From: Acanthochlamys bracteata | Lineage: Eukaryota > Streptophyta > Magnoliopsida > Pandanales > Velloziaceae | DNA length: 64,000 nucleotides | NCBI GenBank assembly: GCA_019914995.1 | Contig: CM034139.1 | Span: forward strand, 625,001 to 689,000 | Direction: 5' to 3' | Shown here: positions 1-64,000 of the stretch, in pieces | How positions within the stretch are numbered: position 1 is the first letter of the stretch | Layout of the letters: every line of letters begins with the position of its first letter | Translations under genes and position numbers: made by a program | The notes under the pieces: model-generated | The model's database searches: none | Told to the model about the DNA's origin: nothing | Seen by the model: only the letters and a program-made list of their open reading frames with translations

Positions 1-397
1 TGCTAAAACATTGGTTTCCAATTCGTGAATAATTTGCATGTTTGCAATCAATTCCTTCAGGGGATTAGCTAAAGTGCTTACGGAGGAGGTGCAAAAAAAA
101 CTGCAAGGAAAGTTCAAGAAGCATTAAAAAAGATTGAAAACCTGCATTAAGTCCTGCTGGGCACACAGAACGCCCTTTCTCTAGCCTGGAAGCTGATAGC
201 TGGTTAGGATTCTGTTGCAGGACGTGAACTTTGGTTGCGGAGAATTGTGCAAGTTCATTCCGTCTAAGGAGCCCGTCGAAGACATTCTCATCATTCTTCT
301 AAGCGTTGTGATGGTGGAGTGAATGCTTTGGTTTCGCTCGAGGAAGAGCATGCGAGGCTCCTAAGAAGAGCTTGTCATTCCTTACATGACATTTCGG
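1..397 (+). other. Unassigned flank with a coding-like remnant
   Basis: No complete gene is visible. On the plus strand, about 236-420 reads in one frame as a coding-like peptide containing VNALVSLEEEHARLLRRACH, broken by a stop near 267. It follows an acceptor-like TTGCAG at about 215-220. It could be the 3' exon of a gene entering from the left or a decayed fragment. I do not recognise the family. Confidence 0.25.
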
Positions 398-588
398 AGG
401 CGTTTAAAAATACTTATGAAATAAAACTCTTTTAAAATTAAAAATATTTTTATTTTTTTTAAAAATAAATTTTTTTTATTTAAAAAAAAATAAAAGTTAA
501 AAAAATTCATTATATAAATTTTTTTATATTTTTTAAATATTTATAAAAAATATAAAATTAAAAATTATTTTTGAAGAACGCTCCAGGC
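398..588. repeat. AT-rich MITE copy (common family)
   Basis: The ends GGAGGCGTTTAAAAATACTT and GAAGAACGCTCC are roughly inverted around a nearly pure A/T core. It has the same layout as the other 190-250 bp elements spread across the window. Confidence 0.5.
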
Positions 589-1035
589 AGCCCTCACTCT
601 TTCATCTGCCTTTGCCTGTACGAAATGCAAATACTAAAGTGTCTCGGTTATGATATTAGGGAGTTACTGGAGGTGTTTTTTCTTTTCCCCTATTCTTTTT
701 CTTTTATAATATGACATATCATGGTTTTGAAGTCACACCACTTTGTTGACGGTGGGCTGCTTTTACTGGCCAAACTAGATGGCAATTGATCCAAATTCAT
801 TTGCCAATTCAGATTTATATCATCACAAATCTTACTATGCATTATCTTGTCTTCATATCCTAGCTCGTCGACTGAGTTTCGATCAATTAAAGTCAACACG
901 TTTAGTCCAGCTCAACAATTTATTTTGTTATTGACAATGTTGGGTCTTTTTTTATGTCTTGTCCTTTTTTTATTCTTTTTTTTATTCTAAGCCTTCAAAG
1001 CTATACATTGGTTCTCACCTGTTGTTTTTTTGTAA
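589..1035 (+). other. Upstream region of the AAA-ATPase gene
   Basis: About 450 bases without a recognisable gene. It has T-rich tracts from 930 to 1035 directly before the first ATG. A short minus-strand ORF here (690-899) has no coding character. Probably promoter and 5' leader of the gene starting at 1036. Confidence 0.35.
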
Positions 1036-3202
1036 ATGATGACTTGGTCCATAATGGCAAATTTGTTGGTTTCGTTTTGGCTTCTTGCAGTGATCTCTTG
1101 CCATTTCCCCGTCGCTCTTGGTGCCGTTAGCGGCGATTCCCACTGTAAGGTTCTCGACAACATCGGTCAACTCCTTAACCTGTCTTCTTCACAGCTATCG
1201 TCTCAATGCCCGAACCGCCTGGATGACTTGTTCACAGCTATCGCCGGTAACTGGAATTTTATTGATCCTTCCATGTGAGTATTAATTCCCAAATGCCAAA
1301 TTTATACATGTTAGGGTGGTTTTCATTCTATCTATGTCTTCTATATGTGTACGTAGTACGAACTGGAGCAAATCAGGGATGGAGAATTCGACTTCCACTG
1401 TGATTCTCCGGATCGTCGACTTTTATAGACCATGGAACTTGTACATGAAAGTTTCATCCGCGTACACCATCTTTCTGGTCATCGGCAAGCTCTGGCTGGT
1501 TATCTGCAGCCTTGTCCCCAAGAAGTTTCGCGAGGAAGTCAACCGTATTTTTAGGAGCATCTTAGCCAACGTTGACTCCACTTTGATGATCAATGAGCTA
1601 GAAGGCGGCACTCGGAATCCCCTCTTTGACGCTGCGGAGACATACTTCAATTCCCTGATCTGCTCGTCTTCCACTGCCCCGGTCGAGATTCGAGTCTCCA
1701 ATAACACCCGAACTGCTAGCCTTTCGAGGTCCCGGGTCGTTCGCGGTCATTCAGTTACCGACAACTCCTTCGAGTCCGTACGACCTGTTCGCTGGTCCTA
1801 CGACTATGACAGCAGCAACAGCAGCAGCCGCACGTACAAGTTGTTGTTCTCTCTTCATTATCGTGACGACGAGCAGCGGCGTTACGTCAAACACGTCTAT
1901 GACGAAGCCAAACGCATCCACTTGCATACCACGGAAATCGACGACCTTTCTGGCCGCGCTATGTGGTGTACCGAACCTTTCCAACACCCGTCCACTTTCG
2001 AAAACTTAGCTATCGACCCGGACGTTAGGGAAAGCATCAAGGCCGATCTCCGGTGGTTCTCTGCTCGCAAAGACTACTATGCTAGTATCGGCCAAGCGTG
2101 GGCACGTAATTACATCATTTGCGGCCCACCGGGGACCGGAAAGACGAGTCTGGTTGCTGCCATTGCTAACTTTCTTAAGTTCGATGTCTATGACTTAGAG
2201 CTCTCTAGGCTCCGGTCGCACACGCAGCTTCGCAAGCTCCTCATTTCAGTTCCACCCAAGTCAATCCTGGTCGTGAAAGAAGTCGACATAAAGAAATATG
2301 CAACTCCGGAGAAAATAAAAACAGACGAGTCTCTTGATGCCGGTGACTATGAAGGAGACGGGCAGAATGCTGTGTGGTTGTCTAGTGTTCTAAATTTCTT
2401 CAACCAGCTAAGGTCTTCATGTGTTGGCGAACGTCTGATAATATTCACTATGAATAATCCCGACTGCATAAACCCGAGGCTACTTCGGCCGGGAGGATTG
2501 GATTGTCTATTCAAGCTACGCTATGTTATGAATTGTAATCAGGGACCAAAGACACGTCCAAAGAGGTTGCACCAGAAGACAGTAGGAGGGCATGACAATT
2601 GCCCAGGTTGCAAGTGATAGCTTGGTACTAGCAACCCCGGTGCAGAAAGAAGCAACCGGGCACGCCCGGGACACTATGGGCATTCTCTCCAGTGGTTTGC
2701 TTTGGTATCCTTACTCATCTCAAACACTACAGAAGATCTTCTAGTAATCAGTCGTAGAGTTTGAAGGAAGGTTTGATGAAGCTTTAGGAACCGCATGTGA
2801 CACCAAGGATGCATATGGTTTCTAGAAAGTGGCATTATCAATTAGAGTTTAAGAGTTGAATTACCTTCTCTTCTTAGTTACTTTGAAGTATTACAATAAT
2901 GTAAAGACTTGTTTGCCTCAGTATGGCTGCAAAAGTGCATCAGCTGCATGTTATTTTCATCAATAATTTATTGAGTTCTATTATCTCGTCTTTATTCTCT
3001 CTAATATTTCATCTTGTTTAGTCTATTTTCTCGTCTTGTTACTTTATTGTTAACAGGCCACTGCAGGTCTTCAGTTTTCAGCATTCTACCAAGGAACTGT
3101 ATCGGCGTCGGGGAAGATCACAAGCTCATGGAGGAGGTAAAGGAGCTAGTGGATAGGGTCGACGTCACGCCGGCCGACGTACGTAGCAGACATGTTCATT
3201 AG
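1036..3202 (+). CDS. BCS1/AATP1-like AAA-ATPase with eroded catalytic motifs
   Basis: Proposed exons are 1036-1274, 1357-2534 and 3057-3202, joined through a GTGAGT donor, a GTAATC donor and AG acceptors. They give 521 codons without a stop (520 aa). Exon 1 encodes a signal-peptide-like N terminus unusual for the family; an internal start at 1379 or 1445 would give the usual form with an N-terminal anchor followed by LVPKKFREEV and LFDAAETYF. The AAA domain has an intact Walker A (GPPGTGKTS, about 2130-2155). The Walker B acidic pair reads VVKEVD where the family has VVEDLD, and LLRPGR has become LLRPGG, removing the conserved Arg. Exon 3 carries the family C terminus (DHKLMEEVKELVDRVDVTPADV). 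Relatives are membrane-anchored ATPases of mitochondria or ER. This copy may be inactive or a recent pseudogene. The family call is firm; the exon 1 junction is an inference. Confidence 0.72.
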
Positions 3203-3592
3203 CTGTAAGGGAGATGACGCCGATGTTGTCATCAAGAATGTTGAACAAGAGCTTTGTCGTTGCTGTGAGAAGTAAAAGCCCGGCGGCGGCGACGCCTAAA
3301 GACGGTGTAGTTCGAAACAAAGAAAGGTCAAGGCCATTGAAGGATGGCCATAAAGTATAGAAAAGAAAGTTAAGCACCAATGGACCATGGACTAATTTTA
3401 ATTGCATGCACATGTATTGAATTAAAGAAATCTTTGATTAATTCAAAAATATTAATGTAATACTAGCTAACGTTATTGATTGATAGAGAAGCCAACTCTT
3501 TGTAATTTATCCATAATAATTATAATCTACACCATATGCAAATGCTGATGATTACTACTAATATTATGTCAATAAGCATAATAGTATTAATT
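3203..3592 (+). other. 3' flank of the AAA-ATPase gene
   Basis: AT-rich DNA with no ORF of coding character. The first 200 bases (to about 3400) are less AT-rich and may be a 3' UTR or the remains of the C-terminal tail normally present in this family. Confidence 0.3.
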
Positions 3593-5568
3593 AACACTAG
3601 TTACCCAAAAGAAATTCGACTAAAGGACTTTATTAAACGAAATAGAAACTTTCATAATTAAAATACATCAAATCAGACGTGGTAAGAGTAAATATCAGTA
3701 GATAAAGCAAATTACAGATCAAAATAATAATAGTCAGCATTCTGTCAGCAAACATTTATTAGTAAACTAATTATCGATTAAATAAAAATTTCAATCAGTA
3801 ATGAATAGTAATTTACATCGGTAACTACTGGCTACATGATACAGTCGGTATCTACTGATTATTTTTCTATCGGTAATTATTGACGAATTACTATCAATCA
3901 ATAATTACCGACTAATAAATATTTCTTAATAGATAAGCATTTATATGCCTTACTGTTCTTACTGTTTTTTATTAGTTTTTTAATATTAATCATTCCATTT
4001 AAGATATGCATCATCATTCAATATATATTCTTCGAGGTATACACAACAACCACCAAAATATTTATCAAAGTTCATCAACTCAAATAAAAAATCAGCTATT
4101 TTTGTTTAATACTAAAACCATTCTTGGATACAATTCAAATAAAAGATCATTTAAAGGTTTAAAATCCATTACAATTCCGTTCGTAGTTGTATCCTAACAT
4201 CACCTTATACGTTCAGGTTTTTTCTAGGTTTTCTAGCTTCATGTATTATGGCCATTACTTCTTCCGTGCTCTGCGTTTGGACCAGACTGTTTCTGTCAAC
4301 ATATCTATGTTGCCTTGGTACTCACTGGTTAGCTCGAGTGAGAGGTTTTTAAGAAATCATGGGTGGTTCATGATCTCTGAAATTGTTATCCTCTGCAAGA
4401 ATTTGTTAACAGTAGGGTTAGCTGAAGATGATATTTTACATAACTGCATTGAGACCTAGTCGGCTCTCTAGTTAAAAGGAAATTCTAAATAGCCCATAAT
4501 TTGTAGGATATCATGTGAAGTATTGGCTACGAATATCCTTGACAAGAGATGCCTGCACTCTATTGATATATGCACCTGGTCTGGAATAGAGTACTGGACA
4601 CCAAGTATTTTCTGCCAATAAGAAGAGAGTCATCAGTAAGAGTAGCAGAAAGAATCACACAGCACTCATTCAATGCAAACACCGGGGACTACAAGACAAA
4701 CAAAATTTCAACTACTTAATAACACCATCTCACAAGCTCCACCGTACTTCAAAACACTATTAACAACTAACCACTGACTGTTTTAATTAGTTCTTCATTT
4801 TCCATCTATTGATGTCTAACTCCATGGATTGCTGGACATCAGAAACTGAATGCAAAAGAATCAATAATCCATTATTGTAGGGTTTTAGAGAATAAGAGCA
4901 GTTAAGGACGGCGGCGAGAAGACTGAATTTTTGAGCAGGTGGCTTATTGTAGCTACTGAAGAGAATGCAGACACGATGGTACCGGAGATTGAGGGCGTGG
5001 ACGAGTTCAGAGGGCCGGTGATGCACACGAGCGTGTAAAGAAGCAGCGAAGGGTATAGAAGGAAACGGCAGCGAGCCAGGGACGGAAGCACAACGGCAGC
5101 ACGAAGAGAGATTATCGGACGACGACAGCGGAGCGACGGAAGAAATTAGAAAAACTAGGTTTAATTTGTGCAGCGGACAAAAGAAAAAAGGAACGTGCAC
5201 CTGATTTAATTTATAAATTACTTGATAATTTAGGAGTAGGCAAAGTGCCGACAAAAATAAACAAAGTCTGCAAATACCGACTAAATTAGTAACAGTTTGT
5301 AAATTATATATATTTATAATTTTATTCAGTAAATAGTATTACTATTTGCCGACCAATACGTATTTAGGCCGTAAATTTACCAACTTAATTAGGTTTAGTC
5401 GATACTTTAGCTACTGAAAAAATTTTGATCAATAAATTATTAACTAAAAATAAATTTAGTGGAAATATTTACAAACTAAAATAAATTCAGTTAGTAATTT
5501 TTTAAAATATATAAATTTGTTTGATAAATTTACCGACTAAGCAACTATATTGTCTATTTTTGTAGTAT
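3593..5568. mobile_element. Probable non-autonomous CACTA-type transposon relic
   Basis: Both flanks contain many short motifs of the TACCGAC/GTCGGTA type: about 3660-3940 on the left and 5240-5540 on the right. Such subterminal repeats are typical of CACTA (En/Spm) elements. The right end reads CTATTTTTGTAGTAT, one step from the canonical ...TTTTTGTAGTG terminus. The left end (CACTAGTTACCC at about 3594) is a weaker match. The interior holds a less AT-rich block (about 4880-5150) with short open frames on the minus strand that match nothing I know. No transposase is visible. Confidence 0.38.
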
Positions 5569-6014
5569 TTAAATTAATTATTAAAACCGAACTACAAGTT
5601 TAAGTTAAAACTAATAAGTGGTGCATAAATCAACATAATAAAATATCATAGATCCCTGACCAATTCTAATGGAATTTTGGATAGCAGATGGAACTTTTGA
5701 AGCTTAAAATTTCAAGGTTAGGGCTTTTTCTTGAATGGTAATTCAGCAACATGGATGGAAATAATGAAGCAGTGCTCGAACTAACACGGATGATAAGTCC
5801 GTCGTCCAATTACGAGTCAAGAACCGCTTAGCAAACTCGGGCTGAGCCTGTATCAGAGATCAGGGACTTCGCATAACTAATAGAAAATAAAAATATTATT
5901 TTTCAAGAACTTCAAAGACATCTCAAAAAAAGAACTCGCAACAAAAAATAAAAGACAAGAGGGCAACAGAGAATGGCAACCAAACTAAGGTGATTTTTTA
6001 GCATCATAAATGGG
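5569..6014. other. Intergenic stretch, nothing recognised
   Basis: About 450 bases with moderate AT content. No ORF of coding character and no clear repeat structure was seen. Confidence 0.3.
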
Positions 6015-6225
6015 AACTTTTCTTGCAGTTGCAACCACCTATATACGACCCGATATATAGGACCCGATCTGAAAGTAATCCCGAATCGATTCATTTAATT
6101 AGGATTAGAGTTGAAATTTTTTACCTGTATAAATATATGATTTGGATTAAGATTAAATGAATTTGATTCGATTATTAAATAGGTCAATTCGAATTTAACC
6201 CACTAATTCGAATTACCATCTCTTA
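6015..6225 (+). repeat. Repeat ending in ATTACCATCTC, copy 1
   Basis: The segment ATTAAGATTAAATGAATTTG ... CCACTAATTCGAATTACCATCTC recurs in diverged form at about 6640-6845 in the same orientation. A related end in reverse orientation occurs at about 44318. It is probably the terminus of a small non-autonomous transposon. Confidence 0.4.
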
Positions 6226-6639
6226 AAGGAAATAATTTTTCTAGTTTTTTCTTACCGTTTAATAAAATTTTGGCAACAAAAAAAATCGATAATAGTAATA
6301 TATAAATTATTAATTTATATATTTATAATTATTTATTTATTTTTATGCTTTAGTAAAATAGTGTAAAATAAGAATTATAATATTATCTAAAGTATTACTA
6401 TATAGGTATTTCTTTAATAACGAATTTAGATTTTGTAAAAAGTATTACTATGCATTTATAATAGAAAATTTTCAACTATCACCACATATTTATAAAAAAA
6501 TAAAAATAAAATAATTTTTGAAACATTGTAAGGACGGATAAAAATACTAAAAAATATACATTTTGACGAGCATTCACCATATATCTCTTTATTAAAAATA
6601 TCGTATATAATTATTCCAATCGATTTTATAATTTCACTC
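6226..6639. other. AT-rich spacer between repeat copies
   Basis: Over 400 bases of very AT-rich sequence lying between two copies of the same repeat. No gene seen. It may be an insertion that split an older element, or unrelated spacer. Confidence 0.3.
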
Positions 6640-6845
6640 AAACTTTACTATATAGAATTAAAAATTAAAAATTTTAATTATTAAATAGATCGACTCAAAT
6701 TTGATCCGGTTATTAAATAAGTTGGATTGAAGTTAACTATTTTGATCCGTATAAATTCATAATTTGAATTAAGATTAAACAAATTTAAATTTAATTATTA
6801 AATAAGTTGACTTACAATCGACTCACTAATCTAAATAACCATTCC
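6640..6845 (+). repeat. Repeat ending in TAACCATTCC, copy 2
   Basis: Diverged direct copy of 6015-6225. It shares ATTAAGATTAAA, a TTATTAAATAAGTTGAC block and the ending CTCACTAATCTAAATAACCAT. Confidence 0.4.
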
Positions 6846-6901
6846 TATAACCAACCCACTCCCTTACACTTCACCAGTTTACTAAAATAAGGTTACCGTA
6901 C

Positions 6902-7105
6902 GCGTGTTTCGGAGTGCTTATAACTACCTTTTATTTTAAAAAAATATCATTCTTCAATAAATTTTTTATAATATTTTAAATTTATATTTAAATTTTTAAA
7001 AATATAAATAAATTGTACATCGTATAATATTTATTGTATATTTTTCTAAATTTTCAAAATAAGCTAAATTTTTAAAAAGTTATTTATTTTAAGCTCTCCT
7101 CCTCT
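6902..7105. repeat. AT-rich MITE copy
   Basis: The left end GTGTTTCGGAGTGCTTATAA and the right end TTATTTTAAGCTCTCC are roughly inverted around an A/T core. Common family of this window. Confidence 0.45.
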
Positions 7106-7224
7106 GCCTCTGTATGGGATGTTATTTTTTGTTAAAGTGAGTTAATAACAAATAAGTCGCTAAAAAGTGAATTATTATAAAAAATGTTATTAGAAACGAG
7201 AATGGCGTAGGGATTACTATAAAT

Positions 7225-7385
7225 AAGCACTCCCCACTCCTCACCCTTCACCAGCTTACTTTTAAGATAAAAATTTTTATAATTTTTAAGATAAAAATTA
7301 AGCTTATTTTTTGAAAAGCTTCAAAATAAATTCTGTTATAAAAAAATAATTTATTTTAAGCACTCTAAAAACTGTCCACTAGACG
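7225..7385. repeat. AT-rich MITE-like fragment
   Basis: Begins with AAATAAGCACTCC and ends with AATTTATTTTAAGCACTC. Probably a shortened or nested copy of the common AT-rich family. Confidence 0.35.
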
Positions 7386-7623
7386 GGCGTGTTCTTTTTT
7401 TGTTAAAATGAATTACTAAAACATAAGTTATTAAAAAAGAAATTAATATAAATAATGTTATTAGAAACGAGTCTAAATGTTTATGTTCTTTCGTAAAAAC
7501 AAGTGAACTGTAATTGACTTTTTATTTTAGCACAGCTTGTGATACTAATTTTCGTTCCAAAAACTTTTTAAATATTTTTTTATAAATCTTTTATAGTATC
7601 CAAAATTTTTTCAATAAACTTGG

Positions 7624-7872
7624 ATGTTTTGAAGTGCTTGTGATAGTATTTTTCACCTAAAAAAACTTTTCATATTTTTTAATAAATATTCTACGGAATT
7701 TAAAAAAAATTAAAAAATTAAAATTACATATAAATTGTATGTGTATAATCTTTTTGTGTATATTTTTTATTTTTTTAGTTAAAAAGATCGAGCTCATTTT
7801 TTAAAAAAAATTTAAAATAAGCTATACTTTAAAAAAGTTTTTTTAATTCTAAGCACTTCCAAAACGTCTTCT
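7624..7872. repeat. AT-rich MITE copy
   Basis: The left end ATGTTTTGAAGTGCTTGTGA pairs with the right end TCTAAGCACTTCCAAAACGT. The core is almost entirely A/T. This is one of the clearer inverted-end copies. Confidence 0.55.
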
Positions 7873-8322
7873 ATATGGGCGAGCTCTTTATGGTTAAAAT
7901 GAGTTACTAAGAAATAAGTTAATAAATACTATAAATAATATTATTAGATACAAGTTTAATTTTTATTTTCTTTTGTATGAAGTGAACTGTAAGTATTTTT
8001 TTATTTTTGGGTATAGCTGAAAGTGATTTTTTAAGAAAGAAAATTAGTTTTAAAGGATGAAAAAAATAAACTCTGGTTGATATGAATATTTTGAGTGTTC
8101 CCAAACTTTTCAACTAAAAAAAAATTATATACAATAAGAACTTTTTTAAAATTCAAAAATATAGTTAAATTATGCCTCATAATTGTATATTTAATTTTTT
8201 TAAAGAAAATTATGAAAAGGTTTTTTGAAAATTTTTTTTAAAGGCTTTATTTGTTCGGCATTTTGTCTAAGTAAATCCGGATCGAATGATGAAAAACAAA
8301 ACAAGCCCTCTCACTAAGAACA
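7873..8322. other. AT-rich intergenic stretch
   Basis: Contains pieces resembling the common MITE core and a solitary end (about 8090-8110), but no complete element and no gene. Confidence 0.3.
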
Positions 8323-8505
8323 GTTTTGGATGTGCTTATATATATTATTTTAAATAGAAAATATTTTTATCTATTTTAAAAACTAAATTTTATTTTTTGT
8401 ACCAAAAATAAAAATGTTTCTATTTCCAACCTATTTTTCAAAATTTTTTTTTTTCTACTTACGCAAAATTCAGTTACCGTTATCTAAAACACGCCCTAAC
8501 TAGAA
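8323..8505. repeat. Small inverted-end element
   Basis: The left end GTTTTGGATGTGCTTATATA and the right end ATCTAAAACACGCCCTAA are loosely inverted around an A/T core. It may be a second MITE subfamily. Confidence 0.35.
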
Positions 8506-8918
8506 AAGGAGGTGACTCTTGTACTCCGTTAAGGCTACATGGTGGAAATGGAATTACTGATGCAGCATCTGACGGTGAATGTATATCTGATGATTTATAC
8601 CAACGAAGTTATTATTTATTCATTAATCAACAGTGTTTTTTTAACTATAAGTAGTTGGGCCGTACAGTATAGAGATTTTTTTTTTTCTCCAAAAGTCGGG
8701 GATCTCCCCGGTAAGAAGATTTCAAACATTTTCAATTCATCTATGAACATAAAAACCCATCCCCAGTAACTACGATATATACGAGCACTCCTAACAGTCC
8801 GTAGGTAATCTCCGCAGAAACACTGTTACATCGAAAATATGAACAGCCAGCCAAGAGCAATACACAGAATGATTCCAATTCTAAGTTCGATATTTAGGTC
8901 TTCGAAAGATAACCTTAA
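8506..8918 (-). other. 3' flank of the minus-strand LRK10L gene
   Basis: About 410 bases with no coding frame. It lies directly downstream of the receptor kinase stop codon and is probably partly its 3' UTR. Confidence 0.3.
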
Positions 8919-11900
8919 TTAGCCACTGTTGTTAGGCGTCGTTCGGCTGCTCTCCCACCAGTCCTGAACAGAAGTAGGCGAATGTGGATGCTGCACTTTC
9001 TTGTCTTTAGTCGACTCTGCATCACAAACATGGGTTTGGGTTTCAGTTTGTATACCTTTCTTCGAACTGAAAGCTCCATCTTCGATCTCTCTCAAAACTT
9101 GAATCACTTCTTTTATTGGTGGCCTCATTTCACCGTCGTGCTGCAAACACCTGAATGCAAGCTCTGCCACCCTTGTGATCATCTTCTTAACTTCTGCATC
9201 TGACTCGAAGTTAAGTCCAGGATCAACAAGTGCCTCTAGCTCACCAATCTGAATTTTATTGATCGCCATCATCGCCAAATTGATCTCATTTCTCTTTCTA
9301 GTAATATCCACAGCTGGTTTCGAAGATATAAGCTCTACAAGCACAACCCCGAAGCTGTAGACATCGCTCTTGTCAGTCAACTGGTACGTCTGGTGGTACT
9401 CAGGATCTACATACCCTGGTGTTCCTTGAGGTGCCGTAGAGACATGTGTAGCATCAGTAGGAAAGAGTCTTGATAGCCCGAAATCTGCAACTTTTACATG
9501 GAAGTTGCCATCCAGCAGTATGTTGGTGGACTTGACATCACGGTGTATGATCGGTGGGTCCACAGCGTGGAGATAACTAAGGGCATCAGCTGTCTCAATG
9601 GCGATGCTTAGCCGAATCGGCCATGTTAGTAATCCTTCAGTTGCCCGAGGACCGTGGAGATGATCTGCAATGGTGCCATTCGGTATGTACTCGTACACCA
9701 GAAGAAGTTCTCGGCTCTGGTAAGGCGTGCAACCGTAAAAACTTACTAAGTTGGGGTGCCGCAAGCGGGAAAGGATTTCAACCTCATTGACAAACTGCTC
9801 CACGCGCTTGCAGTTGTTCTCATACAAGCGCTTCACTGCAACAATGCGGCCATCTCGAAGCTTGCCTGCATATGTTGAATCAAATCTTTCAGTATGTAAA
9901 AGGTAAGAGACCATAAGCTGCGGAAATTAAGACTCTGTTCAAGCAAAGAGACCTTTGTAAACGGTGCCAAACCCGCCATCACCGAGTTCTTTAGAGGCAT
10001 CAAAGGAGTTTGTAGCCTCTTGGAGCTCCTCGTAAGAGAACTGGTGAGTCTGAAACTTCTTTGTTCCGAGTTCTGGATCCTTAGAAGGTGTTTCAGAAGA
10101 CGATGAATGGAAAAAAGATGAAGATGCACGGATGTACTTTCGCTTCTTGTATCTGAAACATACTACGCAAACTACTAGTGCTAGTAACAAAACACCAGCT
10201 CCAGAAGAAAAGCCTATTCATTTCGACAAAGACCATTTCAATATACAAACTACGGAAAGAATACCATGAAGTGTACCACAATGAGAGAACGAGTAGCTTA
10301 CCTACAAGGATTATTTTGTTCTTGTTTTGGTGATTACCTGCAGAAAACGAGGTCTGTTATGATCATTTGAATTGTTAGGATAAAATCGTTAACATAGACA
10401 ACAAATAAGAAAAGTTATAGAAAACATTTGACATTCTGTTGAGAATTTCTTATAATCGAAACACAATTAAAGACAAATTAAGTTTTCAGCCAAAGCATTT
10501 GGCGATCATTCAAAAAATAACTTTTCAATTTTTTATTTTATATATTTTAATATACTTTTTATAAATATTAAAGAATTTATTTAAGATTTTAAAAGTATAT
10601 TAAAATTTTATATAGTGTGATCTTTTTCTTTGTATATTTTTTTATTCTTTTAGAAATAAAAATATAAATTTATTTCTCAAAAAAAATAAAAATATTTAAA
10701 AAAAACTTATTATAAAAGCACTTTCAAACGCTCTCAAAAAATGATCTTTCGTTATGTTCATTGAGGATCACATCATTTGGACAACAAAAGCTTCTTCAAC
10801 TTCGCTAGCAAACAATAATAAATTGAAGAGAAGGGATTGGAATTCACATAAAGAAAGTGTAGTGTCTTCACTCTTTTATTACTCATAGAGCGTTTGAAAA
10901 TATTTATAAAAAATATTTTTTATAATAGAAAATATTTTTATTATATTTTAAAATATAAGTTTTATTTTTTAAATTAAAAATAATAAACATAAATAATAGC
11001 AAAATATAAAATCTTTCAATATTTTTTAAAATTTTAAAATAATTTTATAAAATATTATAAAAAATATTAATAATATAAAACTTAATAAATTAGTAAATAT
11101 TTTTGGGAAGGCCAAACAGGTCCAGTCTACTTGTGCAATATTATATATATTATGCACATCGGAGTCTAGAAACTATGCAAAGGTTCAGCTGGAATTCCCT
11201 ATTTGACCCGATTTTTACATATGCAAATTTGAGTCTGTTGACTAAAATTTAAGAATGCACGAGAGATATTTCTGCCTACTACTTTTTTTTGATCTAAAAT
11301 AAACGTCACTAGTAATACTTTTAGAAGCCAAAGAACCAAAGGAGTGACTAGTCAATCGTGAAAATTAACCAATCACTTTCTTAAGATGTTTAGGAATATA
11401 AGGTGGAAGTTCTACTAATCCGTATGGAGTCGTTCTATTAGAGACTCTTATCTTTGACTCGTTCTATCGCTTTAAAATAAATTTAACATAAATTCATGTT
11501 CACATAAAGATAAAAATAAAAAGAATTGCGACTTACCATTACTGTTGCAGTTCGTCCGCTGAGAGCCATCGCTGCAGTGGCAAGTGAAGGAATAGCTTCC
11601 GTTGCCGGTAACATTGTACCCGCAAAACCCACCGTTTTTCTCGCATATAGAGCATCCGTCAGCTGTCATCGGCGTCCATCCAAGCTCAAACCCTTTCTTC
11701 AGGGCCGAGGCGAAATTTTCGGCCAAGGCTGTCATACTATCGGCTAGTTCGGAGCTCAGTACTGCGGCCGTCACCTTCTCATCGCACTTCAAATAGTTTA
11801 TCTCCGGAGGAATATCTTCATTTAGGAAAACGTAGGAGAAGATTTCTGTGGTAGGGCTTCTAGCAGACAAGCAAGTTATGGGGAGTATGCTTAATATCGG

Positions 11901-12350
11901 TGTGGTCAGCAAAGAGCAGTTGAAGAAGAAGGTGAGCGTATCGTCTGCCTCTGTGTAGTTGAACGGGCTGTTATTTAAGTCCCAGAAGGTATCGTTGTGG
12001 TGGACCCTCGGGCAATTACCCGGACTACTCAAGACGTCCGTGTAGCCGAGCACGACTTTCTTTTGTTCGTAGTCAATCTTTGTGACGGTGTAGTTGACGT
12101 CGCCGTCGAGGCTGAGTACCGGAGATTCATCGATGCATCGTATGGTGAAGTTCTTATAACCACAGTAGGGTTGAAATGTATCGCCTTTCCCTTGTTGAAG
12201 ACCTTCTACGTCTTCGAACCAGAAGGGGTAGTTTATGGGGACACCGCCGCATGTCCGTGTAGGGCATGCAGCCGGATAGTTGCAGAAGGTGATGGTAGCA
12301 GAAGAAAGAAAGAGCAACAGAAGAAGCAGAGATGGAGAAGCACGAAACAT
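8919..12350 (-). CDS. LRK10L1-type receptor-like kinase (RD kinase)
   Basis: Exons on the minus strand are 12350-11537, 10337-10302, 10213-9953 and 9865-8919. All junctions are GT-AG and phases agree, giving 686 codons (685 aa). The protein has a signal peptide (about residues 1-23), a GUB_WAK_bind galacturonan-binding-like domain (CPTRTCGGVPINYPFW), several N-glycosylation sites, a WAK-associated Cys-rich C-terminal domain (CSICEKNGGFCGY), a membrane segment near residues 288-308 (LLLALVVCVVCF), and a Ser/Thr kinase. The kinase shows a Gly loop (LGDGGFGTVYKG), VAVK near 382, HRD near 480, DFG near 498 and GTPGYVDPEY. It should act as a plasma-membrane receptor kinase sensing cell wall or pathogen signals; the ligand is unknown. 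The 1199-bp first intron carries MITEs. Exon 1 is almost identical to that of the head-to-head gene at 21375. Confidence 0.93.
10494..10737. repeat. AT-rich MITE copy in an LRK10L intron
   Basis: The right end ATAAAAGCACTTTCAAACGC and the left end GCATTTGGCGATCATTC are roughly inverted. It lies inside intron 1 of the minus-strand receptor kinase. Confidence 0.5.
10888..11122. repeat. AT-rich MITE copy in an LRK10L intron
   Basis: Begins with GAGCGTTTGAAAATATTTAT, continues with an A/T core and ends near TTTTTGGGAAGGCCAAAC. Second element inserted in the same intron; it has no counterpart in the other receptor gene. Confidence 0.5.
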
Positions 12351-12351
12351 T
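11238..12351 (-). repeat. Ectodomain inverted duplication, copy A
   Basis: About 1.11 kb covering exon 1 and the first 300 bases of intron 1. It repeats in reverse complement at 21374-22486. Only three coding differences were seen (Asp/Glu, His/Arg and Leu/Arg codons), plus a few in the intron part. Similarity stops at the start codon on one side and near the intron motif TTGACTAAAATTT on the other. Confidence 0.9.
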
Positions 12352-13282
12352 TTTCCTTTGGGCTTCTTCTAAGAGTTTGCATAGAAGAGGAAGAGGGTTA
12401 AGGATTGATTTTTTGTGTTATGGATGACTCGGTCTCTCAATTAAAGGAGAGTTGTTGGGGGATTTTCAGGGTAGTGGACTTTTGTGCGTGTGTGAAATAG
12501 ACCTTTGTTTAATGTCCCACCAAATGAATTTGTTGTGGAATTTAAGTGCGTGGCTAGTTTTCTTAAATTAGTCATAAAAGTACATTCTAAAAAAAAATAT
12601 TTAAAAAATAATTGTTAAAATGAGTTAAATTTGTATATTAAATTTATTAAATGAATTTAAAAATATAACTTTTAGTTTACAATATGGTCATCAGCAATAG
12701 AATTTTGAAGTAAGCTAAAAAATTAAAACTTTTAGTTAAAATAATTATAGAAGTGTTTGAAATTGAATTTTAGTGAAAACAATTGCATTTAGAAAAAGAA
12801 ACCCGTCTATCTGTGTGATGGCATCTTTTTCGCAACACGTTTCGACAAATTTTTATTCTAATTATTTATTTTAAGTTTCTATAAAAAGTTTTTAAATTTT
12901 AAAAAATATAAAAACTTTTACTTCATAAACTTTAATTATTAATTATTTCTTTTTAATTAAAAATAAAACTTAACTTTATAAAAATTAAAATCTTTTTGTT
13001 TTAAAAATTTTTTATTTATAAGTGTTCTAGAACGTCTCCCGTGTAGACTTGGTGGGACAGCTAAATTTGGTAGGAGATTAAGTCATTGATGTAATATTAT
13101 TTATTGTTTAAGGCATGTGGAAGTCTTTCGAAAACAATTCAACGTCTCTTCTTTAGTATGGCAGAATCTAGAAATAAAAGAAGATATTAAGAAGGTGTGG
13201 GCGTAAGAGAAATTGTTAGGTAGACTTTTGTGGGCATGCACGAACCAACCCATAGCATAATTGGCACTTTCAAACTGAACCA
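12352..13282. other. Promoter-side region of the minus-strand LRK10L gene
   Basis: Contains the 5' leader of the receptor kinase (about 12352-12480) and then AT-rich DNA. The segments 12560-12770 and 12800-13045 resemble the common MITE family (for example TATAAGTGTTCTAGAACG at the right end). It shares no sequence with the region upstream of the other receptor copy. Confidence 0.35.
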
Positions 13283-16200
13283 TCCGCATAAAATGTCGAT
13301 CCAAACGACAAGCTAATCCAAATGTACAAATTAATTCGGATTTTATTTAAACTGTGCGATCCGAACTGTCCGATTTAATTAAAAAATCGCTAACCGGCAA
13401 GGCGGTTGAATCGGGACGTTTTTTACTCAACTCTAATAAATATTGGACTCAATAAATAAAGCGCTCAATAGCTCATTCACTCATTCTTTGTCCTTCGCTA
13501 TTTTTCATTCGCCGATGGCACCGCCAAAGTTTTCTGGCAATCCCTCTTATCTGAGCGCAGTCTTCGACATCTCCGGTGCTCAATCTTCGTCTTTGATTTT
13601 TTTCCGGTGCTGCTCTTTATTGTCTTTGTCTCTCCCATCGCTGTTCATTTCCGCTATTCATCTACGTGTGATTGCTCTTGTCTCTAGTGAACATCTGCTC
13701 TCTCCATTTGATTTGCTTTGTCTTATCGATTTGCTCTCTCCTTTTGAGTGCTCTCATTCCCAGTATTCATCTACTCACCGCTGCTCGATTAGTCGCTCAC
13801 TAACTAATTTGCCACACAGTTGAAAACAGATTGGATTTGCATCGAATAGTCGCCCTCACTGATCTGCCTCACAGTTGAAAACAAATTAGGTTTGCAGGCT
13901 ACAGCACAGCAATGTCTAGTATTGGTTCCAATCCCTTTTCAGATTTTGCAACACAATTTTCAACAATTCCAGTAGCTCAAAATTCTATCAGAGTGAAAAG
14001 TGATCCTGCTTGTGGTCACTATAAGTTTGATGAAACTGACAGCAGTACAAGAGAAGCAAATTGGTATGCAGTTACTGTTCGCGAGTATTTACAGGAGGTG
14101 GTATTAATTGCTTCAAACAACATTTAGTTAGAGTGAAAGGTGATGTTGGTGCTTACAAGTCTGTTCCTGCTGACATTCGCTATCATATAAGCTACTTATT
14201 GATGAGTTCGCTTAAAAAAAAAAGACATTAGAAAATGCTGGATGAACAGAATTTTTTTAGCCAACAGAATAGAGAACGTGAGGAGCAAGATTACACTATA
14301 TCCAGCGAGTCGGGACACATGCTGTTAGATCATAGCACATTTACAGAAGTTGGCAGAGGGTCGTATAAATAGAGAAAACTTAGGACAGCATGTAACTAGA
14401 AAGGGAAAAGAGATAATGCATTTGAATTCTTATTGTATGCCGAGAATAACTTCCAATGCACAACCTATTTTGAGGAGTGTCTTGCAAAGTAAGGAGGCCA
14501 AATAAAGATGTGGGCTTGCTATTTCTAAATGAATGATTTATGCATGCATATCGTTTAATATGTTAATTCAATGTATTTTCCACCTATGATAGATACTATT
14601 ACTAACATGGTCGCGGGTTATAGAGCTCCTCGCTATCATATTTTTAGAATTTTTTTGTTGAAAAAGAATATTGTAGAGACAAAAGCGCTACATTGAGAAC
14701 TATCGTGATGTGTGAAAGAGATCAGAGTGAACCATCATTGCTGATGGATGGTCGGATCAAAATAGAACCCTTACTAATTTCTTAGTTTATACTGAAATGT
14801 ACTATTTTTCTCAAATTTGTTGATGCATCTAGTGCTTCAAAAACTACAAATATGTTATATAAGCTCCTTAGAGAAGTTGTTTTATATGTGATTGTTGAAA
14901 ATGTCGTTCATTTCACGGATAATGTATCTAATTATGCAGCTACTGGTAGACTATTAGAAAAAGAGTTTCCAAATTTGTTTTGGTCTCCCTATGCTACACA
15001 CTATGTTAATGTCATATTTTATGACTTCGATAAGTTAGATGAAGTTAGCAACTTGGTAGCACATGCATATACAATTACAAAGTATATTTATAACTACTTT
15101 TTTGCTTTAAATTTATTGAGAACATTTACTTGTAGAAGGGAGATACTTAGACCAGCACCCACTCGCTTTGCAACAAAAAATTTTGTTACATTGCAAAGAT
15201 AGTTTGAGAGTTATGGTAACATAAAAAAAATAGACAACTTCAGTCTATGCTAAAGAAAGTAAAAGAAAAAATTTGTGGATGATGTGTTAACTCCTTTCTA
15301 GTCAGAGTGTGCAACTATTGTGAAACTTACTACTCCTCTAATTCGTGTTCTTCGTATAGTTGATAGTAATGAATAGGATATTTGTTTGGGGCTATCAATA
15401 GTGCTAAAGCTGAAATATTGAGAAGATTCAAGAAGAACAAGGATAGAGTTGCACCATATCTTAACATTGTCGGGAACATGTGGGATTATTAATTAGGTAA
15501 ATCTTTGCATTCAGCTAGTTATTGGCTCAACCCTTATTATCAATATGATAACTCATTTGAAAAAGTTTCTTCCACTGGTTCGGGGCTTTTTGATGTTATT
15601 GAAAAGTACGGTTTTGGAGATTTTGAGTTGATCGGTAAGTTGACTAGGGAGATGAAGCTTTTTAGAAATGCCGAAGGTGACTTTGGACATATTTATGCTA
15701 TAGCTAATCGTAAAATTATGACTCCGGGTAGTTATAGTTCCATACTTGATTTTTATATGTTTCTAGCAGAACCATCATTTTCTTGCTGTTTTTCACTTTT
15801 TTTATATTTTTAAAATTTTACTCTTGCAGATGAATGGTGATTATTATATAGAAATAGTCTTAAACATCGCCAAAAGCTGGCCATTCGTATATTAAGGCAA
15901 ATTTGTAGTGCTTCATGTTGTGAGAGGAATTGGAGCATATTTGAACATATACATTTCAAATAAAAAATAGGTTAGAGCATCAACGACCTAATAATCTTGT
16001 ATATGTTCATTGTAACTTGAGATTGAGACAACGATAGTAGTTCTTCACTTTTTCTACCTTTTTATTTTATTTTTTATTTTATTGTGTATACATTTTTCAT
16101 ATATTTTTTCTTATTAATTATATGTGAATATTATGAATTATTTCAAGAGTCAAAAGTATGACCCTATCGATGTTGGATAATTTAGTGACAATGATGAGTG

Positions 16201-16500
16201 GATAACCATGGATGAACCACCAATTTTAAGAAGAGTTAGAAGTATTTTACAATCAATTGGAAGCATGGTCAATTTAAGAGAAACCCGCTAATAGTATGTG
16301 TTTTTTTTTTTTTTTTTTTTTCAATTAATAATATTTTATGGTAAATTTAAGAATCTAACTTCTAAAATATAATTGTGTTGTAGATACTGAAAATTTATTG
16401 AATCTTGATGATCTTGTTTTGGATGATGACGAAGATGAGAAGAATGAGGAGGGAGGTAACGAACATGGGTCTGCATGAGAGTTTCTCCATGTCAAGATAT
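13283..16500 (+). mobile_element. Decayed hAT (DUF659-type) DNA transposon
   Basis: The body holds a broken transposase (13912-16280). The 5' side has GATCCGAACTGTCCG-like subterminal sequence at about 13340-13420. Exact termini and target duplication were not found, so the limits are approximate. It separates the two head-to-head receptor kinases. Confidence 0.6.
13912..16280 (+). pseudogene. hAT transposase pseudogene (DUF659 + dimerisation domain)
   Basis: Pieces of one transposase appear in order but in different frames. An N terminus with MSSIGSNPFSDF is followed by a BED-finger tail (KQHLVRVKGDVG, about 14110-14150). Then comes a DUF659 segment (DNVSNYAATGRLLEKEFPN at about 14920-14975, continuing through RFATKNFVTLQR near 15200). 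A middle part covers 15505-15750, and the hAT dimerisation region contains KLAIRILRQICSAS (about 15870-15915) and CERNWSIFEH. Many stops and frameshifts rule out function. The family is a domesticated-looking class of plant hAT proteins, but nothing here suggests domestication. Confidence 0.9.
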
Positions 16501-17084
16501 GTTTCTAATCCATGTCAATGTGACATTCAGTCACTAATATATGTTTCTATACTTGCTATGTTCTGTGATCATTTAGAAAATTCTGTTAGTGTGTTCTGTT
16601 CTTGGTATTTTTTTGCAGCCATTCCTATTTAGTTGTTTTGTTCTTTGGAAAATTCAGTCTCTAATACATGTCAATTATGTTGTTGTAGCATGTAGTAGCT
16701 GGTGGTTTGGTTCTGTTTGGTTGTCTAGTGGTTTGGTTTTGTTTGGTTGTCTGGTGGTTGGTTCTGTGACTAAAAACATGAGTCTGCTTGCTGGTGCTTG
16801 TTGTTAATTTCAAAGTGATATAATTTGTATTTCTTGTGTGTTCACTTGCATGTTTTCTTGCTACTTGTACTGCATGACTTGAATATAAGTTCCATCAGTT
16901 TGATGGAAATTGGAAAGAGTGCTTTTTCTAAAGATGATCCAATATTCAGTTGATTAGTTTTATATGCATATCTATTAGCATGAATTTAGTAATAACTCGT
17001 ACATGCATAAGCATGAGCATTCATTGCTGACATACTTTCTATGTACTGCTGGCATACTTCATAGGTAGTGTTCACTGTGTTATG
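16501..17084. other. Non-coding tail 3' of the hAT relic
   Basis: T/G-rich sequence with repeated GGTTTGGTT and GTCTGGTGG words around 16690-16780. No gene. It is probably still within or derived from the transposon. Confidence 0.3.
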
Positions 17085-17470
17085 CTCTATTTTGGGTACC
17101 AGTATAGGCTTTTCCTGGATTTTTGATCTAGTATAAGCACTAGTTAGCAGACTTCATGAAATTATTTTTCTTGCTATCAGCATAGAATTTTCTGTATTTC
17201 TTTTATCTAGTATAATTGTATAACCACTAGTATAACCACTAGTATGACATTCTTGTATGTGGAATACTTCTTATTACTGCCAGCATAGGATTTTCTGTAT
17301 TTTTTTATCTATTATAAGTAGTTAAGCACCAGTATGGCAGGCAGACTTTGTGGATTTTTATTGCTGCCAGCCTAGGGTTTCCTGCATTTGTTTCATGTAT
17401 GTGATATGATATGATGTCGTTTCCTATATTTTGTTTCCTGCAACATAGGATTTGCTGCATTTGTTAGCTG
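17085..17470 (+). repeat. Degenerate tandem repeat, about 100-120 bp unit
   Basis: Three to four diverged copies follow one another. Each contains words such as TGCCAGCATAGGATTTTCTG, a TTTTATCTAGTATAA stretch and ACCAGTATGGCA. Copies start near 17090, 17175, 17275 and 17365. No coding frame is shared across the copies. Confidence 0.55.
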
Positions 17471-18067
17471 AATTGGATTGCAATACAGGTTTTTCAGATT
17501 GCGTTAACTAAATTGCTGGCAAACGAAACATAATTGATTTTTCTTTGCAAAACAAAAGTGATAAACAAAACATTTGTTTCCCGCATGTTATAAGATAATA
17601 GATTTTTCCTTTATAAATTGGATTGCTACAGCTTTTGTTATTTGTTTGGATGATATCAGCTGTCTTCTTTATTGCATTAGATTTTTCATGCAATTCACTT
17701 GATGTCATAAATTAATATTACACAGCTACCAATGGAGGAGCTTGCTGACTGCCTGGCAGAGTTGAAGCCTTGAATTAAAGGTGTTTTTTTTACTCTCCCG
17801 CACAACTTAAGCTTTGAAGGGATATATCTCTAGTTTATGATCCCTCATCAAAGCTGCAAAGCTTTGAATGTTCTTAAAAATTGAGATGCTGTTGCCGTTT
17901 GGATGTTATTGATAAAATGATGAGTTTGTTGCTTTCGGTTGGTATTATTGTTGAAATTTGATACTAGGTGCAAAGTAAGTTTTGTGTGTATAGAATGGAT
18001 TAATATTATTGTAGAATGGAATGGATCTTACTATCTTTTCAAATGGAATGGAATGGTATTATTTGCA
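17471..18067. other. Spacer between tandem repeat and palindrome
   Basis: About 600 bases without a gene. It contains a short run of GGAATGG repeats near 18010-18055. Nothing else was recognised. Confidence 0.3.
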
Positions 18068-18366
18068 AGTAAGTTTTTCTCGGAGACCACTCACGCCTAT
18101 TAGATGGGAGAAAACTAGCCTTACAAAAAGCATTATGATCGTTGTGATTCGACCCGTAGGTCTATTCAGCCATTTATGCCATGTTTTTTTTCTCGATAAG
18201 ATTTTCAGAACTGAATTCTTAAAAATGAGTTACTTATTGAACTTCAGAATTGAGTTTAATTTCATGTTTACTTGTTATTAAAAATGACTTTGAAAGGGAA
18301 AGATTTAGTTTTAAAATTTAAATTTTAGAAGTGAAGATCTTGGAATAAAAGACAGAATTTATTTTT

Positions 18367-18599
18367 TGATAAAAAAACTATTTTAATCTTATTCTATCTT
18401 TTTTTTATTCCACTTATTTTTCAATCTTTCAAAACAAATATATATATATATATATACTTTATAATATTCAATAAGAAGAGTTCTAAATAAATAAAGAAAT
18501 ATAATTTTAGGAGAATTTTAAATAAAAAATATCTAATTTTAAGAAAAAATATTTTAATATATCTAAAATATTATATATATATATTGAATCATGCCAACA
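18367..18599 (-). repeat. 3' LTR of the TRIM-like element
   Basis: Direct repeat partner of 19599-19829. Shared blocks include AATCTTATTCTATC and TAAAGAAATATAATTTTA. Confidence 0.8.
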
Positions 18600-18689
18600 A
18601 TCTCACGCAAATTGGTGTAAAAATATCATCGATGTTTAACTTGCTCAATGAGTAATGAAAAATTTTATTTGAACTTTCTATAGTCTGAT

Positions 18690-19075
18690 TAGTTGGGTCG
18701 GACGGACTTATTTATCAAGATCGGGTCCGATCTGTCTATCCAAATCGGGTCGGACTTATCTGTCCAGATTTTGTCGAATTCATTTATCCAGGTTGGATCA
18801 GATTGGACTTACATGTCCGGGTCGGGTCTAACTTGTCTTTCCAAGTCGGGTCGGACTCATCTATCCCAGTTGGATCGGACTTGTCTATCTAGGTCGAATA
18901 GGATCAGTCTGGTCGAATCGGGTCGGATTTATATGTCCTTATCGAGTCGAACTTGTTTATCCGGATCGGATCGAATCGAATTTATATGACTAGATCGGAT
19001 CGGACTTGTCTGTCCATATTAAATCGGATCTATCTATCTTGGTCGGGTCGGATTTATATATTCAGTTTGGCTCAA
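18690..19075 (+). repeat. Degenerate tandem repeat inside the TRIM-like element
   Basis: About a dozen diverged units of some 24-40 bp are built on words such as GGTCGGACTTGTCTATCC and GATCGGGTCGGA. The reading frame 18693-18989 merely translates the repeat and is not a gene. Confidence 0.8.
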
Positions 19076-19584
19076 TTTGAACTAGGTTTGGTTCAGTCAG
19101 AATTAGACTGAACCAAGTTTGTTTGGTCTGCTTGCCTGGTCTGATTTGATCGTATCTAGATTGAACTAAGATTAGTCGGATCAGTTCAGACCGATCTAGA
19201 CAAGTAAGAGATTCGTTCAGTCTAGTTCACTTTAGTTCAGCAGATCTTCGGCGAAGTGAACACAAATTCTCCCACCGCCTCTTCTAACGGCGATTAAATC
19301 TCTGACGAAGTGAAATTGGGCCAGAGGAGGAAGTGGCGACTGTCTTCTTTTTCTCTTTTTCAATTTTTTTTTATCTAATCTGGTTACATCATAGGATTGA
19401 TCAAATTGATATGGTCGGAGTTTCTGATTGTTGCAATCGTATCTTCAGGATAGCAGCGGAATTGTCTAGTCGGAGTCTAATCATCGGAGTTGTCATCTTC
19501 TACGACGATGACGGATAGATCCAGTTAGATCTAACCGTTGGAGTCGTATCTTTCACGGCGACAGTAAATAGATTTACAATTTTG

Positions 19585-19595
19585 TTCTGATACCA
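19585..19595 (-). other. Retroelement primer-binding site (tRNA-Met type)
   Basis: The reverse complement reads TGGTATCAGAA. It sits 3 bases from the inner end of the 5' LTR, as expected for a primer-binding site. Confidence 0.75.
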
Positions 19596-19598
19596 TAA

Positions 19599-19829
19599 TG
19601 AAAAAACTAATTCAATCTTATTTTATCTTTTTCTTTATTGTTACAACTTATTTTCAATCTTTCAATACAATTACATATATATACACTCCTTATAACACTA
19701 AACAAGAAGAATTCTAAACAAGTAAAGAAATATAATTTTAAGAGAATTCTAAATAAAAAAGATATCTAATTCTAAGAAAGATATTTTAATATAGCTAATA
19801 CATTATATATATGTTCACTCACGCTAACA
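19599..19829 (-). repeat. 5' LTR of the TRIM-like element
   Basis: On the minus strand it starts TGTTAGCGTGAGTG and ends GTTTTTTCA. Direct repeat partner of 18367-18599. Confidence 0.8.
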
Positions 19830-20212
19830 GTTTTTATATGTGATGTGATTTGAAAGTGAAAAAATTAATATTTTTAAGATAAAAAGTAAGTTAAAAGTGT
19901 TGATAAGCTCGCCCTTACAGGGCATTTAATATTGCTTATATTTTCGTATTCATATCATTTTTTATTTTTAAATAATTTATTGGATACTTTAAAGTATATA
20001 TATGGGGAGGGATAGAAACACTCCAGTCTTTATACACATTTCAGCGCACTCCACGATATTTCTGATGATGAAGATCTTCAAATCTAATATTTGCCATATG
20101 ATATGAAGAATTATGAGTCAGTAACATGCTAACAAAATTTTATCTTAATAGGATTATAAATCGACCTCTATCTGACCACTTGATCATTATGACACAAAAA
20201 GTAAAAAACTTG

Positions 20213-20215
<3 letters not shown>

Positions 20216-20271
<56 letters not shown>
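20216..20271. repeat. (AT)n microsatellite at the palindrome centre
   Basis: 56 bases of alternating A and T lie between the two arms of the foldback element. The length is likely polymorphic. Confidence 0.95.
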
Positions 20272-20274
<3 letters not shown>

Positions 20275-20985
20275 TTTTAGTTGTCTTGATCATATATATA
20301 TGGATAGATATATATATTTTTTTTAGTTGTCTTGAATCGTAATAGAAGTCGATTGAAATAAAAAATAAAACTTATCAGTATGTTACCGACTCATATTTCT
20401 TCATATTCTACAATAGAGATTAGATTTGAAAATCTCCACGATCAGCAATCGTCGTGAAGTGTGCTGAAATATGTATAAAGACTGAAGTGCTCCTATTTTT
20501 CTCATATATATATACTTTAAATTAATGTATAAACTTTTAAAATTAAAAAATTTAAATTGAGATGAAATAAGAAAACACCACCAATATTAAATGCCCTCTG
20601 AGGATGACTTAATCAAAACTTTTAACTCATTTTTTTAAAAAATTATTTCTAACTCACTTTAAATCAAATCATATACAAAAAACTAAACTCAACTTTTCAC
20701 AAACACTCTATTTTCAAATTTTAAAATTTAGAAGTTAAAACTAAAATTTACTTTCAAAACTACTTAATAATAACTAAATATGAAATTTAAACTCACTTAA
20801 ATTTCGGTTTTAAATAATTTAGTTTGGAAATTCAGATCGGAGCAAACAAACGTGCCTAAATGGCTGAACTGACCTGCATCTCGAATCACATCCATCATAT
20901 CATTTTTTTAAGGCTATTTTCTCGCGTCTAATAGGCGTTGAGTGGTTTCTAAGCAAAATCCCTCCGAGATGAAACGAAATATTAT

Positions 20986-21373
20986 GCATATTTCTATATG
21001 TGTAAGGAATAATAAAATTTAATATATATAGAATATTTATATTTTCCTAATTTCTAAAACAAATCTATAAAATATTAAAGAAATTTGTATAAAATTACTT
21101 GAATAAAAATTAAAACTAAAAATTGTTGAAAAGTATCTTCAAACCGGTGCGTTTTTGTGGTAACCCCGCTGCTCGATCTAAATTGACTAATACAAGTCAA
21201 AGTCTTCGGAACCGATCTGTGGGTCATTTGATGTTAACTAACTTAAAATTTCTTCAGAAAAAGTCAATTTAAAATTTTAACAAAAATGTAGACAATGTAT
21301 TGTTAACAATGTAGACTTGGAGAGAGTTAATTCTTCTCCAACACCTTCGTTCATAATTCTCCCTAAAATAAAC
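20986..21373 (+). other. Promoter-side region of the plus-strand LRK10L gene
   Basis: About 390 bases without a gene, upstream of the start codon at 21375. It shows no similarity to the leader of the other receptor copy, although the two coding exons are nearly identical from the ATG onward. Confidence 0.4.
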
Positions 21374-22486
21374 AATGTTTCGTGCTTCTCCATCTCTGCT
21401 TCTTCTGTTGCTCTTTCTTTCTTCTGCTACCATCACCTTCTGCAACTATCCGGCTGCATGCCCTACACGGACATGCGGCGGTGTCCCCATAAACTACCCC
21501 TTCTGGTTCGAAGAAGTAGAAGGTCTTCAACAAGGGAAAGGCGATACATTTCAACCCTACTGTGGTTATAAGAACTTCACCATACGATGCATCGATGAAT
21601 CTCCGGTACTCAGCCTCGACGGCGACGTCAACTACACCGTCACAAAGATTGACTACGAACAAAAGAAAGTCGTGCTCGGCTACACGGACGTCTTGAGTAG
21701 TCCGGGTAATTGCCCGAGGGTCCGCCACAACGATACCTTCTGGGACTTAAATAACAGCCCGTTCAACTACACAGAGGCAGACGATACGCTCACCTTCTTC
21801 TTCAACTGCTCTTTGCTGACCACACCGATATTAAGCATACGCCCCATAACTTGCTTGTCTGCTAGAAGCCCTACCACAGAAATCTTCTCCTACGTTTTCC
21901 TAAATGAAGATATTCCTCCGGAGATAAACTATTTGAAGTGCGATGAGAAGGTGACGGCCGCAGTACTGAGCTCCGAACTAGCCGATAGTATGACAGCCTT
22001 GGCCGAAAATTTCGCCTCGGCCCTGAAGAAAGGGTTTGAGCTTGGATGGACGCCGATGACAGCTGACGGATGCTCTATATGCGAGAAAAACGGTGGGTTT
22101 TGCGGGTACAATGTTACCGGCAACGGAAGCTATTCCTTCACTTGCCACTGCAGCGATGGCTCTCAGCGGACGAACTGCAACAGTAATGGTAAGTCGCAAT
22201 TCTTTTTATTTTTATCTTTATGTGAACATGAATTTATGTTAAATTTATTTTAAAGCGATAGAACGAGTCAAAGATAAGAGTATCTAATAGAACGAGTCCA
22301 TACGGATTAGTAGAACTTCCGCTTAAATTCCTAAACATCTTAAGAAAGTGATTGGTTAATTTTCACGATTGACTAGTCACTCCTTTGGTTCTTTGGCTTC
22401 TAAAAGTATTACTAGTGACGTTTATTTTAGATCAAAAAAAAGTAGTAGGCAGAAATATCTCTCGTGCATTCTTAAATTTTAGTCAA
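21374..22486 (+). repeat. Ectodomain inverted duplication, copy B
   Basis: Reverse-complement partner of 11238-12351, covering exon 1 and the start of intron 1. Beyond 22486 sequence identity is lost until the diverged 3' end of the intron. Confidence 0.9.
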
Positions 22487-24355
22487 AAGAACTCTAGACT
22501 TGCTCAAATAAGCATGTAGATAATGTTGGGTTATTAGGGAAGTTCCGTGAACCTTCGTTTAAGTCCAACTCAAACTATTAAAACTTTTCAAAGACAAAGC
22601 AAACTGTTTTGGAACAGTTCCATTTGTTTCCTTCTTTTCTCCATTTTCTCCATTTTAGACCGTTTCCTTGTTTCCATGCATGATAATATAACAAAAAAAC
22701 ACCAAATGTTAAGATAATCGTCAAATGCGTTAGCTTAAAACATTGTGTTTAATTGCGAGTCGATTTATCGGAAACTCTCAACGTAATTTCAAACTTCTTT
22801 TATTGCTTTTCATAGTTTACATCAATGATTTATCTTAACAATTCAGATGATGACAGAAGACCTCTTTTTTTCTGTAGGAAATTTCAACAATCACAAAAAA
22901 AGAAAAATCATTGAAGGTAAGTTACTTCTGCATATGACCCCGCAACTCATTCTCATTATGGTAAATAAATTTCATAGAATATTATATAAGACTTATAAAA
23001 TATTGTAGAAGGTTCATCATATTTTTTCCATAGTTTGTATATTAAGGTGTTGTTTGTCCCATATTGGATTCTTAAAGTTCCTCACAGACGAAATGGAAAT
23101 TAAATTCCTAAAATTTGAAGACAAATAAAGATAGGAGCTTTATTAGAAGTTCTATTCACTATGCATGCATAATTTTCCAACTGTATAATTAAGTAGCCAT
23201 ACTTATGCTAAGAACTAACATCTACTTTTTTCAGCCGGAACTTTGTTATTCGGAGGCTTGGTTATATCTAGTTTTCTCATTGTTCTCGGTTTTGTAAGAT
23301 ATCTGAGAAATAGACGAGGGTGTCTTTTATGGAAGAAAACACCAAACGATGCTCGAGCTATTGAATCGTTTCTTCAGAAATATGATTCTTTAGTTCCAAA
23401 GCGCTACACGTATGCAGAGGTTAAGAAAATGACCAAATCACTCAATGAAAAACTTGGCCAAGGAGGTTTTGGTAGTGTTTTCAAAGGAAACCTACCAGAT
23501 GGACGTCAAGTGGCCGTAAAGATCTTAAACATTTCTAACGGAAATGGCGAAGATTTTGTCAATGAGGTGGCTAGCATTGGGAAGACATCTCACGTAAATG
23601 TTGTCACACTTTTAGGGTTTTGTTCTGAGAGTTCTAAGAGAGCTTTGATTTATGACTTTATGTCAAATGGTTCGCTTGATAAACACATCCGTAATGCAAA
23701 GGTCGCGCAAATGCCATCTCTTAGTTGCGAAAAACTTTACGAAATAGCAATTGGAATTGCTCGCGGACTGGAGTACTTGCATCGTGGAAGTAATACTCGG
23801 ATGGTTCACTTCGATATCAAGCCTCACAACATTCTACTCGATAAAGATCTTCGTCCAAAGATTTCTGATTTTGGGCTAGCTAAGCTGTGCTCCTCTAAAG
23901 GCAGCATCGTGTCAATAAATGGAACCCGAGGAACACCTGGCTACATTGCTCCGGAAGTATTCTCTCGAAGTTTCGGAGTTGTTTCAAGTAAGTCTGATGT
24001 CTATAGCTATGGAATGATGATTTTGGAAATATTCGAAGGAAAAGATAAGTGTGCATTGAACAATGAAGAAGGTAGTGAAGACTATTTTCCAAACTCCATT
24101 TATAAAACTCTTCTTGCAGAGAATCATGAAATTAGTACACATTCTATCACGAATGCATCGAGCGAAATTATAAGAAAAATGTTAGTTATCGGTTTATGGT
24201 GCATACAAACAATGCCAGAAAATCGGCCTTCGATGCAGAGGGTTATTGAGATGTTGGAAGGTGGCAGCAAAGATTTGCCAGTGCCACCAAAGCCGTTGTT
24301 GATTTCTTCTCCAGTTAACTTTGATTTCATGACGATGTCGTCAAGCCTTGTGTAG
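21375..24355 (+). CDS. LRK10L2-type receptor-like kinase (non-RD kinase)
   Basis: Exons 21375-22188, 22878-22916 and 23235-24355 join through GT-AG introns in matching phase to give 658 codons (657 aa). The ectodomain (signal peptide, GUB_WAK_bind, Cys-rich WAK-associated part) is almost identical to that of the gene ending at 8919. A short linker and a membrane segment follow (LLFGGLVISSFLIVLGFV). The kinase belongs to a different subfamily: Gly loop LGQGGFGSVFKG, VAVK, the catalytic loop HFDIKPHNILLD (Phe replaces Arg, so non-RD), DFGLAK and GTRGTPGYIAPE. Non-RD receptor kinases are often linked to innate immunity; that role is inferred here. It is head-to-head with the RD gene across 9 kb of transposons. 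Confidence 0.93.
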
Positions 24356-25555
24356 CACAAACTTTCTTTCAAAAACTTAATGCTGCTGTGTTTTAAACAT
24401 CTTTAATTTTTAGGTCTTCCGTTTTAAGTTGGAAACTTCAAATTAAAATTTGAAGTTTTTTTTTCTGTACATGAATAACATGAACTTCAGTTGTTGTGCT
24501 CTCACGGGCATTGCTTTCATCTATGATCAAGTATCATTCACATAACTTTATTATCCCTTAAGTCAATGTTGTGAGTTTTGTAAGTAATGAATTCATAACT
24601 TCTAATTACTTTAAAATTTAAGGATATTAAAAAGGTTGGTTTCATAATTAAATATCTCATCATTAAATAGTAATCCTAATTTATAAGAACAGCAATAGTA
24701 CACAACTAGTCTATATATGAGTACTATATGGATAAATATAATGAATGGTAAAGGGTATATACGTACCTTCATTAGGGTCAAAATTTTAATTCTAAAATTT
24801 ACTACTAATATAAAATTAATATATAAATTCATTTTTATTAAATATTTTTAATTTTTACTTTATTTTTTTGTATTTATTAGAAAAAGTGAATTTATTTTAA
24901 GGTCAACCCACCCCGAAGTGATTCTTTACATCCTAATTTTTGAAAAACGGAGTTCTTTAAAACGAGCTAATCCAAGTAGATTAGAACAAAAAATATATAA
25001 AATTAAATTTTGATCGAAAAATGAGCACACTCTTAATCACGGTTCAAAATATTAAAGCGCGTTTTAAAATTCTCTCACTAGACTTGGGGTAAGAGTACAA
25101 TTAAATCATTAATACATTCTCAGACTTCTTTAGAGTCCATTTTTTTGCACACAAAACTTTTTTTACTAAAATATTATTTTTAATTTATTTTTTATTACAA
25201 AAAATATAAAAAATTAATTTTAACTCATTTTTCAATACAAAAATAACACATCATTTTTTAAAACATTATTTCTAACAATTTATTTCTAAGAATTTATTTT
25301 TAAAAAACTTATTTCCAAAGTTAAAATAACACACTTATTGGAACTACCCATTTTAATTCCATAACAATTCCTTTATATTTACTTACAGGGAGGTTTTCGC
25401 TGCACGATGTAATTACAAGTAATTGGTTTTTCTTTATTTGTCAGTGATATTATTATGTGAATGGAAACATCCGGTGAGAGATAATATCCTAATTTCACTT
25501 TCCGAGAAGTGAGATGTGCATGTCTTTCAAGTTCAGCTCTTGCTGTCACTCCCCA
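24356..25555. other. 3' flank of the LRK10L2 gene and AT-rich spacer
   Basis: The first 150 bases are probably the 3' UTR. The rest is AT-rich with no gene. The short minus-strand frame at 24611-24832 has no coding character. Confidence 0.35.
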
Positions 25556-25756
25556 TTTGGCATTGTTTGTTAAAAAATTAGTTTTTTAATTTTTTATTTT
25601 ATACTTCTTAATATATATTTGATAAATATAAAAAAATTATATAGTAAAATTTTTTATTTTTTATTTTTATTATTTAAAAAAAAAAACTTATTTCTAAAAA
25701 AAAAAATTTTTTTATTTTAAAAAAATTATATATTATAAGCACTCTCAATCTGCTAA
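25556..25756. repeat. AT-rich MITE copy
   Basis: Left end TTTGGCATTGTTTGTTAAA, right end TTATAAGCACTCTCAATC, with an A/T core. Directly followed by another copy. Confidence 0.45.
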
Positions 25757-25759
25757 AGA

Positions 25760-25998
25760 ATAACGTTTTTTAAATAAAATTATTTTAGAATCAAATATAT
25801 TTTTATTTTTTTCTAAAAATAGTTTTATTTTTTAGTTTAAATATTATAAAAATAAATAATAAAAAGTTTGACTATATTAAATCCTTTTATATTTTTAAAT
25901 TTTACATAATTTTTTAAATATTTATAAAAAATATATCAACAAATATCAAACAAAATTTTAAAAAATTAATTTTGAAGAACGCATTTCCAGACGTCCCT
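25760..25998. repeat. AT-rich MITE copy
   Basis: Left end AATAACGTTTTTTAAATAAA, right end TTTTGAAGAACGCATTTCCA. The right end closely resembles that of the copy at 398-588. Confidence 0.5.
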
Positions 25999-28900
25999 AA
26001 TTTCGTCATCAACATATTTGGTGGTCTGTATCATACCAGATGCTCTTTGTCTTCTTCCCAAGCTTAGAATGTATTCTTTTTTTACATAAAAATTAAATTT
26101 TATTAAAAAAAATATTTACAAGTAAGCGTGACTAACACTTCAGATTTAAATCGACTTACGTAATAATTAAATCAAAATTATTAAATTTTAATCCAACTGA
26201 TATTTTAATATAAATTAATATTATCAACCTTAATTTAATATATTAATAACCATATCAAATTCAAATCTATATATTTAAATTTAAAATTATTAAAATAAAA
26301 ATAATAAAAATTAGTGTTTATCAATAATAGGTGAAAATTGTTAGATATTTTATATCAAAGGACAAGAAAGTATTAATTTTAATGAAATCTATAAAGTAAA
26401 TAAAAAATTAATCAAAATATGATAAGCATATATATAATAAAACATAATTATTATAAATATTTTCTATTTATTAGGTAATATATTTTATATAAATAATTAT
26501 ATATATTAAACATATTGCTTTTAGGTCAACTGAGTCAAATCAGAATTTATTTAATTCATCAAGTCAAATATGAACTTGATTTAAATGGATCATTTTTTTA
26601 TTAAATTTTTAGATCATATCATATATTATCACCTTTATTTACAAGTAATATATTATATATTTTTAAATTTATTATTATAATAAGTTGCTTTATACGATAT
26701 GTCACAAAAGCACTCTAAAAACATGTTTGTTTTATACCCAAAATCACTTTGAAAAAAAAAAATCTCAGTACTTGTGTAGAGCAAAAAGAAAACAATTTAA
26801 AAATTAATATTGTAGAACCAAATCTACAACATTCGGTATTAGTTTTAGTCGGTTGGGTCTGTTTGGCTCAGACTCTATCCAACTATTGAATACAAGTTTT
26901 TGTTACTTATTTGTTTACAAGTGAATCGAAAATTATCTTTATCTAATAAAAAAATCTACTTTTAAATTATTTTTATATTTATTAAAATAATTTATTTTTT
27001 AAAATATATTTAAATTACTGAGGACAAGTGAATCACGTCTGTTTAAAAAAATTTTGAGTCCACCAGGTTGGTGAGATTCTCTTGATTGCTTTTTATGCGG
27101 GTTTTTTGGGTTGGTAGTTTTCCTTAAAAGAAAAAACATGGTTCTAGACTATTGCTTAAATTTCTAAACATAAAAAATAATAATTACATGTTATCTTTCA
27201 AAATCATTGATATGTTATCTTTCAAAATTTAAGAGTTCTTTTAATATCCTTAGCAGGTAAATTTAAAATATGTTATCAAACCATTTTTTTATAGAATTCA
27301 AAATAAAAAAGTATAAACTATCATCGATTTAAATTTATTTTAATTACTATAAAATTATATATTTCATAATTCCTATTTTAAATGTTCTATCCAATATGCA
27401 CTCTATCAACTATGCGTTTAGAGCCTATTCGGGATTGTGTTCTCAACTTTTTAAAAAAAAAATATTACGCTCTAATTTTTTAAAATTAGAAAATATAGTG
27501 GAATTATGTTCTAAAATTAATATATTATTTTTTAAATAAAAATTTTCAAATGTAGTTTTTTCCTTAAAAACTCTTTTTTAAGACAATTCCAAACAATTAC
27601 TTAATTGGGCATCGTTTGACAATAGATTTTAACAACTTTGCATTTTAATTTTTCATTCCGTATTTTTTAATAAAATGTTTAGAATAATGTAGAGAATTTT
27701 TAAAAATCTTAAAGTACAAAAGAAATTTTCATAAAATTTTACTATTATTTATTTTTAATTTTATATTTTTTAATATTATATTCTTTGTGGTTTAATTAAA
27801 AGGTAGTCCATGGATTGTTATCATAGATCAATCATGACCAAATTTAGTTGAGGCATTTCACACTACTGTTTACTAATATTTTTAATTCAATTTCTTTTAA
27901 TCAAATTCTACCTTCAAATTATTTTTAAAATAAAATTTATATAATCATAAGCTTACTTTCGATCTTTATTTTTTAACAAATTACTTTTGATAATATGATT
28001 TGAAATATAATATTAAGCTCACACATAATATTTCACATTTTTTAAATATATTTACTTCATAATAGTATAAAAAATATCAAATTTAAGTTAAAAGTTGGAC
28101 TGTAAAAAATATATCTGATATTTCTATGAAATTTTTAAAAATTATATTTGAATATTTAAAATACTTTGTCTAATTAATTATTTCAACGATTATCTTTGTG
28201 CAAATGTTAAGATTAATTAAAATTTTAATTATTAGCAACTGATCTAAACAAGTTTAATTAATTCTTTTTTTCTTTTTTTTTCTGTCCCATGAGTTGTTTG
28301 TTGGGTGGTTTGGAGAAATCATGGTTCCGGACAATCTGTTTCTCGCTAGCATTTGAGAGTTTATTAACAAAAAAGAAACTTGATTTGTTATGTTAAATGC
28401 CTAATCACATCTACCAAAATTGAGACGGTGTTTATTTTTTTTATTTTATATTTTTAATAAATTTATAGAATATAATATAAAAAATTTTAATTTTAAAAAT
28501 ACAAAAAATTTTATATATAAAATTTTATTATTATTTATTTTAATTTTTTTTAAATAAAATTCGTCCTGTAAAATTTGTCCAATCCAATCCCATTATGTTG
28601 GATGGATCCAGCTCCTCCAAAATTGATTGGTTTTTTCTTTAGAATTATTGGATTTTGATTCCCATCTTGGATCTAATCTTGTGGAATTCATGAATTCTGG
28701 GACCATATGAAGATTAATTGATGAGGACAAATAAAAAAAATTATGTTCATAAAAAGTTTCATTTCATTCTCACCTAAGGAATCATTTGACAAAGACTTTC
28801 ATTTCATTTATCATTTTATTTTAAATTTTTCATTAATCAATAAAGTTTTTAAAATATTTTTTTAAAATATTTTAAAATTTAAAAAATACTAATAATTATA

Positions 28901-29379
28901 CTTTATTAATTTTATATTTATAAATATTTTACTTTCAAACTTATCTTTTAACTCTTTACTTTGAAGAACTTTTAACGGTACTTAAGAAGAGAAAAATAAC
29001 TACAATTGTTCCAAATGAACTTAATGTTCTTCTTAATTAACTTGAATCTTTCTTTTCACGGCTAATCTGTTTTTGATAATTTCTTAGCCCCAATTGTCTT
29101 AAACAAAGTTTTAATGATCACATCATCAGTCATTATCATTTTGTCACGATGATATTTTATCTTTTTTTTTTTAAAAACCAGAAAATCATCATAGTTTTCA
29201 TAAAATATCATCATTTAACATTGTTTTCCAACACACTAGAAAACTGCACTTCTTTAAAAAAAAGAAGGAATTTTTTTTTTTTCAGATCTCCTTCACTGCT
29301 ACATAAACACTAGAAAACTAGCAGTAAGAATAAGCACTGCAGAGAACAGCGGAGGAGTTGATTAGAAGAAGTTTTCAAG
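25999..29379. other. Long AT-rich intergenic region
   Basis: 3.4 kb with no gene. The segment 27423-27597 has inverted ends (TCGGGATTGTGTTCTCAA and AGACAATTCCAAACAA), suggesting another small transposon. The segments 27609-27790 and 28416-28575 resemble MITE cores. The last 100 bases are probably the promoter and 5' leader of the TSJT1 gene. Confidence 0.4.
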
Positions 29380-32123
29380 ATGTTGGCAGTTTTGAGCGGT
29401 GAAGTAGTGGAGGCACCGGAGGAGTTGCTTGCTGCCGGCAGCCGGACTCCGTCGCCGAAGACGCGCGCTGAGCTGCTTGTGGATCGTTTTATTTCCTGTT
29501 CTGCTCCTGCAATTTCTATTAGAGCAGGGGTTCACGCTCAGCTTGCTTACTCTCATTCCAACCAGTCTCCTTTTCTTCCAAGGTAAAATAATCTGGTTTT
29601 CTTCTGTTAAATTAGACTCCGCTAGATTTTCAAGCTCTCAATTTTCTTTCAACGAGTTTTTTCCAAACTTTTTCGAATAATCGATACGCAGATTTACTTG
29701 TGGCAGAAACCCCATGAATTATAAAAATTTGGTAGATTCTAATACTTGGATTTCCAAATCTTTAAATGATCTTTGTGTAGTTTGATCTGCAACAGAGTGA
29801 GCTGTAGATTAATTTGCAGTAAATTTTTTTCGTAAAATTTTATTTTCTTTCGTTAATGAAAAAAAATAACTCTGTCACCTAACTCTTTGTATTGGTTTTG
29901 TGATTAAGTAATGAAGAGATAAGATCAAGACAACTGCTAGTGAGTAGTGAGGAGATGACTGGGTAACTACACTGATATAATATGTGTATACCAAAATGAT
30001 TAGTAAACTATTCAAAACTAATAAAAAAAATTTTAATTAATTTTTAAAAAAAGAATTAATCCGATTTGATCCGGGTGGACGAATCGACCGGATTAAAATA
30101 GATCGAACGGATAAAAAATAAATTAATTATATAAACGACTTTTTACAAATTCGGATGAATTGATTCGGAACTGCCAACTATGCAACAAATATATTAATGA
30201 ACAAAATAAATTTCTCATCTAATTCTTTCTATTGGTTTGTGATTAAATAATGAAGAGATAAGATCAAGACAACTCGCTATTTTGAAGTTTTTATAAAATA
30301 AAATTTTTTAAAATAAAAAATATTTTTATTTTTTTAAAAGAAATTTTATTTTTTATTTTTAAAAAAGTAATAAAAAAATATAATAAAAAAATTTTATTAT
30401 GTAAAATTTTTTATACTTTCTAAATTTTTAAATAAATTTTTTAAATATTATTAAAGTATATATTAAAAAATATTAATAGCAAATTAAAAATCTGCTTATA
30501 GAAACCGCTCTCTTAAAGAAAGAGTAACTACAGTGATAGAATAATATGTAGTGCTATTTGGTAAAGCTTATTAGGTGCTTTTTATTTTAAATATTTTTAA
30601 TAAATTTTTATAATATTTTATAACAAAATTTAATTTAAAATATACATCAAGATTATATACTGTACAATTTTGTTTATTATATTAAAAAATTAAATTCTTT
30701 TTTTAAAAAAATAAAAATATTTTTCTATTTATAAGTACTGCCGAATTTTTGCAGAATGATTTGTTGATTTCATTCAAATATCCAACACATTTATTTTGGA
30801 AAATCCTTTAAGTTTGCAGCAAAAGGATTTTTGGTTTGGGAGAAGCATTTTTTTTAAAAAAAAATATCCTTAACTTATTCTACAAACAAGCTGATCCCAT
30901 TCAAGTATACTTCACAATAAGCTTTTTATTAAAAAAAAAAAAGTTAAGCTACTTACTTTAAAAAAAGTTTCTTACTGGAATAAGCTCTAAACTTTAGACC
31001 TCATTTGGTGCTGCTGAAAAAAAGAACCTTTAAAAATTGTAGATTCTTTGGAAAAATGAATTTTCAATAGACCAGCGTAGGTACTTTAACATCATCCTTA
31101 ATTTCCTATATTAAGGAAAATATATATTGAAAGTTGTAAAAGATAGATTTAGTTAGAGATTTTTCAACATTACATACCAGCATTCAATAATTGTTAGAGA
31201 CTCTATTTGGAATTCAACTTTTGAATCATGAATTTGACGTGAATCAAGTTCGAAATCGAAAGTATTGTTCATAACATAACCCGATATTCCGAAAGGATCC
31301 AACTTGGTTATTCAATTATCTTGGCTCGCAGGTCCTTTGCTGTGAAGGATGACATATTCTGCCTCTTCGAAGGAGCACTGAACAATGTCGGCAACCTCAG
31401 ACAACACTACGGCCTATCCAAGACTGCCGACGAGGTGATGCTCATCATAGAAGCCTACAAGGCACTACGCGACCGATGCCCTTATCCTCTGAGCTCCATG
31501 CTCTCCCATTTATCTGGTTACTTTGCTTTCATTGTCTTCGACAAGGCAACTTCTTCAGTGCTTGTTGCTTCAGTGAGTTCTCACACTTTGTACTTCTTCC
31601 TTTCAATTGATTTGTTGCTGATTACTGTAATGCTTGCTCACTTTTTAACAGGATCAGTCAGGGAAGGTGCCTCTGTACTGGGGAATCACGGCGGATGGAT
31701 GTTTGGCCTTTGCAGATGACTTAGATTTGCTTAAGGGGTCTTGCGGCAAATCACTTGCTCCCTTCCCTCAAGGTACGTAGTAACAATATAGTGAATGTTG
31801 GTTATTTCACCAATGCCTTTCTAATCAAATCCATATTGATGATATATAATAAAACTCTGGGATTTGAAGGATGTTTCTATTCCAATTCGCACGGAGGTCT
31901 GAAATGTTTCGAGAACCCGAAACACAAAGTAACAGCCATTCCTGCTAACGAAGAAGAAGTTTGCGGCGCCACTTTCCAGGTGCGTATCTATATACATACC
32001 TCACAGCTTTATACACAAGTAGTACCCACCAAAAAAAAAAAGACAGAAAATCTGATCATAAATCGCAATGTTCTGAGCATGTTGTAGGTGGAAGGAACTA
32101 CAATTCTTGCATCGACGCATTAG
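29380..32123 (+). CDS. TSJT1 / aluminium-induced protein (YGL and LRDR motifs, DUF3700)
   Basis: Five exons: 29380-29582, 31332-31572, 31652-31772, 31870-31979 and 32088-32123. All are bounded by GT-AG with matching phases, giving 237 codons (236 aa), a normal length for the family. The N terminus MLAVLSGEVVEAPEEL, the motif SRTPSPKT, SFAVKDDIFCLFEG, HYGLSK (YGL), ALRDRCPYP (LRDR), GKVPLYWGITADG and the tail CGATFQVEGTTILAS are family hallmarks. The fold resembles the glutamine amidotransferase (Ntn-hydrolase) part of asparagine synthetase without the N-terminal catalytic Cys, so catalysis is doubtful. Relatives are cytosolic proteins induced by stress, wounding, darkness or auxin. Intron 1 is long (1749 bp) and holds MITEs. 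An unusual point is CLAFADD in exon 3, where relatives usually have a V or Y first. Confidence 0.93.
30278..30514. repeat. AT-rich MITE copy in TSJT1 intron 1
   Basis: Left end TTTTGAAGTTTTTATAAAAT, right end CTGCTTATAGAAACCGCTC, with an A/T core. Confidence 0.5.
30553..30745. repeat. AT-rich MITE copy in TSJT1 intron 1
   Basis: The left end GCTATTTGGTAAAGCTTATT and the right end ATTTATAAGTACTGCCGAA are loosely inverted. A further degenerate piece lies at 30838-31000. Confidence 0.4.
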
Positions 32124-33249
32124 AAAACAGCTTGTTCTGCAACTTTTTTATGACCAGAAAGAGAAGAAGTAGGCTGCTAGAGTTTGTAGCTAGAAATAAT
32201 ATCGAAAAGAATAAGCGATTTCCCCTAGTTATGTAGATAATGCATATGTGAATTTAAAATTTCCTTTAGCTTGTTTGTGTTTATAAAAATTTGTGAGTGC
32301 TGTGTTAATCATGTAAAAGACAAGCTGTGTGTTGTGGTTCTTTCTTTGTTGCTTCAGTGCATAATAGTCTTTTTACTGTATGTTAAAAAAATTTTATTTT
32401 AACTTTTCGTTGCGAATAAAAATTTTACTGTATCTTAAAAGAATTTTAAAATTCTAGAAAGTACAAAAATCGTAAGTCATAAAATCTAATGTGTAATTTT
32501 ATTTTTTCTTTGGGGTAACAAAATTAAATTTCTTTTACGAAAAGTTTCTAAAAAATTATTTTCAAAAAAATTCTTTATTTCAGACACTACTAAAAATCTC
32601 CTAAAGTGTTGGAGCACACTTGAGCACTTTTCTACTCATTTGCATTAGTTGTAAGCGCCCATGAGAAGGTATGTTGAATGTTTTATCCAAACGTGGTGGA
32701 GTACTTACAATATATTTGAATACATAGGTAAGAAATAAGAGAACTAATAAATTAAAAAAAACAGATATAAAAGTACATTTATTTAATATTATAATATTGA
32801 GTACATAATAAAAGTAAAAAAATTTATTATATTTAAATAGATAAATAAATAAATGAATAATGCAAGTAAATTTATTATAAAAAATTCAAATACTTTTTAT
32901 TCATATTAATTTAATTTTAGTTAATATAACTTCAAACTAGTTTTATTAATATAATTTTAAATTAACTTTATCAATATAACTTTTAAATTATATTTTTTAA
33001 ATTAATCTAATTTTATATAATATTAGATATAATTCAACAAAATTAAAGCAGTTTTTATATACAAATAAATTTGATCATATAGTTGTATTTTTTCTACTAA
33101 CTAAAATTAAATAAATATATAAGTTATTATAATAAAAACAAATATTTACTAATTAAAATGAATATTAAATTAAAAATAAATATTAAATCAAAAATAAATA
33201 TTAAATTGGCTGACAGTTGCTGGATCATTTGATTGATATCTGTTGACTG
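32124..33249. other. 3' flank of TSJT1 and AT-rich spacer
   Basis: The first 250 bases are probably the 3' UTR. The remainder is AT-rich with runs of short words (AAATAAATATTAAAT near 33170-33200) and no gene. Confidence 0.35.
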
Positions 33250-33476
33250 AGCGGTTTGAGAGTGTTTATGAATGAAATTTTTTTTAAATAAAAAATATTT
33301 TTTTAAAATAAGTTTTTGTTTTTTATTTTTAAAAATATAATAAAAATATGTATTAAAAAAATTTCATTATGTACAATTTTTTTACATTCTCTAAATTTTT
33401 AATAAAATTTTTAAATATTTATAACATATATATTAAAAAATATATAATTAAAAAATAAAAATTTTATTAGCCCAGT
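33250..33476. repeat. AT-rich MITE copy
   Basis: Left end GCGGTTTGAGAGTGTTTATG followed by the typical A/T core. The right end is poorly preserved. Confidence 0.45.
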
Positions 33477-33479
33477 GTT

Positions 33480-33700
33480 GCTGTATTAATAGCTGGATCA
33501 AATTGACCCACTGTTGTGGCCCCGCCCTACTTGGATTTGCTTCTATCACATGACTGATTTTCGATAGTCGCAGCACTTGGATTCTGCTACACATATTTAA
33601 CAGATTATGTTTCTGCAGCAATGTCTGGTAGTGATTCTGATCCTTCTTCAAATTCTACAACACAAATTTCAACAATTTCACAAACTTAAATTCCCTATGT
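33480..33700 (+). pseudogene. Short fragment of the DUF659-type hAT transposase start
   Basis: 33621-33690 encodes MSGSDSDPSSNSTTQISTIS in one frame, clearly related to the N terminus of the hAT relic at 13912. The 5' leader (CGATAGTCGC, CAGCAATGTCTG) also matches. The rest of the gene is missing. Confidence 0.6.
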
Positions 33701-33821
33701 ATTTACTTCTCAATTCTAATATTCTATCATTGATTCTAAGAGCTGATGTTAATGATCCATGAAGCTGGATGCCTCATGCCTCGGTGCTGGATTGACTCTG
33801 GATGCCTAGATATAGACTACA

Positions 33822-34052
33822 TTTTAGGATACTTATAAAATAAAATTTTTATAAATAAAAAATATTTTTATATTTTTAAAAAATTAGTTTTATTTATTTT
33901 ATTTAAAAATATAAAAAAATTTAATATATAGAATTATTTATATTTTTAAAATTTTTAAATAAATTTTTATATGTTTATAAAAAATGTATTAAAGAATGTA
34001 ACATAAAAAAATAAAAATTAGCGTACGAGAAACGTTTTCTCAAACGCAGCCG
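33822..34052. repeat. AT-rich MITE copy
   Basis: Left end TTTTAGGATACTTATAAAAT, right end GAAACGTTTTCTCAAACGC. A further copy in the same style follows at 34115-34325 (right end TTTTTCAAACGCACC). Confidence 0.5.
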
Positions 34053-34114
34053 TAGGATGCTTGGAATGTCTGGATGACAGGGACTGCTGGATGCATGGAT
34101 GCAAAGGATTATAC

Positions 34115-34325
34115 AATACATAATATTTCTAATTTTTTTAAAAACAAAATTTTATTATTTATTTTAAAAAATAAATAAATAAAAATAAATAATAAAAAAT
34201 ATTCACTTATTTTTTTTGTATTTTTTTCTAAATATTTATAAAAAAATAGGTTAAAAAATATCTTAAAAATTAAAAAATTATTTTTTTGAAACGCTTTCTT
34301 CGACGCTTTTTCAAACGCACCCGGC
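34115..34325. repeat. AT-rich MITE copy
   Basis: The A/T core ends with GAAACGCTTTCTTCGACGC and TTTTTCAAACGCACC. The left end is indistinct. Confidence 0.4.
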
Positions 34326-34839
34326 GAATTTATTTGTTTTGAGCTTTTGGATGGTTCATTTTTTGTTCATAGTTGTTATTGTAATAGTGCTTGATTGAAG
34401 CTTAGAACAATGGCAGTTAGCATACCACTATCGGATTAATCCAAGTTGATCCGACCTACATTATATTATAAATTTATTTCTCAAATATAAAAGTTTTCTA
34501 AACCAAGGTTTCAAACTCTGATCCAAAACGAACAAAAATAAAATCTTGTTTTGATATAAAATCTGTAAGGCTCAATTTAATTTGTTAAAATATAAGTTCT
34601 GTAAAATTAAATTTATCTGAATTAGCTAAAAAAACGATTAGAATTAAATATGATAAGTTCAAGTAAATTTAAAATAAATTGAAATAGAAAAAATTTTAAA
34701 TTTTGATAAACATTAAGTTGGATAAAATAAATCATAAATATTAGTTGCCTAAACTCGCTTGCAATCCAAAATTATTTTCTTTCCCCAACGACAACAAGAA
34801 TAGAAAAGATAGGAACAAACAGCAGCATCAATTCACCGG
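34326..34839 (-). other. 3' flank of the Cys-rich protein gene
   Basis: About 510 bases without a coding frame. The part nearest 34839 is likely the 3' UTR of the minus-strand gene. Confidence 0.3.
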
Positions 34840-35127
34840 TCATCTCCACTTGTTGCCGGAGGAATCGGGATCGAAATCAATATCGGAAAAAGACGAAGAG
34901 TAAGCGGCCAACACTCTGCTTCTTCTTTTTCGCCGGTTGGTCTCGACGACACGTCTCGCGATACGGTAGGTGAGTTTGCAAGGAACCTCGACGCAGCAGC
35001 ACCAGAACAAAGCCAGCGGACAGCAGACGCACAGCGTGCACAACCCCATCGCGCACTCCACCGCAATCTGCCCGCACTTCGCCGACAGAGGCAGCGGCGG
35101 CCGCGGTGGTGGTCGCCGGGGATCCAT
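34840..35127 (-). CDS. Small Cys-rich, possibly membrane-associated protein
   Basis: A 95-aa frame starting MDPRRPPPRPPLPLSAKCGQ. It stands out as a GC-rich island in AT-rich DNA, and the amino-acid pattern looks constrained: a Pro/Arg-rich start, then a cysteine-rich hydrophobic segment (about residues 17-50, with CTLCVCCPLALFWCCC), then a basic tail (RRKRRSR). Comparable short proteins with a KCGQ...ECA...C..C core occur in plants without known function. The Cys-rich hydrophobic stretch could insert in a membrane or be palmitoylated; this is inferred. Single exon. Two overlapping frames on the same strand are shadows. The gene may be longer at the 5' end. Confidence 0.65.
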   Translation of the reverse strand: MDPRRPPPRPPLPLSAKCGQIAVECAMGLCTLCVCCPLALFWCCCVEVPCKLTYRIARRVVETNRRKRRSRVLAAYSSSFSDIDFDPDSSGNKWR

Positions 35128-35329
35128 TGAGCGATTGAAGGTTGGTTCTGGAATTGGATTCTAGGGAATGCGTTTGTTTTGTTGGGGATTTTGTTCTCTA
35201 TAGACTTCGAGCAAATTGTAAGGAAACAAGTGTTGGTGCAGTAGAAGTGGTTTCTTTCTATTTTTCTTCCTTACTGTTGATTTTTGTTTATGTTTTGCAA
35301 TATTGGACTGCTAAGTTTTATATTTATGA

Positions 35330-35550
35330 GAACGTTCGATAGTCTTTTTGAAATAAATTTTTTTTTAAACATATTTTATTTTAAAAAAATATAAGTTTTA
35401 TTTTTTGACTAAAAATATTAAAAATAAAAAATATTATTACGTAAAAAATTGTTATGTTTGTTAAAATTTTTAATATTTATAAAAATATTTAAAATAAAAT
35501 AAATTTGAAATAAATTTTTTTATCAAATATTTTGCAAAACGAGCTCTTAG
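35330..35550. repeat. AT-rich MITE copy
   Basis: Left end GAACGTTCGATAGTCTTTTT, right end ATTTTGCAAAACGAGCTC, with an A/T core. Confidence 0.45.
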
Positions 35551-35834
35551 TATTGGTTGATTTATTTTTGCGAATAAATATTTTATAATATATAATTCAT
35601 GCATATAGATTTTAAAATAATTAAAATTTTATTATAATTGTGCATGATTATTTTGAACTTGAAAATCTCATAAATTATCTATTTAAACCATGCCAAATAT
35701 AATTTTAATGAATCTTTCGGGTTATTTCGGAATCCCAATCTTATCAAAGTGAGACGCTGGGAATGAATGCTTACTTCTAAATAAGATTCCTAATTTCGAT
35801 GAAGTTTTTATGAGAAATTTTCTACTAATATATG

Positions 35835-35842
35835 TTGCAATT
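35835..35842. repeat. Left target-site duplication of the hAT element
   Basis: TTGCAATT (GTTGCAATT if one more base is counted) is repeated exactly at 38772-38779. Confidence 0.75.
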
Positions 35843-38771
35843 AAAGATCAAAATATGGGTCGGACCAAACGAGCCGGCCCGCAGCTCGGTCGTTCAGCCC
35901 GGTACAAGGCCCGCCCGATCCGATGAACAGTAACAGGATCGGGCCGGCCCGGTCCGGTGCGATGGGCAGGACGGGCCGACTTTGCTGGCCCGTCCGCTCG
36001 ATACTGTTTTGTTGACCGGTCAATATTGACTTTGATCTGGTCAACGTTGACCGTTGACCAGGTCAAAAAAACTAAACTAATTTCTGTCATACTGATGTCA
36101 GTATGACCGTTGCAGCAGCCAGCCAACGGTGGTTTTACCATTGGCTGGTTGCTGTAACGTTAAGATTTTTTTTTTTAAAATTTAACTTTTCACCTATAAA
36201 TACATCATATTTTCATTCATTTTTCACACATTTTTCTTAAATCTCATTTTCATTCTACTCAATTTTACACAAAATTATAAAAATAATTTTTTCTTACTTT
36301 ACTTTTTAAATTCACATTTCTTCAATTCTCAAAATTTTAGTTGTTATTTTAAATGGATCCAAATTTTCGTGCCATTAATCTTGATATGGATGACTATGGC
36401 ATGGACGATCAAAATTTGGAGAAAATAGATATTGCCCGTATGGAGAAAGGAGATGATATTCTTCCAATAAAAGAAGAAGTTTTCATCAAAGATGTAACGA
36501 AATTCCTCCAATTCCAAGTGTTGGAAGTAGTTCGGCTTCAGAATCGACATCGACAACAACAAAACGTTCAAAAGTCCCAACTTCTGAAGCCTGGAACTAT
36601 TTCACTTCCGAATATACAGTGCTAAGTGATGGTACTCAATCAAAAATGGCGAAATGTAAGTTTTGCAATAAACTTTTAACTGCTAATTCTAGTGCAGGTA
36701 TCCGACATTTAATAGCACATGGTAAAAAATGTGCTTCCAAAAAACAAATCGGAAGGAACCTTCACAAACTCAACTTCAATTCAATAAGGATGGTTCGGTA
36801 AGTACTTGGTCTTATGATTCTAATGTAGCTAGGAAATCTCTTGCCCGTATAATTTGTGCTATAAATTTACCTATTAATTTTGGTAAGTCATCATATGAAG
36901 AACATATTAAAAGAGCATATTGTCCACAATTCCAAAAAGTTAGTAGAACAACTACTAGAAGCGATATTATTATTTATTATAATAAAATGCGCACTATATT
37001 AAAATCTGAATTAACTTCTTTAAAATTTTCTATTGCGTTAACATCTGATATTTAGAGTGGTAGAGCTAAACAAGATTATTTAAGTGTTGTTGCTCATTAT
37101 TTAGATTCACAATGGATTATGCAAGAAAGAATTCTTGGTTTTAGACTTATTGATTCCACACATGATGCTAAAAATATTTCTGAGCGCATTATAAGTGTAG
37201 TTAAAGAATGAGGCATAAGCAACCGCATTGTCTCTATCACCCTAAATAATGCTTCAGCAAATACCAAAGCAATTCGATTTCTTGAGATGGAGCTAAGCTC
37301 ATACATGGGAGAAATTTTACTACATCAACGTTGTGCTTGCCATATTATCAAGTTAATCGTACAATCATGTATGCAGCTAGTAAGTAAACAGATTAATAAT
37401 ATTTGCGTTACTATTTTTTGGATTACTAGTTCAAATCAACGTTTAGCTGAATTTAAGAGATATTGCATAGCAGAACATCTAAAGCTCCAAAAGTTCAACT
37501 TTGATATGCCAGTAAGATGAAATTCTACTTATTTAATGTTGAAAAGTATTTTAGATTATAAAAATGTGCTTATGATTTTTTATAATACAAGAATGTGTAA
37601 CAATATATTTACTGAAACTCATTGGATTATTGCTGAAAAATTTGTAGAATTTTTAGAAACTTTTTATGATGCTACTGTTTTATTATCTGGTGTTTACTAT
37701 CCTACTTCTCCATTAGTTTTACATTCAATTCTTAATATAGCTACTATGCTACATTCACATGTAACAGATGAATTACTTAGATCTATAGTTATAATATTGA
37801 CTAAAAAATAAAAAAAATATTGGTATGATATTCCTCTTTTATATTATTTTGTATTTATGTTAGATCCTAGATTTAAATTTGTGTATTTTACTAATACTCT
37901 TATATATATTGGTATGTATTTAGATATTTTGATATTCAATTGCAAATAACTAACGCTCGTAACAAGCTGTATGAAGTTTATGATCTTTATGAAGTTAGGT
38001 TTGGTAATTTGCAAAATCAACAACAACAAGCGGCACCGGCACAAACTCATCAAAGTAAGAAGAAAAAAACGATCAATTGGTCTTTGATCTCCATCAAGCC
38101 TGGCTCAAGTTCAACACCATCTTCAACTTCAAGCAGCATGCAATCTTCTTCGGACTTGAACAAATATTTTGAAGGCGATACTGTCATTGTAGAAGACGAT
38201 GAAAACCCAGAAAATTTTAATATTTTGAACTGGTGGAAGACACATTCAACAAGATATCCAGTACTCTCTCAACTAGTACGTGATATTTTGACTATTCCTG
38301 TTTCAACGGTGTCTTCAAAATCGGCATTTAGTACAGCCGGAAGGATAATTAAAGAACGCAGAACACAACTTACTAGTGAGATGGTTGAAGTGTTAACTTG
38401 TTTGAAAGACTGAAAACTTGCGGTCAAAAGAATGCAGCATACAACTTACAATGAAGATCTAACTAAACAATTTTTTGAATTATTTTTAAATAAAAATATT
38501 CCAAGTACAAGTTCAAATGTATAATTATATACATATTTCAAATTGTAATAATTTTTTTATATTTAATAATAATTTTTAAAGTTATTTTTTAAGCGTTTTA
38601 TATTTAGTAATAATTTTTAAAGTTATTTTCAATTTTTTATATTTAATAATATTTTTAAATATTATTTAAATTTATTATTTAAAAGTAAATATATATAACA
38701 GAATGTCGGACCGGACCGAGTCAAAATTTCATACCCGGGTCGGCCCGGCCCGCCTATTTTTGCACCTCTAG
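35843..38771 (+). mobile_element. RICESLEEPER-like hAT transposon with target duplication
   Basis: The element is bounded by an 8-9 bp direct repeat, (G)TTGCAATT, at 35834-35842 and 38771-38779. The ends are imperfectly inverted: the right end read inward is TAGAGGTGCAAAAATAGGCG, the left end TAAAGATCAAAATATGGGTC. Both ends carry subterminal GGCCCG/CGGGCC motifs (35868-35995 and 38700-38755), typical of hAT elements. It contains one broken transposase gene. Confidence 0.85.
36353..38523 (+). pseudogene. hAT transposase pseudogene (BED finger to dimerisation domain)
   Basis: Reading from the ATG at 36353, the pieces appear in order. An acidic N terminus leads to a BED-type zinc finger (KCKFCNKLLTANSS ... 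HLIAHGKKC, about 36655-36735). The catalytic body runs from 36790 to 37900, and the C-terminal dimerisation domain contains ILNWWKTHSTRYPVLSQL and DILTIPVSTVSSKSAFS (about 38220-38335). Interruptions include a frameshift near 36500, stops near 37053, 37209, 37518 and 37809, and a gap or frameshift near 37900-37940. Relatives are RICESLEEPER/DAYSLEEPER-type proteins. The gene is not functional as read. Confidence 0.9.
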
Positions 38772-38779
38772 TTGCAATT
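38772..38779. repeat. Right target-site duplication of the hAT element
   Basis: TTGCAATT, identical to 35835-35842. Confidence 0.75.
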
Positions 38780-38879
38780 CGTTCAATAGAGATCCTTATG
38801 GTACTACTCGTTTAATAATACTCTAGTTTCTAAAAAAAAGATCAAATTCTATTTCTACGAGATTAATATAAAATGTTTT

Positions 38880-39056
38880 AATAGTACTTATAAAATAAAT
38901 TTTTTAAATAAATAGTGTTTGAAAATATAAAAAATAACTCTAATTTTTACTTCAGAAAATAATAATAGTAAATAATAAAATTTTAAAATTTTAAAATTTT
39001 TATTTTTAAATAATTTTATATATATTATAAAAAAATTTAGAATGAAACGCTATCTA
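38880..39056. repeat. AT-rich MITE copy
   Basis: Left end AATAGTACTTATAAAATAAA, right end AGAATGAAACGCTATC, with an A/T core. Confidence 0.45.
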
Positions 39057-40596
39057 TCCAAATCCAGTGCCATAAAAATTCTTTCCAACTTCGAAGAGTG
39101 TAAAAGCTTATTTCAATTACTTTACTCTCTTCTTCAAATTTTAAATTCGATTACTTTATATATTTTAATTATTATTTTAAATTATATTTTTATTTTTACA
39201 TCAAATTATATTTCTATTAAAATTTAATTTTAAACTTTATTTTATTTATTTCAAATAATATTTTGAATTCTACTTTTATTAAATTTTATTTTTATAAAAT
39301 TTAATTTTATAAAATTCAGTAAGCTTTATTTAGAACACATCCTAAAAAGTTGACAATATCGTAATAATACGATTTCTTAAAGCATCAACATTACGGATGG
39401 GTGTGGGTAACTTAAAGGTCACTCCATTTCTTACGAGGTTATTCTTCTTAGAACCAAAATCAAAAACATGTAGAGCTGTTTACTTATTAGGGAATAAATT
39501 TATAAAATAATTTATTTCTATAAAGTGAATAAAAATTAAAAATAATATATATTTTTATATTAAATTTATAAAATAAATGTAAAACTTTATTTTAAAATAT
39601 TTTTTAGGAAAAGTATCACTTACGTAAGAATCGTCGTAGCTTACGCACGACTTAATAATATTAGTGATATTTGATACTGTTTATTTTGGTGTTTTTCCAT
39701 TTCATTACAGTTTTTCATTCTCAAAAATTTTCTACATTATTTTAATTTTTTAATTTAAAAATATAACTAAAATTATAGGTTATAAAAATTTTATATTTAT
39801 AAATATTAATTTCAGATAATGTTTTTTCAAAAAGCTTCAAAAAATATTTTTATTTTTAGTGCACACACATATATTGTTGGAATATATGCTTTTGTTATCT
39901 TGTATTTTAATCGAGAGCATAATTTTAAGCCTATTGAGTTCTGTTGATAACTTTGCAATCCTTGAAAAAATATGCCTTTTGCAAATTCGCAATATCCAAT
40001 GTTACTTTTTTGTAGGACTTCTCTTTCTAGATATCAGCCATGATAATGAAGCATCTTACCATTCAAATTAGGCGATAATTTGTAATTATAAGTGTGTTTT
40101 TTTAAGACATTTAAAAATAAATTTGATTTTTAATCTATTTGCTTTTGCTTGTTAAGTTTTCTGCACTATTTTGCAGTAAGTTTCAATATTATTAATTTTA
40201 ATTTCATATTTTTTAATAAAAAGTTTTATAAATCTACATCTAAGTATAACAAAATTAAAATTATTTAAAACAAAATTTTAAATTTAGTTTTAGAAAAATT
40301 CTATTTTATCAGATTAAAGTTTTCATTTCATCAGGACCAATCAATTTGGTAGTCATATGGACCAATGCCGGTTCTCTACTTGGCTCATCGCAGTCCAGAA
40401 TCCACACCAAATACCCAAGAAGAAGTGGATAACAATGCAAAAATTTTCCATTAATCCAACAAGCGGTGCTGCTTCAGCTCATACATTCAAAAAATTCCCA
40501 AAAAAAAAGCTCCAACATTTTCCGCTCCGTTTTCTTTCATGCCAAAACTTTGTCTACGCAGTTTGCTACAACCATTTTCTTAAATTTTAGAAGAAA
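39057..40596. other. AT-rich spacer and WEB gene promoter side
   Basis: 1.5 kb with no gene. The stretches 39600-39860 and 40080-40290 resemble MITE cores. From about 40320 the base composition becomes less AT-rich, probably the promoter and leader of the gene at 40597. Confidence 0.35.
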
Positions 40597-42531
40597 ATGG
40601 TTTCTGTAAAAGCTGCAGTTAACTTCTATGGCGCCGCCGGTGATGAACAAGCTACTACAAGAATGCAGGAAGGTTGCAAAGAGAAAACTCCATTGTCCGA
40701 GGTAATCAATTGAGTTTTTACGAATCCTGTAATGTTTCAACTTTGATTTGATTAGTGTGGCTTATTATGCGGGAACTAAAAGAAAAAAGAGATTATTCCG
40801 CAGATGGATTCGAGTTGGAGATCCTGCGAGTTGCATTTGGCAAAAACAGACATGGATAAGATGAAAGAGCAGAAGAAGTTTGCAGAGATCGATAGAGCAG
40901 AAGCGGAATCAGAGCTGTGCAACGCACACAGCGTTGCGAAGCAACTCGAGAAACAGATTGAAGAGTTGAACTCCAACAGCGCGGATTCTCTGAGAAATCC
41001 ATCGAGACACGATGACGACTACACGGAGCTAGTAAAGCAGTTGAACCTCGCGAAGCGAAAACTTAATCGCTTGAAGCTCGAATTGGACTCCGTTGTGGAA
41101 GCCAAATCGAAAGCAGAGAAGCTCGTACAAGTTTCAAGATTGAAAGAAGCTTCACATAGAACCTCTGTAGAAGAGATTGGGAAGAAGATCGACGAAGCGA
41201 ACGAAGAGCAAGTGCTCGTCGAACTTGCTAAGTTAGAAGCTGAGAAAGAACTACGCGAAATCGAAGCGCAACGTGCAGCAGACGCGTTACGGTTCTCCGC
41301 GGCAATTGCTGGTGCCAGAAAGAAAGTCGCAGAGCTTCGTAAAGAGATCGCGGAGTCTAAAGAGTTAGAGGAGATGCTCGCGGAGACGAGTTCCGATGTG
41401 AATGTGCTTCAAAATGAAATGGAATTAGTTCGAGCAATGGCGAGGAATTTCAGGAACGATCAATCAGAACAGGTTTTCCCTGAAGGGGATGCTAAAAACT
41501 TGTTGCAGTCTTCAGAGCAAGAACTGAATTCGGCGAAGAGGGAGTTAGAATCCATCAAAGAAGAAGGATTCCGGTACATGACTTCAATGGATGTCATAAG
41601 ACAGGAGTTGGCACTGGTAGCTACGGAGGCGGAGATCCTACAGCGATCCGAAAAGAAAGCTGAGGCGAATGTGCAGTACCTCAATTCGAAACTACTGAAG
41701 GCAAGAGCGCAGCTTAAATCCGTCGCGGTCTCTGAAGAGAAGACAGCGATGATACTTTTCAGCCTCTCAGCGTCGCTCCAGCAACTACAAGCTGATACAG
41801 AAGATGCAAATGAAGATAGAAAGCTCATCGAAGAGGAGACCGAGTCTATCAAGACCGAAACGAAGAAGAAGGACTCAGGCATTAGCTCTGCGGAGCAAAA
41901 GCTGCAAGAAGCAATGCAGGAGCTGAACGCAATGAAGGCGTCTGAGGCGATGTCTCTAAAGAAGTTATCAGAAACTGTGCTTGCGCAACGGATGTTGAGA
42001 GCGAGAGCTTCCACGGGTTTCCATGGATCTTCGGTGACTATCTCCAGACGGGAATACGAGTATTTGAATAGCAAAGCAGCAGCAGCGCGAAAGGTCGCTG
42101 ATATAAAGGTCGCAGCATCGCAGGCATGGATCATTGCCTTGAAGGCAAGGGAAGAAGATGCAAAAACTAGAGCTGAATTGATTGAGAATGAGATCGAAAA
42201 ACTTCATGAACGGCAAACAGAGAACACATTAATAGATCGAGAGGTGAATCAAGAAGATGTGCTGAAGGATTCGAGTCGTAGGAAGCGTGAGAGCATGCAG
42301 TTGACGACAACAACTAGAGTTCGCAGATCGTCGGTTACGATTAAAGAAAGAGGAGTAGCAGTAGGACTGAGGAGAGCAAAAATGAGACGGATATCGGCAT
42401 CGTCGTCAACGGGCAGCATGCGGTATCATCTTGCACGTTCGCCGGCGGTGACTATCAAGAGGAGAAAGAAGGTAATGCCTTTTATTGTCCAGCTTCTAAG
42501 AGGAAAAAGAATCGGGAGGCACAAATGGTAA
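40597..42531 (+). CDS. WEB-family coiled-coil protein (DUF827)
   Basis: Two exons, 40597-40701 and 40804-42531 (GTAATC donor, CCGCAG acceptor, phase 0), give 611 codons (610 aa). Exon 1 encodes the family start (VSVKAAVNFYG), so the in-frame ATG at 40804 is not the likely start. Most of the protein, about residues 40-500, is a Glu/Lys/Ala-rich heptad-patterned coiled coil (for example QLEKQIEELNS, LVKQLNLAKRKLNRLKLEL). The family motif near VTISRREYEYLNSKA (about residues 445-460) is present. A basic tail ends in GKRIGRHKW. Family members (WEB1, PMI2, At5g55860-like) take part in chloroplast photorelocation or actin-related functions in the cytosol. The exact role here is inferred from the family. 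Confidence 0.9.
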
Positions 42532-42584
42532 TTAATTACATTGCTCATGAACATAATATTATATGGTGCCGTTTGCGAGACGGT

Positions 42585-43028
42585 GATGAAAGCTTACGGC
42601 GGGTTTTCTGGCATCGATCGGACGGGCGGCGACAGCCGTCATGCCGCTGCTTTTATTACTTCACTAGGCCACGTACAACAAACAACATACCGCCGGACTT
42701 CACCAAACTACCACGCGATAGTCCATGCTACCGCTGCAGCATCTCCGCCGTTGAATTGCTCGCTAGTCGCGATACTGACGAGGATTTCATCTGCTACACT
42801 CTCAAACAAGCTTCATCGGCGAAGAACAAGATTCTGTCACTAGATGGCGTCATCATCGCTGGTGATTCTTTCGAGAAGGTTTTAACTTCTAGTGACGCAA
42901 ATAACGGCGGAGGTTTTTCAGTCCCCCGCGGTTGCGCTGATTTGATTTTCCCACCATTAGATTTCAAGGCAGAGATCCCGGTTCAACAGCTGCAGATCAG
43001 AGACATCCATGGCTCGCCGGTGTGCTAA
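42585..43028 (+). pseudogene. Truncated ARF17-like auxin response factor fragment
   Basis: The frame downstream of the WEB stop matches the N terminus of an ARF10/16/17-type factor. FYYF...GHVQQ stands for FYFPQGHVEQ with a one-base deletion (about 42652-42685). Then come RCSISAVELLASRDTDEDF (about 42736-42790) and the start of the B3 DNA-binding domain (SDANNGGGFSVPRGCADLIF at about 42892-42950, then RDIHGS). It stops at 43028, where the family continues with WKFRHIYRGTPRRH. It thus lacks most of the B3 domain, the ARF domain, and the region that carries the miR160 site in relatives. It is most likely a non-functional captured or leftover fragment. GC content is higher than in the flanks. 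Confidence 0.8.
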
Positions 43029-43049
43029 TCACTCCGAGCAAGATGACCC

Positions 43050-43105
43050 AGTGAGTCGATCCGGTAATCCACCGGATAATCCGGTAACCCAGTAGTCTAT
43101 TCAGG
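43050..43105 (+). repeat. CCGGTAATCC-type transposon end motifs
   Basis: Short repeated words (GATCCGGTAATCC, CCGGATAATCCGGTAACC) resemble the right end of the element at 52553-53312. It adjoins the cut end of the ARF fragment. Confidence 0.45.
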
Positions 43106-44317
43106 TCGTTTCCGACTATACTTGCCGTGCCTGCTACTACTTATCAAAATTTTATTTTAATTTATTAATATTTTTATATATTTTAATTTTTTATAAATTT
43201 AAAAATAAATAAAATTAATGGGACTTCATGCAGCATATAAAGCTTGATGGCCAGGGACTCACTTGGGCCGGATTTAATAGCATAGAAATTTAGAATGGTG
43301 CTCGGAGAAAAAACAATCTAGTTAATTTAAAAGTGAGCGAGCAATTTATTTTAGATTAGGCCAAATAAATTTTGATTTAGTGAGCTTAACTCTATACCTT
43401 TTAATAGTCCAACAAATGGATGTTGAATTAGGTATATATTTATAAATAGAAAATACTAATTCTTAATATATTAGCTAACTTTTTTAGCGTGGAGATCTAA
43501 TTTTCTAAAAATATATATCATAAATAAATAAATAAATATTATTATTGTTATAATATTTTGAGATAAACAAATTGAGTTGGCTTTTTGAAAATTTTTGAAT
43601 GAACTTTTATTTAAAAAATTATTTTAAATACTTCTAAACGTTCCCTCTGTGTGCCTTCAATAAGATGTTATCTATTTTATGAATGGTAACAAATATATTA
43701 TAGAGAAGAAATTCTATTTTTCATGAACAGTATCAAAATGAACATGTAAATACTAGTTTTTTTAAAGTATTAATTTCGTTTAACTACTTAAACAGGTATT
43801 GATCTGTTAATACCTTAATCAATTTTACGTAAAACTTATCCTTAATTCTTTATAATCAACATAATGAGAAGTTGATTTATTGTAGCAATTTCTTTTCTGG
43901 GGCCTTATATGATAAATAAAAACTTAACGGTGTACTCTTTTATGACTTTTTCAAAAATAAATTATTCAAATATAGAAAAAATATCGAATTAATTTTCAAA
44001 AAATCATTTCAGATAAAAAAAACACACCGTGACTGTTCCACATTTTAACTGGTATTCATTAGTCATCACTTCAGATGAAAAAATATATGTTTTTCAGTTT
44101 TTGGCTTTCCAAAAGATCTTATATAGAGTTTGAAAATTTTAGAAGACATAAAGTGAATTGTATGTCATATAATCATTATATATTTAACTTATTTTTTGCT
44201 AAAAAAAGCCTGTTTTCTAAAATATTTTATCAAATTTTTTTTAAACAAAACATTTTTTTTCATTAATTAATAATGTTGGTATAATAAAGTTTATTGTAAC
44301 TCAGCATTAGTGTTACA
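43106..44317. other. AT-rich intergenic stretch
   Basis: 1.2 kb with no gene and no complete repeat recognised. Confidence 0.3.
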
Positions 44318-44480
44318 TAGAGATGACAATCTATAATCCGACTCGCAGATCCGACACAAAAAGAATATATTTAAATCGAATTAGATTTGATCTTAATCGG
44401 ATTTGAATTAGTTTTGAATCAACCGTTAAATTGATCAAAAAAGTTAAATAGATTTGAATCGGACTCAAATTGATCTGAAA
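44318..44480 (-). repeat. Repeat ending in TAGAGATGACAATC, reverse copy
   Basis: AGAGATGACAATCTATAATC followed by AATCGGATTTGAATTAG looks like the reverse complement of the ends at 6225 and 6845 (family B). Confidence 0.35.
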
Positions 44481-44823
44481 TTAATATATTTAATTTGTAT
44501 AGTTATTTATATAACATATATTATCAAATAAATAGATAATATAAATAAATAAATAGATGTTAATTATTATATTTTAATTAATTTTTATTTAATCTATAAT
44601 TTTTTATTAAAATTAATATTTTTTGGATATCTAATATCTACTAATTTTCACATATGACTATTAGAATTGATTTTATACTGTTTATTTTAATAATTTTAAT
44701 TACTAAATATATCAATTTAAATTTGATGCAGTTATTAAGTAAATCGGGCAACTATGTATTAGCACTACGACATAATTCAAAACCTTGTATGAGAGACTTT
44801 TTAGGAGATCAGATTTTTCGCCA

Positions 44824-45873
44824 TGTTGGTAACCAAAGAGTTTGAAAAGTGGTAAAAGAATAATTAGGCATGTTTGTGGTAGGTCTCCAAATTATTTCTT
44901 TGTTCGGTAAATCTCGAGGAGGAAAATTGTTATACGTTTATTATTAAAGACTGCCAACTTATTCTTCGTGTAGTTAAGAATTAACATAGAGATTAATTAT
45001 GCATGAAAGTTTGCAACAAAATTAAGAACAGTGAGTTACAAATATCTCAAAGAATACTTGAACGGATATGTAGATGCGATTTCACTAAAAAAATTTCATC
45101 GTTTTGAAGTCAAATATTAAAAATCCATCAAAAAATGCCAGCTACATATTTACGTTAAGAATTATATAGAATCACAATAAGAAAAGATCAAAAATAAAAA
45201 AATGTTTGAATGATCTTATCAAGTACTTATCATTATAAATAATATTTTCTATTTTTTAATAAATTTCTATATTATTTTTATACAAAATTTAAATTTTTAA
45301 AAGATATAAAAAAATTAAACGTCATAAAATTTTTTATATATAATTTTATAATTTTTTTAGTTAAAAAAAGTCAATTTGTTTTCTAAAAGATTTTAAAATA
45401 TTTTTTATTTTAAAAACACTTATAAAAATCTCTTAAAATTCAAAATAACTATCATAACTATTTTCACTGACATCAAAAAATGCAATCAACTTAAGGATTT
45501 CAAATTCATTCAAAAAATATCCAGTAATGGCATAAAAATATATTAACATATAAATTATCAACTATCTTTCTACAACAACACATTACAATTCTAAGCCGAT
45601 AAAGAAAAATTTATAATTTAAAATTTATAACTCAATTTATTCCTTTTTTTTTTAATTTGATCGTGTAGATTTTATCTTACCAAATTTTCACTATGTTGGT
45701 AGACCAAATAGTTTGAAAAAGTAGAAGATTAATTAGGCATGTTTTTGGTAGGTCTCTAAATTATTTCTTTGTTTGGTAAATCTACTAGAGGAAAATTGTT
45801 ATACGTTTATTATTAAAGACTGCCAACTTATTTCTTGGTGTAGTTAAGAACTAACATGCAGATTATTTATGCA
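44824..45873. mobile_element. Candidate TRIM element with 180-bp TG...CA direct repeats
   Basis: 44824-45003 and 45694-45873 are direct repeats of equal length (180 bp), both starting TGTTGGTA and ending TATGCA. Shared blocks include GAAAATTGTTATACG and TATTAAAGACTGCCAACTTA. The interior (690 bp) has no ORF and contains a MITE-like piece at 45215-45440. No convincing primer-binding site, purine tract or target duplication was seen, so a local duplication remains possible. Confidence 0.5.
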
Positions 45874-46013
45874 ACTAAAAAGAGGCTTTGACTTTGAAAT
45901 ACGGCAAAAATTTTGATTAGAAATTCTGAAATTTGGTTCTAACGTTAATGTAAAACGTTCAAATTTTGTAAGACTTCAAATTCATCCTTAAAAATCGACG
46001 CATGTTTTAATTC

Positions 46014-46217
46014 TGGAAATGTTTGAAAATATTTGTTAAAAAGAAATTTTTTGAAATTTTTTTTAGAATTTTAAAAAATAAGTTTTATTTTTTATTTTAA
46101 AAAAATAATAAAAATAACTAATAAAAAACATGACATATAATTTTTTATATTTTAAAAATTTTATATAAAAATATAAAATAAAATATTGGGAGAGAAAAAT
46201 TTCTCCAAATATGTCCT
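46014..46217. repeat. AT-rich MITE copy
   Basis: Left end TGGAAATGTTTGAAAATATT, right end AAATTTCTCCAAATATGTCC, with an A/T core. Confidence 0.5.
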
Positions 46218-46274
46218 AATTTATTACTTGTTAAATTCGTCAAGGTTATATATGAACGCACTCGTTCAAATTCT

Positions 46275-46530
46275 GGAGGTGTTTGGGATTGCTTATGAAA
46301 TAGAGTTTTTTAAAATAGAAAGTATTTTTGTCTTTTTTAAAAAATGAGCTCAATTTTTTTACTTTTAAAAAATAATAAAAATATGCAATAAAAAGATCTC
46401 ACTCCGTAAAATTTTTCTACACTTTCTAAATTTTTAAATAAATTTTTTATATACTTATAAAATATGTATTGAAAAACGTAAAATTAAGAATTGAAAAATT
46501 GGGTTGGAGAAAGCAATTCCAAACACCTCC
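46275..46530. repeat. AT-rich MITE, best preserved copy
   Basis: The left end GGAGGTGTTTGGGATTGCTT pairs with the right end AAGCAATTCCAAACACCTCC, with one mismatch in 20. The core is almost wholly A/T. Best reference copy for the family. Confidence 0.75.
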
Positions 46531-46554
46531 TCAATAGGCGGTTGTGTCTTAGCA

Positions 46555-46765
46555 GCCGTATGAGAGTAATTATAAAATAAATTTTTTAAAAATTAAAAAT
46601 ATTTGTATTTTGTTTTGAATAAAATAAGTTTTATTTGATTTTAGAAAAATATAATGTTTTTCTAAATTTTTAAATAAATTTTATAAATTATTATAAAAAT
46701 TTATTAAAAATATAAAATAAAAAATTAATAAATAGTTTGTAGAATGGAATGTTAAATAGCCCCTT
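46555..46765. repeat. AT-rich MITE copy
   Basis: Left end TATGAGAGTAATTATAAAAT with the usual core. The right end is GGAATGTTAAATAGCCCC. Confidence 0.45.
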
Positions 46766-47204
46766 CAAACTGTATTTGTATATACTTTCAATTAAAAGTC
46801 ATACTCTAAAGATTGTTATAATTACACCAGATTCTTTTTCTTCATAAGTTCAATATCACATATATTAATTATTATTTCAAAATTTACTTTAATTTTATAC
46901 TAAATTTACTTCACGGATTTTAATATTATTTTCATCAAACTCTATGTTTTGTTAATCTTCACTTTTAAAATAACTAATATTTGTTAAATTTACTTTTATA
47001 TAATTAAAATACGTCATAAAGTTAAACTAATTTATTTTTTTAATCAAAACTTACTTTCAAATTCACTTATAAATAAAATCAAATATAAAAATTTACTTTT
47101 GAATTATTTTTAATAAATTTAAAATTTTACTTATTTTTAAAAATTTAAAAATAAAATTATTTTATAAAAATTTATTTGCTTGCAATTAAGACAAGTTCAG
47201 AGAT
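46766..47204. other. AT-rich spacer between MITEs
   Basis: 440 bases with no gene or structured repeat. Confidence 0.3.
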
Positions 47205-47445
47205 TCGAAACGTTCAGAAGTATTTATAAAATATAATTTTTTAAAATAAAAAATATTTTTATTTTTATAAAAAAAGAGTTTTATTTTTGTAATTTAAAAA
47301 AATATATATAATAAAAAAAATTATTATGTAAAATTTTTATATTTTAAAATTTCAAAGAAATTTTAAATATTTATAAAATACATATTAAAAATGTGAAATA
47401 AAAAATTAAAAAATATATACAATAAACGCTCAGCCAAACGCTCTT
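47205..47445. repeat. AT-rich MITE copy
   Basis: Left end AACGTTCAGAAGTATTTATA, right end AACGCTCAGCCAAACGCTCT, with an A/T core. Confidence 0.55.
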
Positions 47446-47869
47446 AATTAGGTGAGTGCCATCTTCCTTTCTGTTTTATGTTTTGGGTGGATGGGAATCC
47501 ATATCCATCTTTCTGTCAGTGGCACAGTGCTACTTTACCTTCCCTCTCTACTCATTATTAACAAATTATTTATCATTTCAAATAAATATTTTATATTTTT
47601 AAATTTTAAAATATAAAAATTTTTTATATTATATAATACTTATATATTGTAATACAAAAAAATAATTATAATACAATACTGTATATATATAATTTTTATA
47701 TTTTTAAAATTAAAATTAAAATTACTTTCTAAATTCAAATTATTTATTTAAAAGAAACTATATTATAAGCAATTCAGAATGTCTCCATAGTCCTTGTGCT
47801 GCTTTGTACTTTGTTTTTTTTCTCTGTCCAACTTAAAACACTCACTCTTTCTTTATAATCGATCTTCTT

Positions 47870-48213
47870 CAAATTCTGACAGAAACAGTTGAAAATCTCA
47901 ACATCTTTCATTCATTTATTCCTTCGTTCATTCTTTCTTTCTTTTCTAAATTGTTACTGAACTTGGTTTTTAGCTCTTTCCCTCTTCTTCTTCCTTTTCT
48001 TTTTGTTTCTCTGTGAATTCTCTTTTTTTCTCCCCTTCTTTCTTTCTTTTTTTTTTTTCACTCTCTCAATTTCCTTACAAGGATTGCTTTACACTCTTTT
48101 GTTTGGGTTTTCTCGGTTTCTATTTTTGTGTTTTTTCATCACTCTGTTCTTGTTCTTGAAATTTCTTTCTTTCTCTGTTTCTTGTGTTAAATTTCCTTGT
48201 AACATTCTAAGTG
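47870..48213 (+). promoter_or_regulatory. Pyrimidine-rich leader of the LRR receptor kinase
   Basis: About 340 bases strongly biased to C and T on the plus strand (runs of TTCTTTCTTT and CTTCTTCTTCC) lie directly before the start codon. Long CT-rich 5' leaders are common in plant genes. The short upstream ORF at 48003 is unlikely to be a gene. Confidence 0.5.
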
Positions 48214-50995
48214 ATGGATCTCTCAGGCGTGCTAGTTCTCTTCGTCTTCTTCACTGCATCAACAATTTCAGTAACATGCCTGAACAGCGAAGCTCTTGCT
48301 CTTCTCTCCTTCAAATCCGCTGTTCTTGAAGACCCAGATGCTTCGCTCTCTACGTGGAACTCTTCTTCTTCTTCTTCTTCTACTCAGCAGGATCCTTGCT
48401 CATGGAACGGAATCACCTGCAAACAAGGCTCTGTTGTTTCCATATCGATGCCAAGGAAGCGGCTATCCGGATCTCTCACTTCTTCTCTTGGTTCCCTCAT
48501 GTCACTCCGGCATATAAATCTCCGGAACAACCGACTTTTCGGGCCGTTGCCTGATGGACTTTTCGCTGCGAGAAGCATTCAGAGTGTTGTTCTTTACGGT
48601 AACTTTCTATCCGGTGCAATACCGCCGGAGATAGGTGGACTATCCTATTTGCAGACCATTGATCTCTCGCAGAATAACTTGTCCGGCTCTTTGCCGGATT
48701 CTTTGCTGCAATGCAAGAGGCTTCGTGCTCTTGTGCTTGCTCGTAATAATTTCTCCGGCCCATTGCCAACGGGGTTTGGAAAAAGCATGGTTTTGTTGGA
48801 AAAACTTGATCTTTCTTACAATAGATTCAACGGGTCGATTCCAGGAGAAATCGGTAATCTCTCCGGCCTTCAGGGCACAGCGGATTTCTCGCATAATCAG
48901 TTCTCTGGTTCTATTCCACCGAGCCTCGGGAATTTGCCAGAGAAGGTTTACATTGATTTGACATATAACAATCTCAGCGGTGCTATACCGCAGAATGGGG
49001 CCCTTGTCAACCGAGGACCGACAGCTTTTCTAGGTAATCCGGAGCTCTGTGGCCCTCCGTTGAAGCAACCATGTAGTCCCAGCATAGCGCCTTCATCGAT
49101 GCCATCTATTCCTGGCAGTTTGTCGCCTCCGGGTATCATCTTAAGTGGCAATGTTGCAACTAGAAGTAGAAAAGGAGTTAACAAGAATATGGTCATTGCG
49201 ATTGTGCTGGCTAATGTTGTCGGAATAGCTCTAGTAGCACTAGTGTTCTTGTATTGTTACCGGAAGGCAACAATGGGGAAAAAGGAGTCGAAGAAGAATG
49301 GAAGGGGAAGGAAAGAGTGTTTGTGCTTTAGGAATGATGAATCAGAAACAATGTCGGAAAATGTTGACCACCTTGATTTAGTGCCATTAGATCCCGAGGT
49401 TTGGTATGATTTGGATGAGCTACTTAAGGCCTCTGCATTTATTTTAGGGAAGAGCGGGATTGGGATAGTCTACAAAGTTGTGTTGGAAGATGGACTTACA
49501 TTGGCTGTTAGGAGATTAGGTGAAGGGGGATCACAGAGGTTCAAAGAGTTTCAGACTGAGGTGGAGGCCATTGGAAAAGTACGGCATCCAAATATCATTC
49601 CATTAAGGGCATATTATTGGTCAATTGATGAGAAGCTGCTCATCTATGATTACATCCCTAATGGCAACCTCTCTGCAGCCATCCATGGTATGAACATCTC
49701 AATTGGTGCGCCTTTTAATTTCCTGCAATTTGACAGTTTTAGCATTGACATCGGGGTTTACTTGAAATCATGCCCCCCAGTTTGAATTGTACTATGTTAA
49801 TGGAATTTGATCTGTTCGTCATACTGGTATGGTTTTGTTTACTATGCTCATCACTGTCTGTTAGAATGGTTAATATACAATATAATCTAAAAATATGTAG
49901 ACTTTTTTTACGTGTAAACTAGATAATGCAAAACTTAGCTGATTTCATGTTAGTCTTTATTTCCAAAATTTTGAATCACATTTATTTAGTTTTTGCGTGC
50001 TCCCTGAGAAGGACAATAGCTATTAAAAAGCAGTAGGAGCTAAATTTGTCTCTCTTGTGTAATATAGAAACTTGCTATTAAAAGGTGTGTCGAAGTTTGT
50101 CTCGTTGGAGTTCGGGGCCACTGACCAAATTGCATTTACATTTTGGTGGTTATTGGTTTTGTAACAATCTCAGGTTAATCTGGAATCGCACCTTCATTTG
50201 TATCTTGGTTATGAAAGAAAATAAAAGCTGTTGTACTAAAATTGTGTTCTTGTGTAATATGGAACCTAGCTTTTACTTGTAATTAACATTTTCTTGTTTC
50301 AGAACCATTGACTTGGTTGTATTAAAAGTTGGTAATTGCTTGTGTTGGCAGGAAAACCTGGACTAGTTACCTTCGCACCATTATCTTGGGACATTCGGCT
50401 GAAAATTGTGAAGGGCGTAGCGAAAGGCTTGGCTTTCCTGCATGAATTCAGTTCGAAGAAGTATGTTCATGGAGATCTTAAGCCCAGTAATATACTTCTC
50501 GCACCAAATATGGAACCTTACATATCTGATTTCGGACTCGGACACTTAATTAACATTACTGGAGGATCCCCATTGACACAGTCAAGTAGAATGAACACAG
50601 AGAAGCCTCAGGGTCGGCAATCTGATGTTTCAATGAGCCCGATCATGAACTCTCTTTCTAGTTATCAAGCTCCTGAAGCTTTACGCACCCTGAAGCCGTC
50701 TCAGAAGTGGGACATCTACTCTTATGGAGTTATCTTGCTGGAACTGATTTCTGCAAGATCACCTATCATTGTTTTGGGTACTTCGGAAATGGATTTGGTC
50801 CAGTGGATGCAGTTCTGCATCAAAGAGAAGAAGCCATTGATTGACATCTTAGACCCCGTGCTAGCCCCAGATTTAGGTAAAGAAGCTGAGATCCTTGCTG
50901 TCCTCAAGGTAGCACTGGCTTGTGTGCAGACGAATCCTGAAAGAAGACCTTCAATGAGAAGTGTTGCTGAAACTTTGGAAAAAATACGCCGCTGA
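48214..50995 (+). CDS. ZAR1-like LRR receptor-like kinase (atypical kinase)
   Basis: Exon 1 is 48214-49687 and exon 2 is 50352-50995, with a 664-bp GT-AG intron in phase 1, giving 706 codons (705 aa). The ATG at 48214 follows GTG and starts a signal peptide ([16 protein letters not shown]). An LRRNT cap ([10 protein letters not shown]) leads to about seven LRRs, a Ser/Pro-rich stalk and a membrane segment near residues 325-347 ([19 protein letters not shown]). The kinase domain has LAVRR instead of [14 protein letters not shown] instead of HRD, and DFGLGHL. These departures are usual in the clade containing Arabidopsis ZAR1 (At2g01210), whose members work at the plasma membrane in polarity and signalling. 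Without splicing, the first exon frame runs 30 codons into the intron. Confidence 0.93.
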
Positions 50996-51446
50996 AGCTA
51001 ACAGTGAATTGATCATCACTGATAAATACATAACCTGGACTACCTTCATCGGATCCCAAAAGAGTTAATGATGCTGGATCCTACCTTCTTAATGCACGAT
51101 GCCAGTGAACCGAAAGTATTGTGATCGAGCTTGCATTTAACGTGAGGAAGAGATGGCTGTGCACTCAAGACTCCATAAACGCAATCCATCTGATGTTGGT
51201 CCTTTGTCCATTATGTATATGATGCTCGTTGTCTTGTAGCTTTGCATCAGAAATTGCTTAGAAGCCTTGGGAAAAATTTTGTAATCTGATGAAATCTTTG
51301 CTTGAGACTGTCTGTACTAGTCTGGAACTCTGGATGCAATTATGCTGGCCTGCATTCTAGTAGTTGAGTTCATAATTGCCAGTTGTCCTGGGCTTTGCTA
51401 TGAGGACGTTTGGATTAGCTTATTAAATTACTTTTGGATTAGCTAG
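50996..51446 (+). other. 3' flank of the LRR receptor kinase
   Basis: About 400 bases of moderate GC that are probably the 3' UTR, then two short GGACGTTTGGATTAG repeats (51400-51470) marking the edge of small transposon insertions. Confidence 0.4.
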
Positions 51447-51668
51447 GGGGACGTTTGGATTAATTATTAGAGTACTTTTCATTCTAATTTTTTTTTATAT
51501 TTCCAATTTTTTATAATATTTTATAAAATTTTTTTTTAAAACATTAAAATGTACAAAAAAATTTATATCGTATAAGTTTTATGTATATAACTTTTATCAT
51601 TTTTTGAGATCAAATAAGTCAAATTTAATTTTTGAAAAATTTGTAAAATACTATTCATCTAATTAAGG
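51447..51668. repeat. AT-rich MITE copy
   Basis: Left end GGGGACGTTTGGATTAATTA, A/T core, right end near CTATTCATCTAATTAAGGG. The left end is partly duplicated upstream. A second diverged copy occupies about 51670-51890 (right end ATATTTTCAAACGTCTCC). Confidence 0.45.
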
Positions 51669-51969
51669 GTATGTTTCACTACGCTAAAATGAAATTTTAA
51701 ACTAATTTTATATAAACAAAAATTTTAAAATAAATTTTGTCTTTCAAAATCTTTTTTTTTTCAATTTAATTTTAAAACTTACTATTAATACAAAATAATT
51801 TAATCTAATTTTTTAAAATTAATTTCAAATTTTAAATTTATTTCAAAATAAACACACTCTAACTTCTTATAAATATTTTCAAACGTCTCCTACTCTCCTC
51901 TATTAGCTTTTTGGTTAATTAGTCACATACGCGTGTAGTAGAAAACTTTCTCGTTCTCGAATGGTGAGT

Positions 51970-52192
51970 TTTGGGATTGCGTTTTCCAAAAACTCTTTTT
52001 TAAATTTATAAATTTATATTTTTTAATATATATTTTATAAGTATTTAAAAAATTTATTTAAAAATTTTGAAAATATAAAAAATTCTACGTAGTGAGATTT
52101 TTTTATTACATATTTTTATTATTTTTTTAAAAATAAAAAAATAAAATTTATTTAAAAAAAAAAAATCTATTTTATAAGTATTTTCAAATGCA
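51970..52192. repeat. AT-rich MITE copy
   Basis: Left end TTTTGGGATTGCGTTTTCC, right end TATAAGTATTTTCAAATGC. Confidence 0.5.
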
Positions 52193-52254
52193 CACGTAAT
52201 TTTCTATTCGCTAGTGTTTCAGTTGATGCATTATGTCTGGACTCGAATGTTAGG

Positions 52255-52500
52255 AGCCGTTTGTCATTACTTACTTTAAAAATTATTTTTTATTTTTTAT
52301 TTTGTTAATATATTCTTTATAAATATTTAAAATATTTATTTAAAAATTTAAAAAAAATTGATGTAATAAAATCTTTTTACTTTAAAATAAAAAATAAAAT
52401 TTATTTTTATAAAATAAAAAAAAAATAAAATTTATTTTTATAAAATATAAAATATTTTTTATTTAAAAAAATTTATATTTTAAAAATACTTCCGCTCTCG
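52255..52500. repeat. AT-rich MITE copy
   Basis: Left end GGAGCCGTTTGTCATTACTT, A/T core, right end TTAAAAATACTTCCGCTC. Confidence 0.45.
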
Positions 52501-52552
52501 TCGTGCTAAATCTATTTGATTTCTGAATTAGGTTGCTTGAACTAGAGATAAC

Positions 52553-53312
52553 ACTAGTGTTTTAAAACCCAATCCGATCCGATCGGATTGACTTGAAACT
52601 CAGCACGATTTCGGGTTGGATGAGCAGCATAACCCGATATACAATAAATTTGATAAAACCTGATCGATCCGATCGGTTTTTGAATAATCCGGTGACCCGA
52701 TACAATGAGTTGACCCGATATGACTATTAAAAAAATAAAAAATTAAAAATTAAAATATGATTGCTTTTTGAGTTATTTTGCTGCTTCGAATTATTTCTGT
52801 TAAGCTTTTAACCCTTTGTCTTCCTAACCGGTTAATCTATTTTTTTGCTGTCGTTTTCGGTGCCGATCATTGCTATTGCTACCACGTTCTATTGATCGTC
52901 GTCGAACCATCTCTACTCTACTGATCCTTATTATATATATAAGGCGACAAGTAGTTATACATAATTACGTATAACGTAGCTAATTTGTAATGTTTAAAAT
53001 ATTAAGATTCTTTTATATTTTGAACTTTTTGGTTATTGTTTTGATTCTTGAAAACTATTGTTTCAAAAATAAAAGATGTAACTTCAAAAAATATATTTAA
53101 TATTTATTGTATATAATCATGTTTTAAAAAAATTTTAAATAGCTGCTACGGTAAATAGTATATAATATGTATACTATATTTATAATATTAATATTTATTT
53201 AATAAATTCGATTTGATCCAGTAGATCAATCCGGTGATCCGGTGAGTTAACCGGTAACCTGGTGATCCGATAATATTCCGGATCAACCACCGGGTTGGTT
53301 TTAACAACACTG
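52553..53312. mobile_element. Non-autonomous hAT-like element
   Basis: The left end TAGTGTTTTAAAACCCAATC and the right end read inward, CAGTGTTGTTAAAACCAACC, form imperfect inverted repeats. Both sides are rich in GATCCGG/CCGGTGA words (52570-52710 and 53210-53295). The interior has no transposase. Possible imperfect 8-bp duplications flank it (GATAACAC and AATAATAC). Confidence 0.6.
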
Positions 53313-53507
53313 AATAATACTGAGTTACTCTCTTAGCAGTAAATAGAGGACCAAACACCGTAACATTTGATGTACATAATTAAGGAAAAGATAATTTTGA
53401 GTCAACTCATTTATAGAACACATAGATGCACCTTTTATATAAAAATGAAGTTTAAAGACTTTGTGCTAAGGAAAACCTACATATACCTAACCAAAAATAA
53501 ACTTAAA

Positions 53508-53700
53508 GACTGTTTTGGAGTATTTAAAATAATAAATTTTTAAAAATAAATTTATTTTAAGTTTCTTAGAAAATAGTATGATTTTTTATCATAAAAAATA
53601 TAAATATAAAAAATTTATATATTTTCTAAAGTGAATATAAAATAACTTTTAATATTAGTTGTATATTAAAAATAACTTTAGAAGTAATTTATATAAAAAA
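53508..53700. repeat. AT-rich MITE-like segment
   Basis: Left end GACTGTTTTGGAGTATTTAA followed by an A/T core. The right end is indistinct. It lies just upstream of the hydrolase gene. Confidence 0.35.
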
Positions 53701-53763
53701 AGAGTTCGGAAAAAATGTACATGCGCTAAAATCCGTTATTAATGATCCTCATTTCCTTTGCGT

Positions 53764-56700
53764 ATGTCTTTTGCTTGTTTGTCCAGAATGCTCCTTTCCA
53801 AACTCTTCTGCGCGGATCTCCGCACCGCTCTCCACGCTACTACCGCGTTATTCTTCATCTCCTCCGCCACCGCCTCTCACCGCCGCCACCCTGTTTACGT
53901 CTGCTTCTCCGCCCAACGCAACGGCAAAGGCGGGTACCACCATCACCAGCAGCAGACGAGGCCGCTCTCTGTTGTCGCGAGAGAAGCCGCGAAGGAAGCA
54001 GAGAAGGCGGCGAAGGAAACGAGCGACCAGAACAAGCCGGTGATATGCACTGCAGATGAGCTGCATTACGTTCCTGTTCCTGGTACGCCGTGGAGGATCG
54101 CGCTGTGGCGGTACTTCCCTAGCCCTGAGGTTAGTGCTTCATACAGTTCTTCATTTATCTCAGAAAGAATGTTCCAATAATTGGTTATGTGTCGTTATTG
54201 AAGGCTCCGCGGAGGAATCACCCGTTGATGCTTTTATCTGGAGTAGGGACGAATGCGATTGGGTATGATCTTTCGCCAGGGGTGAGATATATCTACACTC
54301 TAGAATCTTCCGTTACGTTTTTATTTGTTTTTGTTCGGTTGTGTATGCATTGGTTATATGTTATGTTGGATGGCATGGTGTGTTAGATTTTGCACTGGTT
54401 GGATATCTAAGTACACGTAAATGTAGTTCATAGTAGAAAATATTTGGAAGAATTGAAGGGAAGCAGGAGTATCTTCTTCTTATCAGCTTGTGTGGATATT
54501 GGGTAATAATTCGTGAGTGTGCACATTCACTTTTGAATGAATCAACTTTTACTTAAACAATCTGTCACTCTTTAATTCAAGCTTTTCAGGAAATTCTTAA
54601 CTTGAAAATTGTCTGTGAGATAACAAGGGAAGTCTAAACTGAGATAGTAGGTTTTTACAAGCCTTTAACAGATAGCAATCAAAGATTAAGCGAATAGTCT
54701 TTAACAGATAGCAATCAAAGGTTTTTACAAGCCTTTAACAGATAGCAATGGAGCTATACAACTCAAAGATTTAAGCAAATAGTAGATGGCACTCTAGTAT
54801 GAACCATCTCATTCCAGTGCTGTATGAAGTCTAATTACCCTTGTACTCTAGAAACAACTTTCCCTTAGTGGACAATTATTCATATTGCTCCTTCTAACCG
54901 ATCACTAAAAAAGTCATTGGAGCATACTCAACAATTGAGGCCACAACGACCGAGTCTATTTATGAATACTGCTTATTTGAAGTCTGGAAACTTCAACATG
55001 ATGTTCTAAAAATCTAATTTATGTCTTATCACACAAGGAGTCACGACTTACTATTATTTTGAGGCAATAATAGCAAATTATCTTCTGAATGATGCTATAA
55101 TATTCTAAAGGAATTAGTTTATGCCTCATCACCTTATGAATGATGTTTTGTTATTGAGTTGAAAATAGCTTCAGCCAATATGTATTGTTTTCAAATGGGG
55201 AGAAAATTTGTCTTCTAGTTTATATCAATTGTATTTGTCACTACGGGTAAGTTTTATCGTTGTTATATTTATTATAACAAAGTACTTCATTAAGTTCAAA
55301 AATAAAATAGTAGAACCTTTTGCAGGCTTCTTTTGCTCGCTATATGTCTAAACACGGATTTGATACATGGATTATTGAAGTGAGGGGTGCTGGATTAAGC
55401 AAACACTGTTCTGAAACTGAGGCTGCTGATAAATCTGCAAATCAAGCTACTGTTTATAATGTAGAATCTGTAGATAAGGGGAACTCCAACAGGAACTTAC
55501 TTGTGAAGCAACATTCAGAGGTTAGTGAGGGCTCATCATCAGACTCAGATATGTTGTTTTTAGATGTAAACGAGGAAGCCGAGGATCTACCAGAGCTAAT
55601 AACAAAGTTAACTGATACTTTTATGCATTTAGCTGAAAGGCTTTCTGGCTATCTGAATGAAGGTCAACCAAGAGTTGCATCAGCCAAATTTCTTGATCAA
55701 ATTTCCAAACTTCTGGAAGATTTTGAATTATCTGAAAGATTTAATGAGATCAGAGACAAACTTACAGGTTTGCTAGAAGCTAGGCGTTATTCTACTGTCG
55801 CTACTCAAATTAGAGATTTGAGTGATCGCCTTGTTAATATTTTGGATGAAGGCCAGCGCTCTGTATCCCCACCATTATTTAATTTGCAGGAGCGCCTTTC
55901 TACAACAATTGAAGACTTCCAGAAACAACTTGATCTGATTCTCACATATGACTGGGACTTTGATAACTATTTGGAGGAGGATGTACCTGCTGCGGTAAAG
56001 AGTCTTGTCCTCTAACTGAGAGAAATTTTGACTTTTTAAAATGAAAATTCAGGCAGGCCATTTGACAATTACAAATATAGATATAGAGCTTAAATCCTAT
56101 GGTACTAATTTATAATGATATTGTTTTAAAGCTCTACAATCTCATGATGTTTCTATCTGCAACCTGGGTTTTGCAGATGGAATATATCAAATTGAAGAGC
56201 AATCCGAAGGATGGGAAGTTGCTTGGCATAGGGCATTCTATGGGTGGAATCTTATTGTACTCAATGTTATCAAGGTGTTGTAAGTTCCTGTACCTCCTAA
56301 GCTACTTCCCTTTTTTGTACAACCATATGCTATTCAGTATAGTTGTTTCTGTGGTTTTAAACCCTTGCATATGGAAGCCTACTTGTTTTAGGTGTTATCG
56401 ATAGTTATTTAGGTTGTGTGCCTTCCATAGTTACCAGCAAATATAAGATAAAAGGCTCAAAAACTAAAATCAGGATTGGCTTAAAGAGTGGTTGATCTGA
56501 ACTGTTAAAAAGGTCAGAATGAATAGGTGATCTTAACCTGTGAAAAAATGTTTAAATATAAGAAAAATAAATACTTGCTTTAAATTAAAATGTTTGGTAA
56601 GATTATATTATAGATTTCGACATAAATAGAACTCGTGACAAAGATTTAATAACATAAATTATAAATTTTGTTGATTGAATATATCTACTTGGGTAGACTT

Positions 56701-59700
56701 TTGGATATTCTTTGTGAATTTCAGTATCTCATAAAAAATTTAGAATGTATAAAGGATTATAAATTATCTTGTGTGTTGTGCTGGTATGCATGATGAGAAA
56801 ATGTGGTCTTTGAAGAACTTGAATTGTCGATCCAATTCGGTCTAGCAATTTCGACTGAAATGATCTATCTAGACCTAAGGATCGGCGAATCAACTTTTCT
56901 TGATAAAGAGAGCTGATGGGTAGGTTCAACCCCAAAATGGATCAGGTGATGTAATTAGAACAGTTGGTTTTGTAATATTTGTTGGATCAAGAGTCATGGA
57001 TTGGTTAGATTAGTCAATTATAACAGTATTGGTTCATCATATAATAGAGATTCAGAGATAGGGTTAATAGTCTTATTTGGATTAGGAGCTATAGTAGGGT
57101 TGTTTTTGTAAGGTTGTTGTTGGACAAATTTCTTTGTATTAACCTGTTAGGATTTGTTTTAGATTAGGTTACTAGTTAAGTATATTTATTTGTAGTAGGA
57201 TTTTAGGAGTGTTTAGTTGAATAGTTAGAAGGCTTGCAACCATTATTTTCGATTAGATTACTGGTTATCTATCAAGAATCAAGATATGCAGGCTTTTCGA
57301 ATGAATTGACAGATTGATTTGTTCTTAATTTGATCAAGGTGCAAACTAGGTGTATGATATGATTGTCACACCTCCGACACGTTAGATAAAGTTTATTTCT
57401 TGATAGATTAAGGTTCAATCAAACCTCCAACTCATCGAGAGCGAATTTGCACTTCTTTGTTCTTATCAAAATAACATAAAACTTAACCTCTAATGAGTCC
57501 TACTATCAATAACTGTTTAAGGGTTCTACTACAACTACAACTAGACAGCTAATTAAGAACTGACATAGCCTGTAGTAAATCTTGCTAGAAATGGAACTCC
57601 TAATCCCACTATAATTGAAACACCTAAACTAGCTAAACTTCTAGATTAATGCACTATTTGATACATCAGAGCGGTGAGCAAAATTTTCTTATTGGAAGGT
57701 GCTTTCTTAAGTGTTTGGTTAGTTACAAAGTATTTTAAATTGGTAGAGTTTGAAGTGATTACGCTTCTAAAAGCACTTCTAACATAAGTTAGACTTTTGT
57801 CAAAAGAGGTTTTTACAAAGTGGAGTCCGTACTTCTAAAAAGAAGTGCTTTTAAAAATATGGAAACAAATACACCAAAAGCATTTTCCACCATTGAAAGA
57901 ATTCTGAAGAAAAATTTTCTGAACGGTATAAATTCTTTTATGGAAAGTACTTTTTCATAAAGTACTTATGATGAAGTTCCTTTATTCAAATGAGCAGGTA
58001 GAACAAATGAAGCCAAAATCTACATATCTGCTATATAATATGTACGAAACAGGACTATTAACTAATTTTGACTTTTCGTTAACTCTACACAAATTATGCC
58101 GACACCCTTTTATCTCGATTGGTAACATTCTACCCGCCTTTAAAAAGCAACCTCGTGTTTGAGGTTAAGCAGGTCTTGAGCATGAAAACTGAATATGACT
58201 GAACCACCAAAATAGATATGTTGAGTAGATAGGTAGGATTTATTAAAATTTGATATGGAACTTTTCATAATAATTTCCGTCCACTCTGTCATGGCACAGT
58301 CAATGTAAATAATGTATGTTCTGATGATAAACATCATAGAGCACCTCCATTTAAATTTACAAGTGGTGTAGTATATAGCAAAAGTCTTCCGTGATTCTCC
58401 TTTCTTTACTTGACAACAGTCATGATTACCAACCCTTGGTTGCAAGCTTGAAAGAGGAAAGCTTATCTTGGCCATAAATTTTGCTATCTTGACGCATGGA
58501 AGTCACTGAACCCCTTTTCACAGGCTGCGATAAATTGGAGCTCTTGCACTTGCTTGTCTAACTTGCACTTCGATAACTTTGTGATGTAGTTGATGCTGCT
58601 GAAGTTGTCTACTATTTTCAAACAATTGAAGTTGATATTGCTTGCTCTGTTAAAAGACATGGGGCTGGTGTCATTGCCGCTTGTTGTACTTCTAATACTG
58701 TTTGCTTGTGTTACTGCTGTAAGCTGCGCAGTTGCCCACTAATATGTTGTCCACTCCATTGTTGTTGACTGCCTTGTTTGATTCTGCTGCTCACTGCTTT
58801 GCTGCACTATGTTCTGCTCACTTTTCAAGTGCATGTCATCCGGTGCTTGCTGTTAGCCTCCTTAATTCTCTGCTGCCCACTGTTCTCTCGCTTGCAGTTT
58901 TGTTCGATTTTATGATTAAAGTTGTTGGTTTGTAGCTATTGCTCGCAACTTTTCTGCAGTTTCCTCTCTCCCTTTATCCTGAATTTTCTGCTTGCACTAC
59001 AGGCCAAGTATGTGCTGAGTGATCAATTTTTTCATTTGCTGGCTGCCAGAACTGTTATGGTTGCTAGTGTTGACAAGTGCCATTCAAGGCAATCGGGCTG
59101 CTGGGCTTGCTGGTGAATTGAGGCAACTCCAACTGTTGATTGTTGGCTGGTTGTAGGTGTTGTTATTGCTCTGTATTCTGTTGCTCTCACGCGAAGTCCG
59201 TATTACAAGAATCCCAACATGGTTGCCCAAATTTCTTTCCATTCCTGCTTTCAGCACAAATTGCTTGCTATGCTTCTTTCTATCCCATCTAGTATCCCTT
59301 GCCAAAAATTAGGATAGAATTCTAAAAGCATCAACTCTATCATCTTCCTCCAGGTGCTTATTCTTTTTTTACCTTTTCATTTCTTATAACGTTACTCCTC
59401 TTTCCACCAATCTTTTCTGTCGTAGATGAACTTTAACAAAGTGTGATGTTGCAATCCTCTAATTTCTCTATGCTCAAAATATAGATTGAATACTGCCAAC
59501 CATCTGATGATTTGCTATATAAAGAAGTCACCACTGAACCTACAAATCTTTCAAAAACCTGGAGAATTGGCACACACACAATCACAGACGTTGTCGTCTT
59601 CGTATTTGCTGGTGTATGAGATAGACTTTTCTTCTTTTTTGCTCTATACTAGTTGATAGGTGCCTTATCCTTTGATTTGTCAGAGAGAGTCCACATTTCT

Positions 59701-62700
59701 TATTCTTACGAAAGGAACTTAAACTTTTACTTTCTATTCTTAAAAAGAAAGAGTTACAACTCTTTAAATAAGCTCAACAATATTTTAAAAATTATTTTAC
59801 AACTAGTCTTTTTAATTAAGAACTCATTTAACGTTTAATAAATTTTATTAGGAATGAAACTCCTAGTCCTTCTATTATTAAAATTCTAAACCAACTAGGA
59901 TCTAGATTAAGTCTATAAATCACTACCATATAATGTTTACTAATATATTTATCAAATAATTGACTCTTAGTTAACTCCACTAATTATATAAATATCCTTT
60001 AATCTCAATTATAACATTTAATAAGGCTTAAATCCCACTAAGGAATTCAACTTTTGCATTTTTGGTATTCTTTAGTGATAGAAAGAAACTGAAATTAGAT
60101 ATAATTCATAAATAATGTTTCGGATAGAATATTACAAAGACAATATAATTGTGAGTTAATTAAAGAAGAAACCAAGTAGAGCATTTTATATTGCGACAGT
60201 AAAAACTACTTTTGACAATTACAAGATGAAAATGGAAATAATAAATCATGTCCATGCGCTGAGCGTGCATTCATTACGCATTGGAAGATTACTAATTTAA
60301 AAATGAAATTATAAAACAAAAGGAAACAACATCCATTCACTTTCAACAAGCTCTCTATTTTATCTTTCTAATTGTGTATTTACTATTTGTCTAATCTTTA
60401 TAAGCAATTCTTGCTCAACCGCTATATAGTTCCTTCTTTTTCTTTTTTGTTTGTGTGTATCTAGAGAAAGCATGTATGCGAAATATTTACCTCATGGTAT
60501 GATTAGACATTTTGTTATTACACTTTATTCTATTTGTCTTTCTTTTGAAGCTATCGCACTGATTGATGACAAATTAAAAGAATGTAGCTTAGGTGGTTCG
60601 GACATATCTTTCATTAGACAATTTAGGAGAAAAAGAGATAGATCAAAATTAACTAGGTCTAAAGTGGTGGTTAAGGATATAGATAAATTAGATCTTTTGT
60701 TGAATCTGGTCTATAATTAAACGGAACGAAAAGAACAGATTCATATAGGCAATCTCACTCAAGTGGGATAAAAGTTTAGTTTGTTGTTTTTATTGTTGTC
60801 TTTCATTTGATGGGGATATTTCAATAAATGAGCAATAATATAGTTTTACATTTGATTTTTTTTTTTTTTGAAATATTCTTCTAAGCAGGTGTAAAAAAAT
60901 TTGTAACAATAATATTGTTTGTAATACCTATTATTAGTGACACTTTCCTGAATGTAAACCAATTTAGAATTTGATCCCTGTTGCTGCTGCTATTATACAT
61001 ATAGTATTTGAGGCTCAATAATTTAGCCATCCATAATTCTGAAACGTCTCTAATTAAAAGAATCAACATACAGTATTAAAGAACCTATAGATATAGTTTT
61101 GTGGCCTTTGGTTTTGCAATAGCGAGGAACTCATCAGTTAGGTAGGAGAGCTCAGAAATGAATTAAGAAATAAAAACATTAGGAATGAAATTATAAAAGG
61201 AAAGACTAAAGGAATTGAAGTTGTAAGAGAGTTAAAATGTTAGAGAGATCATAAACAAATTTATAAGCACTTAAAACATGTTTGAGTTTTTCTCTATCTC
61301 CTTTTGTTTTTATCTATTTTCTAAAAAATTAACAAATCATGTTTTAGCAATTCTTTTTCACTTCAAAGGTTATGTGATATTAAAGACACGTTTTTTTCAT
61401 ATTAAATGGTTATGATAATTAAAGCACCGAGCATGCTGATAATTAAAACACAAATTTCTCGTTAATGGCACAAGGTACGACTAATTTTTCTTAAAAGACG
61501 ACTATCCGTGCTGGTTTTTTAAAAATACATTCAATTTTCTAGGACTTCCAATTGTTATGCTCTATTGGTCTTCCATATGCAGAGATGCATTTTTGTAAGT
61601 GATTTCACAAAGGTATTTCATGTATATGGCTTATCAAGTGAGAAATTACTAGATAGTAAATCAAAATGTGATTTGGAGGAACAGGTTGACTTTTCTTCAA
61701 TGTTTTCTAGGTTCACTCAATCAAAGCCTTCATGCATTATGTAAGACAAGTATAATCTTGTAGTTAGTTTTGATCCAGCGATAAGATCTTGGTGCAGCTA
61801 AAAAGACCTAAAAAATTTAGGTTTTCTATTCTAAGCTTATCTCGTAAGTGTGCGGTTGTCATCTACCGTATATCAAATTATAGGTTCGATTTATAAGGAC
61901 CGATGCTAACTCTAATTTAAACGAATCTCACAAAATATATAATATTATGCAAGATTGTTTATTAGACTATAAATATATGAAAGTTTGAAATTCAATAGAC
62001 AAACACACACACGGAGTTTAGAAATCAGAAGTCATAACAACTGGAACTCTAGAATCCATTAATAGTATCATGAATCTTTAAACAAGTTTGAAGATGATTA
62101 TCGACTAATGTCAAGATTTTGTACCTAATACTCGGGTCCAGATCTTAAGGTCGGATTTTTAAGTATAACTAAATCTTGATTCAACTTAGAATCATTTATC
62201 TTTAAGTTTATTCAACTTTGGTCAAGTCTAGTATTAAACTAGAAATTATTAATCCTAGGCTCTCAAGTTGCATTTTCGTCCAGAAATACGAATTACAACT
62301 GTTAATCCTAAACTCTTAAATTGTGTTCCAAAATTGGTCATTGAACACACAATTAGATAAATAATTTTAGCATCAAATTCAAAGTTGATCACACATTCAA
62401 ATTCAATATTCAAATTGCAATGCTAATAAAAATTAATAACTCGCAAATTATTTAACAATCATTTAATACGATATGTATAAGCGTTCAATAAAATTAAACT
62501 AGAGTTTCATCGTAGAATTCCAGCACAGAGGAGTCTAGCTCTCATACTTTGATTACATAAAGCAATCATTGTATGATATAGCATAAGAAAAATTGGAGAA
62601 GCAAATATGGATGGATCAAGTCCTACCATTTTCACTGCTCAAGCTTGCGCTCCCTCACTCTGCAATTCCATATGTCTTCTTGTTTATACTAAAATTCTTC

Positions 62701-63818
62701 TGTATTAGGAAAGAACTAGCAAATCTAAGATCGAAAGAAATAAAGAAAACTTATAAACTCTTTGATCAGATCTGGCGGAGAGCAGTTCTTGTCGCCGAAT
62801 GAACCCAACTCATGCTCGAGAGAACGACAAACAAAGCTTCTGGAGGTGTTGAGACGTGAGCGAAAAATGAGATTGAGTGTAGCCGAGCGAGTTGGTTCAC
62901 GTGGGGAAAGTTGACTATGGGCGTGTTTACTTTCTCTTATCTATCTCATTCGTTTTCTTCTTTTACTATGGGCGTGTTTACTTTGAGATAAACTCACTTT
63001 TTTCTAAGTGAGTTTAATAAATAAAATTAAAAATTAAAAAGAATTTATAAAATATAAATTCTATATTTATTGTGTATTAAAATAAATTTTAAAATTGAAT
63101 TTTTAATAGAAAATCTTTAAAATAAAAATTTTATTTATTTTGTATTAAAAGTGAGTTTAAAAAAAGTGAGTTTGGTGGGTTGGTAAACAAGCCCTATATA
63201 TTGAACAAATGCATTTAATTAGCTCATAATGATGAAATTATTCTTTAAATGACATAAACATACTAAAAACATATCTTGAAATGCTTATCAAATCTCATGT
63301 TCATTTAAAGTGGTTTTCTAACTATAATCGTAGCTTGTTCGATGCAGAATGACTAGTTTTTTCTCTTTCTAAAAGGTCATGATAAGTCATTATCTTAGGT
63401 GAGTTACTGGAAAAAAATGCTAACCAATTAATGCCTTTTTTTTGGAAAAGGTGCTAAAGGAGAGAATGCCAGACTAGCTGCAGTTGTTACTCTAGCATCT
63501 TCTGTAGACTATACGACATCCAGATCTTCTCTGAAGTTGCTTTTGCCTTTTGTATGTCCATGAAGCTTCTTTCTGTGTATTTCTGAATTTTGCATCACAA
63601 AATCTATCTTGAAGGATGACCATACTAAAGGTATTTATTGTAGGCTGATCCTGCACAGGCATTAAATGTCCCAGCTGTGCCTCTAGGAGCAATGTTGACA
63701 GCTGCTTATCCTCTTACATCTCGAACGCCATATGTCTTGTCATGGCTTAACTCCCAGATCTCTGCTCAGGATATGATGCAGCCTGAGATGTTTGAGAGGC
63801 TCATTTTGAAGAACTTCT
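53764..63818 (+). CDS. Alpha/beta-hydrolase of the UCP031088 type (3' end outside window)
   Basis: Six exons are visible: 53764-54129, 54204-54281, 55326-55994, 56177-56279, 63451-63551 and 63644-63818. All have GT-AG borders and consistent phases; the last donor is GTAAGT, so the gene continues past the window. The N terminus is Ser/Arg/Ala-rich and transit-peptide-like, suggesting a plastid location. It is followed by YVPVPGTPWRIALWRY, HPLMLLSGVGTNAIGYDL, SFARYMSKHGFDTWIIEVRG and a long helical insertion. The nucleophile elbow GIGHSMGG (GxSxG) is in exon 4, and exons 5-6 read VVTLASSVDYTTSRSSLK and DPAQALNVPAVPLGA. Arabidopsis relatives are At1g15060 and At1g73750; the substrate is unknown. 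Start could also be 53788. Intron 4 is 7171 bp and full of repeats. Confidence 0.9.
54650..54785 (+). repeat. Short tandem duplication in hydrolase intron 2
   Basis: TTTAACAGATAGCAATCAAAG or a close variant occurs three times, and GGTTTTTACAAGCCTTTAAC occurs twice. The surrounding intron (54282-55325) shows nothing else. Confidence 0.75.
57380..58160. repeat. Diverged direct repeat, left copy, in the giant intron
   Basis: Corresponding blocks occur in the same order at about 59600-60030: TACAACTAGNC...ATTAAGAACT, GAAACTCCTAGTCC-like, and CTCGATTGGTAACATT / CTCAATTATAACATT. The left copy is split by a 57690-57965 segment with AAGTGCTTT-type ends (a small MITE). The pair could be old LTRs. Confidence 0.4.
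59600..60030. repeat. Diverged direct repeat, right copy, in the giant intron
   Basis: Partner of 57380-58160, about 2.2 kb away. The sequence between them (58160-59600) is less AT-rich, has short meaningless ORFs and no recognisable retroelement protein. Confidence 0.4.
60031..62913. other. Remainder of hydrolase intron 4
   Basis: 2.9 kb with no gene. The frame at 60451-60720 (89 codons) has no recognised domain. From 56280 to 57380 there are also no features beyond AT-rich intron sequence. Confidence 0.35.
62970..63194. repeat. MITE with GGGCGTGTTTAC ends in hydrolase intron 4
   Basis: The left end GGGCGTGTTTACTTTGAGAT and the right end GTTGGTAAACAAGCCC are inverted. Inner GTGAGTTT repeats lie near both ends. 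The 20-base word ACTATGGGCGTGTTTACTTT also occurs 51 bases earlier (62914), so the left end is duplicated. Confidence 0.65.
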
Positions 63819-64000
63819 GTAAGTGCATCCTCTATTCTGTTCCTTTTGTTCTTTAGGGTAAGTCTCTTTCTAAAATATCCTTTTGGAGTTGCAAAGGTTG
63901 TTTGTTGCAAGTCTTTTCCCCCTATTGTACAGCTGATCTGAGGATGCAAAAAAGTAATTCAGTATTATGAGCAGAGATGAATAACCTAGTAGCCAAATAA
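63819..64000 (+). other. Intron at the right window edge
   Basis: Follows the GTAAGT donor of the sixth hydrolase exon. No further exon is visible before the edge. Confidence 0.6.

Follow-up and report, generated by a model that had tools for sequence, protein, structure and literature searches.

The cereal Lrk/Tak clusters at Lr10 contain LRK10-type receptor kinases in opposite orientations. Non-RD kinases are the kind linked to immunity, and we know of no sharing of ectodomains between RD and non-RD kinases in these clusters. One RD/non-RD pair with a shared ectodomain is already in print, from cucumber (PMC7649820). According to the accessible text of that paper, CsLRK10L1 (RD) and CsLRK10L2 (non-RD) are clustered, their N-terminal parts are >90% identical and their C-terminal parts <30%, and both were cloned from cDNA. 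The ectodomains are encoded in exon 1 and are closest to each other, the kinases have separate homologues, and the non-RD partner causes necrosis when expressed in Nicotiana benthamiana, the RD partner none (PMC7649820). The closest mechanistic analogue is the primate SIGLEC11/SIGLEC16 pair, for which the available text (PMC5701461) describes head-to-head genes about 9 kb apart, with ectodomain exons on different signalling parts that were repeatedly homogenised by gene conversion.

Here we analysed a window of 64,000 nucleotides of Acanthochlamys bracteata (contig CM034139.1, positions 625,001 to 689,000), which contains a locus, C14, comparable to both systems. Like the cucumber genes, an RD and a non-RD kinase are clustered and have near-identical ectodomains; like the SIGLEC genes, they are arranged head-to-head about 9 kb apart. 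The cucumber pair, in contrast, was a single locus interpreted as the product of one duplication and fusion, and the text accessible for it does not deal with recurrence or dating, nor with tract edges or arrays of exons (PMC7649820). The SIGLEC proteins differ in being animal sialic-acid lectins without kinases, and similar binding and shared expression are established for them (PMC5701461, available text). Among the open-licence PMC matches listed (titles and abstract starts), none reported ectodomain conversion between divergent RD/non-RD plant receptors, and the cucumber pair was the one relevant case. Two features look new: the arrangement recurs within a single genome, at four loci, and some clusters have ectodomain exons that outnumber their kinases.

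The divergent gene pair of the window

The RD gene lies on the minus strand. Its exon 1 (11537..12350; 271 codons plus 1 nt, phase-1 donor) encodes a signal peptide and an ectodomain with GUB_WAK_bind and WAK_assoc domains, and is followed in our model by a 36-nt exon 2 (10302..10337; its end at a GTAAGC donor was set by eye, the script having tried 32-34 nt), a predicted exon 3 (9953..10213) with the transmembrane/juxtamembrane segment and the kinase start, and exon 4 (8919..9865) with the RD kinase and the stop codon at its low end, amounting to 685 aa. The non-RD gene on the plus strand starts with the mirror ectodomain exon (21375..22188) and continues in the model with a 39-nt exon 2 (22878..22916) and an exon 3 (23235..24355) comprising transmembrane segment, non-RD kinase and stop (657 aa). 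Open reading frames are intact through both models. GUB_WAK_bind and WAK_assoc exceeded the Pfam cut-off in both exon-1 products, as did Pkinase in both bodies, and a hydrophobic, putative transmembrane segment was spotted by eye in each. By this domain make-up both genes encode LRK10-like receptor kinases; from their resemblance to the cucumber pair (PMC7649820) we call the RD gene LRK10L1-type and the non-RD gene LRK10L2-type. The preliminary description had reported an 814-bp inverted exon 1 with about three coding differences, joined to an RD kinase (IIHRDVKSTN) in one gene and a non-RD kinase (VHFDIKPHN) in the other; both motifs were verified, and base-by-base alignment confirmed 3 differences in 813 coding bases (D47E, H117R, L156R), all nonsynonymous and none synonymous.

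The likeness extends beyond the exon, since the arms of the inverted repeat (11234..12359, minus, and its homogenised counterpart 21366..22490, plus) begin 9 nt 5' of the ATG and reach about 303 nt into intron 1. The DNA comparison resolved them into two inverted matches, 11405-12359/21366-22320 (955 nt, 99%) and 11234-11402/22322-22490 (169 nt, 99%), with 9 differences across about 1118 nt. A GTAAGT donor follows the 814-nt exon in both copies. Intron 1 accounts for six of the differences (five substitutions, one indel) within its initial ~304 nt, which are 98% alike, a weak contrast to the exon (6/304 vs 3/813, p 0.015). The 200 bases upstream of each ATG are dissimilar, and the flanks on either side are unlike. 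The spacer between the arms (12360..21365, 9006 nt) must hold both promoters and contains transposon debris, of which a DUF659 segment at 14786-15199 is part.

On the protein level the ectodomains are 98.9% identical and the kinases about 32-33%. Searching the 195.5 Mb genome with the exon DNA gave four matches among the best candidates scored, namely the C14 pair and a head-to-head pair on C13 (70%), so that a chance origin of the C14 likeness is excluded.

Equivalent loci on C13, C12 and C7

RD kinases at least 67% identical to that of the window were found on C14, C13, C12 and C7, and all four lie divergent from a non-RD kinase; the next match was 53% identical. HRDVK is present in each of the four RD kinases and HFDIKPHN in each of the four non-RD kinases, and at every locus the ectodomain exons sit between the two kinases in mirror orientation. 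At C13 the ectodomains are 89.6% and the kinases 35% identical (aa). Thus C14 and C13 combine highly alike ectodomains with different signalling parts, as paired receptors do.

Synonymous divergence between mirror ectodomains differs from locus to locus, with dS values of 0 (C14), 0.113 (C13), 0.006 (C12 A), 0.075 (C12 B), 0.02 (C7 A) and, over 143 codons only, 0 (C7 B). Between loci, dS was computed for C13-C14 and for C12-C7 wherever kinases and ectodomains could be aligned, and was 0.43-0.66 overall: 0.61 and 0.62 for the C13-C14 ectodomains, 0.46 and 0.43 for the C12-C7 exons B and E, 0.51 and 0.63 for the RD kinases and 0.66 and 0.45 for the non-RD kinases. The exons labelled A at C12 and C7, a label that denotes position and not orthology, share just 29% of their protein residues and have a saturated dS, so they do not form a simple pair of duplicates, and the exon sets have turned over. 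Comparison of neighbouring genes gave no clear picture of synteny for C13 and C14: the window's WEMBL-type gene has no second copy at E 1e-20, and its AAA-type gene has its best relative on C19, so that the description of C13 and C14 as duplicated loci draws on kinase and ectodomain likeness only.

The preliminary description had proposed that the ectodomain exon was recently duplicated or gene-converted, to be judged by whether exon-1 and kinase trees agree. Within this genome they disagree: the exon-1 tree sorts by locus, the kinase tree by class (RD/non-RD). The window exons are sisters (support 100/99), as proposed, and grouping the RD copy with its C13 counterpart was rejected by the AU test (p 2e-8). 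The window RD kinase clusters with the RD kinases of the remaining loci, and a constraint uniting the two window kinases was likewise rejected (AU p 1.5e-10); the groups tested were picked after identities were known. The proposal of a recent conversion or duplication is thereby supported. Support for between-locus kinase pairs was lower (bootstrap 56-78 in the protein tree, 71-98 in the DNA tree), the C14-C13 non-RD kinases being weakly supported sisters (71/38). The C12 B pair reached 90/92 in the protein exon tree. Long-branch warnings concerned exons C, D and E and the outgroup and left the mirror pairs unaffected; C7 B copies were trimmed to their readable parts for trees and dS, the DNA exon tree was built without exon E and the outgroup, and the DNA kinase tree without the outgroup kinase. 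A locus-wise exon tree beside a class-wise kinase tree implies that each locus equalised its ectodomains independently, and their likeness appears to have been renewed repeatedly at four separate loci.

We consider it likely that these are four divergent loci, each with an LRK10L1-type RD receptor kinase opposite an LRK10L2-type non-RD receptor kinase, whose ectodomain exons are homogenised by recurrent conversion between inverted copies. Such conversion would be locus-specific and would keep the ectodomain exons near-identical without any exchange of the kinases or, for four of the exon pairs, of the stretch upstream of the start. The likeness might be retained since the two receptors would gain one wall-derived ligand specificity with two kinase outputs; the ectodomain domains suggest pectin fragments as the ligand. 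A search for solved structures related to the ectodomain returned none up to E 0.1. By analogy with animal paired receptors, one sensor may thus serve two kinase outputs. The 'same binding surface, two outputs' of the preliminary description may hold in this sense, although the C14 ectodomains differ at three residues. Conversion could also have been confined to the exon for neutral reasons, as the place where the copies were still alike once the flanks had diverged. Selection for identity is not demonstrated, because the three exon differences at C14 are all nonsynonymous and the C7 A pair, with 3 synonymous and 15 nonsynonymous changes, lacks constraint. C7 copies are also partly broken (B plus has a frame break, B minus an open frame without the N-terminal part), which indicates that ectodomain sharing is sometimes lost. 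If functional, the arrangement would let one ligand be read by RD and non-RD kinases. It would offer a natural test of the contribution of kinase class with the sensor held constant, and conversion-kept paired receptors would become testable in plants.

Ectodomain exon arrays

On the plus strand of C12 a single RD kinase is preceded by five ectodomain exons (A, C, D, B, E), of which exon E is counted by its position and its likeness to a C7 copy that is itself below the Pfam cut-off. Among the best candidates scored, no other LRK10-type kinase was found between the C12 exons in the part of the intervening DNA that was covered. Each of the 15 readable exons at the four loci has a candidate phase-1 donor 3' of its last cysteine, chosen by eye from the several GT present in the tail; this count excludes the C12 fragments, a C7 relic at 8.635 Mb and the plus copy of C7 B, which is frameshifted. 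C12 thus appears to have more N-terminal exons than bodies, with the same candidate splice phase, and a common phase-1 donor would make the ectodomain exon interchangeable between the two kinase bodies.

Several alternative N-terminal exons 5' of one shared body are familiar from the clustered protocadherin and UGT1A genes, and the C12 and C7 arrays suggest the same; to our knowledge, neither of those systems has an equivalent of the mirror copies that would supply a further body on the opposite side. Possibly, though with less than an even chance, the mirror arrays are alternative first exons with their own promoters, spliced to one kinase per side. Each side would then offer a set of receptors, the two sets overlapping through the mirror copies. 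This reading would supplement the conversion account and not replace it. Some exons are broken, however, and secreted ectodomain-only proteins would account for the exons equally well. In favour of alternative first exons, the C12 B pair, without an adjacent kinase, is constrained (12/160 synonymous vs 12/593 nonsynonymous, p 0.0014).

More speculatively, and in our view doubtful, the loci might be mirror-symmetric cassettes, in which an evolving set of ectodomain exons is present in both orientations between RD and non-RD kinases, conversion copies new sensor variants across and alternative first exons give each kinase several sensors. If true, the cassettes would amount to paired receptors in a plant, with recognition evolving a single time and feeding two outputs simultaneously.

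The copying step and its alternatives

The C12 A tract suggests that copying took place by conversion and not by repeated inverted duplication of the exon. It is 99.1% identical over 887 bp and adjoins two less similar inverted segments, one of 157 bp (85%) and one of 618 bp (82%), so that the inverted arrangement at C12 predates the tract. In all four pairs scanned (C14, C13, C12 A and C12 B) the tract has a sharp 5' edge, no more than about 60 bp from the ATG. Repeated inverted duplication of the ectodomain exon replacing an older one, a birth-and-death exon shuffling without conversion, fits the discordant trees equally well and is the form of reading given to the cucumber pair in the accessible text of PMC7649820. 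The 5.9-kb inverted repeat of C7 (97.8%) resembles a duplication, too, and could be a single recent one. We nevertheless regard shuffling as unlikely overall: the inversion at C12 is older than the tract, a leftover second ectodomain exon was not found in the C13 and C14 DNA examined (E 1e-5), and the exon would have had to be lost and regained several times at an unchanged splice position.

Arms 99% alike might also result from an assembly artefact, a single ectodomain exon having been placed twice in inverted orientation. This is very improbable, as the C14 copies differ in exon and intron, the flanks of the two arms are dissimilar, both reading frames are intact and three further loci have mirror pairs with dS of 0.006-0.113; moreover, the comparable cucumber pair was cloned from cDNA (PMC7649820, accessible text). 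Purifying selection alone on two ancient copies, compatible with both exons being intact, has next to no probability and is refuted by the synonymous and intron identity at C14 (0 differences at about 180 synonymous sites; intron 98% alike, whereas the same exon has a dS of 0.61 between loci).

Two clusters of related genes served as controls, and neither has the pattern. In a head-to-head pair of non-RD type on C7 (9.41 Mb), whose plus copy is split over two frames and may be broken, the ectodomain frames agree at just 40% of residues over 45 aa and 30% over 84 aa, and a comparison of 3.2 kb at E 1e-3 gave no inverted DNA match; proximity in head-to-head orientation is therefore rejected as a sufficient cause. 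On C20, RD genes in tandem showed 56-80% aa identity between ectodomains (partial frames, 104-181 aligned residues) vs 89-97% between kinases in six of six comparisons, so that homogenisation is not a rule throughout the family. In these tandem genes ectodomains diverge faster than kinases; the four loci instead reset their ectodomains to near-identity across kinase classes.

The divergent receptor kinases of the window

Comparison of the two divergent LRK10-like receptor kinase genes in the window (625001-689000 of contig 14; 195.5 Mb genome) confirmed the preliminary description, which had claimed an inverted, near-identical exon 1 in two head-to-head genes with kinases of different classes. 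DNA comparison placed the arms of the inverted repeat on opposite strands at 12359-11234 and 21366-22490. Base-by-base comparison revealed 9 differing positions over about 1118 nt. Exon 1 accounts for three of these in its 813 coding bases, all nonsynonymous; intron 1 accounts for the remaining six, within its first ~304 nt, so that the repeat exceeds exon 1 on its 3' side, and its 5' limit is 9 nt upstream of the ATG.

Both predicted spliced models remain open throughout. The RD gene (minus strand; exons 12350-11537, 10337-10302, 10213-9953 and 9865-8919) would encode 685 aa, including one codon added to the computed model by setting the end of exon 2 by eye, and the non-RD gene (plus strand; exons 21375-22188, 22878-22916 and 23235-24355) 657 aa. 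Exon 1 contains GUB_WAK_bind and WAK_assoc domains, and the kinases lie at the other ends of both genes, with the motifs IIHRDVKSTN (RD) and MVHFDIKPHN (non-RD). The spacer between the receptors contains hAT-type transposon debris (DUF659, 14786-15202).

The core observation has a precedent, since a clustered pair of one RD and one non-RD gene has been published for cucumber (PMC7649820). That paper gives >90% identity for the N-terminal and <30% for the C-terminal regions, describes the ectodomains as closest to each other and the genes as cloned from cDNA, and attributes the pair to a duplicated exon 1 that was fused to another kinase (PMC7649820). As far as open-licence papers were searched, what is new is the separate occurrence at four loci within a single genome, together with the dating, the tract edges and the controls.

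Four loci with one layout

The genome was searched with two ectodomain families and both window kinases, scoring the best 120 of 1208 and the best 109 of 1049 kinase candidates. Among the matches listed, the same divergent layout was found at four places: the window on contig 14 (C14), C13 (7.05 Mb), C12 (6.88-6.92 Mb) and C7 (8.62-8.68 Mb). A non-RD kinase points outward on one side and an RD kinase on the other, with ectodomain exons in both orientations between them. The four RD kinases share at least 67% identity with the window RD kinase (next match listed: 53%) and all contain HRDVK; HFDIKPHN is present in all four non-RD kinases. Neither main kinase exon of C13 is interrupted; the one TGA in the non-RD match is the gene's own stop, five codons short of the match end. 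On C7, the stretch that separates the intact non-RD kinase from the mirror ectodomain exons contains a non-RD-type kinase relic with nine stops (8639342-8640199).

DNA comparison within each locus revealed inverted matches of 99.1% over 1121 bp (C14), 92.4% over 866 bp (C13), 99.1% over 887 bp (C12 exon A), 93.7% over 1415 bp plus 86% over 617 bp (C12 exon B) and 97.8% over 5960 bp spanning exons A and B (C7), besides inverted fragments of C12 exons C (82%) and E (89.6%). The ectodomains of C14 and C13 are only about 70% alike.

On the plus strand of C12, five ectodomain exons (A, C, D, B, E) lie upstream of the single RD kinase found, and the minus strand has two whole exons, plus fragments, upstream of the single non-RD kinase found; a further, distant kinase may lie among them, as scoring was confined to the best candidates. 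Exon E was classed as an ectodomain from its position and its resemblance to the C7 copy, which falls just below the Pfam cut-off. All 15 readable exons have a candidate phase-1 donor, chosen by eye, so each exon would fit either kinase body. The B pair, which has no adjoining kinase, is constrained (p 0.0014). Judged from sequence, the surplus exons would fit alternative first exons as well as secreted ectodomain-only proteins.

Separate histories of ectodomains and kinases

In the exon-1 DNA tree (14 rows) the two copies of each of the six mirror pairs group as sisters, with starred support every time. AU tests, with groupings picked after the identities were known, rejected a group of the C14 and C13 RD copies (p 2.2e-8) and of the B copies on the minus strands of C12 and C7 (p 3.8e-37). 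For the DNA tree of kinases (8 rows) they rejected holding the C14 RD and non-RD kinases together (p 1.5e-10). The kinase tree separates RD from non-RD at 100/100; its inner forks are weaker (RD: C14-C13 89/89, C12-C7 90/87; non-RD: C12-C7 98/97, C14-C13 71/38).

Synonymous divergence (dS) between C13 and C14 was 0.61 and 0.62 for ectodomains, 0.51 for RD and 0.66 for non-RD kinases; between C12 and C7 it was 0.46 (ectodomain B), 0.43 (E), 0.63 (RD) and 0.45 (non-RD). Between-locus values are thus all of one order wherever measurable, dS being saturated for C12 A versus C7 A (proteins 29% identical) and for kinases compared between C14 and C12. Mirror ectodomains of the same locus gave 0, 0.113, 0.006, 0.075, 0.02 and, over 143 codons, 0. 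This contrast indicates that the two-kinase layout predates the locus duplications and that the ectodomains were homogenised later, with timing that differs between loci.

Four tandem RD genes on C20 showed the opposite pattern in all six comparisons (ectodomains 56-80% identical aa over 104-181 residues, kinases 89-97%). In two head-to-head genes near 9.41 Mb on C7, whose kinases were classed as non-RD-type by overall likeness, ectodomain frames are 40% (45 residues) and 30% (84 residues) identical, and no inverted DNA match was found at E 1e-3 in the 3.2 kb compared. In these two control clusters, a small sample set by the sequence available, tandem or head-to-head position alone was insufficient for ectodomain homogenisation. 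The head-to-head pair belongs to a cluster (9403065-9414860) of three LRK10-like kinases that resemble the non-RD one most, which includes a copy with three stops.

The 5' edges of likeness lie at -9 (C14), +35 to +38 (C13), about -37 (C12 A) and -58 (C12 B) relative to the ATG, and comparison in 50-base steps showed likeness lost at these points, so that sequence before the start codon is unshared in these four pairs; the C7 repeat includes it. In intron 1 likeness ends after about 60 (C13), 74 (C12 A) and 303 bases (C14), and after about 600 at C12 B, with a further 86% stretch. Around the C12 A tract it drops per step from 98-100% to 77-92%, still alignable in inverted orientation, and the adjoining inverted segments are 85% and 82% alike. 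A tract inside less-alike inverted segments is the pattern left by gene conversion within an older repeat, and conversion would be the main process making the ectodomains alike. Repeated inverted exon duplication is the rival reading, and the C7 repeat could reflect one such event. For conversion, the best mechanistic analogue is SIGLEC11/SIGLEC16, called paired receptors, whose genes lie head to head with about 9 kb between them and show conversion in all the primates studied (PMC5701461); at the present loci we infer the copying step and all function. Selection for ectodomain identity is not proven, because every exon difference at C14 is nonsynonymous, the C7 A pair shows no constraint and C7 B is partly broken.

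Other features of the window

Further genes encode an AAA ATPase (1286-2617), an aluminium-induced-type DUF3700 protein (31243-31719) and a WEMBL (chloroplast movement) protein (40780-42531), for which a genome search at E 1e-20 detected no second copy, the sole match being the window gene itself. A leucine-rich-repeat receptor kinase occupies two long frames (48211-49785 and 50336-50995). More hAT-type debris lies further right (BED finger, 36457-36801; hAT dimerisation domain, 37895-38413). A dispersed, AT-rich repeat about 125 nt long occurs in 13 copies in the 64 kb (416-540 and 12 more places), 60-76% identical to the reference copy.
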